A stretch of DNA of 64,000 bases from Niabella yanshanensis. Lineage in GTDB: Bacteria; Bacteroidota; Bacteroidia; Chitinophagales; Chitinophagaceae. Position 1 is the stretch's first letter, and each line of letters opens with the position of its first letter. The DNA is taken from NCBI RefSeq assembly GCF_034424215.1, contig NZ_CP139960.1:4030001-4094000 (forward strand), read 5' to 3'. Made by a program: the position numbers and the translations under genes. Shown in pieces: positions 1-64,000 of this stretch. The notes beneath the pieces are model-generated. The model was not told the DNA's origin. It was given only the letters and a program-made list of their open reading frames with translations, and made no database searches.

Positions 1-2598
1 GCTAACGGCGTATTGATCATCACTACCAAAAAAGGAAAGCAGGGGAAGCCCAAAATTAACTTTACCTCTAACCTGGCGCTTTCTACAATGGGTGTAGACC
101 GGCCTGTTTGGGGACCTGAGGGCTACATCAAATACAGGGAGGATTGGTATACGGCCGGAACTTATGGTTTAAATACTGCTACCGGTAAATACGAGCCGTA
201 TCAAATGGCCGGAGATCCATCTTTGGGTAAGCCGGGATATTATGAAAAGCCTACGGCGGATATGCTATCCAGATATGGGATAACAGCAGATCAATGGAGG
301 GCCTATTCAACCAACGAGGCCGGTGCTTCTGATGACCTGATTTTTGCACAACGTATTGGTCTCGGGCACACCGTGTTGACCAACTATCTTGCGGGCAGAA
401 CTTTCGACTGGTACGACCATAGTTTTAGAGAGGGTATTAACCAGGACTACAACCTGAGCGTTTCCGGGGCCAGCGACAGGATCAACTACTATATGTCAGC
501 CGGGTATCTTTCCAACCAGGGGGTAATTGTGGGTGATAACTACCGGGCTGTTCGATCTAACCTGAAAGTGGATGGGAAAATAACTAACTGGTTGAATATT
601 GGCGCCAACATTAACTTCCAGGATCGCTCTGACGGGAATATAGCCACCAACTGGGGCGATGCTATTACCTTCAACAGCCCATTTGCCTCGTATAAAGATG
701 AAAATGGTAACCTGGTAGTGCACCCTCAGGGGTCAACACTTACGGGGCTTGTAAGAGGATACAATTACGATTATAACCGCCAGTTCCAGGACCTGGAAAG
801 CGGCTTCACTGTTTTGAACTCTATTTTCACGGCAAAAGTAAAACTGCCTTTTAATATCAATTATTCGTTTAATGTGGCACCACGATACCAGTGGTTTTAC
901 AGGCGCTATTTTGCATCTTCAAAACACCCGGACTGGAACCCGCTTACGAATAATGCAGGGGTAGACCGCGAAAATAAAAAGCGTTTCGACTGGTCGCTCA
1001 ATAATACCATTAACTGGGAGCATACTTTCGCAGGTAAACACCGCGTAAACGTAACACTGGTACAGGAAGCAGAGGAACGCGAACTATGGGAGGATTATAT
1101 AAGGGCTCGTAATATAACACCTACGGACGCTTTAGGCTTTCATGAAACGTCTACTGGTGACAAGCTATTGAGTGAGTTTGACTCTTATGATGCACGTCAG
1201 ACCGCCGATGGTATGCTGGGCCGGTTGTTCTACTCCTATGATGACAGGTATATGTTTACAGGTTCTGTTCGTCGCGATGGGTACTCGGCTTTCGGTACTT
1301 CCAATCCCCGCGCTACTTTCCTTTCTGCTGCCTTAGCCTGGACCTTTACCAATGAAAAGTTTTTTAAATGGGATGCATTAAGCAATGGTAAGCTGCGGTT
1401 GTCTTATGGACAAAACGGGAACAGGTCATTAGAGAATCCTTACATCGCTTTGGCTGACCTTGCACTGGGAACCGGGACACAGGGATATATAAATGGCACG
1501 GGAGACTATATACAATTCTATTACCTCAGGATATCCCGCATGGCTAATAAAAACCTGCAGTGGGAGAAGACAGCGTCTTTCAATGTAGGCCTGGACCTTG
1601 GTTTTCTTAATAACCGCATTACAACTACATTGGATTACTTCAATATGTCTACCACCGACATGATCATGAACCAGTCCCTGCCTGATTTTTCTGGTTTTAG
1701 CAGCATTACTTCTAATTTAGGTGAGGTGCAGAACAATGGTATTGAAATATCCATTAATTCCCGCAATATCGTTCGGCCAGATTTTAACTGGAATACCACG
1801 TTCGGCTTTTCCTATTACAAAAACAAGATCAAACATCTGTACTACCAGTACGAGGATGTATTGGACGCCAATGGTAACATCATATCCAGCAAAGAGGTAG
1901 ATGATATTACCAACAAGTGGTTCATTGGTCAGCCCATTGGTGCTATCTGGGATTATAAGGTAACGGGTATATGGCAGGTTAATGAAATAGAGGAAGCGAA
2001 AAAATATGGCCAGCGTCCCGGTGATCCTAAGGTTGAGAACAGCTATACTGCAGACGACGTAAAGAAAGCTGATGGAACTACCACACCGGTTTACAGCAAT
2101 GATGATAAGCAGTTTTTGGGTCAAACCCAGGCACCGGTTATGTGGTCCCTGCGTAACGATTTTACCTACAAGAACTTCAATTTGTCCTTTAATATTTATT
2201 CCTACATGGGACATAAAAGTACACACGGCGCTTACCTGAACCAGGATAATGGTACTTCCACCATCAGTCAGGGACTTGCCAATACCTACGAAAAACCGTA
2301 TTGGACACCTGATAACCCGAGTGATTTCTGGGCGCGATTAGAATCAAAAGGCCCCCAGGGATTGAATGCGCCACAGAGAGTGTTTAGCCGTTCGTTTGCC
2401 CGGCTGGAGAATGTAACACTTGGCTATACATTACCTAATAAATTAACCTCGTCGGTAAATATTGAAAAATTGAGAGTATTTGGTGCCATAAGAAATGTAG
2501 CGGTATGGAAAAAAGATAGCAACTGGCGTTACTGGGATATCGAAACCGGTGCAATGGCGCCAAGAACATTTGCACTGGGGTTAAATCTAACTTTTTAA
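1..2598 (+). CDS. SusC/RagA-family TonB-linked outer membrane protein (5' end outside window)
   Basis: This is an outer-membrane TonB-dependent transporter that would import glycan fragments or other large nutrients together with its SusD partner. The frame is open from base 1 and starts inside the plug domain with ANGVLIITTKKG, the hallmark of the SusC plug. The rest reads as a long beta-barrel with alternating aromatic and polar strands and repeated INY/YNLSVSG-type segments, and ends in ALGLNLTF with the C-terminal phenylalanine usual for barrel proteins. The signal peptide, the carboxypeptidase-like domain and the start of the plug lie upstream of the window. The susD gene follows after 12 bases, so the two are co-transcribed. 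The substrate cannot be told. The family call is secure. Confidence 0.95.
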   Translation, partial: ANGVLIITTKKGKQGKPKINFTSNLALSTMGVDRPVWGPEGYIKYREDWYTAGTYGLNTATGKYEPYQMAGDPSLGKPGYYEKPTADMLSRYGITADQWRAYSTNEAGASDDLIFAQRIGLGHTVLTNYLAGRTFDWYDHSFREGINQDYNLSVSGASDRINYYMSAGYLSNQGVIVGDNYRAVRSNLKVDGKITNWLNIGANINFQDRSDGNIATNWGDAITFNSPFASYKDENGNLVVHPQGSTLTGLVRGYNYDYNRQFQDLESGFTVLNSIFTAKVKLPFNINYSFNVAPRYQWFYRRYFASSKHPDWNPLTNNAGVDRENKKRFDWSLNNTINWEHTFAGKHRVNVTLVQEAEERELWEDYIRARNITPTDALGFHETSTGDKLLSEFDSYDARQTADGMLGRLFYSYDDRYMFTGSVRRDGYSAFGTSNPRATFLSAALAWTFTNEKFFKWDALSNGKLRLSYGQNGNRSLENPYIALADLALGTGTQGYINGTGDYIQFYYLRISRMANKNLQWEKTASFNVGLDLGFLNNRITTTLDYFNMSTTDMIMNQSLPDFSGFSSITSNLGEVQNNGIEISINSRNIVRPDFNWNTTFGFSYYKNKIKHLYYQYEDVLDANGNIISSKEVDDITNKWFIGQPIGAIWDYKVTGIWQVNEIEEAKKYGQRPGDPKVENSYTADDVKKADGTTTPVYSNDDKQFLGQTQAPVMWSLRNDFTYKNFNLSFNIYSYMGHKSTHGAYLNQDNGTSTISQGLANTYEKPYWTPDNPSDFWARLESKGPQGLNAPQRVFSRSFARLENVTLGYTLPNKLTSSVNIEKLRVFGAIRNVAVWKKDSNWRYWDIETGAMAPRTFALGLNLTF

Positions 2599-2610
2599 AC
2601 GAAATAGAAT

Positions 2611-4545
2611 ATGAAAACGAATCATTTTTATAAACCGGTTTTTGCTCTGATAGGTATATTGTGTGTTACATTATTTCCAGCCTGCAAAAAGGACTTTTTG
2701 AAACCCGATCCGCTCTCGTTTTATGAGCCCGATGTCACATTTACTGACCGTGCCGGTATAGAAGCTACCACTTATATGCTGGACCGTCACCTGCGCACTT
2801 ACTGGAGCCATTTGTCAACAAGAGATATATCGGTGCCTATGAATACCGAATATATGTTATCTGATATTGCAGTGTCTGGTAAATCCGATGATCCTAACAT
2901 TTTTGCTGATGTAGCCACCCGTCTTACTCCTACGGATGGTATACATGACAATGATGTAAATATGATATCCTTTTTTTGGACGGAAACCTACAACGGTATT
3001 AAATATGCCAATACCATTACCAGCTTTATTGATAATGTACCTAATCTGGACCAGAAGGTCAAAGAGGAGTTCCTTGGACGTGCCTATTTTCACAGGGCTT
3101 TCCGTTACCTGGCACTTTGTTTCCAGTTTAAGGATGTGCCGCTGGTAACTAAAATATTAACAGCCCCCAAGCAGAATTTTAAAACCACCAGCCGGGAGGC
3201 TATTCTTGAAATGATCACCGCTGATATGGAGAAAGCAGTAGCATGGGTACCCGACCAGTCTCAAATGGCTTATGTGGGCATGATCAACAAAGGCGCCTGT
3301 CGTCAGTTATTGCTGAAATGTTACCTGGCTACCGGCCAGTGGGATAAAGCTATTGCCCAGGCTGATACACTGATCAGTCATTCTGGTTATGCATTAATGA
3401 ATAATACTTTTGGAACATTTGATAATCCTGCACCGGCTGCCTGGCCCATTACCCGCAATGTGATCTGGGATCTGCACCGGCCGGCAAACAAAGCCATTGC
3501 AGCTAATAAAGAAGCCATCCTGGTAATGCCTAACCGTGAAGGTACTGATGCTACTATAAGATATAAATCTATGCGTAACTGGGGACCGATGTGGAACCAG
3601 GCCGCATTAAAGTCCCCTGGTGGAAAAGTGCTGCAGTCTTATGCAAAGACCAATAGCAATTACAGGGTGCTATACGATATTAACGGTGCGTTCGGAAGAG
3701 GAATAGGGATGATCCGTCCTACTCATTTTGCGCAGTACGGTCTATGGAGCGTGAACGGGGTGAACGATGTTACCGATTTGCGTCATAACAGTACGGTGGG
3801 CAACTGGGTACGTATGGATTCCCTCAAGTATAATGATCCTGCAGATCCGTTTTTTGGGCAGAAATTGAGATTGTATAACGGTAATACCATTTTATGCACG
3901 GATACGATTCGCAGCTGGTTCGACTGGCCGCACTATAAAATATATATTGATGATCCGGTATTTCTCGCAACTCCGGGTTCCAACCGTAATGATGGGGGAG
4001 CTGCCGACTGGTATTGCTATCGTCTGGCAGAAACCTACCTGCTAAGGGCGGAAGCAAACTTTTATAAAGGCAATATTGCACAGGCTACAGCCGATGTAAA
4101 TGCCGTAAGGACAAGGGCCCAGTGCAGCCAGCTCTACTCAACCGTAACCCTGGGAGATATTGTTAATGAGCGTGCCAGGGAGCTATATATGGAAGAGTGG
4201 CGCCATATGGAGTTGAGCCGTATATCTTACAGCCTGGCGCTAAGCGGTAAAGCAGATGAATGGGGCAATACCTACAATGTAAATACGCTATCTGATAACA
4301 GTTACTGGTACCAGCGTATTCAGCATTACAATGATTACTATAATAAAAACAAAGTAGTAGTTAGGGGGCGAAATTATGTAATAGCCCCGCATAATATTTA
4401 CTGGCCTATTCCTCAGAGAGCCATAGATGCCAACCTGTATGCCAAATTACGCCAGACACCCGGCTATAACGGTTATGATCCCAATGTGGAAATATGGACC
4501 CAATGGCAGGACGCGGTAGCGGACGAAAATACAACCGGAGAATAG
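2611..4545 (+). CDS. SusD/RagB-family nutrient-binding outer membrane lipoprotein
   Basis: This is the surface lipoprotein that caps the SusC channel and binds its substrate. The first 25 residues form a lipoprotein signal ending in FPAC, with Cys25 as the likely acylated residue. The middle has SusD-type TPR-like helices (EFLGRAYFHRAFRYLAL, then the ATGQWDKAIAQAD segment). The C-terminal part has the family signature around RLAETYLLRAEANF and VNAVRTRA, then ERARELYMEEWRHMEL. At 644 residues it is on the long side for SusD. It lies 12 bases after the susC gene and is followed by a hairpin terminator, so the transcript ends here. No regulator or enzyme of this locus lies downstream. Confidence 0.95.
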   Translation: MKTNHFYKPVFALIGILCVTLFPACKKDFLKPDPLSFYEPDVTFTDRAGIEATTYMLDRHLRTYWSHLSTRDISVPMNTEYMLSDIAVSGKSDDPNIFADVATRLTPTDGIHDNDVNMISFFWTETYNGIKYANTITSFIDNVPNLDQKVKEEFLGRAYFHRAFRYLALCFQFKDVPLVTKILTAPKQNFKTTSREAILEMITADMEKAVAWVPDQSQMAYVGMINKGACRQLLLKCYLATGQWDKAIAQADTLISHSGYALMNNTFGTFDNPAPAAWPITRNVIWDLHRPANKAIAANKEAILVMPNREGTDATIRYKSMRNWGPMWNQAALKSPGGKVLQSYAKTNSNYRVLYDINGAFGRGIGMIRPTHFAQYGLWSVNGVNDVTDLRHNSTVGNWVRMDSLKYNDPADPFFGQKLRLYNGNTILCTDTIRSWFDWPHYKIYIDDPVFLATPGSNRNDGGAADWYCYRLAETYLLRAEANFYKGNIAQATADVNAVRTRAQCSQLYSTVTLGDIVNERARELYMEEWRHMELSRISYSLALSGKADEWGNTYNVNTLSDNSYWYQRIQHYNDYYNKNKVVVRGRNYVIAPHNIYWPIPQRAIDANLYAKLRQTPGYNGYDPNVEIWTQWQDAVADENTTGE

Positions 4546-4564
4546 ATTGAGAATAAGATATAAT

Positions 4565-4598
4565 AAAAATGGTGATCAGTAAGCTGATCACCATTTTT
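4565..4598. terminator. Bidirectional intrinsic terminator between susD and the LytTR gene
   Basis: A perfect 15-bp inverted repeat (AAAAATGGTGATCAG with its complement) surrounds a 4-base loop and is A-rich on one side and T-rich on the other. It sits between two convergent genes and can end transcription from both. Confidence 0.85.
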
Positions 4599-4629
4599 AT
4601 ATACAGCCTATCGAAGGCCCTGTAACCTG

Positions 4630-5367
4630 CTATAAACCTAATACTCCTTTGAGCTTTCCATATCCGTTACGGCTTACATTGATCTTAGCGCCATTTTTTA
4701 AGATAGCCACATGTCCATCTTTTTCATAAGGATCAATGCGGGTAATTTCCTGGATGTTGACAATAAACGAACGATGGCTGCGTACAAACATATCTGCCGG
4801 AAGAAAAGATTCAAAAAAAGACATGGTCTTATTTTTAAGGTAGTAACCTTCTTTGGTAAATATTTTTACAAAGTCATCAGCAGCTTCCAGGTATAATACT
4901 TCCTGTACCGGGATGATCTTGATCTTACTGCCATTTTTTACAACAATGCGGTTGTTGCTACCGGGTAACTGAGCATCGTTCAGTAGCTCTTTGGTATTTT
5001 CTACGGCTACGGGGCGGCTCTGCGCTACAAATTTAGATACTGCTTTATCAAAACGTTCCTGGTCGAAAGGTTTTAAAAGGTAATCAATAGCATGTGCTTC
5101 AAAAGCTTTTATAGCATATTCGTCGAAAGCCGTTGCAAAAATAACAGCAGGTGGATTTTCTACCAGTTCCAGCATTTCAAACCCGCTGATCTTGGGCATT
5201 TGTATATCCAGGAATATAAGGTCGGGCTCGTATTCCTGTATCGCTTTAAGACCTTCAAAACCATCTCCGCATTCAGCCACTACTTCCAGTTGCGGATGTT
5301 TTTTCAGATACTCTTTAACCATGCTCCTGGCTAAAAACTCGTCATCTATAATTATTACTTTACTCAT
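4630..5367 (-). CDS. LytTR-family response regulator
   Basis: This is a two-component DNA-binding regulator of 245 residues. The N-terminal receiver domain (about 1-115) has the acidic pair Asp8-Asp9, phospho-acceptor Asp54 in IFLDIQMP, Thr79 and Lys99 in LLKPF. The C-terminal LytTR domain (about 140-245) has the typical NRIVVKNGSKIKIIPVQEV start and the FVRSHRSFIVNIQEI segment. The start codon overlaps the stop of the histidine kinase gene by 4 bases, so the two are translationally coupled and surely partners. Its targets are unknown. It may act on its own operon, which begins with a LiaF-like membrane protein. Confidence 0.95.
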   Translation of the reverse strand: MSKVIIIDDEFLARSMVKEYLKKHPQLEVVAECGDGFEGLKAIQEYEPDLIFLDIQMPKISGFEMLELVENPPAVIFATAFDEYAIKAFEAHAIDYLLKPFDQERFDKAVSKFVAQSRPVAVENTKELLNDAQLPGSNNRIVVKNGSKIKIIPVQEVLYLEAADDFVKIFTKEGYYLKNKTMSFFESFLPADMFVRSHRSFIVNIQEITRIDPYEKDGHVAILKNGAKINVSRNGYGKLKGVLGL

Positions 5368-6401
5368 ACCTGTTGCGGGATTTTTACGGTTGTTTCAAAA
5401 ATAGTGTCGTGTGTGGCAGTGCTTAATAAATCATTTCTTGCGAAAAGCAAATATAATCTCCTTTTTATTGAGGATAATCCAAAGCCTGTTCCTTTTTTGG
5501 GCATCGAAGTTTCAGGATCAAATGGGTTTTTTACGCTAATGATCAGTTCATTACCTTCTGAATGGCAATCTATAGTGATGAGCGTTTGCCCTGTGGTATC
5601 GTATAAGCCGAATTTAATAGCATTTTCGACAATAGGTTGCAATAATAAGGTGGGTAATAAAGCCGGCTTGCAACCTTCGCTGATATCTATTTTTGTCTGT
5701 AGCCGGTTGCCAAAACGTACTTTTTCTATTTCAAGATATAGGTTCAGGTAGCCTATTTCTTCTTCCAGGGTAACCATTTGCGATTCTTCCTTCTTAAGCG
5801 TTCCCCTTAAAAAATCGGATAACTGCTGTACCATTTTTCGCGCCAGTTGGGGGTCCAGGCCTATTAATGCGTTAATCGAGTTTAAACTGTTAAAAAGGAA
5901 ATGAGGCTGTAATTGCTGACGCAACTTAAATAATTCTGCTTCCCGGGAAAGCGCTTCCACATCGGATTTTCTTTTGGATTCTTTTTTCCGCTCCTGCCAG
6001 TTATACCATAGGATAGAAGCAATAGTTACGATGGTGAGCACCAAAAAGGCGAATGCATACCGTATCACTAAAGAATTATGCAGGAAGCCCAGGTAGGCAG
6101 TTTGCTCCTCAAACAAGATCTTTAAAGAGCTGTTGGAGATCAATAGCCATAAAAGTGAAAGAACCGACGAAGATGCAATAATACCGATGTATTGGTAAGA
6201 AGTTGGGAGATAATAACGGGTGATATTCAAAACCAGCAGACTGGCCAGCAATAACATGGTAATGCTTAAAAAACTGTCACCCAGTACAATGCTGATAGGA
6301 AATTTTAAGTCGTACAAAATAAGCGCCTGTGCACTTATCAATACCATCCAACCAATAATTAACGATGCAATAAATCTTTTTGCTGAAAGAGGTGAAGCCA
6401 T
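5364..6401 (-). CDS. LytS/YehU-type sensor histidine kinase
   Basis: This is a membrane sensor kinase of 345 residues. The first 135 or so residues hold about four hydrophobic segments with no large external domain, so it may sense a signal within the membrane. A short basic and coiled linker (about 136-160) leads to the His_kinase domain, where LQPHFLFNSLN carries phospho-acceptor His167. The ATPase part has the N box in PIVENAIKFGL and a GTGFGLSSIKRRL glycine loop. It overlaps the downstream LytTR gene by 4 bases. A LiaF-like gene lies 105 bases upstream on the same strand, which suggests a three-gene envelope-sensing operon. Confidence 0.93.
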   Translation of the reverse strand: MASPLSAKRFIASLIIGWMVLISAQALILYDLKFPISIVLGDSFLSITMLLLASLLVLNITRYYLPTSYQYIGIIASSSVLSLLWLLISNSSLKILFEEQTAYLGFLHNSLVIRYAFAFLVLTIVTIASILWYNWQERKKESKRKSDVEALSREAELFKLRQQLQPHFLFNSLNSINALIGLDPQLARKMVQQLSDFLRGTLKKEESQMVTLEEEIGYLNLYLEIEKVRFGNRLQTKIDISEGCKPALLPTLLLQPIVENAIKFGLYDTTGQTLITIDCHSEGNELIISVKNPFDPETSMPKKGTGFGLSSIKRRLYLLFARNDLLSTATHDTIFETTVKIPQQV

Positions 6402-6506
6402 CGGGTTGGTTTATAGTTATTTTGAATTTACAGCCAAGTCCATGGCCGTTAAAACCATGGACTTACCGTTAAAATATATAGATTCGATCAGGGTTCTTGA
6501 TTGTTG

Positions 6507-7301
6507 CTAAAAACTTTTAATGTCAATACCTCCGAATATCACAGTTCCCTTAATTAGAAGCGTTTTGTTGGTTTCAGGCAATCCTTTCATAACACGTTTA
6601 TCTTTTACTTCACCCATAATAGCAACCGCTTCCGAGATAACATTCCAGTTAGAAGGTACAATCAATGTGGCTCCTCCAAACAAGGCGGTTACATCTAAAA
6701 CGGCGGTTCCCATTAAATCAGCCTGGGACAGGTCAATCTCGGTGCCGCCAAAGATATTGGTCATATCTCCACCTCTGAAATTTTTGGAAAATACTTTCTT
6801 TTTCGAGCCTCCGAATATTGAGGTGGTGTCGATATAGTCCTGCCCCGAAGCGCCGGCGAGGGGAGAAGTGCCTCCATCATCAAACTGGATGTAATTTTTG
6901 GATCCTTTAGGTCGGAAAATGAAAAACAAACCTGATCCTATTAAAATAATGGGTAGTATAAACCTCCTTAATTCCCCCGGAAAAAAGTAATTGTTGATAA
7001 GAAATATAGAACCAATCAGCACCATGATCATCCAGCCCGGCCCTTCGAAATTTTTGCGTACGCCAACGAACAGGCCTAATGTGATCAGAAGCATCGGCCA
7101 GGAAAAGATAAAGTCGGGCAGGTCGATGCCAATACGTCTTAATAAATAAACAACGCCTATGATCAGCAGGAAACCGCCTATCCAAAGGTGGCTTTGCGAT
7201 TGTTTGGGGCGGAAATTGTTAGGATCCGGTTGCTGGTAGCCTCCTGGCTCACTTTTATACATTTCTGTGTTGTATGGATTGTTTTCGCTCATTGTTTTCA
7301 A
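6507..7301 (-). CDS. LiaF-like / DUF5668 membrane protein
   Basis: The 264-residue protein has a cytoplasmic proline- and asparagine-rich start (about 1-35), three to four closely spaced transmembrane segments (about 38-130) resembling DUF5668, and a soluble C-terminal beta-rich domain with repeated IFGG motifs (TSIFGGSKKKV, NIFGGTEIDLSQA, ALFGGATLIVP). That domain is typical of LiaF/VraT-type cell-wall stress proteins. In Firmicutes LiaF restrains a sensor kinase. Here the gene lies just upstream of a LytS-type kinase and a LytTR regulator on the same strand, so a similar role is a reasonable inference but is not shown. Confidence 0.8.
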   Translation of the reverse strand: MKTMSENNPYNTEMYKSEPGGYQQPDPNNFRPKQSQSHLWIGGFLLIIGVVYLLRRIGIDLPDFIFSWPMLLITLGLFVGVRKNFEGPGWMIMVLIGSIFLINNYFFPGELRRFILPIILIGSGLFFIFRPKGSKNYIQFDDGGTSPLAGASGQDYIDTTSIFGGSKKKVFSKNFRGGDMTNIFGGTEIDLSQADLMGTAVLDVTALFGGATLIVPSNWNVISEAVAIMGEVKDKRVMKGLPETNKTLLIKGTVIFGGIDIKSF

Positions 7302-7404
7302 TTTTAAGTAAAAATAGCACGCCTTAACTCCTGTTGCAACACATTTATTGTATGTAAACTTAATATATCGGTGAACGGCGGAGTTGGGTCGGTCAGTAAC
7401 ATTG

Positions 7405-9033
7405 CTAATTTTCTGTTACTTCCACAAATTCAAATTTAGTGCCGTCAAAAAGCCCTTTATCGCTCAATTTCAGGGCCGGGATCACCAGGAGGGCCATAAA
7501 AGACAAGGTCATAAATGGCGCGCTTAAGCGGCTGCCCATTTCCTTCGCCATTGAGTCGATAGCGGTATAGGACCTGGCAATGGCATACCCGTCTCCGGCG
7601 CTCATTAACCCGGCAACCGGTAACGGCAGTACTGCTTCTTTTGCCTCATTTACAGCGCTTACGCCCCCTTTCTGTTCAATTACCTGGTTTACCGCTTTAC
7701 AGATGCTTTCATCATCTACTCCTACTACCACAATATTATGACTGTCATGTGCTACCGATGAGGCCAGGGCTCCTTTTTTCAGGCCAAAATTTTTAATAAA
7801 TGCAGTGGCTACCGGAGCATCATAATAGCGGTTAATAACAGCTATTTTAAGAATGTCATTTTCGGTATCGCTGACAATATATTCACCTTCTAATTTGGGT
7901 GTGGCGGATAGTTGGTGCGTGATCAATTGCCCATCTAAAGCTTCAATTACTCTTAACCGGGTAGCTTCATTTGCCTTAACAGCAAATGCTTCTACAGTTT
8001 TGAGCGTACAATTAAAATTATTAACAACACCCGGGGCCTGGGATTGAATCAATGTTTTTCCGTTTTCGGCAACCAGCTGCCCGTTGATGTAAGTTTGAAG
8101 AACTTCGAAATTACCCAGGTCTTTTACCAGGATAAAATCGGCGGGGTCTCCCTCTTTCAATAATCCCACATCCAGCTTATAATGTTGAACCGGGTTGAGG
8201 CAGGCCGCTTTGAGAATTTTGAAAACGTCAATTCCCTTTTCTACGGCTCTTGAACAAAGCTGGTTGATATGGCCGGCTTCCAGGCTGTCAGGGTGCTTGT
8301 CATCGCTGCAGAACATCATCTGGTCGGGGTATTCATGCAGCAGCCCAATCAATGCTTCAAAGTTTTTAGCGGCGCTTCCTTCCCGGATCAATATTTTCAT
8401 ACCCAGTTTTAATTTGTCTAACGCCTCTGCTGCAGTAAAACATTCGTGATCGGTGCTGATCCCGGCGCTAATATACTTCCGGGCCTCTTCGCCTCTTAAT
8501 CCCGGGGCATGTCCGTCTACCGGCTTGCCCAAATCCTGAGCCGCGTTTATTTTTTGCAATACTTCGGGATCGCCATTCAGAACGCCCGGAAAGTTCATCA
8601 TTTCGCTGAGGTATTTTATTTCGGGCTTCTCCAGTAATTTCCTGACATCCTTTACATCCAAAACGGCGCCGGCTGTTTCAAAGCTGGTGGCTGGCACACA
8701 GCTGGGAGCTCCAAAGTTAAATTTGAAAGGAACGGTCTTCCCGTTGCTGATCATGTATTCTACCCCTTCCATGCCACAAACATTGGCTATTTCATGGGGG
8801 TCGCTTACCGTTGCAACGGTGCCATGCGCCACTGCCAGCCGGGCAAATTCAGAGGGGATCAGCATACTACTTTCAATATGAACATGACTGTCGATAAAGC
8901 CAGGCAAAATAAAATGATCAAAATTTTTTCCTTCGAGGGATTCGATTTTTTCAATTAAGCCATTTTTCACGGTTACTCTCCCGGGGTAGACGCTAACGGC
9001 TTTTATATCTACAATATTTCCTTCGATATTCAT
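7405..9033 (-). CDS. ade: Adenine deaminase
   Basis: This amidohydrolase converts adenine to hypoxanthine and ammonia for purine salvage. The metal-binding motif is visible near residue 50 ([13 protein letters not shown]), followed by [23 protein letters not shown], the STDHEC metal site and the CSDDKHPD site, as expected for the Ade family. The C-terminal adenine-deaminase domain includes [15 protein letters not shown] and the GDGYAIA segment. At 542 residues it is full length for the bacterial family. It stands alone, with about 100 bases before the LiaF-like gene downstream and more than 200 upstream. Confidence 0.96.
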
Positions 9034-9215
9034 AGGGTTAAAAGTAATGTATTTTGAGAGCTGATTATCAGGAACTTTATAGCATATTTCTAGGCTATTG
9101 GGAAATAGTTTATTATCTGTAGAAAAGGGATGCTAAACTATGTCCGATAGCAGATGACATGTGTAGAGGCGGGTGGTTTTTCGGGTCGGCTTATGAGGCT
9201 ATGATAGCGGGAAAC

Positions 9216-9241
9216 AAAAAAGAGAGGAATAAACCTCTCTT
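9216..9241 (-). terminator. Intrinsic terminator of the 90-residue protein gene
   Basis: Read on the minus strand, an AAGAGAGG/CCTCTCTT stem with a 6-base loop is followed by a run of six T. It lies 9 bases beyond the stop codon of the gene at 9250-9522. Confidence 0.75.
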
Positions 9242-9249
9242 GAATAATT

Positions 9250-9522
9250 TTAGTTGGTTAAAATACCCTCTTCCAACTCCGATACTAATTGTTGGATATG
9301 TTGCCCGATCCATTCAGGGATCGTTTGTTTGGCGGATATTGACCACTCATTGTCATTTTTGCTAAGCCTGAAAAATATACGGTTTCCGCGGTCGTCGGCG
9401 GTATCTACATCAAAAACATAATCGCCTGCATTATTGTTTTTTTTGTAGTTAAATTCCCTCAATCTTCCGCTGATTTTTACCAGCCTGCTAAAATGTATGA
9501 TTTTTACAAATGATGTATGCAT
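9250..9522 (-). CDS. Small conserved-looking protein of unknown function
   Basis: I do not recognise a named family. The 90-residue protein begins with hydrophobic-basic residues, then reads like a small beta-sheet domain (VKISGRLREFNY, DYVFDVDTADDRGNRIFFRLS, WSISA) and ends in an acidic helix. There is no signal peptide or membrane segment. It precedes the UbiA-like gene by minus-strand coordinates, with 16 bases between them, and has its own terminator. Coding potential is supported by the terminator position and by an amino-acid pattern that looks folded. It is probably cytoplasmic. Confidence 0.6.
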   Translation of the reverse strand: MHTSFVKIIHFSRLVKISGRLREFNYKKNNNAGDYVFDVDTADDRGNRIFFRLSKNDNEWSISAKQTIPEWIGQHIQQLVSELEEGILTN

Positions 9523-9538
9523 TTTCGAAATAAGATAT

Positions 9539-10423
9539 TTAAATACCTCGCAAATATTGTACCGCCAAGGTAAGTTTTACAAAGTACAGTATAGGCGAGA
9601 GTGCCATTAACCCGTCTAAGATAAAATAAAATAGATAATCGTTCTTTGTTTTTATAGCTTTATTATACAGTGAAAAAGTTAAGATGATAGGAATCAATAA
9701 AATAAAATTATCCACAAGGTCTAAATCGGAAAAATAACCGATAAAAAACGCTGTAATGACATTGAGCGCTACAAATAAATTAAAGACTATTTTTATTTTT
9801 GGTGGAGGCAGCAGGGTTACCAGGCTCTTAACACCTGTTAGTTTATCGTAATCCTTATCCCTAAGATCAAACAAAATACAAATAGGGAAGATGAGCGTGA
9901 AGCGATTGATAAAAAAAAGGTTATATACCGGGTTCCAGGATCGTTCCATAATAAAAAAGGGAAGCGCCGATGTAACATAGGTCCACATCAACGCCAGCAA
10001 TATAGTTTTTCCTAAAATAAATTTTTTGAGCGTTGAAAATGGCTGGAATGGAAACTTAGGCGCAGTGTATAATAATGTTAGGAAAATGGCAGGGAGAATC
10101 CATTTGATATAACCCAGTTCTTTCAGCAAAAAGAACGCACAGCCAAAAGAACTGATAACAAAAAAAGTAGCATGCAGCCATTTGTTTTTGCTGAGCCACG
10201 GGGTGCGAGATGCTGTTATTTCTGTAGTTTCATCGGTAAGATACCAATGAATACTATAGCTGGCCAGTGTTGAAAAAAATAAAAAACCTGCGAAATGTGC
10301 TGGCGGAAAACCCAAGGAAAAAAGATGTGTGCTATATCCAGCCATTGCTACGGCACAAAGTGCTATGAAAATGTTGCTGAAAATAATAAAATCAAAAAAC
10401 TTTCTGTTGTAAGATGCTTGCAA
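9539..10423 (-). CDS. Divergent UbiA-like prenyltransferase-fold membrane protein
   Basis: The 294-residue protein has eight or nine hydrophobic helices. The second aspartate-rich motif of the UbiA superfamily is present as DLRDKDYDKL around residue 188. The first motif (NxxxDxxxD) is not obvious: its place is taken by SYSIHWYLTDETTE. UbiA enzymes transfer prenyl groups to aromatic acceptors in quinone, haem or lipid synthesis. With one motif degraded, this may be a specialised or inactive relative, and the substrate cannot be inferred. It is transcribed away from the LuxE-like gene, with 35 bases between the two starts. Confidence 0.7.
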   Translation of the reverse strand: MQASYNRKFFDFIIFSNIFIALCAVAMAGYSTHLFSLGFPPAHFAGFLFFSTLASYSIHWYLTDETTEITASRTPWLSKNKWLHATFFVISSFGCAFFLLKELGYIKWILPAIFLTLLYTAPKFPFQPFSTLKKFILGKTILLALMWTYVTSALPFFIMERSWNPVYNLFFINRFTLIFPICILFDLRDKDYDKLTGVKSLVTLLPPPKIKIVFNLFVALNVITAFFIGYFSDLDLVDNFILLIPIILTFSLYNKAIKTKNDYLFYFILDGLMALSPILYFVKLTLAVQYLRGI

Positions 10424-10429
10424 TGAAAT

Positions 10430-10437
10430 TATTTTTG
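10430..10437 (+). promoter_or_regulatory. Candidate -7 box for the LuxE-like gene
   Basis: TATTTTTG matches the Bacteroidota -7 consensus TAnnTTTG, 21 bases before the ATG at 10459. A TTG at 10407-10409 gives a spacing of 20 bases to a possible -33 box. Such A/T-rich matches are common by chance. Confidence 0.35.
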
Positions 10438-10458
10438 TTCAAAAATATTTAAAAATAC

Positions 10459-11457
10459 ATGGATATTGGAACCAAACTGGCCCATGAAATTTTCAACTGT
10501 TCTGTAGACTTTGATACAATTTGCCTGGAAGTGTTCCGGTTTCAATATCAGCATAATAGTATCTATAAAAAATATATAAATGCATTGGGTATTGATGTTG
10601 CAGCAGTAAGGGAGCTTTCGAAAATACCTTTTCTGCCCATTCGCTTTTTTAAAACACATGATGTGACTGCAACCACTTTTGAAGCGGAAGTGATATTTGA
10701 AAGTAGTGGTACTACCGAAACTATTAACAGCAGGCATTATGTAAAAGCAAAGAACATTTATGAACAAAGCTTTTTGTCTGCCTTTGAACAGTTTTATGGT
10801 GATCCTTCAGAATGGTGTGTGTTAGGGTTATTGCCTTCTTACCTAGAGCGTCAGCATTCTTCACTGGTTTATATGGTAGAAGAGTTGGTGAAAAGAAGCG
10901 GACATGAGAGGAGTGGTTTTTATTTGTATGATTTTGAGAAGCTGTATGAATCGCTGCAGGCCTTGGAGCGGGCCGGACAAAAAACATTACTGATAGGGGT
11001 GACTTTTGGGTTGCTTGATTTTGTGGAGAAACATCAGCTGCCGTTGCGACATACGGTGGTGATGGAAACAGGTGGTATGAAAGGCCGCCGGAAAGAAATG
11101 ATCAGGCAGGAAGTGCATGATGTGTTGAAGCGTGCGTTTGCGCTTAAAGAAGTGCATTCGGAGTATGGCATGACAGAACTATTATCCCAGGCTTATTCCA
11201 AAGGAGACGGGCTATTTAGAACCCCGGGGTGGATGCGTATTTTGCTAAGGGATGAAGAGGATCCACTTACTATAAAAGCTATAAATGACGCGGATTCAAT
11301 AAGAGGCCTGATCAATGTTATTGACCTGGCCAATATTTATTCCTGCAGCTTTATAGCTACCGATGATCTGGGCATTTTGCATAATAATGGTCAGTTTGAA
11401 ATAACCGGAAGAATGGATCATAGTGACCTGAGGGGATGCAGTTTGCTGGTGGTTTAG
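10459..11457 (+). CDS. LuxE/PaaK-like acyl-protein synthetase
   Basis: This 332-residue protein belongs to the adenylate-forming superfamily in its LuxE branch. The nucleotide-binding loop is visible as FESSGTTETINSRH near residue 77, followed by LLPSYLERQHSSLVYMVEELV, the ETGGMKGRRKEM segment and EVHSEYGMTELLSQAY, which is the A5-like motif. A domain with ATDDLGILHNNGQFEITGRMDHSDLRG closes the protein. LuxE activates fatty acids in bioluminescence operons, but no luxC, luxD or luxAB is nearby, so the role here is different and unknown. Activation of an acyl or aryl acid is the likely chemistry. Confidence 0.85.
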   Translation: MDIGTKLAHEIFNCSVDFDTICLEVFRFQYQHNSIYKKYINALGIDVAAVRELSKIPFLPIRFFKTHDVTATTFEAEVIFESSGTTETINSRHYVKAKNIYEQSFLSAFEQFYGDPSEWCVLGLLPSYLERQHSSLVYMVEELVKRSGHERSGFYLYDFEKLYESLQALERAGQKTLLIGVTFGLLDFVEKHQLPLRHTVVMETGGMKGRRKEMIRQEVHDVLKRAFALKEVHSEYGMTELLSQAYSKGDGLFRTPGWMRILLRDEEDPLTIKAINDADSIRGLINVIDLANIYSCSFIATDDLGILHNNGQFEITGRMDHSDLRGCSLLVV

Positions 11458-11488
11458 CGCTGGTATATTGTGTGGAATGCTAAATAAT

Positions 11489-11516
11489 AATAAACCCGGC
11501 CTGAGCCGGGCTTATT
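11489..11516. terminator. Bidirectional terminator between the LuxE-like gene and ychF
   Basis: The ACCCGGC/GCCGGGC stem, extended by A/T pairs with one mismatch, has a 4-base loop and lies between convergent stop codons. Confidence 0.8.
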
Positions 11517-11537
11517 AAAATACTGCAATATTTTACA

Positions 11538-12635
11538 TTAAACATTGAATCTGAAGTGCATGACGTCTCCGTCTTTCACCAGGTACTCTTTGCCTTCAAT
11601 TCTAAGCTTTCCGGCATCTCTTGCAGCGGCTTCTGATTTGTACGTGATATAGTCGTTATAACCAATTACCTCCGCTTTAATAAAACCTTTCTCAAAGTCG
11701 GTATGTATCACACCTGCACATTGCGGGGCTTTCCAGCCTTCATGGAAGGTCCAGGCACGTACTTCCTGTACGCCGGCGGTGAAATAAGTGTTTAAACCTA
11801 ATAGCTTATACGCCGAGCGGATAAGGCGGCTTAATGCAGGTTCTGTCATCTTATATTCGTCCATAAATAAAGCTTTGTCATCCGGGTCATCCATTTCAGA
11901 GATCTGTGCTTCGATGGAGTTATTCATGATGATGATTTCAGCGCCCTCTTCTGCGGCCACTTTTTGCAGCGCTTCTGAGTATTTATTGCCGGTATGCATA
12001 GATGCTTCATCTACGTTAGCTACGTACAGTACCGGCTTGTCGGTTAATAAAAATAAATCGGCCACGGCTGATTTATCTTCTTTGCTCAGATCCAGTGCGC
12101 GAATACTTTTGCCCTGCTCCAGGTGCGCCTGGCAGCGTTGTAACACTTCCAGTTCAACTTTTGCCTTCGGGTCTGTTTTAGCCTGTTTTTCCTTTTTCTG
12201 AATCTGTTTTTCAACACTATCCAGATCCTTTAACTGCAATTCAGTATCGATGATCTCTTTATCGCTTACGGGGTTGATAGCGCCTTCCTCACGCAGTACA
12301 TTTTCATCTTCAAAACAGCGAATCACGTGTATTACTGCGTCTACTTCGCGGATATTTGCCAAAAACTTGTTTCCTAATCCTTCTCCTTTGCTGGCTCCTT
12401 TTACAAGGCCTGCAATATCTACTATCTCAATTTGAGTAGGTACCGTACGATCGGGTTGCACCAGTTCAGCCAGTTTTGCAATGCGCTCATCCGGAACATC
12501 TACCAGTCCAACATTAGGTTCAATTGTGCAAAAACGGTAATTGCTGGCCTGCGCTTTAGCGCTGTTACTTACCGCGTTAAATAAGGTTGATTTTCCTACA
12601 TTGGGTAAACCTACTATCCCTGCTTGTAAAGCCAT
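11538..12635 (-). CDS. ychF: Redox-regulated ATPase YchF (Obg-like)
   Basis: This universally conserved P-loop ATPase associates with ribosomes and is linked to oxidative-stress control. The P loop GLPNVGKST is at residues 9-17. The switch and G3 region is visible as VDIAGLVKGASKGEGLG, and the unusual G4 motif NVDE, which gives ATP rather than GTP specificity, appears in VLYVANVDE. A coiled-coil insertion follows the G3 region, and the C-terminal TGS domain includes TFHEGWKAPQCAGVIHTDFEKGF. The length of 365 residues is normal. It is a single-gene unit. Confidence 0.97.
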   Translation of the reverse strand: MALQAGIVGLPNVGKSTLFNAVSNSAKAQASNYRFCTIEPNVGLVDVPDERIAKLAELVQPDRTVPTQIEIVDIAGLVKGASKGEGLGNKFLANIREVDAVIHVIRCFEDENVLREEGAINPVSDKEIIDTELQLKDLDSVEKQIQKKEKQAKTDPKAKVELEVLQRCQAHLEQGKSIRALDLSKEDKSAVADLFLLTDKPVLYVANVDEASMHTGNKYSEALQKVAAEEGAEIIIMNNSIEAQISEMDDPDDKALFMDEYKMTEPALSRLIRSAYKLLGLNTYFTAGVQEVRAWTFHEGWKAPQCAGVIHTDFEKGFIKAEVIGYNDYITYKSEAAARDAGKLRIEGKEYLVKDGDVMHFRFNV

Positions 12636-12667
12636 ATTATTTTAATTTGAATAATAATGTTGTTATT

Positions 12668-12692
12668 GGTCCATGCTCAGTGAGCATCGACC
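12668..12692. repeat. Imperfect 25-bp palindrome between ychF and the DUF1016 gene
   Basis: The arms GGTC and ATGCTCA pair with TGAGCAT and GACC around a central G, with one mismatched position. It lies 33 bases upstream of the ychF start and 70 bases upstream of the divergent gene. It could be an operator or a remnant of a repeat array. Confidence 0.4.
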
Positions 12693-12761
12693 ATAAAAGT
12701 CCGCAAAGGTAAGTATTTTAAGCGGAGGCCAGGACTTACAATAATCTTCTTATTTTTGATA

Positions 12762-13901
12762 ATGGACTTTAAAGGCCTCCTTTCTTCCATTTCAAAAACC
12801 CATGTGCTGCTGCAGCAGTCAGCTGTAAATGCTGTAAACCGCCATATTACACTTCGTAACTGGCTTATAGGGTTTTATATTGTGGAGTATGAACAGAAGG
12901 GAGATGACAGGGCAAGATATGGGGACTTGCTTTTAGAAAAGCTGGCACGACGCATAAAAATCAGCGGGCTTTCAGAAACCAACCTGAAGAATTTTCGGAG
13001 GTTTTATCTTTCTTATTCCTCAATAGGTCAGACAGTGTCTGACGAATTTCAACAAATAATACCAATAGGTCAGACAGTGTCTGACCTATCTAAACCAGTC
13101 GTAGCAAGCGTTTCAGCCAGTCGATTATTTTCTCCGGTAAAAGGAATTACTGCAGCGCAGTATAAAAAACATATTGTTCAATTATTCGCAACTACGTCTT
13201 TTTCACATTTCACGGAGCTTATTAAAATAGATGATGCGTATAAAAGGCTTTATTACGAATTGTTGCAGATCAACACACAGCCTTCGGTAAGAGATTTAAG
13301 GAGGGCTATTCATACATTGTCTTATGAAAGAACGGGCCTGTCTCAGAATAAAAAACTTTCCCTACAGGAAATAGAGAAAAAGATAAAGCCTGCGCAGGCT
13401 TCTGATGTGATCAAGGATTTCTATTTTTTTGATTTCCTACAATTACCACAATCGGAAACAGTACATGAAACAGAACTTGAAACTGCGCTTTTAACGCACC
13501 TGGAGAAATTTATCCTGGAACTCGGAAATGGGTTTTGCTTTGAAGCCAGGCAAAAAAGACTATTGATCGGAGATGAATATTTTTTTGTTGATATGGTGTT
13601 TTATCACCGTATTTTACACTGTCATGTACTGATAGAATTAAAAGTAGAGAAATTTGTGAGCCATCATGCTTCACAATTAAAATCTTATTTAAACTATTAC
13701 GAAAAGAACTGCCGGACGGAGGGGGATAATCCGCCTATTGGTATTTTACTGGTAACGGATAAAAATAATGCGATGGTAGAATATGCAGGCGCTACAATAG
13801 AAGAGAAAATGTTTGTATCTAAATATGAGGTAATGTTGCCTTCCAAAAAGCAACTGGAAAACTTTTTGAAAAAGGAGCTTAAAAAATATAAAACAAAATA
13901 A
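12762..13901 (+). CDS. YhcG/DUF1016-family PDDEXK nuclease
   Basis: The 379-residue protein has the N-terminal DUF1016 domain (a helical, HTH-like region with HITLRNWLIGFYIVEYEQ and LARRIKISGLSETNLKNFRRFY) and a C-terminal PD-(D/E)xK nuclease fold. The core reads GFCFEARQKRLLIGDEYFFV, then DMVFYHRILHCHVLIELK, supplying the aspartate and the E-x-K pair. The ATG at 12762 is preferred over the TTG six bases earlier. The region around residues 88-108 is interrupted by two copies of IGQTVSD, encoded by two identical palindromic DNA repeats (see findings). Homologues are often found near restriction-modification or defence genes, but none is visible here. Confidence 0.88.
   Translation: MDFKGLLSSISKTHVLLQQSAVNAVNRHITLRNWLIGFYIVEYEQKGDDRARYGDLLLEKLARRIKISGLSETNLKNFRRFYLSYSSIGQTVSDEFQQIIPIGQTVSDLSKPVVASVSASRLFSPVKGITAAQYKKHIVQLFATTSFSHFTELIKIDDAYKRLYYELLQINTQPSVRDLRRAIHTLSYERTGLSQNKKLSLQEIEKKIKPAQASDVIKDFYFFDFLQLPQSETVHETELETALLTHLEKFILELGNGFCFEARQKRLLIGDEYFFVDMVFYHRILHCHVLIELKVEKFVSHHASQLKSYLNYYEKNCRTEGDNPPIGILLVTDKNNAMVEYAGATIEEKMFVSKYEVMLPSKKQLENFLKKELKKYKTK
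13021..13043 (+). repeat. Palindromic repeat, copy 1, inside the DUF1016 gene
   Basis: A 23-bp sequence identical to copy 2 at 13063-13085. Its core is a palindrome with 8-bp arms GTCAGACA/TGTCTGAC around a central G. It encodes IGQTVSD in frame. Confidence 0.9.
13063..13089 (+). repeat. Palindromic repeat, copy 2, inside the DUF1016 gene
   Basis: The copy starts exactly 42 bases (14 codons) after copy 1 and shares 23 identical bases with it. Here the palindrome is longer: 12-bp arms ATAGGTCAGACA and TGTCTGACCTAT flank a central G at 13077. It also encodes IGQTVSD. Confidence 0.9.
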
Positions 13902-13914
13902 CAGAATTAAGGGT

Positions 13915-15318
13915 ATGGTATTAAGCAGGATCTGGAGTGCCTTTATTATTATTGCTTTAGCGGTGGCTTTAGGTAGGTTTGTATTTCAGGATGATCAGCA
14001 GCAGATATTTACACAAATGGTAACAGGTAAAAGCGGGGATACCACTTTTGTTCAAATGGTAGATTCGCTAACATTGCCCGCTTCCATACATGGTCAGTTA
14101 GCAACAGGGCAAAATAATGTGAAATGGGAGGGATCCCAGGTGATTGCTATGGGCAATGGCCAGTTCAAAACCTTTAACCTGCAATCGACCAATGGTGTTT
14201 TTGAGACTACCAAAGATGCGGTTACCCTATGTATAGGGTTGATCGGTATTATGGCTTTGTTCCTTGGATTTATGAATATTGCCGAGCAGGCAGGCGGTGT
14301 ACGCTTCCTTTCGCGTATTATTGGCCCTTTCTTTTCAAAGATATTTCCGGAGGTACCCAAGAATCATCCGGCCATGGGGCATATGGTTATGAATTTTTCT
14401 GCTAATCTTTTAGGGTTGGATAATGCGGCAACACCATTCGGGATCAAGTCTATGGAAAGCCTGCAGGAGCTGAATCCTGATAAAACCAAAGCCACCAATG
14501 CGCAGATCATGTTTTTATGCCTGCATGCATCGGGGCTTACTTTAATACCAACCGTAATCATCGCCGATAGGGTAGCGTTAAAGTCTCAGTTTCCTACCGA
14601 AATATTTATACCCTGTATGATCGCCACTTTTGTGGCAACTATAACTGCAATGGTGATAGTGTCTTTCAAACAAGGAATTAAAGTATTTCAACCCGTGATT
14701 ATAGCCTGGGTATTAGGCATCACCGCTGTTTTTACTGCACTGATCGTATACGTGCGTATGCTGGATGCGAAGGGTATCCAATTGTTCTCCACCAGTCTCA
14801 GCAATGGCCTTATTCTGCTAATATTTCTATTGATCATTGTAGGGGCTATTTATAAAAAGGCGCCCATATTTGATGCTTTTGTTGATGGAGCAAAAGGTGG
14901 TTTTGAAACAGCTATCAGGATCATTCCTTACCTGGTAGGCTTGTTGGTTGCAATAAGCTTATTACGCAACAGTGGCGCGTTTGATTTTATAATGGAGGGT
15001 ATTAAGGCTTTGTTTGCCTTCTTAGGAGGAGATGCCAGGATAGTAGATGCTTTGCCCACTGCTATTTTGAAGCCCTTTAGCGGTAGCGGCGCCCGGGCCA
15101 TGATGATCGATACATTGAAGTCTCATGGTCCGGATTCATTTGCCGGCAACCTGGCTTCTGTATTCCGCGGCTCCGCCGATACCACCTTCTATATCATCGC
15201 TGTTTATTTTGGCGCAGTGGGTATTAAAAATACCCGCTACTCCGTAAGCGCTATGTTACTCGCAGATCTGGCGGGTATTATAACAGCGGTGGCGGTGAGT
15301 TATTTGTTTTTTGGGTGA
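13915..15318 (+). CDS. SpmA/SpmB-like nucleoside-recognition (Gate) domain membrane protein
   Basis: This 467-residue multi-pass membrane protein looks like a fusion of the two spore-maturation proteins. The first half (SpmA-like) has a leading membrane helix, a periplasmic loop, then AVTLCIGLIGIMALFLGFM and the Gate motif NFSANLLGLDNAATPFG. The second half (SpmB-like) has FVDGAKGGFETAIRIIPYLVG and ILKPFSGSGARAMM, then GSADTTFYIIAVYFGAVG. Fused forms are common in non-sporulating Bacteroidota, so sporulation is not implied. A transport function is suspected but unproven. The start lies 13 bases after the DUF1016 stop, so the two may share a transcript. Confidence 0.9.
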   Translation: MVLSRIWSAFIIIALAVALGRFVFQDDQQQIFTQMVTGKSGDTTFVQMVDSLTLPASIHGQLATGQNNVKWEGSQVIAMGNGQFKTFNLQSTNGVFETTKDAVTLCIGLIGIMALFLGFMNIAEQAGGVRFLSRIIGPFFSKIFPEVPKNHPAMGHMVMNFSANLLGLDNAATPFGIKSMESLQELNPDKTKATNAQIMFLCLHASGLTLIPTVIIADRVALKSQFPTEIFIPCMIATFVATITAMVIVSFKQGIKVFQPVIIAWVLGITAVFTALIVYVRMLDAKGIQLFSTSLSNGLILLIFLLIIVGAIYKKAPIFDAFVDGAKGGFETAIRIIPYLVGLLVAISLLRNSGAFDFIMEGIKALFAFLGGDARIVDALPTAILKPFSGSGARAMMIDTLKSHGPDSFAGNLASVFRGSADTTFYIIAVYFGAVGIKNTRYSVSAMLLADLAGIITAVAVSYLFFG

Positions 15319-15478
15319 TGGAAGGGTGTTTATTATATAATGGCTGTTGGTGGAGGGCCTGTAATTGTTTTTGAATTAAAAGAAATGAGGTTTTAAGAAA
15401 GGCGCTGTTCTGTATCCTAATACAGTCGAAGAGGTAGTTGTAAGTGACAATGGACCTTGCAGAGTTTATTGAAAGGAC

Positions 15479-15508
15479 AAAAAAAAGCCGGGCTAATTAA
15501 AGCCCGAC
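15479..15508 (-). terminator. Terminator of the susCD-2 operon
   Basis: On the minus strand, a CGGGCT/AGCCCG stem with a 6-base loop is followed by GC and a run of eight T. It lies about 55 bases past the lipoprotein stop codon. The rest of the 15319-15563 gap holds nothing I can recognise. Confidence 0.7.
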
Positions 15509-15563
15509 AGCAGATTATTTGTTATTCAATAGTGACCTGCAGAGGCGCAACTCTATATTTTGG

Positions 15564-16442
15564 TTAGAGTGCCGTAAACGTTCTTACTGCAGATGTAGGA
15601 GTGGCCGCTCTGAAACCGGAAAAGATATGATGATAGACCCTGCCAATAGCCGCATTCCAAAAATCAGCATAATTAACAAAAGCTCCCGATGCATTTCTCA
15701 CCTGTAACAGACCAAGGTCAGTATTATTATCTCCAATAACTTTGATGCGATAATCAATACGTTCGCTACCTGCGCTTATTTCTCTGTCAGGATGCTTAAT
15801 TACCGGAACAGGTTCCCAGCCAGTAGCTTCACCAAAGGCAACCGGCTTGCCCAGATTCAGCCAATCGCTTTTGATACTTGTTATTATGTTGTTGTTTTTG
15901 GTATAATAGGTATATTGATATTGGTACTGCAATTTTAATGTTGTTGGTACTCCTGCAGTTTCATACAGGAAGTTATAGAATTTTACCCAGGCTGTTGTAT
16001 CTGTAATAACAGTAGTGTTTTTTGGGTAAGGATATCCATTGCTAATTATTACTGGCGGTTTATTGAAATCATGTACAAATATATTTTGCTTACCCGCGAT
16101 AAAATTCACTTCCTGATTATATACCAGTTCCTTAGATGCACCACGGTAGAGCTTTATATTAGCCTTTCCGGACGGTGCGGCAAAAAACCTGCCCACCGCA
16201 CCGCTTGGTACTGCATTATAGGTAACCAGCGTGGAGGTTGAGTCTACTATCGCAATATCATTAACTTCTACTTTGGTTATGTTATTTGCCGCAACTGCTG
16301 TTACCGGAACAAAATAATGTAATTGGAATTCGGCCATATTCTCTGGCAGCTTCACCGAGTCAAGCTCAATTACATGCTTCGTACAGGAAGCCATTAGCAG
16401 GATCACCGCAAGATGAGGTATCAGCTTTGTTAAATTTTTCAT
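15564..16442 (-). CDS. Secreted lipoprotein, DUF4397-like, downstream of susCD
   Basis: The 292-residue protein starts at the ATG complementary to 16440-16442. A longer open frame upstream overlaps susD and is less likely, because this start gives a proper lipoprotein signal, MKNLTKLIPHLAVILLMASC. The mature part has repeated beta-sandwich-like segments (VPSGAVGRFFAAPSGKANIKLYRG, then a second domain with VKFYNFLYE). This resembles DUF4397-type surface lipoproteins, but I am not certain of the family. It lies 23 bases after susD, so it is the third member of the SusCD unit and may help bind the substrate on the cell surface. Confidence 0.75.
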   Translation of the reverse strand: MKNLTKLIPHLAVILLMASCTKHVIELDSVKLPENMAEFQLHYFVPVTAVAANNITKVEVNDIAIVDSTSTLVTYNAVPSGAVGRFFAAPSGKANIKLYRGASKELVYNQEVNFIAGKQNIFVHDFNKPPVIISNGYPYPKNTTVITDTTAWVKFYNFLYETAGVPTTLKLQYQYQYTYYTKNNNIITSIKSDWLNLGKPVAFGEATGWEPVPVIKHPDREISAGSERIDYRIKVIGDNNTDLGLLQVRNASGAFVNYADFWNAAIGRVYHHIFSGFRAATPTSAVRTFTAL

Positions 16443-16465
16443 ATACTGAATATTTATGTTAGTTA

Positions 16466-18343
16466 TTATTGTGGTAGTTCGCCGGGATAAGCAAACCAGG
16501 GTATAGAGGTCTGGTAGTTGTCTGCATCTCCTGCAATTGGCTTTAATAGTTTTAATGAAGGCAGGTTCCACATGTATTCTGAATTATAACGCGGTCTTAA
16601 GCGGTAGGAAGGGGCTCCCTGGTTTCTAATGTCATACGAGATGGTCCTGTGTTGCACCTGTGCCGGCCGCAGGTATAATCCTTTATATACTTTTGTCGGA
16701 TCCGTATCCCACTTTTGAACCACTGTGGCGTCAGTCCAGCCATTGGCTTTACCAGGATATTCACCGGTGTATTGAATATCATAGTGATACTTGCGCATAT
16801 CAACCCATGCTTCGGATGCCCCCCAGGGGTATAAAGCAACCCATTTCTGCATCATAATATGCGACAGGCTGAAGTCACTTACCGTTGCCACGAAGGGGCC
16901 TGCAAGATACTGGGCGGCCAGGCCCTCAAATACGGCCTTGGTTATCTTATCACCTCCTGTAGCGCTCCCCGTAGTTCCGGGGAAAATGTATTTGCCGGTA
17001 AAATCCATATCTGCTTTTATAGCTTCTTTAAAGGCCGTAAGCGACTGTTCCGTCTGCCCCAGTTTAAAGTAGGCCTCTGCCAGGCAGAACTTAATTTCAG
17101 CACAGGTAGTTAATATATATGGTGCATTGTCTCGGTATAACCATTTCCCAATACCATCATGAGTAGTTCCGCTAAATGTAGGGTTAACATTCCTTCCATA
17201 AAATGTAGGGCTGGTTCCAATAGGACCAGCGGTACTGGTAAATTGTGCGCCATAATAACGGTACTTTTTTACTGAATCAGGAATGGTGAGGTTCAGGTAA
17301 GTGGGATTACTTGTAGTTGAGAGTTTAACCGCAACTCTCGGATCAAAGTGTCCCGGGAGGTCCAGTAAAGTATCTGCAATTATTTGTTTTGCCGCAACTT
17401 TATAGGGATAATATAAATTGCCTGCTACGGGAATTTTATTGCCGGTGGCCTGATCATATTCTGGAACAGTACCTGTAAATACCTGTACTGCATATTCATG
17501 CTGGAAAAAAGAATAGCCAAAAGTATTAGCGGCTGTAGATCTGGCCGTTCCCCAAAAATTATTGAATTCCGTATATGGTGCTGATTGCGAGCCTGCGGTT
17601 ATCTTCACAGTGGCATCATCGTCTGAGGTTTGAAATGATTTGCCTGCGGCTGTAATTAACTCCTGCGCATATTTTGAATTGAAATCTTTCTTGTTAGTCA
17701 AAGAAGTAAGATTACGTACAATTACGGCATAAGCGAATTTTATCCACTTGGCCTTATCTCCCGCATAGATATAATCGTTAGCAGAAATTTTTGTTCCATA
17801 TACCGTAGCGTCTGGCTTTTCCAGTAACTCTATGGCTTTATATGCCCATTCTCTTATTTGCGGATATATATCGCTTTGGTAGTCGTAATCGTGCGAAAGT
17901 AATCCTGGTACATAAGCCTGTTTCATGGGTGCATCAACATTCAATTTGGTAAGCGCGTCCCAGGAGAATGCTTTGATGGCATATCCAATACCTGCCAGGG
18001 TCCAGTTTTCTGCTTCCATAGACTGGTTGATCAGGTTCTCCAGGTTCATCCCCTGCAACCAGTAAACTACTCGCCAGGTTTCACCGGCTGCATCACTACC
18101 TGGAATATAAAAATGATTGCCGTAAACACTATAATCGCCACTGGCTCCCATCATTTGTGTTAATGGCCCGGTAGCTCTTACATCCCAGTAAAGTCCCTGG
18201 AAGGCTTGTTGTATACCTGCGAGGTATAAATGGGCTTCTACATAGTCGGGAGAATCTGTGTTTTTGTTTACGTCCAGGTACTTTTTACAACTGCCCATTG
18301 CAAAAAGTAAAGGTATTGTAAGTAATATGATTATTTTTTTCAT
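16466..18343 (-). CDS. SusD-like nutrient-binding lipoprotein (second pair)
   Basis: This is the surface-lipoprotein partner of the SusC gene just upstream. The signal peptide ends in AMGSC, with the acylated cysteine near residue 19. The start KKYLDVNKNTDSPDY, the TPR-like helices and the segments EIKFCLAEAYFKLGQTEQSL and EAWVDMRKYHYD match the SusD-like 2 group (Pfam SusD-like_2 style). At 625 residues it is full length. It begins 7 bases after the susC stop and is followed by the lipoprotein gene. Confidence 0.93.
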   Translation of the reverse strand: MKKIIILLTIPLLFAMGSCKKYLDVNKNTDSPDYVEAHLYLAGIQQAFQGLYWDVRATGPLTQMMGASGDYSVYGNHFYIPGSDAAGETWRVVYWLQGMNLENLINQSMEAENWTLAGIGYAIKAFSWDALTKLNVDAPMKQAYVPGLLSHDYDYQSDIYPQIREWAYKAIELLEKPDATVYGTKISANDYIYAGDKAKWIKFAYAVIVRNLTSLTNKKDFNSKYAQELITAAGKSFQTSDDDATVKITAGSQSAPYTEFNNFWGTARSTAANTFGYSFFQHEYAVQVFTGTVPEYDQATGNKIPVAGNLYYPYKVAAKQIIADTLLDLPGHFDPRVAVKLSTTSNPTYLNLTIPDSVKKYRYYGAQFTSTAGPIGTSPTFYGRNVNPTFSGTTHDGIGKWLYRDNAPYILTTCAEIKFCLAEAYFKLGQTEQSLTAFKEAIKADMDFTGKYIFPGTTGSATGGDKITKAVFEGLAAQYLAGPFVATVSDFSLSHIMMQKWVALYPWGASEAWVDMRKYHYDIQYTGEYPGKANGWTDATVVQKWDTDPTKVYKGLYLRPAQVQHRTISYDIRNQGAPSYRLRPRYNSEYMWNLPSLKLLKPIAGDADNYQTSIPWFAYPGELPQ

Positions 18344-18350
18344 AATTCGT

Positions 18351-21300
18351 TTAATTTAAGTTTAAGCTGATACCGACAGTAATACCTCTGGGATTGGGAA
18401 TTGACCATACATCATACCCCTCGCCGCCTGTGCCACCAGCTGCGGCTGAAACCGTATTACCTACGGCATCTATCCCTGAATAATTAGTCCAGGTAGCTAA
18501 ATCGTTACCTACTACGTATACATCCATCCCTGATATTATGCGCATTCTTGAAAACAAGCTTTTAGGTAGTGTATACGATAATCTTAATTCCTGTAGGCGA
18601 ACGTAGTTCACATCTTTTTCTAACCAGTCTTCATCACCACCAGCATATATGCTTGCTGCCGCAAGGCCCGGATCTACAGCTATGGTGTTTACAGTTGGAT
18701 TTGCCGTATTTTGCTTTCCATCTCTTACCACTCCGTTGAAAACAACGGGACGGCTTTCACGAAGTGCAACAGACTCCCAGCTTAATCCCTGGGTCATCAT
18801 TGATCTTTTGGTTCCGTTTACTACTGTAGCGCCATATCTGCCTGCAAATAGGCCAGACAAGCGTATTCCCTTATAAGTTAGGCTGGTTGTAGCGCCGAAT
18901 CGCAGCTTGGGCTCCCTGTCGCCGATTACAGTCCACAATGCACTGACGATGGGCAATCCGGTAGATGGATCAATTAAAACCTGTCCTGCACTATTGCGTT
19001 CGAATCCACGGCCACTTAATGTTGTAATGGGATTGCCCACTGCGATACCGTTTCTTATATTACCAGAGTTCCAGGTGTAGGCGTTATAATATTCACTGAC
19101 ATTAGCGGGTAAGTATAGTACTTTGGAGCGACCACTGGAACCATTCATGCCTACATTCCATGTAAGTCCTTTAGCGTTTTTGATAATATCGCCATCTATA
19201 CTTGCTTCCCAGCCCCAGGTTTTGAAGGCGCCTACGTTTAATGTATTCAATACAAAACCGGTGGCATAACTCAGGCGAAATCCTTTCACAATCTGGTCTT
19301 CATTGCGGGTAGTAAAATAAGTAAAATAGGTATTGATCCTGTTGTTTAAAAAACGGGCATCAAAGCCTACTTCACGGGCTGTGGTCATTTCAGGACGCAA
19401 TTGGGGGTTGGGTCCCGTAAATCCGTATTTCCATCCACCTCCGGTTAAATTGGTAGGCTCCAGCTGCGGATATATTTCCAACGGGCCTGCATCCTTACCT
19501 ACCTGGGCTATTGATCCTCTAAGCTTGAAGTAGCTGATCGCCTTAATTCGCTTTATTGCTTCAAATTCGGTCAGTATCAAAGAGCCTTCAATTGCCGGGT
19601 AGAAATAAGAATTATTATTTACAGGTAAAGTTGATGACCAGTCGTTTCTACCTCTAAGTGTAACAAATGCCAGATTGTTGTATCCAAACTCAAATTGAGC
19701 CGATACGGCCTGAATACGGCGCTTGGTATTTCTTTGTCTGGATGTAATGGAAACCGGATCGGTGTTATTAATGGATTGAAAATCGGGTATAATATACTTA
19801 CTTCCATTAGTAGCCAGTCTGATTATGCCATTTTCTAGCTGGTGATAGCCTACCTGACCGGCAAAAGATAATTTATTATTAAAAAACTTATTATTGTAAC
19901 CCGCTAAAATATTTACCGTGGGATCAGAAAAATTAGATTGAACAAGGTCGTATCGACCCAGGCCTGCATTTCTTGCTGCATAGTAGGGATGCCAGGATGT
20001 TTCAAATGTTTGCATACCCACATCCCAGCCCACTTGACCGCGTAAGAACGTATGAGCTGTAGGAGTAATGGTAAAAGCCATATTGGAGGTAAACCTATTG
20101 GTTCGGTCGAAGTTCTTGTTCTTGTTCATTGCAAACAGAGGGTTGAGAAGATCAAGGTCAAGATAGTAGTCTGGCTTTCTCATAAGCCCGTCCAATGTTT
20201 GATAATTAGTGATGTCATCTACCATTGGCCATATCATGGCTCTGTAAAGAGGTCCGTCTGTTCCTCTCAATGCCTTGTTGTTTTCGGTTCGGGTATACTG
20301 TATTGCTGCTTCAAATTTGAGCCAATCCGTAATTTTTGCTTGGCCTGAAAGGCTAACGTTGAAACGGTCGTAGTCGGTCATTTTTATGACTCCTTTCTGG
20401 CCCAGGTAGGAAACACCACCCCTTATTGTAGCTTTATCGCTACCTGCTTCAACGGACAGGTTATGCCGTTGCTGGGTTCCTGTCTGTAAAATGGCGGCGA
20501 TATTATCATATTGTGCGACGTTATCCGGATAAAGTCCCCCAAATTTTGCGGTATTATAATAGTTAGTCGTACCATATGCTCCATTGGAATACTTGGTCTG
20601 CATATCGGGCCATCCGTATGCTTTGTCCCATTTAAAGAAGTTGTTATAGGTTACTCTTCCGCTACCTGCACGTCCCTTTTTAGTGGTAATAATAATGGCT
20701 CCGTTAGATGCATCCGAGCCGTATAATGCAGCAGCAGCGGCACCTTTCAGTACTGTAATGGACGCAATGTCTTCGGGATTTACATCATTGCCGCGGGAAG
20801 AGTAATCCTGGTTACGTACAGAGTAGGTTTCGCCTCCTGCCATGCTTATTGGGTCGTAAGTTGAATTATTCATAGGCACACCATCTATCACATAAAGTGG
20901 CTGGTTATTGCCCGAAATAGAGGTGAGGTTTCTCAGCACTACAGTATTGGAGGCCCCGGGCAAACCACTGGTGGAAGTAACATTAAGACCGGGTACTCTT
21001 CCGGCAAGAGCAGAAATAAAGGATTCCCTTCCCGATTCAGCTATGGTTGCCCCATCTACCACCTGTACCGACGAGCCCACGGCTCTTCCGATCCGCTTCA
21101 TACCGAATTCTGTTGTAACAACGACCTCCTCTTCTTGCTTTCCCTCGCCTTCAATCAATACCACTTCAATAATGCTTTCGTTTCCTAACGTTACCGATTT
21201 ACCCTCAAAACCAATAGAGCTAAACTCTAAGGTTTGCCCTGGTTCAACAGCAATAGAGAATTTACCGTTTGGGTTGGTAGACGTAGCCCTGGTGGTACCT

Positions 21301-21446
21301 TTTACCATTACAGTAACTCCAGGGATCGGGGTCTTGGCAGATGACGTAACAGTTCCGGTTACTGTTTTGGTTTGTGCGGATGCAATATATGGAAGGCAAC
21401 AACTCGCCATCCAAAGCAAGAGTACACTTACAATTGTTTTCCTCAT
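18351..21446 (-). CDS. SusC/RagA-family TonB-linked outer membrane protein (second pair)
   Basis: The 1031-residue transporter is complete. A signal peptide (residues 1-24, ending in ASAQ) is followed by a carboxypeptidase-regulatory-like domain (TVTGTVTSSAKTPIPGVTVMVKG), a link with EEEVVVTTEFGM, and the plug with GRVPGLNVTSTSG, PLYVIDGVPMNNS and SNGAIIITTKKG. The rest is a 22-strand barrel ending in GITVGISLNLN. There is no STN domain, so direct sigma/anti-sigma signalling is not expected. A DeoR-type regulator lies 35 bases upstream on the same strand, and susD follows. Confidence 0.96.
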   Translation of the reverse strand: MRKTIVSVLLLWMASCCLPYIASAQTKTVTGTVTSSAKTPIPGVTVMVKGTTRATSTNPNGKFSIAVEPGQTLEFSSIGFEGKSVTLGNESIIEVVLIEGEGKQEEEVVVTTEFGMKRIGRAVGSSVQVVDGATIAESGRESFISALAGRVPGLNVTSTSGLPGASNTVVLRNLTSISGNNQPLYVIDGVPMNNSTYDPISMAGGETYSVRNQDYSSRGNDVNPEDIASITVLKGAAAAALYGSDASNGAIIITTKKGRAGSGRVTYNNFFKWDKAYGWPDMQTKYSNGAYGTTNYYNTAKFGGLYPDNVAQYDNIAAILQTGTQQRHNLSVEAGSDKATIRGGVSYLGQKGVIKMTDYDRFNVSLSGQAKITDWLKFEAAIQYTRTENNKALRGTDGPLYRAMIWPMVDDITNYQTLDGLMRKPDYYLDLDLLNPLFAMNKNKNFDRTNRFTSNMAFTITPTAHTFLRGQVGWDVGMQTFETSWHPYYAARNAGLGRYDLVQSNFSDPTVNILAGYNNKFFNNKLSFAGQVGYHQLENGIIRLATNGSKYIIPDFQSINNTDPVSITSRQRNTKRRIQAVSAQFEFGYNNLAFVTLRGRNDWSSTLPVNNNSYFYPAIEGSLILTEFEAIKRIKAISYFKLRGSIAQVGKDAGPLEIYPQLEPTNLTGGGWKYGFTGPNPQLRPEMTTAREVGFDARFLNNRINTYFTYFTTRNEDQIVKGFRLSYATGFVLNTLNVGAFKTWGWEASIDGDIIKNAKGLTWNVGMNGSSGRSKVLYLPANVSEYYNAYTWNSGNIRNGIAVGNPITTLSGRGFERNSAGQVLIDPSTGLPIVSALWTVIGDREPKLRFGATTSLTYKGIRLSGLFAGRYGATVVNGTKRSMMTQGLSWESVALRESRPVVFNGVVRDGKQNTANPTVNTIAVDPGLAAASIYAGGDEDWLEKDVNYVRLQELRLSYTLPKSLFSRMRIISGMDVYVVGNDLATWTNYSGIDAVGNTVSAAAGGTGGEGYDVWSIPNPRGITVGISLNLN

Positions 21447-21481
21447 AATTTTGATTTAAAAAATATAATTGTTCTGATTGT

Positions 21482-22231
21482 CTATATTACAGTTACGCCT
21501 GCTTCCTTAAAAGGCGTTAAAGCTTCGTTTGAAGGATCCAGCTCAGTGATCAGGTAATCGATCTTTTCTATTTTGCACACACTGATGGGCTGGTAAGTCT
21601 GCAGTTTTTCAGAGATCGTCATACAGATTACTTTAGATGCAGAATTGACCATTGCCTTCTTTATCTGAACCACTTCCCAGTCATTGTCTGTAAGGCCATG
21701 CTGGATATCAATAGCATTGGTACCTAAAAAGCACAGATCGGCATTTACATGACTGATCTTTTGTATCGCTTCGGCACCAACCGTGATCTTCGAGTCTCTT
21801 GATAATTTATCTCCAATCACTACCACATCAAGCTTTGGATGTGCCATACAAGCATTTATAACCGGAATACTCCCCGTCATAATCGTGACCTTCAATTGAG
21901 GGGGCAAAGCCCTTATCAATTCTAAAATGGTAGTACCTCCACTGGTCAGTATAAACATTCCGCTATGTATCAATTGTAGCGCTTTACTAACAATCAGCTT
22001 TTTGTGTGCCTGCGAGTAAACGTTGATTGGCGTAAACTGCACCTCATTAAAAGCCATCGACAAAGCACCCCCGTGCACCTTAATTAACTGTCCAGCCTCC
22101 GACAACTCCTGCAAATCCCTTCTTATGGTATCTTCAGAAACAGCAATTTCACTACATAAGTCTACACTCAATACTTTATTATGCAGATTGAGTTGATGCA
22201 GTATGTACGCTTGTCTCTCTTTTTTCAGCAA
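21482..22231 (-). CDS. DeoR-family transcriptional regulator
   Basis: The 249-residue regulator has a DeoR winged helix at the N-terminus (ERQAYILHQLNLHNKVLSV, then VSEDTIRRDLQELSEAGQL and the KVHGGA signature). The C-terminal sugar-phosphate sensor domain (DeoRC) has ILTSGGTTILELIRALP and the TVGAEAIQKISHVNADLCFLG segment. Members usually repress sugar-use genes until a phosphorylated sugar binds. It is the first gene of a unit with susC, susD and a lipoprotein, so control of that transporter is the natural inference. DeoR control of SusCD is less usual than ECF sigma or hybrid two-component control. Confidence 0.93.
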   Translation of the reverse strand: MLKKERQAYILHQLNLHNKVLSVDLCSEIAVSEDTIRRDLQELSEAGQLIKVHGGALSMAFNEVQFTPINVYSQAHKKLIVSKALQLIHSGMFILTSGGTTILELIRALPPQLKVTIMTGSIPVINACMAHPKLDVVVIGDKLSRDSKITVGAEAIQKISHVNADLCFLGTNAIDIQHGLTDNDWEVVQIKKAMVNSASKVICMTISEKLQTYQPISVCKIEKIDYLITELDPSNEALTPFKEAGVTVI

Positions 22232-22332
22232 TCGATTAAGAATTTGTTAAGGATAGCTTAAAGATAATACAGTTTCCTGCAAAAAACCGCAAAAAGCAGA
22301 AAAAATTTGCAAGTATTTTTTTGAAAATTTTC

Positions 22333-22345
22333 AGCAGTTTCTGCT
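22333..22345. promoter_or_regulatory. Possible operator upstream of the DeoR gene
   Basis: AGCAG and CTGCT form an inverted repeat around TTT. A related CAGTTTCCTGC lies about 60 bases closer to the DeoR start, near 22270. Both sit in the A/T-rich leader of the DeoR-susCD operon, where an autoregulatory operator would be expected. This is pattern matching only. Confidence 0.25.
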
Positions 22346-22364
22346 TCAGATGATTTGTATCCAT

Positions 22365-22397
22365 AAAAAAGCCGGGCTTCTGACAAAAGCCCGGCTT
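22365..22397 (-). terminator. Intrinsic terminator of carA
   Basis: A perfect 11-bp stem AAGCCGGGCTT/AAGCCCGGCTT with a 7-base loop is followed on the minus strand by six T. It lies 21 bases after the carA stop. Confidence 0.88.
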
Positions 22398-22417
22398 CAA
22401 ATATGATGTAAGTAATA

Positions 22418-23524
22418 TTAATTTTTCGACTCCTTAATCAGCGCAATAAAATCGTCGAATAAGTAACGGGAATCGTGTGGGCCCGGTGTGCTTTCGGGGT
22501 GATATTGAACGGAAAAAGCGGGTTTCCCTTTAACCCGTATACCTTCAATGGACTGATCATTCAGGTTGACATGGGTTACTTCCACCTTATCAGAAGTTTT
22601 GATGGATTCAGGATTAACACCAAATCCATGATTCTGGGTAGTGATCTCTGATTTACCGGTCACCAGGTTTTTTACAGGATGATTCAAGCCTCTGTGACCA
22701 TGGTGCATTTTAAAGGTTTCAATACCGTTGGCCAACGCTAAAAGCTGGTGGCCTAAACAGATACCAAAAACCGGCTTCTCTTCGTTTAATATTTCCTTTA
22801 CTGTATCAATCGCGTAATTCATAGCCGCGGGGTCGCCTGGGCCGTTAGAAATAAAATATCCGTCAGGATTAAAGCTCTTTACTTCTTCAAGTGAAGTTTT
22901 GGCCGGGAAAACCTTTACATGCGCACCACGCTCCACCATACAATTTAATATATTGCGTTTGGTGCCGTAATCCATTACCGCAATTTTGATTTCAGAGCCC
23001 GCATCGCCCAATTCGTAAGCCTCTTTAGTGGACACCTTGGAAGCCAGCTCCTGCCCACTCATATCCGGGGTTTCAGCGAGCTTTAATTTAAGCTCCTCTA
23101 TATCAAATGTTTCAGACGAAATGATACAGTTCATAGCACCTTTGGTGCGGATATGCGCTACCAAAGCTCTTGTATCTACACCATGTATGGAAACGATATT
23201 GTTCTTTTTTAAATAAGCATCCAGCGAGCCCTCAGCTCTCTTACGTGAGTAATTTTCATTCAGGTTTTTTGCAATAACCCCCAATACTTTCACGCTATCG
23301 CTCTCTACATCTTCCGGAATTACACCGTAATTGCCCACATGCACAGCATTCATAATTACGATCTGGCCATAATAACTGGGGTCAGTAAAAACTTCCTGGT
23401 AGCCGGTCATACCTGTGTTAAAACAAATTTCACCGGTGGTTGTACCAATTGCCCCAAAGGCAAATCCTTCGGCAACGGTTCCATCTTCTAACAATAAAAT
23501 AGCGCGGGATTGTGTTTCGGACAT
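22418..23524 (-). CDS. carA: Carbamoyl-phosphate synthase small subunit
   Basis: This is the glutaminase subunit that supplies ammonia to CarB for carbamoyl phosphate, feeding pyrimidine and arginine synthesis. The N-terminal CPSase_sm_chain domain (LLLEDGTVAEGFAFG, FNTGMTGYQEVFTDPSY) is followed by a class-I glutamine amidotransferase domain with FISNGPGDP, the nucleophile elbow GICLGHQLLA and the histidine motif VQYHPESTPGP. At 368 residues it is complete. carB is not adjacent in this window. The gene has its own terminator. Confidence 0.97.
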   Translation of the reverse strand: MSETQSRAILLLEDGTVAEGFAFGAIGTTTGEICFNTGMTGYQEVFTDPSYYGQIVIMNAVHVGNYGVIPEDVESDSVKVLGVIAKNLNENYSRKRAEGSLDAYLKKNNIVSIHGVDTRALVAHIRTKGAMNCIISSETFDIEELKLKLAETPDMSGQELASKVSTKEAYELGDAGSEIKIAVMDYGTKRNILNCMVERGAHVKVFPAKTSLEEVKSFNPDGYFISNGPGDPAAMNYAIDTVKEILNEEKPVFGICLGHQLLALANGIETFKMHHGHRGLNHPVKNLVTGKSEITTQNHGFGVNPESIKTSDKVEVTHVNLNDQSIEGIRVKGKPAFSVQYHPESTPGPHDSRYLFDDFIALIKESKN

Positions 23525-23681
23525 GAATTTTTTTTATTGTGGGCCCAACTTAGTGCTGCTATCAGCGATTTTGCGTCGCACCCTTGTACTGATGAATAAA
23601 TTTCAACAAAAAATCGCGCAAAAATAAGGCTAAAAAATCAGATATTGAAAGGGTGGCCCATTATTTATTTGGAGCGCGTAA

Positions 23682-24482
23682 TTAGCTGCCTTTTGTCATT
23701 GCCTGGCGTTTCATTTCGGCGGCCAGGTTATGGCCCAGGTATCGTTCAATCAGCGAATGTACCCCGTAAATCACCGGCGTCATCATGATTGCCACAACAA
23801 ATTTGTATATATAATTACCTACACAGATCGCCATTACAAGGTTCAGGCTCCAGGGCTCGCCCTGGTTACCCGATACACGGGGGCCTATATAAAAAGCTAT
23901 AAAAAGCACTACAAAGCTGTCAATCAGTTGCGATACCAGGGTTGATCCGGTTGCCCGCAGCCAGATGGCTTTTTCCCCCGTCATTCGCTTAATGCTATGA
24001 AACACAAGTACATCTAATATTTGACCTATTAAAAACGCCGCTAAAGAACCGATAATGATCCAGGACCCCTGCCCCAGTATCACCCGGTAGGCCTCGTTGG
24101 CGTTGTTAATTTGCTGATTTTTATAATTACCTACCCAGAAGTCGGCCGGTGTTAACCCAATAGCACCCTGGAACATAATAAACGTGTAGGCGATGAGTGC
24201 CGCAGCTAAAAAAGATAAGAACCTTACGCCTTTTACACCGTAGTATTCATTAATGATGTCCGTCATGATAAATACAACCGGCCAGAGTAATACGCCGGCG
24301 GTAAGATTAAATGAAAAAGGATTGCCAAAGATGCTGAGATGGAAGGGGGCGATGCCTATCGTTTTCTCCAATGAAAAGAGTTTTACGCCAATTACCTCGG
24401 CAATGATGGCATTGGCAATAAAAAAGCCTCCCAACAAAATGAAAAGCCTCGTGGGTTTATCGTTGATTATAGTACGGATCAT
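23682..24482 (-). CDS. Queuosine-precursor transporter (YhhQ/QPTR family)
   Basis: This six-helix inner-membrane protein of 266 residues takes up queuosine precursors (queuine, preQ0 or preQ1) for tRNA modification. Family signatures are visible: NAIIAEVIGVKLF near the start, then WPVVFIMTDIINEYYGVKG, and the later SLAAFLIGQILDVLVFHSIKR and ATGSTLVSQLIDSFVVLFIAF helices. No queuosine synthesis gene or riboswitch-like leader is visible nearby. Its start overlaps the end of a small membrane-protein gene by 26 bases, so both are probably on one transcript. Confidence 0.9.
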   Translation of the reverse strand: MIRTIINDKPTRLFILLGGFFIANAIIAEVIGVKLFSLEKTIGIAPFHLSIFGNPFSFNLTAGVLLWPVVFIMTDIINEYYGVKGVRFLSFLAAALIAYTFIMFQGAIGLTPADFWVGNYKNQQINNANEAYRVILGQGSWIIIGSLAAFLIGQILDVLVFHSIKRMTGEKAIWLRATGSTLVSQLIDSFVVLFIAFYIGPRVSGNQGEPWSLNLVMAICVGNYIYKFVVAIMMTPVIYGVHSLIERYLGHNLAAEMKRQAMTKGS

Positions 24483-24765
24483 TAAAATAAAAGGTAAAAA
24501 TTAAGAAAATAAAAAGCATAATTATATTAGAGATCATCAGCCAGCGGGGTACAAATTGACCTGGTTTTCTTCCGGTAATTGTTAAGATGAGATAAAAAAT
24601 ACCTGTTAATGGAAGGAGGAGCATTGCCAATCCGTACCCGGCCATGATAACAGTAGAGGCAAATCCTTGATGCTCACTCCAGGAAGTAAAAAGAAGAGAA
24701 AAAGCCAATAACATGAAAAGTCCGCATAAAAAGGAGACCCGGGACAAAAATATTAACCAACGCAT
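24457..24765 (-). CDS. Small four-helix membrane protein of unknown function
   Basis: I do not recognise the family. The 102-residue protein has three to four hydrophobic helices (FLSRVSFLCGLFMLLAFSLLF, TVIMAGYGLAMLLLPLTGIFY, ISNIIMLFIFLIFTFYF) and a short charged tail. It overlaps the start of the queuosine-precursor transporter gene by 26 bases on the same strand, which supports real translation and coupling. It could modify the transporter or be unrelated. Confidence 0.55.
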   Translation of the reverse strand: MRWLIFLSRVSFLCGLFMLLAFSLLFTSWSEHQGFASTVIMAGYGLAMLLLPLTGIFYLILTITGRKPGQFVPRWLMISNIIMLFIFLIFTFYFNDPYYNQR

Positions 24766-24905
24766 AAGCGAATTTATCCGGCAAATTTATTATTATTTTT
24801 AGCCCGGATGAACGCTGCGGAAATTTTTCAGGATTATATTTATTTTGTAAAAGACTGAAAAATTTCGGCAGTGTTTCATATAAAATAGTATTAATTTGCT
24901 CAACA

Positions 24906-24928
24906 GCCACAAAGACACAAAGGCTCAA
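24906..24928 (+). repeat. Left inverted repeat of the GxxExxY cassette
   Basis: This 23-bp sequence, GCCACAAAGACAC followed by AAAGGCTCAA, overlaps the GxxExxY start codon. It matches the reverse complement of 25340-25362 at 19 of 23 positions and has an internal 8-bp periodicity (CACAAAGA, CACAAAGG). Confidence 0.75.
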
Positions 24929-25326
24929 TGCAATTAGTATTGATACCATTAGATTCAGATACTGAAAACTTAGGTCGTAAAACCGTTAATATCGCCTATA
25001 AAATACATAAGGCGTTAGGCCCTGGTTTGTTAGAATCGGTGTAAGAGAAATGTTTTTGTTATAAATTGAGAAAAGAAGGTATCCCATTTGTCTATCAGCA
25101 AAAAGTGCCTATCGTTTATGATGGAGTAGTGTTTGCTGAAGGGCTGAGACTGGATATATTAGTGAATAATAAAATAATACTTGAATTAAAAGCACGTGAA
25201 GAATATAACTCGGTTTGGGAGGCTCAACTTTTAAGTTATCTTAAACTTACGGATACAAGATTAGGATGTATCATCAATTTTTCAGTTCCTCTTATTAAGA
25301 ATGGCATTAAAAGGATGGTATTGTAA
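24928..25326 (+). pseudogene. GxxExxY-family protein, interrupted by an in-frame stop
   Basis: The frame from the ATG at 24928 reads NIAYKIHKALGPGLLESV, then TAA at 25042-25044, then EKCFCYKLRKEGIPF to the natural stop at 25324. Intact members read G-L-L-E-S-V-Y-E here, so the stop codon replaces exactly the tyrosine of the GxxExxY signature, a one-base change from TAT or TAC. The rest keeps the family pattern (VFAEGLRLDILVNNKIILELKA, then YLKLTDTRLGCIINF), which resembles a PD-(D/E)xK-like core. The coding part is otherwise undamaged, so inactivation is recent or the stop is a sequencing error. Inverted repeats flank it. Confidence 0.85.
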
Positions 25327-25339
25327 CTTAATTATTACT

Positions 25340-25362
25340 TTGCGTCTTAGTGTCTTCGTGGC
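25340..25362 (+). repeat. Right inverted repeat of the GxxExxY cassette
   Basis: TTGCGTCTTAGTGTCTTCGT followed by GGC is an imperfect inverted copy (19/23) of 24906-24928. It lies 13 bases after the GxxExxY stop and just upstream of the YfhO-like gene. Confidence 0.75.
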
Positions 25363-25377
25363 AATTAAAAATACAAT

Positions 25378-27867
25378 ATGAATAATCTTTGGCTGAAGAA
25401 AGTACTACCACATGTGTTGGCAATCCTGGTTTTTTTAGTAGTAGCCGTGTTGTTTTGTAAACCTGTGTTGGATGGCAAGACCTTAAACCAGCATGACACG
25501 GGTATAGAAGGGTGGCGTGGTTCCGCACAAAATGCTTTTGATGTAAAAGAAAAGACAGGCACGATGCCGCTATGGAGCACCACTGTTTTTAGTGGGATGC
25601 CTAATTACCAGATTGCCATGGAAGGAAAAAGCGCTTTGCCTGTGGATTTAAACAAAGTGTTTGGTTTGGGCCTGCCCAAGCCCATGAACTTTTTCTTTAT
25701 CGCCTGCGTGTGCTTTTATATTTTATGCGTGGTGTTGCGATTTAACCCGGTGACAGGCATTCTGGGCGGATTGGCATTTGCTTATTCCACCTACAATCCG
25801 CTTATCGTAAGTGCAGGCCACGAAACCAAAATGATGACCATTGCTTACATGCCTTTTTTGCTGGCAGGGCTTTTACTTATTTTTAATAAACGCTACTGGA
25901 TTGGGTTGGCAGTAGCTACCTTGGGCGCTACACTGGTGTTGATGGCTAATCACCCGCAGATAGCATATTATTTCTTTATGATCGCAGGCGCTGTTACGAT
26001 TGGTTATGTTGTTGTTTGGATCAGGAATAAAGATTTTAAGCACCTGGCTATATCATTTGGATTAAGTGCAGTGGCTGCATTGGTGGGGCTGGGTTGCTAT
26101 TCCCTGGCCTTTTTAACCACTAAAGAGTATAAAGAGTACACCATGCGTGGCGGTAAGAGCGTTGAAATAAAAGGTAACGAAGTAAAAGCCGTAAATACAA
26201 AAGGATTGGATCCTGATTATGCCATGAGTTATAGCATGAGTATGATTGAGCCCATCATTATGTTTATGCCCAAGGCGGTAGGCGGCAGCAGTGGCACCAC
26301 TTTAAAGGAAGATTCAAAAGTAATTGAAAAATTAGCCGCAGCAGGTGTTCCCGAAATGCAGGCCGCCCAATTTGCAAGCCAATTCCCCGCTTATTGGGGG
26401 GGGATGGTTTCGCCGGAGTATTCAGGTGGTCCAGCATATATTGGAGCTGTTATATTTATTTTGGCGATTATAGGATTTGTAATAGTGAAAAATCAATTAA
26501 AGTGGCCGCTTCTTATCATATCTGTATTGGCAATAATGATGAGTTGGGGTAAATACTTTTTCGGATTCAATGAAATTTTATTGAACTCACTACCGCTGTA
26601 CAACAGTTTCAGGGCTCCATCAATGGCCTTGGTTATTTGCCAGCTTACCTTGCCTTTAATGGCGGTAATCACCGTTTATAGCTTGTTTTTTGAAAAGAAT
26701 TCCGGAGACTTCTTAAAAGAAAATTTCAAGAAGATATTATATACATTAGGTGGCATTACTGCGGTACTGGCATTATTATACATCGGACAAGGGTATTCTT
26801 CTGCAATTGATGAGCAAATTATACAAATGCAAATAGATCCTAACGGTGGCGATACTTTGAACCGAGCCATTATTGCGGGAATGAAGGCAGACCGGCAAAG
26901 CCTGTTTGGTGCGCAGGTAATGAGGGCGGTGCTATTTATGGCGCTGGTGCTGGGTGCGGTATATGCAGTGTTGAAAAACATGATCAGGCCAGCTGTAGCA
27001 GTTGCGGTTTTAGCAGCCATCAGTATCATAGACCTTTGGGTTGTAGATAAGCAATATTTTAGTGATGATCATTATGTTGCTAAAGACGAAATTGCCAACC
27101 AAATTGAAGCACCTACAGCAATAGACCAGGAGATCTTTAAAGATAAAGACCCGCATTTCAGGGTGTTTGATGTAGCGGGGATGGACAAGAACCGGGTGTC
27201 TTATTTCCATCGCTCTGCACTGGGGTATTCAGCAGTTAAGTTGCGGGTATACCAGGATATCATCGAGCGATATTTTGCGGGAGCTCCTAATGAGCAGATC
27301 CTGAATGCACTTGATGTACGTTACATTATTACCAGGGATGAAAGCGGGCAGGAGCGTCTTGTTCCCAATCCGAATGCTTATGGCGCTGCCTGGTTTGTAA
27401 AAGCTGTAAAGCCCGTTGCCACAGAGGTAGAAGAGCTGCAAGCGATAGGTAGCACTAATTTGAAAGATACAGCCATTGTTCCTCAAAGTGCTTTAAAGTC
27501 AGGAAGCAATTTAACGGCGGATTCAACATCTTCTGTTGCGCTTATAAAATATACCAATGATGAAATAGAGTATAATGCCAGTAGTGCTACGGGGGGCTTT
27601 GTTGTATTGAGTGAAGTATATTACCCTGCAGGATGGAACGCCTACATAGATGGAAAGCAAACGGATATTGTAAAAACGAATTATTTTATGCGCGGTCTTG
27701 TGGTTCCCCAGGGGAAGCATACCATAAAGCTTGTTTTTGAACCTGAAACTGTGAAGCGTGGCATGAGCATCTCTTACCTGAGCTCCTGGTTGCTGATCAT
27801 TTTGGTATTAGGAGGTTTCTTTATGCAATGGTGGGTTGACAAGAAGAAAGCGGCTCATGGTGTGTAG
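25378..27867 (+). CDS. YfhO-family polytopic membrane protein
   Basis: The 829-residue protein has about 12-14 transmembrane helices, a large extracytoplasmic loop after helix 1 (NQHDTGIEGWRGSAQNAF, PLWSTTVFSGMPNYQ), and a long C-terminal soluble part ending with VLSEVYYPAGWNAYIDGKQ and a final helix. This is the layout of YfhO-family proteins, which in Firmicutes take part in glycosylating lipoteichoic acids and resemble GT-C-fold glycosyltransferases. It opens a cluster of glycosyltransferases, which supports a role in surface glycan assembly. The actual reaction is not known from sequence. Confidence 0.85.
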   Translation: MNNLWLKKVLPHVLAILVFLVVAVLFCKPVLDGKTLNQHDTGIEGWRGSAQNAFDVKEKTGTMPLWSTTVFSGMPNYQIAMEGKSALPVDLNKVFGLGLPKPMNFFFIACVCFYILCVVLRFNPVTGILGGLAFAYSTYNPLIVSAGHETKMMTIAYMPFLLAGLLLIFNKRYWIGLAVATLGATLVLMANHPQIAYYFFMIAGAVTIGYVVVWIRNKDFKHLAISFGLSAVAALVGLGCYSLAFLTTKEYKEYTMRGGKSVEIKGNEVKAVNTKGLDPDYAMSYSMSMIEPIIMFMPKAVGGSSGTTLKEDSKVIEKLAAAGVPEMQAAQFASQFPAYWGGMVSPEYSGGPAYIGAVIFILAIIGFVIVKNQLKWPLLIISVLAIMMSWGKYFFGFNEILLNSLPLYNSFRAPSMALVICQLTLPLMAVITVYSLFFEKNSGDFLKENFKKILYTLGGITAVLALLYIGQGYSSAIDEQIIQMQIDPNGGDTLNRAIIAGMKADRQSLFGAQVMRAVLFMALVLGAVYAVLKNMIRPAVAVAVLAAISIIDLWVVDKQYFSDDHYVAKDEIANQIEAPTAIDQEIFKDKDPHFRVFDVAGMDKNRVSYFHRSALGYSAVKLRVYQDIIERYFAGAPNEQILNALDVRYIITRDESGQERLVPNPNAYGAAWFVKAVKPVATEVEELQAIGSTNLKDTAIVPQSALKSGSNLTADSTSSVALIKYTNDEIEYNASSATGGFVVLSEVYYPAGWNAYIDGKQTDIVKTNYFMRGLVVPQGKHTIKLVFEPETVKRGMSISYLSSWLLIILVLGGFFMQWWVDKKKAAHGV

Positions 27868-27872
27868 GGGAT

Positions 27873-27956
27873 GTGAATAGTGAATAGTGAATAGTGAATA
27901 GTGAATCATCCCGCATCCAGAATCCAGCATCTAGTATCCCGCCTCCAGTATCCATC
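27873..27956 (+). repeat. Two adjoining 7-bp-period arrays
   Basis: Five tandem units of GTGAATA (the last ends in C) occupy 27873-27907. They are followed by seven degenerate units of the type ATCCAGC from 27908 to 27956 (ATCCCGC, ATCCAGA, ATCCAGC, ATCTAGT, ATCCCGC, CTCCAGT, ATCCATC). Both arrays keep the 7-base register without a break. They fill almost the whole gap between the YfhO-like gene and the glycosyltransferase start at 27959. Confidence 0.9.
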
Positions 27957-27958
27957 AC

Positions 27959-29089
27959 ATGCTTAAAATAGCCTCTCTTGTTCCCTATAAAATTGTTCCT
28001 GCTGTAACCGGTGGGGAAAAAGGGATTTTCTATTTCCTGAAATATGTTGCGCAGCACACTGAGGTAACCGCTTTCTCGGTAACTGAAAATGCAGGGACTG
28101 TAGAAGGAATCAACTTTGTAGATGTCTTAGGCAGCACGCGCAGGAAAAGCCGTTATGCCGATTTTTCAGTCTTTCGCAAAATAAAAGAGGCCTGTCGCAG
28201 ACGGGATATAAAACACATTATTGTGGAGCATCCGTATTACGCATGGCTGGGTGTAGCTTTAAAGAAATGGGGAGGACTGAAGCTCATCATTCATTCCCAT
28301 AATATTGAAGCCACCAGGTTTAAAAGCGTAAAAAAATGGTGGTGGCCCATTCTGCATCAATATGAAAAGTTTGCGCACCGGCAGGCAGATTTTAACTTCT
28401 TTATAACTGAAGAGGATAAAGACTATGCCATAAAAACCTATCAGCTTCGTGCTGATAAATGTGCAGTCATTACTTATGGGATCGAAAATTTGGCAGCGCC
28501 CTCTTTCGAAGAAAAGCAACAAAGTAAGAAGCTGGTTTGTGAGGAGCTGGAGCTGCCGGAAGCTACCAAACTTATTCTTTTTAATGGAACGCTTGATTAT
28601 GCCCCGAACCGGGATGGGCTGGATAAGATCCTGAAGGAAATCAATCCGCTGCTTCAGCAACAGGCAGGGCTTTCTTATAAAATTATTATCTGCGGATTAA
28701 GATTGCCAGCGGAGTATAATGAGCTTAGAGGCTACGGGGATCAGCATATTATTTATAAAGGCTTTGTTGAAGATATCGGTATTTACTTTAAAGCAGCAGA
28801 TGTTTTCATCAACCCAATTACAGATGGCGGGGGTATTAAGACAAAGTTGGTGGAAGCGTTGGGTGCCAACACTCCGGCGGTTTCTTTTAAAGCAGGGGCT
28901 TATGGTGTCCCCGTCAGTATTACCGGTGATCACCTTTCGGTGGTGGCAGATGATGATTACCAGGGGTTTGCCAATGCAATATCAACACAGCTTATCAAAC
29001 CGGCGGGTAATATGTCAGCTTCTTTTTACGATCATTTCGGCTGGGATGCTATCGCGAAAAAGGTTACAGGAATTATCAAAAGTCTTTAA
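27959..29089 (+). CDS. Family-4-like glycosyltransferase
   Basis: This 376-residue GT-B-fold enzyme would transfer a sugar from a nucleotide-sugar donor onto a glycan intermediate. The N-terminal half includes HIIVEHPYYAWLGVALKKWGG and LIIHSHNIEATRF. The C-terminal donor half has LILFNGTLDYAPNRDGL, the KIIICGLRLP strand and the acidic motif around DVFINPITDGGGIKTKLVEAL, with the glutamate of the retaining GT4/GT1 EX7E-like site. There is no signal peptide. It is followed after 170 bases by an epimerase gene on the same strand. The acceptor and sugar are unknown. Confidence 0.88.
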   Translation: MLKIASLVPYKIVPAVTGGEKGIFYFLKYVAQHTEVTAFSVTENAGTVEGINFVDVLGSTRRKSRYADFSVFRKIKEACRRRDIKHIIVEHPYYAWLGVALKKWGGLKLIIHSHNIEATRFKSVKKWWWPILHQYEKFAHRQADFNFFITEEDKDYAIKTYQLRADKCAVITYGIENLAAPSFEEKQQSKKLVCEELELPEATKLILFNGTLDYAPNRDGLDKILKEINPLLQQQAGLSYKIIICGLRLPAEYNELRGYGDQHIIYKGFVEDIGIYFKAADVFINPITDGGGIKTKLVEALGANTPAVSFKAGAYGVPVSITGDHLSVVADDDYQGFANAISTQLIKPAGNMSASFYDHFGWDAIAKKVTGIIKSL

Positions 29090-29210
29090 ATTATTGTTTT
29101 AAAGATGACTGATCGGTTCTCATCTACAACTGTCCTCATTTTGAAAATATTGCCGGATAGGGTTGGATGATGCAGGTTGTCATAAAAACAGATACATATT
29201 TTCATAAGAT

Positions 29211-29218
29211 TATCTTTG
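29211..29218 (+). promoter_or_regulatory. Candidate -7 box upstream of the epimerase gene
   Basis: TATCTTTG fits TAnnTTTG and lies 42 bases before the ATG at 29260. No convincing -33 TTTG box is seen at the usual distance. Confidence 0.3.
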
Positions 29219-29259
29219 TCCGGGCTGACATAAAATGACAGCCACTATAAAAGAACAGA

Positions 29260-29952
29260 ATGGTTATCGGGAATGGTTTAATTGCATCACAGTTTTACGA
29301 CTTTCACCTGAACTCAAAGGTGATTATTTTTGCGTCGGGTGTTTCGAATTCGGCATCTAACGATAGCAACTCGTTTAACAGGGAGAAGCAATTGTTTAAA
29401 GAAATTGCGGGAAAAAATGATGATAAAAAGCTGGTGTACTTCAGTACCTGCAGTATTTATGATCCCTCCACCCAACATAATGCTTATGTACAGCATAAGC
29501 TGGAGATGGAGGAGCTGGTTCGAACGGCCGGTCCCGATTTTTTAATTCTTCGCATCAGCAATCCCATCGGTAAATACAATAACCCCCATACGTTCTTCAA
29601 TTATTTCGTAGATTGTATTAAGACGGGCAGGGCATTTGAAGCATGGGCAAATGCGGACCGGAATATTATTGATGTAGATGATTTTTATCAGTTGGCTAAA
29701 CTATTAATCGATGATAATGATTTTAACCGAAGCACTGTCAATATAGCTAACCCCTATAATTATAAAGTTCCGGTAATTGTAACCGCAATTGAGGAACATT
29801 TTGGAAGAAAAGGAAACTACAGTGTCGTGAATAAGGGTGCTGAACTGAAAATTGATACCCGGGTGGTGGAGCAATTGATCAATAGTTGCGATTCGGTTAA
29901 TTTTACAGGGAACTATATCCGTAAATTACTTCGAAAATATTTTTCAGTGTGA
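29260..29952 (+). CDS. NAD-dependent epimerase/dehydratase-like protein (short SDR)
   Basis: The 230-residue protein has an extended-SDR Rossmann start (MVIGNGLIASQF, a degenerate GxGxxG), the ASGVSNSAS strand, FSTCSIYDP with the catalytic serine region, and YVQHKLEMEELV with the YxxxK catalytic pair. It continues with ILRISNPIGKYNNPHTFFNYF and IDVDDFYQLAKLLI, typical for nucleotide-sugar epimerases. It is shorter than the usual 300 residues and has a trimmed N-terminus. Its stop overlaps the next gene's GTG start by 3 bases. It probably alters the sugar used by the neighbouring glycosyltransferases. Confidence 0.8.
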   Translation: MVIGNGLIASQFYDFHLNSKVIIFASGVSNSASNDSNSFNREKQLFKEIAGKNDDKKLVYFSTCSIYDPSTQHNAYVQHKLEMEELVRTAGPDFLILRISNPIGKYNNPHTFFNYFVDCIKTGRAFEAWANADRNIIDVDDFYQLAKLLIDDNDFNRSTVNIANPYNYKVPVIVTAIEEHFGRKGNYSVVNKGAELKIDTRVVEQLINSCDSVNFTGNYIRKLLRKYFSV

Positions 29953-31139
29953 CCTACAGACAGGCTATTTTAAAGTATAGATTAGAATGCATTATTGTGT
30001 TGCCGCTGGTTTGGCTGGGGAAGATATTGGGTCTTTTAAAACCACTGAAAAAAAAACACGGGGCTTTTCTGTTTTTTTCAAGCGCCGATTTGGGAGGCGC
30101 ACCCAAAGTCAATGCTCAGATTGCCAATACAATCAAAGACCTTAACCCTCTAATTATTTTTTCAAAAACACCGCGTAACAATGGATTTGCAACGCTTTTC
30201 GATATTCCGGGTGTAGACATTGTTGACCTGCACAAAAAGATTGATAATAAGTACCTGCATTTTATCAATATCATTTACCGGGGGATCATTGCTACATGGA
30301 TTGCCCAAAGTGAAAGACCCGTGGTGTTTGGTGGAGAGTGTATCTATTTCTACAAAATTATCCCGCATATTAAAAAGAATATTCCTGCTATAGAATTGTG
30401 CCACTTAAACACCTGGTTCAATTATACACAAACATTTATTAAGCGTATTGATAAAAGAATATTCAGTACCCGGGATGTCATGCGACAGCTGATAGCCCAG
30501 TATAGGAGGCAGGGCATTGCAGAGGAATATTATCAACGAATTCATTTTATAGACAACTATGTTGATATTCCTCCCCGCAGGCAGAATGATAATTCTACTT
30601 TGCAGATATTGTATGTTGGGAGGGGGGCTCCTCAGAAAAGGGTGCCGCTGATTGCAGCAATTGCCGATAAAATGCATCAAGCTGAAGAGCCAGTACATTT
30701 TTCATTTGTAGGAGACGTGGAAAATGTAATTGCCATTGAAAATTACCCGTTTTGTACTTTCTATGGAAATGTTACAGATGCGCAACAACTAAAAGATCTT
30801 TATCATCAATCTGACTGCCTCATCCTGACATCTGCTTACGAAGGATTACCCCTGGTAGTAATGGAGATGATGGCCAGAGGAAAGACAGTGTTGTCGACCA
30901 ATGTAGATGGTATTCCCGATTATATTACGCATAAAGAAAATGGCTTGCTGATTACGGAAAAGGACGAATCCAAAATAATTGAGCAGGGTGCCGCATTATT
31001 AAATTGGCTGATTCACCATCCGGAGGACAGAAGGAAGATAGAGGAGGCCGCTTATCAGTACACGCTTTTGCACTTTAGTAAAGAGGTGTTTGAAAAAGCG
31101 TATAGAAATGTTTTCTTTGAGTATTCTAAGTACAGGTGA
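29949..31139 (+). CDS. GT-B glycosyltransferase (GT4-like)
   Basis: The start is GTG at 29949, overlapping the previous gene's TGA, which implies coupling. The 396-residue protein has a short hydrophobic N-terminal stretch (IIVLPLVWLGKILGLLKPL), then GAFLFFSSADLGGAPKVNAQI, a donor-binding half with LQILYVGRGAPQKRVPLI, and SDCLILTSAYEGLPLVVMEMMARGK-type residues giving the EGLP..E signature of GT4. That signature strongly indicates retaining transfer from a nucleotide-diphospho sugar. It is the last plus-strand gene of this half of the cluster. Confidence 0.9.
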   Translation: MTYRQAILKYRLECIIVLPLVWLGKILGLLKPLKKKHGAFLFFSSADLGGAPKVNAQIANTIKDLNPLIIFSKTPRNNGFATLFDIPGVDIVDLHKKIDNKYLHFINIIYRGIIATWIAQSERPVVFGGECIYFYKIIPHIKKNIPAIELCHLNTWFNYTQTFIKRIDKRIFSTRDVMRQLIAQYRRQGIAEEYYQRIHFIDNYVDIPPRRQNDNSTLQILYVGRGAPQKRVPLIAAIADKMHQAEEPVHFSFVGDVENVIAIENYPFCTFYGNVTDAQQLKDLYHQSDCLILTSAYEGLPLVVMEMMARGKTVLSTNVDGIPDYITHKENGLLITEKDESKIIEQGAALLNWLIHHPEDRRKIEEAAYQYTLLHFSKEVFEKAYRNVFFEYSKYR

Positions 31140-31141
31140 AA

Positions 31142-32098
31142 TTACCAGTTGCCTTTCCGGATCAGTTTTCTATTCATAAAAAAGTGAATCATCATTGCAA
31201 ATTTTGAGAAGAACCCCACGTGCAGTAAACCTTTGGGTAAACGGGACTGTGTTTTTATCATGGCGTTTAAAATTGGAGGCACTTCGCCGTCATAACCGTA
31301 TTTCTGTATATCTTTTATACATTTTATATTAAAGTTTCTTATAAAACGCCAGTTATAATCATACACAAGAATGTTGGTGAGTTTTTCAACTCCCATTTTA
31401 GAAATAAAGTGAAAGTGTTCAGGTATTTCTATCTTACCTACATTTTTAGTATATGAAGTTACTTGTGAGCTGCTCATATATACTTTTATCAGCGGCTGAT
31501 TAATGTAAATAAGTGCGTCTGTCTCTAGCCTTCTGCGATAGGCATCTATATCGACCAGCCATTTAAGCTTTGTATCATAGATATGTTGGCCATCATTTTT
31601 ATACATCGTAACACTAGGGGGGCCAATGAAATTTTTAGCCAGTAGGATTGCCGGTTCCTTTTCCGCCTGTAATAAACGGAATTTTTCGGGATAAATAGTT
31701 TCCTCTTTTCTCCCGTCTTCAAAAACTTTTTTATAAGCAGAGAAGATAAAGCCCTTGTCACTCTTTTTTGCACAATCAGCAAATTGTTGCAGCGAGGTCG
31801 GCTCCCCAAACCAATCATCGTCGTGCATCAATTTTATCCAAGAGCCTTTAGCCAGAGAAATAGCTTTGTTCCAGTTGGCGGGTGTGCCTAATGCTATTTC
31901 GTTCTTAAAATAGAAGAGGGGCAAAGTAGACGCATGTTTTTCGCAAAGCAACGCCACCCCATTATCCGGACTGTCATCGGTTACGATCACCTCAAAATCC
32001 TTGTATTCCTGTAAAACAATAGAATGAAAAAGTCTTTCCAGGAATTGAATTCTTTGATAAGCGGGGATACATATAGAAATAAGGGGTGCGGCGGCCAT
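31142..32098 (-). CDS. Family-2 glycosyltransferase
   Basis: This 318-residue GT-A enzyme begins APLISICIPAYQRIQFLERL, followed by VIVTDDSPDNG and the metal-binding DDD-type motif in KLMHDDDWFGE near residue 95. The middle has the acceptor region and a conserved WLVDIDAYRR. There are no membrane segments apart from a mildly hydrophobic C-terminus. It ends 3 bases after the convergent plus-strand glycosyltransferase, and its start overlaps the stop of the upstream methyltransferase by one base, so these two minus-strand genes are coupled. Confidence 0.9.
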   Translation of the reverse strand: MAAAPLISICIPAYQRIQFLERLFHSIVLQEYKDFEVIVTDDSPDNGVALLCEKHASTLPLFYFKNEIALGTPANWNKAISLAKGSWIKLMHDDDWFGEPTSLQQFADCAKKSDKGFIFSAYKKVFEDGRKEETIYPEKFRLLQAEKEPAILLAKNFIGPPSVTMYKNDGQHIYDTKLKWLVDIDAYRRRLETDALIYINQPLIKVYMSSSQVTSYTKNVGKIEIPEHFHFISKMGVEKLTNILVYDYNWRFIRNFNIKCIKDIQKYGYDGEVPPILNAMIKTQSRLPKGLLHVGFFSKFAMMIHFFMNRKLIRKGNW

Positions 32099-32853
32099 TA
32101 CGGTTTAATTGCTAACGTAAAAAGGTTGATGTCGTGAATCTTTTTTTGTAATACAGTACGAAAGCCCGCGAAATTCAGTGCTTGTGTAATCAGGTCGAAT
32201 GAAAACACATGATGATGAATACAACGGTTTTGGAAATTATCTTTTGTGCGAATAATAAGTTCTTCCTTACTCTTTACACCACTATCAAGTGCAATAATGT
32301 GGTGTTGAAGAACCTCCTCAAAATGTGTGTTGTCATGTTCAGAAACATCGATTTTGTAGTCGTTAAGCAGATGATCAAATGTTGTATAATCGCGATCCTT
32401 GTCAAACGTGACCTCTTTATTAGGCAGTATCAGGCACAGGCTACCTCCGGGCTTTAATACCTCATTCCACCTTTTCAATGCTTTCAGTGGGTTGGATATA
32501 TGCTCCAGGCTATGACTGGAAAGAATAAAGTCATAAGTGTTGTTAACTATTCCTTCAAGAGCGGTAGCTTCTGTTATAAATTGATTTCCTATTTCATAGC
32601 CTTTCAGGTATTCATAGGTTTTACCGGGCTTTATTGTGCCTTCCCAAACTGTTTGTGCATTGTAATTTACACCGTCCACACGGTTCGCATACAAATACGC
32701 AGGGTAGTAGCTAGTTTGTTTAAATATTGGACTGGGACCACCTATTTCAAGCCCTGTCTTATTTTTTAATAACTTCGCCAAAGCTATTGTAGGCTTCTTT
32801 TGCGGGTTTTTGATAGAGCTGATTTTCGTGATAATTGAATCCTTCAGTTTCAT
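32098..32853 (-). CDS. SAM-dependent methyltransferase in the polysaccharide cluster
   Basis: The 251-residue class-I methyltransferase shows the glycine motif region GLEIGGPSPIFKQ, then DFILSSHSLEHISNPLKALK (Methyltransf_11 style), WNEVLKPGGSLCLILPN and a C-terminal strand with FAGFRTVLQKKIHDINLFTLA. It lacks an N-terminal signal. Its stop overlaps the start of the following glycosyltransferase. In this setting it probably methylates a sugar or glycan end group, but that is inferred from context only. Confidence 0.85.
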   Translation of the reverse strand: MKLKDSIITKISSIKNPQKKPTIALAKLLKNKTGLEIGGPSPIFKQTSYYPAYLYANRVDGVNYNAQTVWEGTIKPGKTYEYLKGYEIGNQFITEATALEGIVNNTYDFILSSHSLEHISNPLKALKRWNEVLKPGGSLCLILPNKEVTFDKDRDYTTFDHLLNDYKIDVSEHDNTHFEEVLQHHIIALDSGVKSKEELIIRTKDNFQNRCIHHHVFSFDLITQALNFAGFRTVLQKKIHDINLFTLAIKP

Positions 32854-32879
32854 AGGATAACAAAATAAAACTTTTTACC

Positions 32880-33728
32880 TTGTTAGAAAAAGTATTTGGG
32901 GTAGTAATTTTATACAATCCAACTAAAGAGGTATTGGACAATATCTCGTCATACAGGAAAGCGCTCGACCATCTGGCCATCATAGACAATAGCGAGCGCC
33001 TACATGCTGTTCAGTTTGAGGAAAATGAGCAAGTGACTTTTTTCGCAGATGGAGAAAACAGGGGCATATCCGAAAGATTAAATCAAGCTGCGGCATTTGC
33101 GAAGTCCCGGGGCGCAAAATGGTTACTTACAATGGACCAGGATTCTTTTTTTTCTGAGTATATATTTGATCGTTACCTGAACTGCGTTGCTGTTTTTTCT
33201 GGCAGGAATGAAGTAGCTATGTTTGGGGTTGAATTTGAATCAACGGAACAGCGGGAAGACTGTTTTTCGGAGGATACAGATAATCTCATTACATCTGGTA
33301 GCCTGCTGAACCTTGACCTCTTTGAGAAAATTGGTGAGTTTGATATAAACCTGTTTATTGATGAGGTGGACTTTGATTATTGTATACGTTCAATAAGGAG
33401 CGGCCTCCGGATAGTGCGGTTCAAAAATATTTGTATGCATCACTCTCTGGGAATCGTTCATCAACGGCGTTCCTTCAAGACTTTTAAAATTACTTCCCGC
33501 ACTCTACATCCGCCTTTAAGGCTATATTACATGGTAAGGAACTACCTCTACCTGCGTGATAAATATGGAGCAGAATTCCCGGCAGCGTTTGGAATAAAAA
33601 GAACGGATCTTTTAAACCGCATAAAAAATCGATTACTATATGGAAATGCGCGCCTGGAAACGTTCCGATATCTACTAAAAGCCTACAGGCACTATAGGTC
33701 TGCTAAAATGGGTAAGTACAAGTATTAA
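32880..33728 (+). CDS. Family-2 glycosyltransferase, rhamnosyltransferase-like
   Basis: The frame opens with a TTG at 32880. No ATG lies nearby, and GVVILYNPTKEVLDNI is the proper family start, so TTG is the likely initiator. The 282-residue enzyme has ENRGISERLNQAAAFAKSRG, WLLTMDQDSFF with the DxD, ITSGSLLNLDLFEKIGEFD and DEVDFDYCIRS, matching rhamnosyltransferase-like GT2 enzymes. It ends with a 4-base tail-to-tail overlap with the minus-strand neighbour. A decayed paralogue lies at about 36690-37248. Confidence 0.88.
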   Translation: MLEKVFGVVILYNPTKEVLDNISSYRKALDHLAIIDNSERLHAVQFEENEQVTFFADGENRGISERLNQAAAFAKSRGAKWLLTMDQDSFFSEYIFDRYLNCVAVFSGRNEVAMFGVEFESTEQREDCFSEDTDNLITSGSLLNLDLFEKIGEFDINLFIDEVDFDYCIRSIRSGLRIVRFKNICMHHSLGIVHQRRSFKTFKITSRTLHPPLRLYYMVRNYLYLRDKYGAEFPAAFGIKRTDLLNRIKNRLLYGNARLETFRYLLKAYRHYRSAKMGKYKY

Positions 33729-34732
33729 TGAGTTTTTAAAATACTTCTGATTTCGTCAAGTTGATCGAGCTCTAATCTTGTAACTATGATTTTGGACATT
33801 TTATCCTGGCGATCCCTTGCTCTGCTTTTTTCAATTATCCTTGCTCCCAACAGAGGCAAGGAGGCAATAAACCGCCCTGCCATTTTCTTCACGGAAGGTT
33901 TCATGTTGTGGTTACGGTCAATACTATCTACCAGGTTATTTATGCCTTGCCCTAAAGTGTGCATAATTTTTTTCGGGTCTTCCGTCGGCATATATCGTTG
34001 GATAGCTGTTAAAAGGTGTCCCAGGAAGTCCTCTATCTCTGACCTGAATCTGGGTTCCCTAAACATTTTATTAATGGTTAGGGCTGTTTTGTCGTCGGAA
34101 TCTTCTGCGTATTCTCTTACCTGAAATAAAACCGGCAGTTCTTTATACTTACCGGCAGCCAGGGGCACAATAGAGGCGTTATACTCATTTAAAAATAAAT
34201 TTCGGATACTTTCGGATGCATTCTTATAGGCGTCCTTTAACGTGGTAGTGCGATGAACGGCATACAGGAATGATTTGTAGTTGGCGAGCAGCGCGCCGAT
34301 ACGGTCGAGACCACTCTGGTTTTCGTAAGAATATGCTTTGGGAGGGTAAAGCGGGTAAAAGTCGACTTCCTTTTTCTTCACGACTTCCTTTTTTTTATAA
34401 CATATAGACTTTCCCTGTACAGAAGCATAACCCGGATTGCTATTCAGAAAACTGATACACGCCTCAAGTGCCTGGGGAATGATAAAGTCATCATCTGCAC
34501 ACAAAATGACATATTCTGTTTTTACCACCTGTAAAATTATTTCGATCTTTTGGGTATAATTAATGCCGGGCGTATAAATGTGCCTCCATGAAGCGGGGAT
34601 AGCGTCCGAAGGGTGTTTTTGCGTGGAGCTGTCAGCTAATATGACAGATGCTTCAATATGCCGGTAATACTCCACCAGGCGGCGAATATTTTGATGGCGG
34701 TTGTGTAGTATAATAACAAGGGTTACATCCAT
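33725..34732 (-). CDS. TIGR00180-type glycosyltransferase
   Basis: The 335-residue enzyme begins VTLVIILHNRHQNIRRLVEYY and has the donor site EYVILCADDDFIIPQAL near residue 80, followed by FLNSNPGYASVQGKSICY. This is the pattern of a GT2-like group that carries a long helical C-terminal half (about 200-335). The C-terminal half is rich in charged residues and ends without a membrane anchor. It sits 7 bases downstream of a methyltransferase gene on the same strand, so both are likely to act on one glycan. Confidence 0.82.
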   Translation of the reverse strand: MDVTLVIILHNRHQNIRRLVEYYRHIEASVILADSSTQKHPSDAIPASWRHIYTPGINYTQKIEIILQVVKTEYVILCADDDFIIPQALEACISFLNSNPGYASVQGKSICYKKKEVVKKKEVDFYPLYPPKAYSYENQSGLDRIGALLANYKSFLYAVHRTTTLKDAYKNASESIRNLFLNEYNASIVPLAAGKYKELPVLFQVREYAEDSDDKTALTINKMFREPRFRSEIEDFLGHLLTAIQRYMPTEDPKKIMHTLGQGINNLVDSIDRNHNMKPSVKKMAGRFIASLPLLGARIIEKSRARDRQDKMSKIIVTRLELDQLDEIRSILKTH

Positions 34733-34739
34733 CAGGCAA

Positions 34740-35696
34740 TTACTTTCTTATATATAAAGCTACTGAATCACTTTCGCCCTTTTGATTGAGCGTCTTAATT
34801 TCATTTTCGAACCTTTCGATATCTGAAGGGGTGAATATACTACCTGCCGGATTTTGAAAGTAACTTCTTTCATCGTTAACGTTGCTGATGCCTTTTGAAT
34901 ACTGTTCGCTACCCATTATTGAAAAGGCTTCGGCATCGAATACTGTTTTGTATATGGAGAGATTATTTTTTTCGATAATCCCCGTGATGCTCTTTAAGCT
35001 GTGAATGAACAAGTGTCTCGGAGCATCAAGCGATACCACATTGCCGCCATATTTAACCATCAAGGGTTTGCTTACAATCGGGATCCTGATAAGTATTCTG
35101 CCGCCTTCTTTTAAAAGGGTAGCAGCTTTTTGTATCACTGCATCCTGCCGGTCCATATGCTCCAGGCTATGGTGCATCATTATAACGTCGTAAGTACTGT
35201 CTGTTTGGAATATATCTCTTTTAAGAAGTTTCAGGCTATTATTATAAATAAGATCTTTCTCTAAAAAAGGATCAATACCCGTAAGATTATTAAATCCCAG
35301 GCGATACATTCTTTTCAGTAACTGGCCATTTCCGCATCCAATGTCCAAAACGCTTTCATTCCGGTTGTGCAAATACAGTTCCTTCAGCCAGGTGTAAAAG
35401 CCGGAGGGTTTAAACTTTAACGCCAGTAAACCGCCCAATAGCCTGTTTTTATTAAATGCATAGTAATCAAAGTGGACACTCCTTATCCGGCTTTTTTTAA
35501 GTGGCACTTCTGCTACCGTATAAGAGTAATAGTCTGTAGGATAGTATTTGCCGAGGTCTGAAGGTACTTCGGCTATCTGGATACAGCCGCAGCTGGTGCA
35601 TTCAAAATAATCGAACTCGTCCTTCAATCCATACATCATTTCTTTTAAAACGATTTTTTTATTATCCGATGTATTAAAACAAATGCCGCATTTCAT
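34740..35696 (-). CDS. Methyltransferase with N-terminal zinc-ribbon-like cysteines
   Basis: The 318-residue protein starts MKCGICFNTSD and has a second cysteine pair in FECTSCGCIQ, so residues 3-45 look like a small metal-binding knuckle, as in some sugar C-methyltransferases. The SAM-binding core follows: SVLDIGCGNGQLLKRMYRLG, then YDVIMMHHSLEHMDRQDAV and LLKEGGRILIRIPI. It opens the minus-strand part of the polysaccharide cluster, just before the glycosyltransferase. The presence of the cysteine knuckle is seen; the sugar-methyl role is inferred. Confidence 0.85.
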   Translation of the reverse strand: MKCGICFNTSDNKKIVLKEMMYGLKDEFDYFECTSCGCIQIAEVPSDLGKYYPTDYYSYTVAEVPLKKSRIRSVHFDYYAFNKNRLLGGLLALKFKPSGFYTWLKELYLHNRNESVLDIGCGNGQLLKRMYRLGFNNLTGIDPFLEKDLIYNNSLKLLKRDIFQTDSTYDVIMMHHSLEHMDRQDAVIQKAATLLKEGGRILIRIPIVSKPLMVKYGGNVVSLDAPRHLFIHSLKSITGIIEKNNLSIYKTVFDAEAFSIMGSEQYSKGISNVNDERSYFQNPAGSIFTPSDIERFENEIKTLNQKGESDSVALYIRK

Positions 35697-35733
35697 ACAA
35701 AGAGTTTGTTATTTTTACTAAAAATAAAGCGAA

Positions 35734-36483
35734 TCAGCGTATCGTTGGGATTTCAGAAATAAATTTTGCCATTCCCTTACGCTTGTCCTCATCCAGCTCG
35801 TAACTCAGGTTGACCGAGAAATATTTCTTTAGATCGTAAACACCATTATGATGTTCCGCAGCAATTTCATCGATATGTTGCAGGCCGTAAGCGTTGGCTT
35901 CGTCGAATTTCAGGATAAAATCATCGGGTAGTTTTTTTGTACTCACCCAGGCCGCAAAAACAAAAGGCAGACCTGTCGCCATTTTCCATTCTCCGGCCAA
36001 ATCATAAATATATTTGAAGTTAGGACGTTGCGCCAGCGCCCTGTCACCTATAATAACAGCAGCAGTGTCTCCCTTGATACCATTGATATAGGATTCATCT
36101 TTTGCGTCAATGAACTCCACTTCAATTTTCCAGTGATGTTTAACCAGCCATTTTAATAGGTTAACCGAAGAGCAGCTTTGATAATCAAGGCGTATTTTTT
36201 TTATTTGATCAATAGGCTGCTCGCTGAAAAGTGCTACGGATGCTACATCTCCAACGGCGCCAATGCAATAGTGGCCATTGATATAATATTTGGGGAGCTG
36301 TGGAACTACTGCCACAGGAACTAATCCCAGGTCGATCGCCCCGGTTTTGAGCTTTTCTGCCAGGGATGCGGGATACGCTTCAATCAATTCAATTTCATTT
36401 TTTATAGGAAGCCTTTGTAAGCCATAAATGAGGGGGCGCGTATTTAAATAGCTTACAATTCCGACTCTAATATTCTGTTCCAA
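35734..36483 (-). CDS. mqnA: Chorismate dehydratase (futalosine pathway of menaquinone synthesis)
   Basis: MqnA removes water from chorismate in the first step of the futalosine pathway. The 249-residue protein has a periplasmic-binding-like fold without a signal: VGIVSYLNTRPLIYGLQRL, LAEKLKTGAIDLGLVPVAV, the DYQSCSSVNLLKWLVKHHW segment and IIGDRALAQRP. The length is normal. It is divergent from the original purB. A second copy of its first 78 codons lies at 40951-41185 (see findings). This copy is the intact one. Confidence 0.95.
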   Translation of the reverse strand: MEQNIRVGIVSYLNTRPLIYGLQRLPIKNEIELIEAYPASLAEKLKTGAIDLGLVPVAVVPQLPKYYINGHYCIGAVGDVASVALFSEQPIDQIKKIRLDYQSCSSVNLLKWLVKHHWKIEVEFIDAKDESYINGIKGDTAAVIIGDRALAQRPNFKYIYDLAGEWKMATGLPFVFAAWVSTKKLPDDFILKFDEANAYGLQHIDEIAAEHHNGVYDLKKYFSVNLSYELDEDKRKGMAKFISEIPTIR

Positions 36484-36514
36484 TCTTTATTCCTTTATTT
36501 TTGCGCGAAATTAA

Positions 36515-36590
36515 CAGGTTTCAGGTTTAATGTTCCCGGTTCAACGTTAAACTTTGAACTTTTAAACCCGGAATATAAACTTTAAATATG
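36515..36590 (+). repeat. 7-bp-period array in the mqnA-purB promoter region (left copy)
   Basis: CAGGTTT, CAGGTTT, AATGTTC, CCGGTTC, AACGTTA, AACTTTG, AACTTTT, AAACCCG, GAATATA, AACTTTA can be read in unbroken 7-base steps. The unit is degenerate, but the register and the A/T-GTT pattern recur. The same array occurs in the right repeat at 41217-41291 with one base lost. Confidence 0.6.
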
Positions 36591-36594
36591 GAGC

Positions 36595-36659
36595 ATGTCT
36601 TCAACCGCTATCTCGCCTATTGATGGCGGCTACAGTAAATGTTCAAAGCCTGCAGGAAT
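36595..36659 (+). pseudogene. purB: purB 5' fragment (left copy)
   Basis: From the ATG at 36595 the frame reads MSSTAISPIDGGYSK and matches MSLTAISPIDGRYSK of intact purB. A net loss of two bases then shifts the frame to a stop at 36661. Similarity ends abruptly after GCAGGAAT at 36659, where unrelated sequence begins. The conserved arginine is replaced by glycine. Confidence 0.88.
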
Positions 36660-36689
36660 CTGATAAGTCTTTATAACATCCTGCCTGGT

Positions 36690-37248
36690 GTAGTTAGATA
36701 CTGTAACAATTACGAGTCGCTTTAACAGCTGTGAACAGAAAGAAAAAGTAGGGGTATTGGGTGCAGAATATGAAAAAAGATCAATCAATATCTCCATGAA
36801 ATTGAGGAAAATAAGCTCCCTGATTACGTCCGGAAGCCTGGTTAACCTCAATATCCTCTAAAAATTGGGTGGTTTTGACGTAAAGCTATTTATCGATTTT
36901 GTGGACCAGGAGTATAGCTTTAAGGCTTTCTATCAAAACTACCTGGCGCTGAAATTTAATAATGTTTTTTTGAATCATTCGCTTGAAAAGCGTAAGCATG
37001 CATTCGTCGTTAAAATCGGCCAGGCGCACATCAAGAACATTGCATGCACTGGTTCGTTTGTACTATATGGTAAGAAACTTTTTTTCCTTAAAAAATATAC
37101 AGAAATGTATTTTCTGAAACTATCCAGGGCATGCGTTCTTCTAAAATTAATCGTGTAAAAAAACTTGCTGTATGGGAAGCGGCTAATCAACTACCTGTTT
37201 CTTGCCTACAGGCATTATAAAACCGGAAAAAGGGAAAACTTTGATTAA
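36690..37248 (+). pseudogene. Decayed family-2 glycosyltransferase
   Basis: The frame through 36748 reads VGVLGAEYEKRS, ISSLITSGSLVNLNIL, stop (36859-36861), KLGGFDVKLFIDFVDQEYSF, and later a second in-frame stop (37156-37158), then KNLLYGKRLINYLFLAYRHY to TAA at 37246. It parallels the glycosyltransferase at 32880-33728 (VAMFGVEFES, LITSGSLLNLDLFEKIGEFD, RLLYGNARLETF, KAYRHYRSAK) along its C-terminal two thirds. The N-terminal third is missing, being replaced by the purB fragment. The upstream limit near 36690 is approximate. It is a clear pseudogene with two stops. Confidence 0.85.
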
Positions 37249-37582
37249 AAACTTACAAGAACAATCCTTAAATACTCAAAACAAATTTGAAATAAATATT
37301 TATTTAACTTATATTTAACTCTTTTTTCTTTTTTTTAATTGGAAAGGAATATATTTTTAACGGAACATTAGGTTTTGTTACCTCGCTACCATCATTTAAA
37401 ATGAAAACCCAAAAGAAGAGCAAAAATGCCATATACTTTCGCTTAGCAAGGAACTCTTTCAATTGATAATTAGGAATCTAAGATGAAGGTTTTTAAATCA
37501 TTGTTTAAAAATATTCTTCATTTTTTCATAAACAGTCAGTCTATTTCAAGTTAATCATTGTTAAACATAAAAAAAAAACACC
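37249..37582. other. A/T-rich gap without a clear gene
   Basis: The 330 bases between the dead glycosyltransferase and the secreted fibre-like protein are strongly A/T-rich. The only frame of note is a 21-codon basic peptide at 37401-37466, which I do not accept as a gene. The run of A just before 37583 may be part of the next gene's translation start region. Confidence 0.5.
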
Positions 37583-38344
37583 ATGTTATTGAGAACCTCA
37601 TTGATGCTTATTGTAATGTGCATAATTGGTAATGTCATCTATGCGCAAAATACATTTCCTGCAACAGGAAATGTTGGCATTGGAACTACTTCTCCAACCA
37701 CGCCATTGACGATATTTAAGAGTAATTCAAGTATTGACCCTTCAAATTCACATATATTATTAACTAATAGTGGCTCTGGGCAGCAAAACTTAATTTCGTC
37801 AACAATAGGGGGTACTATTAAAGGTAAATGGCGAAATGATTATTTTGGGAATATCTATTATGTTTCTTTTGGAAGTAATCATATTTTTATGACAGGCGGC
37901 GACTATGGGGTTGGTATAGCACCAATGGTCATAAATAGCTCTGGGATTCGGATTAAAACTGAGACTCTTCCATCGGGCTATCAATTGGCTGTTGGAGGTA
38001 AGATAATAGCGGAGGAGCTAAAGCTCAAACTGCAATCAACCGGGTGGCCTGATTATGTATTCCAGCCATCATACAATTTGCCTAGTTTAAAAGAAATTGA
38101 AGCGTTTATAAAAAAGAATCAACATTTGCCTGATGTACCATCTGCGAAAACAGTAGCGACCGAAGGCATAGAGTTGGGTAAGAATCAAGCAATACTGCTA
38201 AAAAAAATAGAGGAATTGACCCTTTACATCATTGAACAGGACAAAAAAATTGAGAAACAGAATATGATACTAGAAAAGTTAGTAGGAAAAGAAATGTCTA
38301 CTCTAAGCAAGAAAAAAACTAGCCTATTTACCGATAGAAAATAG
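37583..38344 (+). CDS. Secreted fibre-like protein with conserved C-terminal coiled region
   Basis: The 253-residue protein has a signal peptide (residues 1-22, ending IYAQ), then NTFPATGNVGIGTTSPTTPL, the start of many Bacteroidota secreted proteins with phage-tail-fibre-like repeats. The middle is glycine- and serine-rich. The C-terminal part has YQLAVGGKIIAEELKLKLQS, the YVFQPSYNLPSLKEIEAFI segment, HLPDVPSAKTVATEGIELG and an amphipathic helix with KKIEELTLYIIEQDKKIEKQ. That last part is a trimerising coiled coil similar to tail-fibre C-termini. It is short for the group, so it may be trimmed. It lies inside the 4.7-kb inserted segment. Confidence 0.75.
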   Translation: MLLRTSLMLIVMCIIGNVIYAQNTFPATGNVGIGTTSPTTPLTIFKSNSSIDPSNSHILLTNSGSGQQNLISSTIGGTIKGKWRNDYFGNIYYVSFGSNHIFMTGGDYGVGIAPMVINSSGIRIKTETLPSGYQLAVGGKIIAEELKLKLQSTGWPDYVFQPSYNLPSLKEIEAFIKKNQHLPDVPSAKTVATEGIELGKNQAILLKKIEELTLYIIEQDKKIEKQNMILEKLVGKEMSTLSKKKTSLFTDRK

Positions 38345-38360
38345 CATTTTTCTATCGGTA
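38329..38360 (+). terminator. Stem-loop at the end of the fibre-like gene
   Basis: A perfect 13-bp inverted repeat TACCGATAGAAAA/TTTTCTATCGGTA surrounds a 6-base loop that holds the stop codon TAG. There is no strong T-run after it, so it may stabilise the transcript as well as end it. Confidence 0.6.
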
Positions 38361-38660
38361 AACGCAAATTTTTAGAAATGAATGTGATTTTAATATTATT
38401 GTTTGAATCGTCATTTCTATATACTAATTACACTAATATTTTTTCTTTAAATAGATCTAGTTAAAATATCTCTCTAAGAAAATCACCCTTACAATACTTT
38501 TTATTACTTGAAAATGTTTTTCTTGATGCTAATATAAGTAACGCTACTTACTCAGTAATAAAACACTCTCTACATAAATTTTAATAATGAGTATTATGTT
38601 ATAGAAGCCATGACTTATTACGATATATAATGTCGATAACATTGTAAAATACCCACACAT
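38361..38660. other. A/T-rich intergenic region before the S8 protease
   Basis: About 300 bases hold no convincing open frame, repeat or hairpin. The base composition is clearly more A/T-rich than the flanking housekeeping genes, as in the rest of the inserted segment. Confidence 0.5.
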
Positions 38661-40565
38661 ATGGAAAAGAGATTTAGAAAGCTAATATTTTGTCTGACAC
38701 TGTCGCTTGTTTTTTGTTTTGGTTGCGCCAAAACAAAAGACCTTGTCGGCGATGGAGGGGGCACGGCGGCACGCTCGGTTATTGCTGCTGATGACTACTA
38801 TTGGTATAAAGGAAACAAAATTCCACTTACAAAAAATACGAAGAAAAAATATATACTTTTTGAAGCAGCTAACGAAGCAAAAGTGAACACCGCGTTGTCC
38901 GAAAAAGGAGCCCGCATTGTGGAAAAGGCGAAAAATTTGAATCTATCAAAAGCGACAAAAGTAGCCGACGACGAAAAATCCGACACACTAAGATTTATGA
39001 TTGTAGAAGTTTCCACAAAACTATCTACCACTGATAATAAGATAATATATGAAGCTCCTTTTTTTATTACCAGTTCTGGAGATGAGATAGGTCTGTCTCA
39101 GCTTTTTTATGTTAGGCTTAAATCAACAGATGGGTATTCCAAATTGGTGGAGTTGGCCAGGTCCAATAATGTAGAGATATTGGGAAACAATGAATATGTA
39201 AAGGAGCGTTATACATTATCATGTAGTAATGGGTCTTCTGGTAATGCATTGGAGATGGCTAACAAGTTTTATGAAAGCGGTTATTTTGCATCTGCTCAGC
39301 CTGACTTGATGGGGAGATTTAAAAGTGCCAGTGTAAATGACACCTATTTTGCTAACCAGTGGAATTTAAATAACACTGGTCAATATGGAGGGACATCTGG
39401 TGTTGATATTAAGTATTCTGATGCGCGTTCAATAACTCAGGGTTCTAGCAGCATCGTAGTTGCTGTTATAGATGATGGGGTTGAGGTAACCCATCCTGAT
39501 TTGAATATTTATAATAGCGGCTTTGATACAGAAAATGGCTCTACACCCAACATAGTACGGGGGGAACATGGCACCGCCTGTGCTGGTATAACAGGAGCCA
39601 TTGCGAATAATAATCAGGGGATTGCAGGTGTAGCGCCCAACTGCCCTATAATGCCAATAAGTATCCAGTATGGAGTGATTATGCCGGATACCTATACAAA
39701 ATATGCAAGCGGATACTATTACGCTGCAAACAATGGAGCATCCGTTATATCAAACTCTTGGGCGGGCCCCGAAATTTACAATCAAGACCTGGATGATGCA
39801 ATACAATATTGCCTGACAAGTGGACGTGGCGGTTTAGGATGTGTAGTAGTTTTTGCAGCTGGCAACAGTAATAGTTCCGTGCAGTACCCGGCAAACTCTA
39901 ATAGTGATATTATCGTTGTTGGTGCAAGTTCTCCTTGTGGCGAAAGGAAAAGTCCCGGCTCGTGCGATGGAGAAACTGGTTGGGGTAGTTGTTATGGATC
40001 GCAGTTAGACGTGGTTGCCCCCGGTGTGTTGATACCTACTACCGATCTTGCTGGGACAAATGGATATAATCCAAGCATACCAATACATTTGTGGAGTGGG
40101 GGAAGTAAAATCTCGACAGACTACAGCAATCAAGATTACACTGTATGGTTTAATGGTACTTCTGCTGCTACACCTCATGTGGCAGGTGTAGCAGCACTAA
40201 TCCTCTCCGTAAATTCAAGTCTGACCCAAAAGCAGGTTGCCGAAATTATTGAGCAAACAGCACAAAAAACTGGTAGTTATACCTATACTACTACGGTAGG
40301 AAGACCCAATGGTACCTGGCATGAGCAAATGGGTTATGGGCTGCTAAATGCATTTGCTGCGGTTACCGGCGCATCGGGCTGCACTACTGTAAATTATATT
40401 AACCAAACAGTGAATACTAATACGAATGTTGCAGGCTGTATTATCAATGCACAAAATGTAACAGTTAATAGTGGCGCGAAACTTACTTTTAATGCTCTTG
40501 ACTATATATTGATTAGTCCGGGCTTTGAAGTAAAAAGCGGAGCAGAGTTTAGAGCAGGTTTTTGA
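38661..40565 (+). CDS. S8 subtilisin-family lipoprotein protease
   Basis: The 634-residue serine protease has a lipoprotein signal ending in FCFGC (acylated Cys22). A propeptide-like region (about 40-220) precedes the catalytic domain: Asp271 in VAVIDDGVEVTHPDL, His303 in GEHGTACAGITGA, oxyanion Asn402 in FAAGNSNSS, and Ser501 in FNGTSAATPHVAGVAAL. The last 55 residues (VNYINQTV, NVTVNSGAKLTF, ILISPGFEVKSGAEF) form a short beta-repeat module common at the C-terminus of Bacteroidota secreted proteins. It is probably anchored on the surface. It sits inside the inserted segment and may be its main cargo. Confidence 0.93.
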   Translation: MEKRFRKLIFCLTLSLVFCFGCAKTKDLVGDGGGTAARSVIAADDYYWYKGNKIPLTKNTKKKYILFEAANEAKVNTALSEKGARIVEKAKNLNLSKATKVADDEKSDTLRFMIVEVSTKLSTTDNKIIYEAPFFITSSGDEIGLSQLFYVRLKSTDGYSKLVELARSNNVEILGNNEYVKERYTLSCSNGSSGNALEMANKFYESGYFASAQPDLMGRFKSASVNDTYFANQWNLNNTGQYGGTSGVDIKYSDARSITQGSSSIVVAVIDDGVEVTHPDLNIYNSGFDTENGSTPNIVRGEHGTACAGITGAIANNNQGIAGVAPNCPIMPISIQYGVIMPDTYTKYASGYYYAANNGASVISNSWAGPEIYNQDLDDAIQYCLTSGRGGLGCVVVFAAGNSNSSVQYPANSNSDIIVVGASSPCGERKSPGSCDGETGWGSCYGSQLDVVAPGVLIPTTDLAGTNGYNPSIPIHLWSGGSKISTDYSNQDYTVWFNGTSAATPHVAGVAALILSVNSSLTQKQVAEIIEQTAQKTGSYTYTTTVGRPNGTWHEQMGYGLLNAFAAVTGASGCTTVNYINQTVNTNTNVAGCIINAQNVTVNSGAKLTFNALDYILISPGFEVKSGAEFRAGF

Positions 40566-40659
40566 CACAATTAGTTTCTTTTAATTTTTTCTTTATTTCT
40601 AATATCGGCCAATACAGACTGATTACTGTATAGCGGCTATGTAGTAAGGTTAAAGATGA

Positions 40660-40694
40660 AAGGGCTATGCTCTTACTCCAGAGCATAGCCCTTT
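40660..40694 (+). terminator. Terminator of the S8 protease gene
   Basis: A perfect 13-bp stem AAGGGCTATGCTC/GAGCATAGCCCTT with an 8-base loop lies about 95 bases beyond the protease stop. Confidence 0.8.
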
Positions 40695-40950
40695 ACTTCT
40701 GGGCCAACATATTTAATGGATGGATGGCCAGATTCCTTTAAACCTCGTGTGACCGGGCACAAAGGCTTTTTTGCAGCTTTATTGCACAGGGCATCCTTTG
40801 GTTTCTATAAATCTTTATGTTGTTAGTGAAAGAGAATTAGCCCTCCGCCATTTTGATGTATTACAAGTGAACAAATGATCTGGTGTTGTTCGATCGGGTG
40901 TATCCACCAATGCTATTAAGTTAAGCATTTTGCGGTCACGGTGGATCGAG
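40695..40950. other. Gap between the protease terminator and the mqnA fragment
   Basis: No gene is recognised. The sequence is less A/T-rich than the region around the fibre gene. It joins the mqnA fragment abruptly at 40950/40951. A short antisense frame reading VDTPDRTTPDHLF could be a remnant of something, but I cannot name it. Confidence 0.45.
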
Positions 40951-41185
40951 CTCCAACCGCACCAATGCAATAATTGCCATTAATATAATGTTGTGGAAGC
41001 TGCGGAATCACTGCCACGGGAACTAATCCCAGGTCGATGGCTCCGGTTTTTAGCTTTTCAGCCAGGGAGGCGGGATATGCTTCGATCAATTCAATTTCAT
41101 CTTTTATAGGGAGCCTTTGCAAGCCATAAATGAGGGGGCGCGTATTTAAATAGCTTACAATTCCGACTCTAATCTTCTGTTCCAA
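40916..41185 (-). pseudogene. mqnA: mqnA 5' fragment (right copy)
   Basis: The first 78 codons are homologous to intact mqnA (only a handful of amino-acid changes, such as N4K, N29D and V60I, while silent changes are more numerous). After CIGAVG the sequence is unrelated and ends at 40916. The active-site residues of the rest are lost, so this is a dead fragment. It is divergent from the intact purB. Confidence 0.92.
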
Positions 41186-41362
41186 TCTTTATTCCTTTAT
41201 TTTTGCGCGAAATTAACAGGTTTCAGGTTTAATGTTCCCGGTTCTACGTTAAACTTTGAACTTTAAACCCGGAATATAAACTTTAAATACGGAGCATGTC
41301 TTTAACAGCTATCTCGCCTATTGATGGCCGCTACAGTAAACAGGTTCAAAGCCTGCAGGAAT
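40951..41362. repeat. Right direct repeat (mqnA 5' part, intergenic region, purB 5' part)
   Basis: This is the partner of 36249-36659. The intergenic middle is nearly identical, while the coding ends differ by mostly silent substitutions. It marks the right boundary of the 4.7-kb inserted segment and includes the functional purB start. Confidence 0.92.
41198..41205 (+). promoter_or_regulatory. Candidate -7 box for purB
   Basis: TATTTTTG fits the TAnnTTTG consensus and is preserved in both copies of the repeat (left copy at 36496-36503). It lies about 90 bases before the purB ATG, next to the 7-bp-period array. Confidence 0.4.
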
Positions 41363-42633
41363 ATTTCAGTGAATATGCATTAATTAAGTATCGCGTTATA
41401 ATTGAAATTGAATACCTGCTGCTATTGGCAGATAAAAAGTTCCTGAAATTGTCTGCCGGTGCTAAAAAGCATTTGCAGGGGTTAAAGGAAAACTTCAGCA
41501 TAGCAAATGCAGAAGCTATTAAAGAAATAGAAAAGACTACTAACCACGATGTTAAGGCGGTAGAGTATTTTCTAAAGACAGAACTGGATAAAACAGATGC
41601 ACAGGAAGCAAAAGAGTGGATCCATTTTGGTTTAACGTCACAAGACGTCAATAATACCGCCATTCCGTTACTGTGGAAGCATAGCCTGGAGTTTGAACTG
41701 CTGCCGGCCTATCTGAACCTGCAAAATCACCTGCATCAACTCGCACAGGATTTTAAAGAAATCCCGATGCTGGCTAAAACCCATGGTCAACCAGCGTCTC
41801 CAACCAGGTTGGGAAAAGAAATAATGGTTTTTGTAGAGCGTCTGGAAAACCAGATCCGCCTGTTCTCCTATATACCGGTTGCCGCTAAATTTGGTGGCGC
41901 CACCGGAAATTTTAACGCACATCATGTAGCCTATCCTAAAACAGACTGGATCAAATTCGGAAATCATTTTGTTGAAGAAGTGTTAGCCCTGCAAAGAATG
42001 CAGTTTACTACGCAAATTGAGCATTATGATAACCTGGCTGCTCATTTCGACTGTATCAAACGCATCAATACTATTTTGCTTGATCTGTGCCGCGACATAT
42101 GGACCTATATCAGCATGGAGTATTTCAAACAAAAAACCAAAGCCGGCGAGGTAGGGTCTTCCGCTATGCCCCATAAAGTAAACCCTATCGACTTTGAGAA
42201 TGCTGAGGGGAATATAGGCGTAGCTAATGCAATGCTGGAGCATCTTTCGGCTAAATTACCGGTTAGCCGTTTGCAGCGTGACCTAACCGATAGCACCGTT
42301 TTACGTAATATTGGTGTACCGGTAGCGCATACTATTATCGCTATCAAAAGCATCGAAAAAGGTTTAGGCAAGCTGGTATTAAACGAATCGGCATTGAAAG
42401 CAGATCTGGATAATAACTGGGCAGTAGTGGCGGAGGCTATTCAAACGATCCTGCGTCGCGAAAAATATCCGAATCCTTACGAAGCATTGAAAGAATTAAC
42501 AAGAGGTAAAGAGGGTATTACGAAGCAGTCGCTGCATAAATTTATTACATCCTTAAAAGTTTCTGCTGAAATTAAGGCTGAGCTGAAAAAAATAACGCCG
42601 CATAATTACACGGGGGTAGTTGCCAAGTACTAG
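41296..42633 (+). CDS. purB: Adenylosuccinate lyase
   Basis: PurB cleaves SAICAR and adenylosuccinate in purine synthesis. The 445-residue protein has the start SLTAISPIDGRYSKQVQSL, then EWIHFGLTSQDVNNTA, LAKTHGQPASPTRLG with the catalytic histidine, and the superfamily signature GSSAMPHKVNPIDFENAEG, which holds the catalytic serine. This is the longer E. coli-like PurB type. It is intact and reads from the right copy of the repeat. It is the original neighbour of an mqnA gene, of which only the fragment remains directly upstream. Confidence 0.97.
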   Translation: MSLTAISPIDGRYSKQVQSLQEYFSEYALIKYRVIIEIEYLLLLADKKFLKLSAGAKKHLQGLKENFSIANAEAIKEIEKTTNHDVKAVEYFLKTELDKTDAQEAKEWIHFGLTSQDVNNTAIPLLWKHSLEFELLPAYLNLQNHLHQLAQDFKEIPMLAKTHGQPASPTRLGKEIMVFVERLENQIRLFSYIPVAAKFGGATGNFNAHHVAYPKTDWIKFGNHFVEEVLALQRMQFTTQIEHYDNLAAHFDCIKRINTILLDLCRDIWTYISMEYFKQKTKAGEVGSSAMPHKVNPIDFENAEGNIGVANAMLEHLSAKLPVSRLQRDLTDSTVLRNIGVPVAHTIIAIKSIEKGLGKLVLNESALKADLDNNWAVVAEAIQTILRREKYPNPYEALKELTRGKEGITKQSLHKFITSLKVSAEIKAELKKITPHNYTGVVAKY

Positions 42634-42686
42634 CGAATATTCTCTGAAAGCTATCAAAAGCAGGGTTAGTCTGAGCCTGGCGAAGA

Positions 42687-43268
42687 CTAATTACGGAAAA
42701 TATCTTTTAGCTCAAGAGATAATTGCGGAAAAGCCGTGCTGGTGATAATTTGACCTACTAATAAGGGGTCTATAAATTCGTACTTTCCCTCTTTTAAAAA
42801 GTATTGATTAATAGCTTTTGTGTCCAAAATATCACCCGGTATTCCTGCACGCCGTTTTCTTGATATAGATTGGTCTTTTCGTTCATGTCTTTTTTGCAGT
42901 GTAAGGCGATAGTACTTCTATAATCAGGTCAGGCGTGCCAATGCAGCCACGTTCATCAATTTTGGATTCGTCGCAAATGATACCGATATCGGGTTGTACA
43001 ACAGTTGTAATTTCGTAATCGGAAGATTTATTCTTCACCCGCCTTACATCAAAGGGGCAAAAAACATATTGCAATTTTTGCCATCGAAGTAATTTCCAAT
43101 TTTTAGTACCAGATTAGCGGCAATTTTCTGATGCCAGGATGCCGGCGCCGGTGATAAAATAAACAGCTTTCCTTTAATGAGTTCCACCGCTTCTTTCAAA
43201 CGCCAGGTCAAATAATCGGCATAAGTATATTTTTTATTACGGTCTAACTGGGAGATATCCGTTATCAT
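42687..43268 (-). pseudogene. Uma2-family (DUF820) nuclease, broken by frameshifts
   Basis: Uma2 proteins are small PD-(D/E)xK-fold proteins of uncertain role, often in many copies. Here the frame begins MITDISQLDRNKKYTYADYL (ATG complementary to 43266-43268) and runs through LIKGKLFILSPAPASWHQKI to NCNMFFAP. One missing T then shifts it into FDVRRVKNKSS and TVVQPDIGIICDESKIDERG. A second single-base loss in an A run follows PYTAKK, and at least one more shift precedes the recognisable end LVGQIITSTAFPQLSLELKD, with TAG at 42687. With three or so shifts it is not functional as read. Confidence 0.8.
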
Positions 43269-43415
43269 ATCAGCTATTTTCTCAAAAATACAAAATATGT
43301 CGCAGATGTTTGGGGCCTTGAAGTTGATCAAGAGGGTCTTTATCTATAGCAGAGCAGATGAATGTTATCTGGACCTGCTCTTAAGGAAACGCTTTGCATT
43401 AATAACCAAACAGCA

Positions 43416-44030
43416 CTACTTGAATTTCATTGCATGAAAAGTGGAGGGCATCAGCCGCATCATTGTTTCTTTATCATTAAATAAATAAAATATATACACG
43501 TCGGCTGCATCATCTTTATGTAAAGTAACAGTCATACAATTTTTGTAATTGCTGTCGAACGTAGTTCTGGGAGCATATCCTGAAGTAGCTCCCCAGTCTG
43601 CATTAAACTCATTTTTTACCGCTTCAGGCTTGAAAGCGCCAAATCTGGGGATAGCCGGAGTGGTGGCCGCCTGGGGCTGTAAACTGGTATTGTGTAAGAC
43701 AGTTACAAATACAGTTTGGTAACTTTTATTGGGATGTGCCTGGGCAAATACTTTACGTCCGTTTGAAGTATCAGCAGCCATCTTCTCAAAATGCTCTATT
43801 CTTTTTCTGAGCGGGCGGATGGCATAACGTATCTCAAAACTGTCGGTTTTGCTTTTTATTGCCAGGTCGTAATTCATATCCCGGTTGGGATTTACAGGAA
43901 CTGTATCAAAGTTTTCAGGCATTTTAAAACTGAGTAGTCCTTCTTCTACAACTGAATGAAACCGGGGATTTTGCCCTGATGCGACGGAGGAAATTAATAA
44001 GAATAGAATTGCTGTTAGTGTCTGACCCAT
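43416..44030 (-). CDS. Secreted protein of unknown function
   Basis: The 204-residue protein starts best at the ATG giving MGQTLTAILFLLISSVASGQ, a clean signal peptide. A start 14 codons upstream is possible but less likely. The mature part reads as a single globular domain (LLSFKMPENFDTVPVNPNRD, YDLAIKSKTDSFEIRYAIRP, and DAADVYIFYLFNDKETMMRLM near the end). I do not recognise a family. It is predicted periplasmic. It sits between the decayed Uma2 gene and prfC, with 95 bases to prfC. Confidence 0.65.
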   Translation of the reverse strand: MGQTLTAILFLLISSVASGQNPRFHSVVEEGLLSFKMPENFDTVPVNPNRDMNYDLAIKSKTDSFEIRYAIRPLRKRIEHFEKMAADTSNGRKVFAQAHPNKSYQTVFVTVLHNTSLQPQAATTPAIPRFGAFKPEAVKNEFNADWGATSGYAPRTTFDSNYKNCMTVTLHKDDAADVYIFYLFNDKETMMRLMPSTFHAMKFK

Positions 44031-44125
44031 ATTGTATTTTCTTATAAGATGCCCACTTTTACGATAGTACATACAAAAGCCGCAGTTTTTAGTGCGGCAT
44101 TAAAATAACTTAATGAGCGTGATGG

Positions 44126-45718
44126 TTACTCAGCCTTATGTATCTCACTTGTAAAATGGAATTTAATATCAGGGTTGTTGCTGATCTCCGTATTTAAAAA
44201 CCACTCACTTTGGGCCAGGTATACGTCATGCCCGTCTTTGTCTAAAGCGGAATTGGCTTGTTTGAAGCGTACAAAGTCGTGCAATTTTTTAGGGTCCTCT
44301 GAAGTAAGCCAAGTGGCTTTATAAAATGGTAAAGCCCTGAATTCAACGCTTGCACCATACTCATGCAGCAATCGATATTGAATGACCTCAAATTGAAGTT
44401 CTCCCACACAACCAATAATCTTTTTAGTACCGCCAAACTGGGTAAATAGCTGTGCCACCCCTTCATCTGTCAATTGCATTAATCCTTTTTCCAGTTGCTT
44501 GGTCTTCATGGGGTCTTTATTGACCACCTCTTTAAATATTTCCGGGGAGAAAGATGGGATACCTGTAAAATAGAAATCTTCACCTTCAGTCAGGGTGTCG
44601 CCGATCTTAAAGTTGCCGGTATCAAACAAGCCTACCACATCTCCGGCATAAGCGTCTTCTATAACACTTTTGTCGCGCGCCATAAAAGAATAGGGATTAC
44701 TGAAACGCACATCCTTGTCCAGGCGTACATGATGGAAATATTTATTTCTTTCGAACCTGCCGCTGCAAACCCTGAAAAACGCAATACGGTCGCGGTGCTT
44801 CGGGTCCAGGTTTGCGTGTATTTTAAATACAAATCCACTTAGTTTAGCCTCTTCAACATCTACTTTCCGTGCCGAAGTTTCGCGGCTTTGCGGAGTAGGG
44901 GCAATGCGAATAAAAGTATCCAGCATTTCTTTTACACCGAAATTGTTGATCGCACTCCCGAAAAATACGGGGGATACTTTCGCTGCGAGGTAGTCTTCTG
45001 CGTTTAATTCACCGTTCACGCCATCTACCAGCTCCACATCTTCCCGTAAGATAGCCGCATCGGCAGTTCCCAGCATTTCCTCAACAACCGTGTCGTTCAG
45101 GTCCGTTATAGCTATTGATTCATCGCCCTCCGCCTTGGTATTGGCAGCAAACAGGCGCAGGTTCCTGTCGTATAAATTATACACTCCTTTAAATTCCTTA
45201 CCACTGTTAATAGGCCAGGTCATAGGGTGTAATTGGATATTCAGTTCCTTTTCTATCTCTTCTAAAAGATCAAAACGGTTTTTACCATCCCGGTCCATTT
45301 TGTTGATGAAAACAATTACCGGCGTATCACGCATGCGGCATACCTCCATCAGTCGACGGGTTTGATCCTCAACCCCATTAACACTGTCTACTACCAATAT
45401 TACACTGTCAACGGCGGTAAGCGTGCGATAGGTGTCTTCAGCAAAATCCTTGTGACCGGGCGTATCTAAGAGATTGATCAGTATACCATTATATTCAAAA
45501 CTCATCACAGAAGTTGCAACAGAGATACCTCTTTGCCGCTCGATCTCCATAAAATCTGAAGTGGCAGATTTTTTTATTTTGTTGCTTTTTACGGCACCTG
45601 CAACCTGTATGGCGCCACCAAAAAGCAGGAATTTTTCGGTAAGCGTTGTTTTACCGGCGTCGGGGTGACTGATGATGGCAAACGTGCGCCTCCGCATGAT
45701 CTCGTCGTGAAACTTCAT
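44126..45718 (-). CDS. prfC: Peptide chain release factor 3
   Basis: RF3 is the GTPase that recycles RF1 and RF2 after translation termination. The 530-residue protein has the P loop SHPDAGKTT at residues 17-25, the switch and G3 region ([33 protein letters not shown]), the G4 motif NKMD and the C-terminal RF3 domain ([27 protein letters not shown]-like [14 protein letters not shown]). The length is normal. It stands alone. Confidence 0.97.
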
Positions 45719-45763
45719 ATTGTAAATTCTTAAAAGGCCGCAAAGATATTTGTATTTGGTGAG

Positions 45764-45805
45764 ATGTCCATGCCTGTAGTCTATGGTCTATTGTCCATAG
45801 GCCAT
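45764..45805 (+). repeat. 7-bp-period array between ligD and prfC
   Basis: ATGTCCA, TGCCTGT, AGTCTAT, GGTCTAT, TGTCCAT, AGGCCAT read in unbroken 7-base steps. The units resemble those between araB and araD. The array lies between the prfC start and the LigD polymerase stop, ending about 10 bases from the latter. Confidence 0.65.
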
Positions 45806-45814
45806 CAACATCTC

Positions 45815-46561
45815 TTAACCTTCCATTTTTTTAAGGCACTTCATTATGTCTACGCCGCGACCCAGTACCGGCTTGAAGATATCTCCAATTTTGGCAACAC
45901 GTTTGGGAACCGTATAAATATCAAATTGAGAAGGATGCAGGCCTTTTTTTACTTCCTTCCAGTCTAAAGGGGTAGAAACGGTGGCGCCTTTCTTGGGGCG
46001 AACGCTATAAGCGCTGGCAATGGTTTGTCCCCTGCGGTTTTGCAGGTAATCTACATATATTTTACTGTTACCTCTTTTTTTCAGATTGCGCTCCAGGGTG
46101 GTGAAATCCGGCAATAACTCGGTCACTTTCATAGCGGTCAGGTGTGCGAAATTCTTTACATGCTCATAATCATATTTGTTCCCCATAGGTACAAATACAT
46201 GGAGGCCGGAAGATCCTGATGTTTTACAGTATGATTTTACACCGCATTCGTCCAGTACCTGTTGAGTAGCCAGCGCCACGTCAATAACCTGGTCAAAGGT
46301 ATTTTTGTCGGAGGGATCAATATCAATAATAAGGTAACTGGGATGCTCCTGCTTTTTAACAGTGCTGTTCCAGGGATTCATTTCTATACAACCCAGGTTG
46401 GCCAGATAAAGCAGGGTGGCTTTGTCGTTGCAAACTATATAATCAATGTTTTTATTATTGCTTTCCGAATATACCTCAACTGAGCTAACCCAATCCGGCG
46501 CGCTGTCCCCGGCATCTTTATGATAGAAGCTGGGGCCTTTAATCCCATTGGGAAAGCGGTT
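45815..46561 (-). pseudogene. ligD: LigD polymerase/primase domain (separate frame)
   Basis: This is the third part of LigD. The frame from 46561 reads NRFPNGIKGPSFYHKDAGDS, DYIVCNDKATLLYLANLGCI, then MNPWNSTVKKQEHPSYLIID, with the catalytic aspartates in IDIDPSD and the later KTSGSSGLHVFVPMG and QTIASAYSVRPK motifs of an NHEJ-type archaeo-eukaryotic primase. The domain is complete. It is out of frame with the ligase because of one extra base at about 46562-46563 (CTGGAACC where CTGAACC would be in frame). If the break is real, translation could only restart at an internal ATG (46381), cutting the domain's N-terminus. Confidence 0.85.
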
Positions 46562-47711
46562 CCAGGCTTTCGGGCCTGTCTTTCAGGTAGGGGAGAATGA
46601 ATGTTGACATGTGATCATAATAAGCAATCAAATCGCCTTTGGTATAACCTTCATCCGGCCAATATATTTTACTTTGATTGGTAAGATTTACTTCCTGTTT
46701 CCCAACCTTAATCCTTGTATCCTTTTCTTTTATTGTATTGTTCTTCCCGGATGTTTTGACAACTGCTGATTTTAAATCCCCTTGGGCGGTATTCTTTGCT
46801 TTGGTCATGACTTTTTCATTTTTAGGTATGATTACTTCCTCAGGAGCTTTGTCAACTCTTAAGCCCATGAAAACCGGATGTCTGAATATATGCTCTTCAG
46901 TGAGTTCGGAGTATTTTATATTGGCTACGAGTTTAGGTTGCACCCAGGTAGCTGGCATATTGGTTTTGGGTTTAATGGCAAACGGGCAAGTTTTCCTGAT
47001 CAGGGGCTTCAATTTTTGATACATATCATTTAATGTAGCCGCATTAAAACCGGTCCCGGTGTGCCCGGCATAAAGCAACTTGTCATTTTTATAGCGACCT
47101 AAAATCAGTGCACCAAACTTTTTTCGTGATCCCCTCGGTTCAGTAAAGCCGGCAATAATTACTTCCTCGGTATTGTGATGTTTGATCTTCAGCCATTCAG
47201 CTGTGCGACGTCCCTCATTGTAGGTAGAGTCAGCTCTTTTAGCAATAATCCCTTCCAGGTTGTTTTCTTTGGCTGCTTCAAAAAAGTCGACTCCCTTCTG
47301 CTTTACATGATCACAATATTTTATAAAATCATTTTCAATAAGAGCTTCCTTCAATAAATCTTTTCTTTGGATATTGGAAAGAGAAGTGGTGGCATGTCCA
47401 TTCAGATACAAGAGGTCGAAAACGTGGTAGACAAGAGGAACCCCGGGATGCTCGCCAAAATGCTGAAGGGTTTGAAAATCGGGTAAATTGTCATCGTTAT
47501 AAGCAACAATTTCACCGTCGAGTACCATCTCGTGTTGTTGTTCTTTCAAAGCTTCGGTAATAGGTGCAAACTTTTTAACAAATGAAATGCCATTGCGGGA
47601 ATATAGCTTTAACTCCTCTCGAATTTCTGCAATGGCCCGGTAACCGTCCCATTTAATTTCGAAAATCCATTCGGGGTCATCAAAAGGCTGATCGCCCAGG
47701 CTGGCCAGCAT
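46539..47711 (-). CDS. ligD: LigD ATP-dependent DNA ligase domain (separate frame)
   Basis: This frame codes the second part of LigD. The adenylation motif EIKWDGYRA holds the active-site lysine (Lys20 from this start). MVLDGEIVAY, LVYHVFDLLYLNG, NNLEGIIAKRAD and EWLKIK complete the nucleotidyltransferase. The OB domain follows with FTEPRGSRKKFGALILG. The frame continues open upstream of this ATG to an A9 tract (T9 at 47808-47816 on the plus strand), so it is really fused in design to the phosphoesterase. It ends early at PESLEPLSQWD, where one extra base diverts the frame from the polymerase domain. Confidence 0.85.
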   Translation of the reverse strand: MLASLGDQPFDDPEWIFEIKWDGYRAIAEIREELKLYSRNGISFVKKFAPITEALKEQQHEMVLDGEIVAYNDDNLPDFQTLQHFGEHPGVPLVYHVFDLLYLNGHATTSLSNIQRKDLLKEALIENDFIKYCDHVKQKGVDFFEAAKENNLEGIIAKRADSTYNEGRRTAEWLKIKHHNTEEVIIAGFTEPRGSRKKFGALILGRYKNDKLLYAGHTGTGFNAATLNDMYQKLKPLIRKTCPFAIKPKTNMPATWVQPKLVANIKYSELTEEHIFRHPVFMGLRVDKAPEEVIIPKNEKVMTKAKNTAQGDLKSAVVKTSGKNNTIKEKDTRIKVGKQEVNLTNQSKIYWPDEGYTKGDLIAYYDHMSTFILPYLKDRPESLEPLSQWD

Positions 47712-47767
47712 CGGATGTACATATTCTTTGAGTTTCTTTTCGCCTGAAAGATAGGCAGCGTAATGCT

Positions 47768-48451
47768 TTAGGTTACTTTTTGTAGGGGCCGGCTCATCGG
47801 ACCGGGCTTTTTTTTTACAGCCTGCCCGCCTGCCGGACGGGCAGGCTTTTGAGAGCCTGCTTTCCCGGCGGCTTTCGCTTTCACCGCCTTTGTTACCTTA
47901 GAGGTTTTATTGGTAAACTTCTCGGCATCATATTTAGTGGTTACAGCATGCTCATCTTTATGCTTGATCAAAAGCCAGGCGTTACCGGCATCTTCAGTTC
48001 TCATTTTTACCAAAGCAAATTCACCTTTGAGTTTTTTGCCGTGCAAAGTGAATTTGATAGAACCGTCTTTCAGTTCTTTTAGTAAAATGCTTTCATCTTT
48101 TTTCCTGCTGTCCTTTTGCAGTGCTTCGTATGTTCCTTCGTCCCAAATCTCTACTTCGCCCGCTCCATAATTTCCTTCGGGTATGGTGCCCTCAAAGGTC
48201 CGGTAACCATAAGGGTGATCTTCCACCATCATGGCTAATCGCTTATCGCCAGGGTTTAGAGAAGGTCCTTTGGGCACCGCCCAGCTCTTCAAAACGCCCT
48301 CCATCTCCAGCCGGAAATCATAATGAAGTCTTGAAGCGGCATGACGTTGTATTACAAATTTGAGCTGCTTACCGCTCTTTGCCGGTTTGCCTTTTGGCTC
48401 GGCTGTAGACCGGAAATTTCTTTTCTTATTATAGTTACTCAGTGTTGCCAT
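47768..48451 (-). CDS. ligD: LigD 3'-phosphoesterase domain (separate frame)
   Basis: This is the first part of LigD, cleaning 3' ends before joining. The 227-residue frame starts MATLSNYNKKRNFRSTAEPK and has the catalytic pattern FVIQRHAASRLHYDFRLEM, SWAVPKGPS, EDHPYGYRTFEGTIPEGNYG and ALVKMR..WLLIKHKDE. It then enters a basic linker, passes through a REP-like palindrome and an A9 tract, and stops after MSRPLQKVT. With ten A instead of nine, it would read on into the ligase. It begins 3 bases after the ku stop, so ku and ligD form one operon. Confidence 0.88.
   Translation of the reverse strand: MATLSNYNKKRNFRSTAEPKGKPAKSGKQLKFVIQRHAASRLHYDFRLEMEGVLKSWAVPKGPSLNPGDKRLAMMVEDHPYGYRTFEGTIPEGNYGAGEVEIWDEGTYEALQKDSRKKDESILLKELKDGSIKFTLHGKKLKGEFALVKMRTEDAGNAWLLIKHKDEHAVTTKYDAEKFTNKTSKVTKAVKAKAAGKAGSQKPARPAGGQAVKKKPGPMSRPLQKVT
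47819..47847. repeat. REP-like palindrome in the LigD linker
   Basis: Perfect 10-bp G/C-rich arms AGCCTGCCCG/CGGGCAGGCT surround a 9-base loop. It lies in frame and encodes PARPAGGQA. It is directly beside the A9 tract where the phosphoesterase and ligase frames part. Confidence 0.8.
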
Positions 48452-48454
48452 GAT

Positions 48455-49225
48455 TTAAGAGGCCTTCTTTTTTGCTGACAGGCTGGCTTTTAGTTGCTCC
48501 ATCAGGTCTTTTGTTTTAACATGCGCTACGCGAAGCTTAGGTGCGGTAACTTTCTTGCCTTTGGCCTTGGCTTCAATTACCTTCATTAATTTTTCTGAAT
48601 AAGTATTTTTATACGCTGAAATATCAAACTTTTCGGAAAGCTGCTCTATTAAAGTTACCGCCATCTTAAGCTCCGCCGGCTTTACCGACTTTTTGGGTAC
48701 CGAAAGATCAGCTGTTTTACGTATCTCCTGGTCGTATCGTATTCTCTGAAACAGGATAATGTTATCATAAGGTCTTAAGATACCCAGTACTTCTTTGTTA
48801 CGCATCACAAACGTTCCCACACCAGCCATCTTGGTTTTCTTTAAAGCTTCTACCAGCAGGGTATAAGGTGCTTCGCCGTTCTTTTGCGGCTCCAGAAAAT
48901 AAGGTGTTTCAAAATAGATGCTGTCTATTTCATCTTCCTGTACAAAATGATCGATGGAAAGGATCTTGGTTTTTTCGGGCATCGCTTTTTCAAAATCTTT
49001 TTCATCCAGCACAATATACTTACCATCATAATCATAACCTTTAACGATATTCTCCCAGGCTACTTCTTTCCCCGTTTTTTCATTCACCCTTTTGTACTTG
49101 ATATGACTGTGGTCTTTTTTATCCAGCATATCCAGGTCCAGACTGCTTTCTTCTGTAGCGGAGTAGAGCTTAACGGGTATGTTTACGAGTCCGAAACCTA
49201 TAGCGCCGGTCCATATAGCTTTCAT
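48455..49225 (-). CDS. ku: Ku protein for non-homologous end joining
   Basis: Bacterial Ku binds DNA ends as a homodimer and recruits LigD. The best start gives MKAIWTGAIGFGLVNIPVKL, the standard family N-terminus. A longer frame upstream adds 22 residues that do not fit. The 256-residue protein has LDMLDKKDHSHIKYKRVNEK, the VKGYDYDGKYIVLDEKDFEK segment and the core beta-barrel part (FETPYFLEPQKNGEAPY, LRPYDNIILFQRIRY). The C-terminal tail is lysine-rich, as usual. It lies just upstream of ligD on the same strand. Confidence 0.95.
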   Translation of the reverse strand: MKAIWTGAIGFGLVNIPVKLYSATEESSLDLDMLDKKDHSHIKYKRVNEKTGKEVAWENIVKGYDYDGKYIVLDEKDFEKAMPEKTKILSIDHFVQEDEIDSIYFETPYFLEPQKNGEAPYTLLVEALKKTKMAGVGTFVMRNKEVLGILRPYDNIILFQRIRYDQEIRKTADLSVPKKSVKPAELKMAVTLIEQLSEKFDISAYKNTYSEKLMKVIEAKAKGKKVTAPKLRVAHVKTKDLMEQLKASLSAKKKAS

Positions 49226-49391
49226 AAGTACATCATTTAGATTGATAGTAAAACAAAATTGATACCAAAGGGGCGGCGATGTCTGGAGCAACCTCTTTAA
49301 AGTATCTTAACAAGTTGGTGATCGTTATCTGCCTATCTTAGGCAGATTTCTTTCAATCTGATTATTTTTATTGCATAACTTTTAACTCAAT

Positions 49392-50363
49392 ATGAAACGA
49401 AGCTTGGTTTTTTTTATCGCCCTCTTTTTGACGGCAGGTATCTATGCTCAGAAAACCACATCTGGTAATCCTGTTTTTCCGGGTTGGTATGCGGATCCGG
49501 AAGTGGCGCTTTTTAATAAAAAATACTGGATATTTCCTACCTATTCTGCGCCTTATAATAAGCAGGTTTTTATGGATGCATTTTCATCCAAAGACCTGGT
49601 TAACTGGCAAAAGCACGAGCGAATAGTAGATACTTCAGCTGTGAAATGGGCATGGCGAGCCATGTGGGCGCCGGCAATCGTGGAAAAGGATAAGAAGTAT
49701 TACCTGTTTTTTGCGGCAAACGACATCCAGAGCGACAGTGAAAAGGGAGGAATTGGTGTAGCTGTAGCCAATAAACCAGAAGGTCCGTACAAAGACTACC
49801 TGGGCAAACCGTTGATTGACAGGTTTCATAACGGGGCGCAACCCATCGACCAGTTTGTTTTTAAAGATAAAGATGGCCAGTATTATATGTATTATGGTGG
49901 ATGGAGACATTGCAACGTTGCTAAATTAAAAAAAGACTTTACGGGCTTTGAGCCTTTTGTTGACGGTACCATCTTTAAAGAGGTAACTCCTGAAAAATAT
50001 GTGGAAGGCCCGTTTATGTTCATCAGAAATGGTAAATATTATTTTATGTGGTCAGAAGGTGGCTGGACGGGGCCCGACTATAGCGTGGCCTATGCTATAG
50101 CAGATTCTCCCATGGGCCCCTTTAAAAGGGTTGATAAAATACTGCAGCAAAACCCGGCAATTGCCACGGGCGCTGGTCACCATTCTGTTTTACAGATACC
50201 CGGAAAAGATGAATACTATATTATATATCACCGCCGGCCACTTACAGAGAAGGACGGCAATTCCCGGGTAGTATGTATTGATAAGATGGAGTTTGATAGT
50301 CAAGGGTTTATAAAAACGGTGCAAATAACAAATGAAGGCGTGGCACCAAGAAGGATAAAATAA
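49392..50363 (+). CDS. Secreted GH43-family glycoside hydrolase
   Basis: The 323-residue enzyme has a signal peptide (residues 1-20, ending IYAQ) and a five-bladed propeller. The catalytic triad is visible: base Asp35 in GWYADPEVAL, pKa-modulating Asp153 in PIDQFVF, and acid Glu205 in YVEGPFMF. GH43 members split arabinofuranosides or xylosides. It lies 61 bases upstream of araB on the same strand, so release of L-arabinose is the likely role, probably in the periplasm. Substrate assignment is inferred from context and could also be beta-xyloside. Confidence 0.9.
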   Translation: MKRSLVFFIALFLTAGIYAQKTTSGNPVFPGWYADPEVALFNKKYWIFPTYSAPYNKQVFMDAFSSKDLVNWQKHERIVDTSAVKWAWRAMWAPAIVEKDKKYYLFFAANDIQSDSEKGGIGVAVANKPEGPYKDYLGKPLIDRFHNGAQPIDQFVFKDKDGQYYMYYGGWRHCNVAKLKKDFTGFEPFVDGTIFKEVTPEKYVEGPFMFIRNGKYYFMWSEGGWTGPDYSVAYAIADSPMGPFKRVDKILQQNPAIATGAGHHSVLQIPGKDEYYIIYHRRPLTEKDGNSRVVCIDKMEFDSQGFIKTVQITNEGVAPRRIK

Positions 50364-50424
50364 TTGTAGCTATTACAATTATTATTGTATTTTTCTTAAT
50401 TTAGCGGAAATTATTTAAGCTGCC

Positions 50425-52065
50425 ATGTCTCAAGATGTTTATGTGATAGGTGTCGATTACGGATCAGATTCCGTAAGGTCGGTCATTTTAGATGCCAGGA
50501 ATGGAGCAGAAATTGCTTCTTCGGTTTTTGAATATCCGCGCTGGAAAAAAGGTTTGTACTGTAATGCCGGAGTGAACCAGTTTCGCCAGCACCCGCTGGA
50601 TTATGTAGAAGGACTGGAATTTACAGTTAAGAATTGCCTGGAAAAAGCTGGGCCTGAACTGGCGAAAAAGGTAAAAGGCATTTCTGTTGATACCACCGGT
50701 TCCACGCCGGTGGCGGTTGATGAAACGGGCACACCGTTGGCATTAAATCCTCAATTTGCCGAAAATCCTAACGCCATGTTTGTTTTATGGAAAGATCATA
50801 CTTCCATAAAGGAGGCGAACGAGATCAATGCACATGCTACTAAATTTGAGACGAATTATTTGCAATATGTAGGAGGAATTTATTCCAGCGAATGGTTTTG
50901 GGCCAAGTTGCTGCATGTTTTTCGTGCAGACGAGGCGGTACGCAACGCTACTGCCAGCTGGGTAGAGCATTGTGACTGGTTACCATTTCTGCTAACAGGC
51001 GGAACCGATGTAAAAGATATTAAAAGAGGCGTTTGCTCGGCAGGTCATAAAGGTCTTTGGGCTAAAGAATTCAACGGTTTCCCTCCCAATGATTTTTTTG
51101 CAACCCTTGACCCATTGTTAAATGGATTTACCGCTAAGCTCCCGGCTGATACTTATGCGGCTGATCAGGCAGCAGGTAATTTGTCTGCAGAGTGGGCAGA
51201 ACGGCTGGGCCTGAGTACTGATGTTGTAGTAGGTATTGGCGCTTTTGATGCCCATATGGGCGCCGTAGGGGGGCAAATTGAACCCTACTATTTAAGCAAA
51301 GTAATGGGTACTTCTACCTGCGACATGCTCGTGGTTCCTGCAGGAGAATTCGGGGACAAGCTGGTTCGCGGTATCTGCGGCCAGGTGCCCGGTTCGGTTA
51401 TACCTGCAATGATCGGATTAGAAGCAGGACAAAGTGCGTTTGGTGATATTTATGCCTGGTTTAAAAACCTGTTAGCATGGCCCTTACAGTTTGTAGAAGA
51501 TGCCGATCTGAGAAAGTCTATCGAATCCAGGATTATAAAAGAATTGTCTGAAGCAGCAGCAAAATTGCCGTTGCATGAAGATGATGAATTGGCCGTAGAT
51601 TGGCTGAATGGCCGTCGTACACCCGATGCTAGCCAGTTACTGAAAGGTGCAATTATGGGATTAAACCTGGGAAGTGACGCGCCTGCTATATTCAAAGCAT
51701 TGGTGGAGGCCAGTTGTTTCGGCGCACGCGCTATTGTAGACCGTTTTATTGAAGAAGGTGTTCCGGTAAAAGGATTGATCGGGGTAGGAGGCGTAGCTAA
51801 AAAATCGCCTTACATCATGCAGGTGATGGCAGATGTAATGAACATGCCCATCAAAATACATAAATCAGAGCAAACCTGTGCTACGGGTGCGGCTATGTTT
51901 GCGGCAACGGCTGCTGGTATTTACGAAAACGTGGGGCAAGCCATGGAGGCCATGGGGCAAGGTTTTGATGTAGAATATCACCCCATTCCTGAAAATGTAG
52001 CATACTATGCTAAACGCATGGAGCAGTACAACGCATTCGGGAAATTTATTGAAGAAACAAAATAG
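50425..52065 (+). CDS. araB: L-ribulokinase
   Basis: AraB phosphorylates L-ribulose to L-ribulose 5-phosphate with ATP. The 546-residue FGGY kinase begins VIGVDYGSDSVRSVILDAR and has ISVDTTGSTPVAVDETGTPL, MFVLWKDHTS, WVEHCDWLPFLLTG, the AGHKGLWAKEF segment and the FGGY C-terminal motif around LIGVGGVAKKSPYIMQVMAD and CATGAAMFAA. The length is normal. It is the second gene of the arabinose operon. Confidence 0.96.
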   Translation: MSQDVYVIGVDYGSDSVRSVILDARNGAEIASSVFEYPRWKKGLYCNAGVNQFRQHPLDYVEGLEFTVKNCLEKAGPELAKKVKGISVDTTGSTPVAVDETGTPLALNPQFAENPNAMFVLWKDHTSIKEANEINAHATKFETNYLQYVGGIYSSEWFWAKLLHVFRADEAVRNATASWVEHCDWLPFLLTGGTDVKDIKRGVCSAGHKGLWAKEFNGFPPNDFFATLDPLLNGFTAKLPADTYAADQAAGNLSAEWAERLGLSTDVVVGIGAFDAHMGAVGGQIEPYYLSKVMGTSTCDMLVVPAGEFGDKLVRGICGQVPGSVIPAMIGLEAGQSAFGDIYAWFKNLLAWPLQFVEDADLRKSIESRIIKELSEAAAKLPLHEDDELAVDWLNGRRTPDASQLLKGAIMGLNLGSDAPAIFKALVEASCFGARAIVDRFIEEGVPVKGLIGVGGVAKKSPYIMQVMADVMNMPIKIHKSEQTCATGAAMFAATAAGIYENVGQAMEAMGQGFDVEYHPIPENVAYYAKRMEQYNAFGKFIEETK

Positions 52066-52098
52066 TCAATGGTCCATAGTCAATGGACCATTGACATT
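52064..52098 (+). repeat. 7-bp-period hairpin between araB and araD
   Basis: Five units AGTCAAT, GGTCCAT, AGTCAAT, GGACCAT, TGACATT run in 7-base steps. They also form a perfect 13-bp stem (GTCAATGGTCCAT with its complement) and a 5-base loop. The hairpin begins on the last base of the araB stop codon. It has no T-run, so it may shield or space mRNA segments more than terminate. Confidence 0.8.
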
Positions 52099-52127
52099 TC
52101 TATACTATTGATACAATTTAAGATTTC

Positions 52128-52826
52128 ATGAATTATAAGTATATACGTGAAGCGGCTTATGAAGCCAATATGCAATTGCCGCAATTAGGGTTGGTGTTAT
52201 TTACTTTCGGAAATGTGAGCGAAGCAGACAGAAGCCAGGGTCTTTTTGCCATTAAGCCCAGTGGTGTAGCTTACAACGATCTTTCTCCTGAGAAAATGGT
52301 GATCGTAGATTTTGATGGCAATACGGTGGAAGGCAGCCTCAACCCTTCGTCTGATACCAAAACCCATGCAGTGTTGTATAAGCAGTGGGAAAGCATTAAT
52401 GGAATTGTGCATACGCATTCTACCTACGCAACGGCCTGGGCGCAATCGCAGCGCGATATTCCTATTTTTGGTACTACTCATGCCGACTATAATACAGTTG
52501 ACATTCCCTGTGCGCCACCGATGAACGATGAAATGATCAAAGGGAATTACGAGTACGAAACGGGTTTCCAGATCATCAATTGCTTCAAAGAAAAAAATCT
52601 GGACTATAGAGAAGTAGAAATGGTGCTGGTGGGCAATCATGCACCCTTTACCTGGGGAAAAAATGCCGCAAAAGCAGTACATAACAGCGCAGTTTTAGAG
52701 CAGGTAGCTAAAATGGCTTTATTAACAGAGCAGATCAACCCGCAGGCGCCACGCTTAAAGCAGGCATTAATCAATAAACACTACGAGCGCAAACACGGTC
52801 CGGATAGTTATTATGGGCAGAGCTAA
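52128..52826 (+). CDS. araD: L-ribulose-5-phosphate 4-epimerase
   Basis: AraD converts L-ribulose 5-phosphate to D-xylulose 5-phosphate. The 232-residue class-II aldolase-fold enzyme keeps the zinc histidines at the E. coli positions: His95 and His97 in GIVHTHSTY and His171 in LVGNHAPFTW. Asp76 in PSSDTKTH is also in place. The length equals the family norm. It lies in the arabinose operon, between araB and araA, and a hairpin separates it from araB. Confidence 0.97.
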   Translation: MNYKYIREAAYEANMQLPQLGLVLFTFGNVSEADRSQGLFAIKPSGVAYNDLSPEKMVIVDFDGNTVEGSLNPSSDTKTHAVLYKQWESINGIVHTHSTYATAWAQSQRDIPIFGTTHADYNTVDIPCAPPMNDEMIKGNYEYETGFQIINCFKEKNLDYREVEMVLVGNHAPFTWGKNAAKAVHNSAVLEQVAKMALLTEQINPQAPRLKQALINKHYERKHGPDSYYGQS

Positions 52827-52879
52827 ACAGCGTTTTTAAACACCATTCGTTAAAATAAAAATTCTTAAAATATAATTTC

Positions 52880-54382
52880 ATGACAGATCTGAAAAAGTTA
52901 GAGGTTTGGTTTGCCACGGGTAGCCAGAACCTTTACGGAGAGCAAACACTTATTGAGGTAGCGGAACATTCAAAAGAAATTGCAGACTATATTAACGCCC
53001 ATGCATCTATCCCGGTTACGGTTGTTTATAAAGGAACATTAAAATCAACTGAAGAGATCTACAATTTTTGTGCTGACGCCAATCATGATGCCAATTGTAT
53101 CGGGGTAATTACCTGGATGCACACTTTTTCTCCGGCTAAAATGTGGATCAATGGCCTGAAGATCCTGCACAAGCCATTGTTGCATTTCCATACCCAATAC
53201 AACCGCGATATTCCATGGGGTTCTATCGATATGGACTTCATGAATACCAACCAGTCGGCTCATGGCGACAGGGAATTTGGTTTTATGGTAAGCCGTATGC
53301 GTAAGAGAAGAAAAGTAGTGGTGGGGCATTGGCGCGATGATAATGCTATCGAGCGTATTGCCGTATGGGCACGCGCTGCTGCCGGATGGAATGATTGGCA
53401 AGGTGCACGTTTTGTTCGTTTTGGCGACAATATGCGCTATGTGGCGGTAACAGATGGAGATAAAGTAGAAGCTGAACTGCGTTTTGGCTATAGCGTTAAT
53501 ACGCATGGTATCGGCGACCTGGTGAAAGTGATCAATGATGTAACGGATAAGCAGGTGGAAGATCTGATTGCTGAATACCATGAGACTTACAATGTAATGG
53601 AGAGCCTGCATGCAAGAGGTCCCCAATATCAATCCCTGGTAGACGCGGCGAAAATTGAACTGGGATTGCAACGTTTCCTGGAAGACGGGAACTTTAAGGG
53701 TTACAGTGATACATTTGAAGACCTCTATGGTATGAAACAATTGCCAGGTATTGGCTCTCAAAGAATGATGGCCCGTGGCTACGGTTTCGCGGGTGAAGGC
53801 GATTGGAAAACAGCAGCCCTGGTGCGTGCCATGAAAGTAATGGGCGCCGGTTTACCGGGTGGCAACTCCTTTATGGAAGATTACACCTACCATTTCGATC
53901 CTAATAATTCATTGGTGCTGGGCTCACACATGCTGGAGATTTGCCCGAGCATCGCCAGTGGAAAAGCAAATGTAGAAATACATGCTTTAGGCATTGGTGG
54001 TAAAGAAGATCCTGTACGTCTGGTATTTAATGCACCGGGTGGTCCGGCTTTAAATGCTTCTGTAGTAGATATGGGTAACCGTTTCCGTTTATTGGTAAAC
54101 GAGGTAGAAGCCGTAGAGCCACAGAACGACCTGCCTAAATTACCGGTTGCGCGCGTGCTGTGGAAACCTTATCCGGATATGAACACCGGCTGTGCAGCGT
54201 GGATATTGGCAGGTGGTGCTCACCATACCGGCTACTCACAGAACCTGACGGCCGAGCATTTGGAAGATTTTGCTGATATGGCGGGTATTGAGTTTACACT
54301 CATCAGTAAAAACACAGAGCTCTATAATTTCAAAAATGAATTACGTTGGAGCGATGTGTACTATCAGTTGAATAAAGCTTAG
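52880..54382 (+). CDS. araA: L-arabinose isomerase
   Basis: AraA interconverts L-arabinose and L-ribulose, using Mn2+. The 500-residue protein carries the metal ligands at the E. coli positions: Glu306 in FAGEGDWK, Glu333 in SFMEDYTY, His350 in VLGSHMLE and a histidine at 448/449 in [11 protein letters not shown]. The N-terminal motif [14 protein letters not shown] is standard. The length is normal. araD is 53 bases upstream and the symporter 73 bases downstream. Confidence 0.98.
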
Positions 54383-54455
54383 AAAAATTCCTTTTTGCGA
54401 ATATTTTATTGATTATATTAGCAAACTTTTTAAAAAAAATTAAATTGCTGTCATT

Positions 54456-56189
54456 ATGAGTAATAATTTGGGTACGCTGGACTATGTAGTGTTTTTTACC
54501 TATTTTATCCTTGTTGCATCCTACGGTTATTGGGTGTATATGCGTAAGAAGAAAGCGACGGTTTCGGCATCGCACGACTATTTTCTTGCTGAAGGTTCAT
54601 TAACCTGGTGGGCTATCGGAGCTTCTTTAATCGCTTCCAACATTTCTGCCGAGCAGTTTATCGGTATGAGTGGTGAGGGCTTTTTTGTAGGCGTGGCGGT
54701 AGCTGCTTACGAATGGATTGCAGCGGTAGCGCTTATTATAGTGGCGGTGTGGTTTATCCCCATTTATTTAAAGAACAAAATTTATACAATGCCGCAGTTT
54801 CTCGAAACGCGGTATAATAAATCGGTTTCGCTCATAATGGCTGTATTCTGGCTGTTTTTGTATGTTATTGTGAACCTTACTTCAATTCTTTACCTCGGTG
54901 CATTGGCCATCGATACATTATTGGGTGGTGGCTACCTGCACGCCATTATGATTGTACTATTGATAATGGCATTGTTGATTGGTTTGGGAGGTATGAAAGT
55001 AATTGGTTACACCGATGTAATACAGGTGGCTGTATTGATCATAGGTGGTTTTGCCACTGTGTATATGGCCCTGCAGATTGTAGATCAGCGTATCAACGGA
55101 GCGGCTGTGGGCAGCGCTATTGCCGGGTTTAAATCCTTAATGAATGAAGCCCCTGGCCATTTCAAGCTGATGCTTGATAAGCCTGCGGTAACTACTACTA
55201 CCTTGTCGATGCCCGAAAACCTGGATGTACAGAAATACGTGGTATTGCCGGGTCTGGCGATGTATTTTGCCGGTCAGTGGATCGTGAACCTGAACTATTG
55301 GGGTTGTAACCAGTATATCACGCAACGTGCGTTGGGTGCAGACTTAAGGACAGCCCGTACCGGTATTTTATTCGCCGGATTCTTAAAACTGTTCATGCCT
55401 ATTATTGTAATGCTGCCCGGTATTGCGGCTTATGTATTACATAGCAAAGGACAGTTACCCGGTTTTAACGGTATCAAAGATGGCGCTTATTCGGCTATCC
55501 TCGGATTTTTACCGGTGGGGTTAAAGGGTTTAGCCGTTGCAGCTTTAACAGCAGCTATCGTTGCTTCCCTGGCTGGGAAGGTAAACAGTATCTCAACAAT
55601 CTATACACTGGATATCTACAAAAAGTACATTAAATCTGATGCCACAGAGATCCAGATGGTAAGAACCGGAAGATGGGCCATTATCATATCCATGCTGATC
55701 GCGTTAGCGTTTACATGGACAGATGCATTGGGAATAGGCGGTGAAGGTGGATTTACCTTTATTCAAAAGTATACAGGCTTTATTAGCCCGGGTGTATTTG
55801 CCATGTTCCTTTTAGGTATGTTCTGGAAACGTACTACCGGTACAGCTGCTTTGGTTGGGGTAGTGTTAGGTTTTGTACTGGCTATCTTTTTTAATAGCTA
55901 TGCAGTAGAGATCTTTGGTAAAGAAACCTGGATGTACACAGCTTTCACTTACGAAAAATTAGAGAAAGGCGTAGTACATACGATCACTGAAATTCCTTTC
56001 TTGATTAATATGGGTTGGTCTTTTGTAATCACTATCCTGGTGATGATTGCAATTAGCCTGGCCGGTCCGAAAGAGAATCCTAAAGCATTTGCAATCGATA
56101 AGAGCATGTTTAAGGTGGATCCGAGAACATTGATACTGATCGTAGTGACTTTATTATTAATTACTGCCATTTACGTTAGATTCTGGTAA
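54456..56189 (+). CDS. Sodium/solute symporter (SSS family), probable L-arabinose importer
   Basis: The 577-residue protein has about 14 transmembrane helices. Family marks are the start YVVFFTYFILVASYGYWVYM, DYFLAEGSLTWWAIGASLIA, SAEQFIGMSGEGFFVG, then MPQFLETRYNKSV and the sodium-symporter signature zone LKGLAVAALTAAIVASLAGK. SSS proteins use the sodium gradient to carry sugars. Being last in the arabinose operon, it very likely imports L-arabinose, or perhaps short arabino-oligosaccharides. A strong terminator follows. Confidence 0.93.
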   Translation: MSNNLGTLDYVVFFTYFILVASYGYWVYMRKKKATVSASHDYFLAEGSLTWWAIGASLIASNISAEQFIGMSGEGFFVGVAVAAYEWIAAVALIIVAVWFIPIYLKNKIYTMPQFLETRYNKSVSLIMAVFWLFLYVIVNLTSILYLGALAIDTLLGGGYLHAIMIVLLIMALLIGLGGMKVIGYTDVIQVAVLIIGGFATVYMALQIVDQRINGAAVGSAIAGFKSLMNEAPGHFKLMLDKPAVTTTTLSMPENLDVQKYVVLPGLAMYFAGQWIVNLNYWGCNQYITQRALGADLRTARTGILFAGFLKLFMPIIVMLPGIAAYVLHSKGQLPGFNGIKDGAYSAILGFLPVGLKGLAVAALTAAIVASLAGKVNSISTIYTLDIYKKYIKSDATEIQMVRTGRWAIIISMLIALAFTWTDALGIGGEGGFTFIQKYTGFISPGVFAMFLLGMFWKRTTGTAALVGVVLGFVLAIFFNSYAVEIFGKETWMYTAFTYEKLEKGVVHTITEIPFLINMGWSFVITILVMIAISLAGPKENPKAFAIDKSMFKVDPRTLILIVVTLLLITAIYVRFW

Positions 56190-56211
56190 AACGGCGACGC
56201 AGGATATTTAC

Positions 56212-56244
56212 ACCGGTCAGAAATTGCTTCTGACCGGTTTTTTA
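56212..56244 (+). terminator. Terminator of the arabinose operon
   Basis: A perfect 11-bp stem ACCGGTCAGAA/TTCTGACCGGT with a 5-base loop is followed by six T. Confidence 0.92.
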
Positions 56245-56289
56245 TTGATTGCAGGTTGTAAGGTATAGTTTTTGCAAAATCCGGGTATT

Positions 56290-57024
56290 ATGGATCAGTA
56301 CGAGCTTTTTGTCTCCGGTGAATTGCAAAAGTGGCAGTTCAACATGTTGAAAGGTCCCGGCTTTTTAGGGAAATTATCTAAAAAAGCCCAGGATAAAATC
56401 AACTCCTTTATACCGGAAAAAGTGCATAATGCGATTACTACGGTGATCAAACAGATGATCAGGGGTGTTTTATTTGGAGCAAAGCATACCACGGCAAAAC
56501 CGCTTCAGGCTGCATCGTTATTTGAACGGGAACTGGTGGTAAAGGAAAAAATAAAATTTTACAGGAGCACTGCCGCTTTAGAAGGTGGCGTAACAGGTGC
56601 AGGCGGTTTTTTCTTAGGCCTGGCCGACTTTCCTATTCTTATTGCATTAAAATTAAAACTGCTATATGAAATAGCGGCAACCTATGGCTTCGATCTAAAT
56701 GATTACAAAGAGCGTATTTACGTACTGCATATTTTTGAATTATCGTTTTCCAGTAAAGAACATAGTCGCAATATATATATGAAGCTGGTCAACTGGGACC
56801 AACATGCGGCTGCGTTACCCAGGGACATCAACCAGTTTGAGTGGCGTAAGTTTCAACAGGAATACCGGGACTATATAGATCTGGCTAAAATGGCGCAATT
56901 ACTTCCTGTTATTGGTGCTCCCGTAGGCCTTATAGCTAACTATAGTCTTATAAAGAAGTTAGGGAACACTGCTATGAATGCTTACCGGATGCGGTTGCTT
57001 CAAAAGGAACATCTGATGAATTAA
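56290..57024 (+). CDS. EcsC-family protein
   Basis: The 244-residue protein starts at the ATG at 56290; a TTG six codons earlier is possible. It has EcsC-family features: FERELVVKEKIKFYRSTAAL, then a glycine-rich amphipathic helix EGGVTGAGGFFLGLADFPIL, IALKLKLLYEIAATYGFDLN and a final helix VIGAPVGLIANYSLIKKLGN. EcsC proteins are poorly understood and membrane-associated; in Bacillus ecsC lies with an ABC transporter. None is here. The role is unknown. Confidence 0.85.
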   Translation: MDQYELFVSGELQKWQFNMLKGPGFLGKLSKKAQDKINSFIPEKVHNAITTVIKQMIRGVLFGAKHTTAKPLQAASLFERELVVKEKIKFYRSTAALEGGVTGAGGFFLGLADFPILIALKLKLLYEIAATYGFDLNDYKERIYVLHIFELSFSSKEHSRNIYMKLVNWDQHAAALPRDINQFEWRKFQQEYRDYIDLAKMAQLLPVIGAPVGLIANYSLIKKLGNTAMNAYRMRLLQKEHLMN

Positions 57025-57051
57025 AAGTATATTACCCTTTAAATCAAATAA

Positions 57052-58107
57052 ATGAAATGGATCTTTTTACCTCTGGCTTTGAGTTTTGCTGCGGCGGTTT
57101 GTAATGGAACCGATGCCAATGATCACGAAGCTGGAAATGCTGCAGATAGTACAGGTCAACAGGCAAATGCCATGCAGGATAGCGCGCTTAAAGCAGATTC
57201 AATTGTTGCAGATAACCAGGCAGCGCCCATAGACACTTCTGCTTATAATAAAAAAATGCGTTGGATGGCTAATGGCGACAGCTCGGGCCGGTGGCCTGCA
57301 AAAGGCCCTTATCCATTAAAAGGCGCCCTTTTGCCCTTCAACAGGATTATAGCTTATTATGGTAACCTCTATTCAACCCGCATGGGTATACTGGGCGAAT
57401 TACCTAAAAAGCAAATGTTGGAAAAATTAAGGGGAGAGCTAGGGAAGTGGGAGAAAGCAGACCCTGAAACGCCGGCCATACCAGCCCTGCACTATATTGC
57501 TGTAACAGCTCAGGGTGAACCTGGTTCAGATGGGAAATACAGGTTACGGATGCCTTTTAAACAAATTGACACAATTGTTAGCTGGGCTAAAGAGATAAAA
57601 GCGCTTACTTTTATTGATGTACAGGTGGGATTGAGCAGCTTGCAGGAAGAACTCCCACGATTTGAAAAATATTTTAAGTTGCCCGGTTTTCACCTGGGGA
57701 TCGATCCTGAATTTTCGATGAAAGGAGGACAAAAGCCAGGAAGTGTTATCGGAAGCTTCAATGCTGATGATATCAATTATGCCATCGACCTGCTGGCAAA
57801 AATTGTACGAGATAACAAATTGCCTCCTAAAATATTAGTGGTGCACCGGTTTACCAGTGATATGGTAGCTAATTACAAAAATATTAAAAAAGTGCCTGAA
57901 GTACAGGTAGTTATTGATATGGATGGCTGGGGAGGAAAAGAACTAAAAGCCGGTACCTGGAAGCGATTCGTTTATGAACAGCCTGTTCAATTCGCCGGAT
58001 TTAAGATATTTTATAAGAATGACCTGAAGAATGGCTCAAAAGGAATATATACGCCATCTGAGTTAGTAAAATTCAAACCGATACCGCTTTATATACAATA
58101 TCAATAG
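57052..58107 (+). CDS. Probable lipoprotein with a TIM-barrel-like domain, unknown function
   Basis: The 351-residue protein has a hydrophobic start with AAAVC, a possible lipobox (Cys17). A low-complexity stretch rich in Asp, Ala and Asn (about 20-65) follows. The remaining domain alternates strands and helices (LLPFNRIIAYYGNLYSTRMG, ALHYIAVTAQGEPGSDGKYR, LTFIDVQVGLSSLQEELPRF, PPKILVVHRFTSDMV, VQVVIDMDGWGGKELK), suggesting a TIM-barrel hydrolase-like fold. FHLGIDPEFSMKGG could hold acidic catalytic residues. I do not recognise a named family. The gap to the EcsC gene is 27 bases. Confidence 0.7.
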   Translation: MKWIFLPLALSFAAAVCNGTDANDHEAGNAADSTGQQANAMQDSALKADSIVADNQAAPIDTSAYNKKMRWMANGDSSGRWPAKGPYPLKGALLPFNRIIAYYGNLYSTRMGILGELPKKQMLEKLRGELGKWEKADPETPAIPALHYIAVTAQGEPGSDGKYRLRMPFKQIDTIVSWAKEIKALTFIDVQVGLSSLQEELPRFEKYFKLPGFHLGIDPEFSMKGGQKPGSVIGSFNADDINYAIDLLAKIVRDNKLPPKILVVHRFTSDMVANYKNIKKVPEVQVVIDMDGWGGKELKAGTWKRFVYEQPVQFAGFKIFYKNDLKNGSKGIYTPSELVKFKPIPLYIQYQ

Positions 58108-58120
58108 GGCTATAAAAAAC

Positions 58121-58153
58121 AAAAAACCGGCAATTTTTGTTACCGGCTTTTTG
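58121..58153. terminator. Bidirectional terminator before the transketolase gene
   Basis: The CCGGCAA/TTACCGG arms pair with one G-U position, carry flanking A and T runs, and lie between convergent genes. Confidence 0.75.
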
Positions 58154-58171
58154 AAATATTGATATATCAAT

Positions 58172-59005
58172 TTAGTAGTCACCTAAAGTCTCGGGTAATT
58201 GCTCCAGCGCCTTGGCTAATTGCTCATCATTAGGAGCAATACCATGCCATCCATGGTCATTTTCCATGAAGTCCACTCCCTTACCCATGATGGTGTGCAT
58301 CATAATAGCAATAGGCTTACCCTGTCCTGAAGCTGCTTTGGCCTTGTCCAAAACGGCAATTACATCATCCATATCGTTGCCCTGCATTTCTAATACGTGC
58401 CAGCCGAAAGTTGCAAATTTTTCGTGCAGATTGCCCATATTCAATACTTTCTCGGTAGGACCGTCTATTTGCTGACCATTCCAGTCTACGGTAGCTATCA
58501 GATTGTCTACTTTATGATGAGCGGCAAACATCACCGCCTCCCATATCTGGCCCTCGTTCAATTCTCCATCGCCATGTAAAGAATAAACCAGTTTATCGTC
58601 ATTGTTCAGTTTTTTAGACAAAGCAGCACCAATGGCCACGCTTAACCCCTGGCCCAAAGAACCACTGGCAACCCGTATGCCTGGCAGATGCTCGTGTGTA
58701 GCCGGATGGCCCTGAAGACGGCTGTTGATTTTGCGGAAAGTGGAAAGCTCCTTGGCATCAAAATATCCTGAACGTGCTAATACTGAGTAAAATACAGGAG
58801 AGATATGGCCGTTGGAAAGGAAAAACAGGTTTTCGTTTTTGCCTTCCATATTAAAAGAAGGATCATGTTCCATCACCTTAAAGTAAAGCGCTGTCAAAAA
58901 ATCGGCACAACCCAAAGATCCTCCAGGGTGGCCACTTTGAGAACCGTGTACCATTCTTACTATATCTCTTCTTACCTGAGAAGCTATTTCCTGCAAAGTT
59001 GCCAT
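58172..59005 (-). CDS. Transketolase, N-terminal (thiamine diphosphate-binding) subunit
   Basis: The 277-residue protein is the first half of a split transketolase. It has RDIVRMVHGSQSGHPGGSLG, FFLSNGHISPVFYSVLARSG, GSLGQGLSVAIGAALSKKL and the ThDP motif GDGELNEGQIWEAVMFAAH ending near VDWNGQQIDG. The partner (C-terminal) subunit gene is expected next to it on the minus strand but is not there. Downstream is a convergent gene and upstream is a divergent one. The enzyme would use xylulose 5-phosphate made by the nearby arabinose operon. Confidence 0.93.
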   Translation of the reverse strand: MATLQEIASQVRRDIVRMVHGSQSGHPGGSLGCADFLTALYFKVMEHDPSFNMEGKNENLFFLSNGHISPVFYSVLARSGYFDAKELSTFRKINSRLQGHPATHEHLPGIRVASGSLGQGLSVAIGAALSKKLNNDDKLVYSLHGDGELNEGQIWEAVMFAAHHKVDNLIATVDWNGQQIDGPTEKVLNMGNLHEKFATFGWHVLEMQGNDMDDVIAVLDKAKAASGQGKPIAIMMHTIMGKGVDFMENDHGWHGIAPNDEQLAKALEQLPETLGDY

Positions 59006-59150
59006 CGTTTCAGTTTTTTGATGAGTTGCAAAAATGCAGTTTTTTTATAAAAGCCTGAAATATTGTTTTGCTGTAAATAATATAAAAAAGGCCTAAAAAT
59101 TGTTTATAAAGGAAGAATGTCTACTTTTGTGGCACCTTAATCCTTATCGA

Positions 59151-60296
59151 ATGCTCCAAATACTAATAACAGCTATAATTTCGTTTATAGTTGCTTTTTT
59201 AGCAATTCCGGTCATAGTTCTTATTGCGGATAAGAAAAAATTGTATGATATTCCGGATGAACGCAAATTGCATAAGCACACAATAGCCTCCCTGGGAGGT
59301 GTGGGGATCTTTATTGCGCTTACTTTCGCATCCCTGCTTAATATTTCTTTCCTGGAAAATCCGGAGTTTCAATATTTCTTTGCGGCTCTTTTCATTATGT
59401 TCTTCATTGGGTTGAAAGATGATATCATCGCTTTATCTGCATTTAAGAAATTTATTGTTCAGATCATTGCCGCAGCCATTATCATTCACCTCGGTGGAAT
59501 TCGAATCGAAAGTTTATACGGTATTCTGGGAATAGAGACGCTGGAGCCTATGTATGGAATTCCTCTCACTTATATTGTGATTGTTTTGCTGGTTAATGCT
59601 TTCAATCTCATTGATGGAATCGACGGCCTTGCCGGCGGGTTGGGATTAATGGTGACCTTATTACTGGGCACCTATTTTTACCTGGGAGGGCTACCAGCGT
59701 ATGCAATATTCTCTTTCGCCTTATCGGCGGCTTTGTTAGCATTCCTTATTTTTAATTTCCATCCTGCCAAAATTTTTATGGGCGACTCAGGGTCATTATT
59801 AATAGGGATGGTAGTCTCGATACTGGTATTGAAATTTGTGACCGTTGCTTCAAGCCCTTTTGCTGTTTTGCCTATTTCGTCTGCTGCCGCAATTGGAGCA
59901 TCTGTCCTGTTAATACCCCTGGCAGATACCATCCGGGTCTTTGCAATAAGAATATTGAAAGGGCGTTCGCCATTTTCACCCGACAGAAACCATATTCACC
60001 ATATTCTGTTGGATAAAGGCCTGAGCCATTCTTCTGTAGTGCTGGTTTGCGTATCTGAGAATATTCTTATGATTGGCGCTGTATACTTTGGAAGAAATTT
60101 GGGTAACAACATTCTGATGCTGTCTGTATTTGCACTTACTTTTTTAACCATGGGTATTTTATATACCACTTTACCTCGACGCAAACTTGTTCTGCAACGA
60201 CAAATTATTTCCAGTTTGCAAGCCAAAAAGGCCAGATCAAAAGTTATTGATCTTTCAACTAAGCAACACCTTCCTGTAGAGAAAGTACAAGGTTAA
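59151..60296 (+). CDS. MraY/WecA-family undecaprenyl-phosphate sugar-1-phosphate transferase
   Basis: The best start is the ATG at 59151; an in-frame TTG lies 17 codons earlier. The 381-residue membrane enzyme has about 10 or 11 helices. Key cytoplasmic motifs are DIPDERKLHKHTIASLGGVG, FFIGLKDDIIALSAFKKF, NAFNLIDGIDGLAGGLG with the catalytic acidic residues, IFMGDSGSLLIG, and the DRNHIHHILLDKG histidine loop. It links a sugar phosphate to the undecaprenyl carrier, the first step of surface-polysaccharide synthesis. The glycosyltransferase cluster at 25-36 kb lacks such an enzyme, so this could serve it. Confidence 0.93.
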   Translation: MLQILITAIISFIVAFLAIPVIVLIADKKKLYDIPDERKLHKHTIASLGGVGIFIALTFASLLNISFLENPEFQYFFAALFIMFFIGLKDDIIALSAFKKFIVQIIAAAIIIHLGGIRIESLYGILGIETLEPMYGIPLTYIVIVLLVNAFNLIDGIDGLAGGLGLMVTLLLGTYFYLGGLPAYAIFSFALSAALLAFLIFNFHPAKIFMGDSGSLLIGMVVSILVLKFVTVASSPFAVLPISSAAAIGASVLLIPLADTIRVFAIRILKGRSPFSPDRNHIHHILLDKGLSHSSVVLVCVSENILMIGAVYFGRNLGNNILMLSVFALTFLTMGILYTTLPRRKLVLQRQIISSLQAKKARSKVIDLSTKQHLPVEKVQG

Positions 60297-60365
60297 TTAT
60301 TCTGTTCTACGGTTTCTTAAATTTATTGCATTTTGTTAGCTTTGCGACACTTCAAAATATAATAT

Positions 60366-60929
60366 ATGCAAGATCAAATCGATAAGATTGTAGCCGCCGC
60401 GGAAGAGAGTATGAAAAAGGCCATTTCTCATTTGGAAACCGAATTAGTTAAAATTCGCGCCGGCAAAGCCACTCCTCAGATAGTTGACGGAATAGTTGTT
60501 GATTACTATGGATCTGCTGTACCCATAAGCCAGGTTGGTAACATTACCGTTATGGATGCCCGCACCATCAGTATTCAACCCTGGGAGAAAAATATGCTGC
60601 AACCCATAGAACGGGCTATTATTGCTGCCAACATTGGTATCAATCCCCAGAATGATGGAATCAACATACGCTTGTTTCTGCCACCGTTAACTGAAGAAAG
60701 AAGAAGAGAGTTGGTAAAAAAGAGCCAGGGCGAAGGAGAGAATTCGAAGGTTGGGGTGAGAAGTGGTAGAAGAGATGCTATTGAAGCCATTAAAAAATTA
60801 CAAAAAGACGGTTTGAGTGAGGACGCGTCCAAAGACGCAGAAGCCAGCGTACAGCAACTAACAGACAGTTATATTGCGTTGGTTGAAAAGCATCTTGCTG
60901 CTAAAGAAAAAGAGATCATGTCCATTTAA
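60366..60929 (+). CDS. frr: Ribosome recycling factor
   Basis: RRF splits the post-termination ribosome together with EF-G. The 187-residue protein is standard: EESMKKAISHLETELVKIRA, KATPQIVDGIVVDYYGSAVP, ISIQPWEKNMLQPIERAII, then PPLTEERRRELVKKSQGEGE and the C-terminal helix. The ppk2 start follows 10 bases after the stop, so they may be co-transcribed. Confidence 0.98.
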   Translation: MQDQIDKIVAAAEESMKKAISHLETELVKIRAGKATPQIVDGIVVDYYGSAVPISQVGNITVMDARTISIQPWEKNMLQPIERAIIAANIGINPQNDGINIRLFLPPLTEERRRELVKKSQGEGENSKVGVRSGRRDAIEAIKKLQKDGLSEDASKDAEASVQQLTDSYIALVEKHLAAKEKEIMSI

Positions 60930-60939
60930 TAAATACAGC

Positions 60940-61692
60940 ATGAGTAATTACAATCTTGCTAAAATAAATACAAGAGCTCCTGAAAATATCAGGAAGGAAG
61001 ATTGTAAGAAGAAAACCCAACTGATTTTAGAAGAGCTGGATGAACTCCAGAACTTACTATATGCAGAAGGCAAACATGCCGTATTAATTATACTGCAGGG
61101 AATGGATGCCAGTGGTAAAGATGGAGCCATTAAAAATGTATTGGGCCGCATGAACCCGCAGGGTGTGCAGGTTACTTCATTTAAAGTACCTACCCAAGAA
61201 GAACTCGCCCATGATTTTTTATGGCGTATTCATAAAAATGTACCCGCCAAAGGACATATTCAGGTCTTTAACAGGTCGCATTATGAAGACGTATTGGTAA
61301 CCCGGGTTCATGGTTGGTGTAGCGATAAATTGGCCAGGCAACGTTTTGAGGCAATTAACCACTTCGAGAAGCTGCTGCAGGAGCACGGCAGTACCAGTAT
61401 TTTAAAATTTTATTTGCATGTTTCTGCTGAAGAACAGGCCGAACGGTTGAAGGAAAGAATCAACAACCCGGCTAAAATGTGGAAATATAATAAGAAGGAT
61501 TTTGAAGAAGCCACGTTGCGCGATCAATATTACAAATATTATAAAGCATGTTTTGTAAATTGTAGCCAGCCTGAGTGGCAGATTGTGCCGGCCGACCAGA
61601 ATTGGTATAAGGAGTATTGCATTGCAAAAGCTTTAAAAGAGCATTTGCACAAGCTGAAAATGAAGTATCCAGCTCTAAATAGCGGAAGTTAA
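60940..61692 (+). CDS. ppk2: Polyphosphate kinase 2
   Basis: The start is the ATG at 60940, giving MSNYNLAKINTRAPENIRKE. A longer frame begins inside frr and is not likely. The 250-residue enzyme transfers phosphate between polyphosphate and nucleotides. It has the Walker A motif LQGMDASGKDGAIKNV (residues 52-67), the lid region and the Walker B-like motif IQVFNRSHYEDVLVTRVHG. The final segment with QWQIVPADQNWYKEY-like residues (EWQIVPADQNWYK) is typical of single-domain PPK2 proteins. Confidence 0.93.
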   Translation: MSNYNLAKINTRAPENIRKEDCKKKTQLILEELDELQNLLYAEGKHAVLIILQGMDASGKDGAIKNVLGRMNPQGVQVTSFKVPTQEELAHDFLWRIHKNVPAKGHIQVFNRSHYEDVLVTRVHGWCSDKLARQRFEAINHFEKLLQEHGSTSILKFYLHVSAEEQAERLKERINNPAKMWKYNKKDFEEATLRDQYYKYYKACFVNCSQPEWQIVPADQNWYKEYCIAKALKEHLHKLKMKYPALNSGS

Positions 61693-61751
61693 ACCTTGAC
61701 GCAGATGGAGGATAGCTCTATATTTGTTTATATAAACCAAATTTTTAAATT

Positions 61752-62135
61752 ATGGGATTCTTAAAGGAATTTAAAGAGTTTGCCGTTAAAGGAAATGTTG
61801 TTGATCTGGCGGTAGCGGTAGTAATAGGCGGCGCCTTTGGTAAAATTGTAACCTCATTGGTTGAAGATATTATCACACCCGCGATATTGACACCGGCATT
61901 GGAAAAAGCAAATCTGAAAAACCTGAGTGAGTTAACATTTCCGGGTACAGCCATCAAATATGGTAACTTCCTGTCTCAGGTGCTGTCTTTCATTATTATT
62001 GCTTTTGCATTATTCCTGATTGTTAAGGCCGTAAATAGTTTTAAGCGGAAGGGGGAAGCGCCGCCACCTGCAGGACCGTCTTCAACTGATCAGTTGTTAA
62101 TGGAAATTCGCGACGAATTGAAAAAAAGGCCCTGA
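61752..62135 (+). CDS. mscL: Large-conductance mechanosensitive channel
   Basis: MscL opens under hypo-osmotic shock to release solutes. The 127-residue protein has the N-terminal helix MGFLKEFKEFAVKGNVVDLA, pore helix AVAVVIGGAFGKIVTSLVED, a periplasmic loop, second helix VLSFIIIAFALFLIVKAVNS and a cytoplasmic charged C-terminal helix ending in LLMEIRDELKKRP. The length is normal. Confidence 0.97.
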   Translation: MGFLKEFKEFAVKGNVVDLAVAVVIGGAFGKIVTSLVEDIITPAILTPALEKANLKNLSELTFPGTAIKYGNFLSQVLSFIIIAFALFLIVKAVNSFKRKGEAPPPAGPSSTDQLLMEIRDELKKRP

Positions 62136-62161
62136 TTGGCTGCTTAAATATTAATTTCGTG

Positions 62162-62190
62162 AAGTCCTGCTTTGACGGCAGGACTTTATT
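62162..62190 (+). terminator. Terminator of mscL
   Basis: A 9-bp stem AAGTCCTGC/GCAGGACTT with a 7-base loop is followed by TATTATT. Confidence 0.8.
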
Positions 62191-62209
62191 ATTCTAAAAT
62201 AGATATGTA

Positions 62210-63004
62210 GTGACAAACTCCACTTACCAGATAAAGTTATCTCAGTTTGAAGGTCCGTTCGATCTGTTACTTTTTTTTATTGAACGCGATGAGCTGGATA
62301 TCTATAACATTCCCATTACCCAGATTACAAACGATTTTCTCGATTACATTCACAACCAGGATGCGCTGAACATAGAATTGTCCAGCGAGTTCATACTGTT
62401 TGTATCTACCTTGATGCGTATTAAGGCAAAGATGCTGATACCACGCAAAGAGCTGGATGCACAAGGAAATGAGATCGATCCGCGTGAAGAGTTAGTAAGC
62501 AAATTACTGGAGTATAAGAAGTTTAAAGAGGCTGCAGCCTTAATGGCGGAAAAAGAAGCGCTCCGGATGCTGATGATCAAACGGGGAAATATTCAGAAAG
62601 AGCTTTCTCATGTAGGAGAAGAAGCAGGAGAGGGCACTGAGATACAGGCTTTATCGCTTTTTAAATTGATGAAGGCTTTTGAAAAGGCCATGCAGAAATA
62701 TAGTGATCGAATTAATAAGCCGGTTCATACGGTTGTGCAATACAGCTATACTATGGAAACCAGCCGTGGGCAGGTTCTCAATTTAGCGCAGGCTGCAAAA
62801 AAAGTATCTTTCGAAAAGTTGTTTGAAGTGGCCGAAAACCGCGTTCAGGCCATCTTCATGTTTCTTTCGGTATTAGAGCTGGTGCAACAGAGCTTTTTGA
62901 AAATCATGATCGGGGAGGGGAAAAATAATTTCATCCTTGAATTCGTTGAGCCGGAAGACCGCGACCCGGATATAGAGGTAAGTGATGTTTCCTCATTTGA
63001 TTAA
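62210..63004 (+). CDS. scpA: Segregation and condensation protein A
   Basis: ScpA is the kleisin that joins SMC and ScpB in chromosome condensation. The start codon is GTG (62210), the only one that yields the proper start YQIKLSQFEGPFDLLLFFIE. It is followed by LDIYNIPITQITNDFLDYIH, then SSEFILFVSTLMRIKAKMLI and the C-terminal winged-helix half with FLSVLELVQQSFLKIMI. At 264 residues it is normal. scpB is not adjacent. Confidence 0.94.
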   Translation: MTNSTYQIKLSQFEGPFDLLLFFIERDELDIYNIPITQITNDFLDYIHNQDALNIELSSEFILFVSTLMRIKAKMLIPRKELDAQGNEIDPREELVSKLLEYKKFKEAAALMAEKEALRMLMIKRGNIQKELSHVGEEAGEGTEIQALSLFKLMKAFEKAMQKYSDRINKPVHTVVQYSYTMETSRGQVLNLAQAAKKVSFEKLFEVAENRVQAIFMFLSVLELVQQSFLKIMIGEGKNNFILEFVEPEDRDPDIEVSDVSSFD

Positions 63005-63072
63005 CAGGAACTGTTTTTGCTTATATATGAGCTACGTCTCTAAAACATTATAAAAAATAAAAACTACAACAA

Positions 63073-63486
63073 ATGAAACGCTTCGCAACAGCCAACTGGC
63101 AGGGATCGGGTAAAGAAGGTAAAGGAACTAATTCTACCCAATCGGGTGTGTTAAACAACGCCCAGTACTCTTTTAAAACCCGCTTCGAAGACGGAAACCC
63201 GGGCACAAACCCGGAAGAACTGGTAGCTGCTGCTCATGCCGGCTGTTTTACCATGAAGCTGAGCTTTGTATTAAACGAAGCAGGTTTTACTGCCGATAAT
63301 ATTGATACTAAATGCACGATCGATTTCCAGGATGGCGCTATTGTGGAAAGCCATTTGGATATTACAGCTACCATTCCCCGAATTGATGATACGCAATTTC
63401 AGGCAGCTGTAAAAAATGCAGAAGAAAATTGCCCGATCAGTAAGTTATTAAACACTAAAATTACCTCAACAGCTACTTTAGCTTAA
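63073..63486 (+). CDS. OsmC-family peroxiredoxin
   Basis: The 137-residue protein reduces organic peroxides. The start [18 protein letters not shown] is typical, with [20 protein letters not shown] carrying the peroxidatic cysteine (near residue 57) and [14 protein letters not shown] carrying the resolving cysteine (near residue 117). This is the OsmC rather than the Ohr pattern. It is a single-gene unit. Confidence 0.93.
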
Positions 63487-63506
63487 GATAATTATATACG
63501 CACAAA

Positions 63507-63538
63507 AAAATCCCCCGTTCAAATTAACGGGGGATTTT
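63507..63538. terminator. Bidirectional terminator between the OsmC gene and the outer membrane protein gene
   Basis: A perfect 13-bp stem AAAATCCCCCGTT/AACGGGGGATTTT surrounds a 6-base loop and serves both convergent genes. Confidence 0.92.
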
Positions 63539-63559
63539 GGTATATAAATGTTTGATTGC

Positions 63560-64000
63560 CTAAATTTTAAAACCTAGCGTTAAGAGAACTCTGGAATTAT
63601 TGCTTTTGATCTGTGCCGGGAAAAAATCATTTGAGGTTAAACGATAAGGAAACAACACATCTTTTCCAAAGCTATGTACATATCCTAAATCGATGAAGAA
63701 ACCTTTGTTGCGGTATCCCAGGCCGCCTGTACCTTGTACCAGCTCGCCTTTTTCACCAGCAATATTTTTATAAGGATTGCCATAATAAGCACCCCCAAAA
63801 CGAACTGCAATAGTATTAAATTTCAACTCAGCACCCAATCTTGCATTTACGGCTCCTTTGTAGGCGTTGTCTATTGCATTATTCAATGGACGGAAATAGT
63901 CGTTATTGGCGCCGCGGTCATCTCTTGTAGTGCGAAAATTAGACGCCATATAATTTACGTATTCAACGTCGCCTGAAATAAAACCTTTTTGGCTATTAAC
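63560..64000 (-). CDS. Outer membrane protein, probable OMPP1/FadL-like (5' end outside window)
   Basis: The frame is open to the window edge, and at least 146 residues are seen. It reads as beta-strands of a barrel (GFISGDVEYVNYMASNF, ARLGAELKFNTIAVRFGGAY, KGFFIDLGYVHSFGKDV, RVLLTLGFKI) with short loops, ending in a hydrophobic strand. The combination of an EYVNY strand, the AVRFGGAY strand and the final FFIDLGYVHS resembles the C-terminal half of OMPP1/FadL-type transport proteins of Bacteroidota. Family assignment is moderately sure; the N-terminal part is needed to settle it. Confidence 0.6.
   Translation of the reverse strand, partial: VNSQKGFISGDVEYVNYMASNFRTTRDDRGANNDYFRPLNNAIDNAYKGAVNARLGAELKFNTIAVRFGGAYYGNPYKNIAGEKGELVQGTGGLGYRNKGFFIDLGYVHSFGKDVLFPYRLTSNDFFPAQIKSNNSRVLLTLGFKI

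What the first reader, a model, noticed from the sequence alone, without database searches (positions are those of the whole stretch)
36249..41362. 4.7-kb insertion between mqnA and purB, flanked by 410-bp direct repeats
The order is: intact mqnA, shared promoter region, purB fragment, dead glycosyltransferase, fibre-like protein, S8 protease, mqnA fragment, shared promoter region, intact purB. Each copy of the repeat (36249-36659 and 40951-41362) holds mqnA codons 1-78, the intergenic part and about 20 codons of purB. This is the structure expected from single-crossover (Campbell-type) integration of a circle carrying an mqnA'-purB' piece, or from recombination with incoming DNA of a relative. 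No integrase or transposase is seen. It leaves one intact copy of each essential gene.
Basis: partly seen in the sequence, partly recalled or inferred. Interest (0 to 1): 0.75.

Follow-up and report, generated by a model that had tools for sequence, protein, structure and literature searches.

The report
Displaced sugar-locus scar beside purB
The two repeats around this insert appear to be the shared ends of two versions of one surface-sugar gene region lying side by side in this chromosome, one intact and one decayed, so what looked like foreign cargo is largely the fossil of a gene-region swap between close relatives.

Summary
The repeat is real: 36249-36664 and 40951-41366, about 92% identical. 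In 15 of 16 same-genus genomes mqnA lies within 86-516 bp of purB; none of the 16 shows the fibre or protease there; in one (G006) no mqnA was found. The cargo is not arbitrary. Its edges are remnants of the kind of polysaccharide locus that lies beside mqnA in several congeners: a group-1 glycosyltransferase scrap, a broken family-2 glycosyltransferase, a broken rfbG-like gene and possibly rfbF, collinear with relatives. The unit between the repeats thus reads as a second, decayed allele of [glycosyltransferases - mqnA - purB]; the fibre-like gene and S8 protease look like additions. The two mqnA copies are well diverged (dS 0.59 over codons 22-78) with mostly silent changes in both, against an old in-place duplication. 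A near-identical tract (36419-36600) points to crossover or gene conversion within the repeat. Best explanation: recombination with a relative's DNA, one homologous exchange plus one illegitimate joint (purB codon about 22 to a glycosyltransferase), then decay. Direction of transfer, and linear or circular donor, are unresolved. A known kind of event, well preserved.

The parts
35734..36483 (-). mqnA, intact (allele A)
   Evidence: Pfam VitK2_biosynth 8.3e-49; 249 aa
36249..36664 (.). repeat copy A: mqnA codons 1-78, intergenic, about 22 purB codons
36419..36600 (.). near-identical tract between the copies (crossover or gene-conversion tract)
   Evidence: 0 of about 16 synonymous sites differ in codons 1-21 against 18 of 44 in codons 22-78; intergenic 3 events in 111 bp
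36595..36664 (+). purB' fragment, decayed (Leu3 and Arg12, kept in the 9 relatives aligned, are changed; 2-bp deletion)
   Evidence: alignment, difference list
36657..36710 (-). scrap of a group-1 glycosyltransferase at joint J1 (about 36664)
   Evidence: 56% over 18 aa to G008 gene L036:8295-9413; score 50, shuffle maximum 42 in 500
36721..37230 (+). pseudogene of a family-2 glycosyltransferase, N-terminal part missing, frame changes and stops
   Evidence: 40% over 176 aa to the G008 gene, 28% over 170 aa to own GT at 32880; 0 of 200 shuffles as high; pieces in two frames
37583..38344 (+). fibre-like protein, 253 aa, open; probable addition
   Evidence: match in 9 of 17 genus genomes, this one included; none in the 16 mqnA-purB stretches
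38661..40565 (+). S8 serine protease, 634 aa, Asp/His/Ser motifs present, C-terminal 3-coathanger stack domain; probable addition
   Evidence: Pfam Peptidase_S8 4.5e-43; GCX_COOH 5.2e-9; motifs at 269, 303, 499; top match in another genus genome 42%
40577..40772 (-). pseudogene piece like rfbG (CDP-glucose 4,6-dehydratase; name recalled), residues 17-81, two stops
   Evidence: G001 L035:6100-7182; score 143, shuffle maximum 66 in 500; found again at 40580-40717 by own-genome search
40757..40916 (-). possible collinear scraps of rfbF (glucose-1-phosphate cytidylyltransferase; name recalled)
   Evidence: three weak collinear pieces, E 0.08-3.4 in a 401-bp target; 9 of 500 shuffles as high: inconclusive
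40938..41185 (-). mqnA' fragment (allele B), codons 1 to about 83, evolved like a working gene until recently
   Evidence: 6 changes assigned to it, 1 non-synonymous
40951..41366 (.). repeat copy B
41296..42633 (+). purB, intact
   Evidence: Lyase_1 and ASL_C; 98% aa to G003
31142..35696 (.). the intact polysaccharide haplotype beside mqnA: GT (-), methyltransferase-like (-), GT (+), TIGR00180-type GT (-), methyltransferase (-)
   Evidence: parts of the order shared with G002, G008, G012

Best explanation
The 4.7-kb unit is a displaced, decayed allele of the polysaccharide locus that borders mqnA-purB. Shown: in several congeners the segment between a conserved glycosyltransferase (homologue of 27959-29089) and mqnA holds variable sugar genes, and the unit between the repeats ends in dead pieces of such genes, in order and orientation collinear with relatives. 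Shown: the two mqnA alleles differ mostly at silent sites. Inferred: DNA of a close relative recombined with this chromosome at the mqnA-purB anchor or its neighbourhood, while one end, purB codon about 22, was joined illegitimately to a glycosyltransferase gene of the other allele. Both alleles ended up in tandem: [GTs - methyltransferase - mqnA A - purB'] | [GT' ... rfbG' - mqnA B - purB]. Redundant parts then decayed: purB', GT' and rfbG' by point changes and deletions, and mqnA B by a later deletion running from codon about 83 into the rfbF/rfbG region. A tract over the shared promoter was homogenised by crossover or gene conversion. The fibre-like gene and the S8 protease entered the dead stretch, or were already part of that allele.
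For: In 15 of 16 congeners mqnA lies 86-516 bp from purB without this unit. GT' is closer to the syntenic GTs of G008 (40%, 105 bits) and G012 (35%, 91 bits) than to the genome's own GT at 32880 (28%, 60 bits). rfbG' matches G001, where rfbG-rfbF are the next sugar genes to mqnA, about 590 bp away, in the same orientation; elsewhere in this genome rfbG finds only matches of 25-29% identity. Four wrong-strand controls and two control stretches scored within the shuffles. Codons 22-78: dS 0.59, dN 0.04. Of 6 amino-acid differences, B agrees with at least two of four relatives in 5 and A with one relative in 1. 1 of 6 changes assigned to B and 5 of 14 assigned to A are non-synonymous (4 more undecided, all silent) against 73% expected without selection (P 0.007 and 0.004). 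Sharp step in divergence at 36418 (P 9e-5).
Against: No genome searched holds the donor allele with intact GT...rfbG-mqnA-purB from a near relative. The rfbF scraps are not convincing alone (9 of 500 shuffles). The GT1 scrap is 18 residues. Targets for the shuffle tests were chosen after seeing hits. Polarising third positions with outgroups at dS above 1 is unreliable. purB' offers 66 bp only. Codons 1-21 also show fewer silent differences in B against G012 (6 of 16 sites, against 29.5 of 43), which weakens the tract argument in part. The tract (about 2% divergent) looks younger than the decay of purB', GT' and rfbG', so it may be a later gene conversion and not the founding crossover.
Confidence: 0.72

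Rival explanations
1. Campbell-type integration: a chromosomal fragment of a relative was circularised (joint at about 36664) and entered by one crossover inside the mqnA-purB repeat.
For: The topology is identical; a near-identical tract lies inside the repeat, as a crossover with mismatch repair could leave.
Against: No replication, integrase or plasmid gene found among the ORFs of 60 aa or more scanned in the unit; requires circularisation of a chromosomal piece; purB' seems more decayed than mqnA' although both would be captured pieces of the same age (4 events in 66 bp against 1 damaging change in 234 bp, P 0.009, my own classification).
Confidence: 0.2
2. In-place tandem duplication of the native locus followed by divergence and loss.
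For: One joint (purB codon about 22 to a GT gene) would create GT' and purB' at once (own reasoning on the anatomy).
Against: GT' is only 28% identical to the own GT at 32880 while the mqnA fragments are 72 of 78 residues alike; mqnA dS 0.59 with purifying selection on the fragment; would need later replacement of the whole left allele.
Confidence: 0.06
3. Insertion by a mobile element that makes a 410-bp target duplication, with fibre and S8 as cargo.
For: Direct repeats flank the insert.
Against: No transposase or integrase found; the copies are different alleles; the edges are sugar-gene fossils; the best direct match at the edges of the fibre-S8 block is a 10-bp T-rich word, which 15 of 300 random pairs equal or exceed, and the best inverted one is 8 bp.
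Confidence: 0.02

Closest known systems
Displacement of T6SS effector modules in Vibrio cholerae by proposed homology-facilitated illegitimate recombination (PMC5361080; passages read)
   Same: Incoming module anchored by homology at one side, joined illegitimately at the other; old material shifted downstream and kept.
   Different: Here a polysaccharide allele and its anchor genes; the displaced copy is dead and no immunity role is suggested.
O-antigen locus variation between galF and gnd in Salmonella, with recombinant clusters and gene remnants (PMC3715488; passages read)
   Same: Variable sugar locus between conserved genes, recombination between alleles, remnants left behind.
   Different: The flank is mqnA-purB in a presumed Bacteroidota genome (lineage inferred, not named by any search), and two alleles stand in tandem with the anchor duplicated.
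Campbell-type single-crossover integration (recalled)
   Same: Direct repeats of the homologous segment, one intact copy of each gene.
   Different: The unit reads as an allele of the same locus; no replicon gene found.

Membership tests
Homology-facilitated illegitimate recombination scar | one side joined in homology | tested here: inconclusive
   near-identical tract inside the repeat, but a later gene conversion gives the same picture
Homology-facilitated illegitimate recombination scar | other side joined without homology | tested here: inconclusive
   a joint of purB codon about 22 with a GT scrap exists at about 36664; the parental sequences at the joint are not available
Homology-facilitated illegitimate recombination scar | site without the unit in relatives | tested here: met
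   15 of 16 congeners have mqnA 86-516 bp from purB; in G001 a small other gene lies between them; G006 has no detected mqnA
Polysaccharide-locus exchange | variable sugar genes between conserved flanks | tested here: met
   7 different sets of marker genes in the 8 genomes (G000, G001, G002, G003, G004, G008, G009, G012) whose stretch reached both flanks; G004 and G009 alike. Marker search only
Polysaccharide-locus exchange | remnants of the other allele | tested here: met
   GT' and rfbG'; rfbF' inconclusive
Polysaccharide-locus exchange | a sister genome with the intact other allele | tested here: not met
   none among the 16 congeners held; one genome per species only
Integrative plasmid or element (Campbell) | replication or integration genes | tested here: not met
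   none among the ORFs of the unit scanned with Pfam and PHROGs and NCBIfam (fibre and S8 only)

The most novel reading that the evidence does not exclude
The mqnA-purB junction works as a standing exchange site: new surface-sugar alleles arrive with their own mqnA-purB end, old ones are pushed towards purB, decay there and serve as a landing strip for secreted-protein genes. The 410-bp repeats would still allow the unit to be lost in one step.
Probability: 0.12. Interest if true: 0.6.

Novelty: new member of a known kind. Interest (0 to 1): 0.38.

Why it matters
If right, it shows how a surface-sugar locus can be swapped without mobile-element genes, using housekeeping genes as handles, and it keeps a readable record: two alleles in tandem, a homogenised tract and staged decay. 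It also warns that a stretch flanked by repeats can be an old allele and not a foreign cargo.

Tried and rejected
Target-site duplication by a transposable element: rejected (no transposase found; no convincing terminal repeat around fibre-S8). Simple in-place duplication: rejected on GT' and silent divergence. Origin of the unit through the S8 protease: no close relative found. In 195 family genomes (E at most 1e-20) the top matches are 40-46% identical, with 49% over one shorter stretch; 13 named loci reach at most 45% (a pattern search that reaches close relatives only). Fibre and S8 as one travelling pair: fibre matches in the genus lie at other places than the S8 matches listed; I did not test adjacency in other genera. 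Direction of transfer (which allele is native): not settled; the nearest mqnA usable for dS, G012, is at 1.2-1.6, and G003, the nearest by purB, has a frameshifted mqnA. Recurrence: of 195 family genomes, 2 (this one and G196) show two mqnA matches; G196 was not examined. Limits of the outgroups: G003 and G012 are rated 72% and 83% complete and carry frameshifts; the polarisation used G003, so it was repeated without it: B stays at 1 non-synonymous of 6, A goes from 6 of 17 to 5 of 14, undecided from 1 to 4. Promoter and terminator scans were uninformative: 20 promoter-like sites against 16.9 in shuffles, 0 terminator-like against 3.5.

Papers: PMC5361080 and PMC3715488, passages only; other papers only as search listings with abstract starts. 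The search for mqnA with purB and polysaccharide returned one unrelated listing.

Full report
Observation. The repeat is real: 36249-36659 and 40951-41362 are 92.0% identical over 413 columns, 4.70 kb apart. Gapped comparison carries it to about 36664/41366 with 36 difference columns; the longest identical run is 70 bp, 36473-36542. Each copy holds mqnA codons 1-78, the intergenic part and about 22 purB codons. The genome is one contig of 5.54 Mb rated 99.99% complete, so an assembly artefact is unlikely; reads were not available. An own-genome search with the whole stretch gives, besides itself, only a 36-bp match to its own hairpin at 38327-38362 and a 75-bp match at 75% elsewhere.

Relatives. 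Of 16 same-genus genomes examined, 15 have mqnA beside purB, divergent, with gaps of 86-516 bp; in G006 no mqnA was found (also no match). None of the 16 stretches (6-20 kb) shows the fibre or the protease. The largest gap, in G001, holds a small 23S rRNA intervening-sequence-protein gene, so that junction is interrupted too, by something else.

What the cargo is. In several congeners the side of mqnA away from purB carries sugar genes. In the 8 genomes whose stretch reaches both the homologues of 25378-27867 / 27959-29089 and mqnA (G000, G001, G002, G003, G004, G008, G009, G012) the marker genes between them form 7 different sets (G004 and G009 alike); G001 has rfbF-rfbG about 590 bp from mqnA in mqnA's orientation. 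This is a search with markers, not a full annotation, and in the other congeners the anchors were not reached or not found. The names rfbF and rfbG are recalled; Pfam shows a nucleotidyl transferase and an NAD-dependent epimerase/dehydratase. The stretch between the repeats carries fossils of such genes: GT' at 36721-37230 (+), 40% over 176 residues (105 bits) to the syntenic G008 gene, 35% (91 bits) to that of G012, and 28% over 170 (60 bits) to the genome's own GT at 32880; a scrap of a group-1 glycosyltransferase at 36657-36710 (-); rfbG' at 40577-40772 (-), residues 17-81 of the G001 protein, two stops; and weak collinear pieces of rfbF. With a frameshift-tolerant alignment and dinucleotide shuffles, GT' scored 389 (0 of 200 shuffles as high, maximum 122), rfbG' 143 (0 of 500, maximum 66), the group-1 scrap 50 (0 of 500, maximum 42), rfbF 54 (9 of 500 as high). 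Four wrong-strand controls and two control stretches scored within the shuffles. These targets were chosen after hits in the same data, so the shuffle counts are not corrected for that choice. A search of the whole genome with rfbG finds the fossil again (42%, two stops) and otherwise four matches of 25-29% identity. So the unit reads GT1'(-) - GT'(+) - [fibre, S8] - rfbG'(-) - (rfbF'?) - mqnA'(-) - purB(+): an allele of the locus, in tandem with the intact allele to its left.

Age and selection. mqnA copies A and B differ at 24 of 234 positions, 19 of them third positions. dS is 0.38 over codons 1-78 and 0.59 over codons 22-78; over codons 1-78 it is 1.2 (B) and 1.6 (A) to G012. Without the frameshifted G003, 14 changes fall on A (5 non-synonymous), 6 on B (1 non-synonymous) and 4 are undecided; the expectation without selection is 73% non-synonymous, P 0.004 and 0.007. 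Thus the truncated copy evolved like a working gene until recently. At 5 of 6 amino-acid differences the truncated copy, and not the intact one, agrees with at least two of four relatives, at 4 of them with all four; at the sixth the intact copy agrees with one. In purB', Leu3 and Arg12, kept in the 9 relatives aligned, are changed and 2 bp are lost. The contrast (4 events in 66 bp against 1 damaging change in 234 bp) has P 0.009, with small numbers and my own classification of events.

Mosaic. Divergence steps sharply: 23 of 171 positions in codons 22-78, but 1 in codons 1-21 and 3 events in the 111-bp intergenic part (P 9e-5); 0 of about 16 synonymous sites against 18 of 44 (P 0.0013). B against G012 is uneven in the same sense but less: 6 in codons 1-21, 14 mismatches plus 23 gap columns in the intergenic part, 35 in codons 22-78. 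I read the tract 36419-36600 as homogenised, by the founding crossover or by later gene conversion between the repeats.

Mechanism. Best account: DNA of a near relative recombined at this locus; one joint was homologous, the other (purB codon about 22 to a glycosyltransferase gene, about 36664) was not, so both alleles stayed in tandem. purB', GT' and rfbG' decayed; mqnA B was later cut by a deletion that fuses codon about 83 to the rfbF/rfbG remains. Shown: anatomy, site without the unit in relatives, allele fossils, silent divergence, tract. Inferred: donor, order of events, linear or circular form of the donor DNA. The founding structure is the same for a linear fragment joined at one end and for a circularised fragment, and I cannot tell which allele is native.

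Fibre and protease. The fibre-like ORF has no match in Pfam, NCBIfam or PHROGs at the thresholds used; 8 of the 16 other genus genomes have relatives of it, at other places. The S8 protease has its Asp, His and Ser motifs, a lipoprotein-like N-terminus (own reading) and a 3-coathanger stack domain; its top matches are about 40-46% identical, and it also matches a PHROGs protease family (8e-38). The five small ORFs on the other strand that I scanned in the unit match nothing in Pfam or PHROGs. Whether fibre and S8 came with the displaced allele or entered later is open.

Comparison with the known. The logic, an incoming module anchored at one side that shifts the old one downstream, was proposed for V. 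cholerae T6SS modules (PMC5361080, passages). Variation of sugar loci between conserved flanks, with recombinant clusters and gene remnants, is described for Salmonella O antigens (PMC3715488, passages). The present case is a further member of that kind, at a different flank. No paper on this junction came up in the one search made for it.

Verdict. Observation confirmed; interpretation partly supported: incoming relative DNA likely, a circle not needed, and the cargo misread. Interest moderate.

Noticed in passing
L035:3616-3903 (G001): A 23S rRNA intervening-sequence-protein gene (Pfam 23S_rRNA_IVP) sits between mqnA and purB in another species of the genus: a second, different insertion in the same junction.
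   Followed up: partly
window 40659-40694: A perfect 15-bp stem with a 6-nt loop (own reading) lies inside the rfbG fossil, about 94 bp after the S8 protease stop; it could be a terminator. The terminator scan did not list it.
   Followed up: no
window 38327-38362: A 15-bp stem with a 6-nt loop overlaps the stop codon of the fibre-like gene (own reading; self-match); not listed by the terminator scan.
   Followed up: no
window 42883-43331: A gene of the Uma2 family, broken into two frames, lies just downstream of purB (two partial, below-cutoff Pfam matches).
   Followed up: partly
window 36421-36483: Between B and G012 the first 21 mqnA codons also show fewer silent differences (6 of 16 sites) than codons 22-78 (29.5 of 43); perhaps a regulatory signal.
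   Followed up: no
G196 (family member): The only other genome of 195 with two mqnA matches.
   Followed up: no
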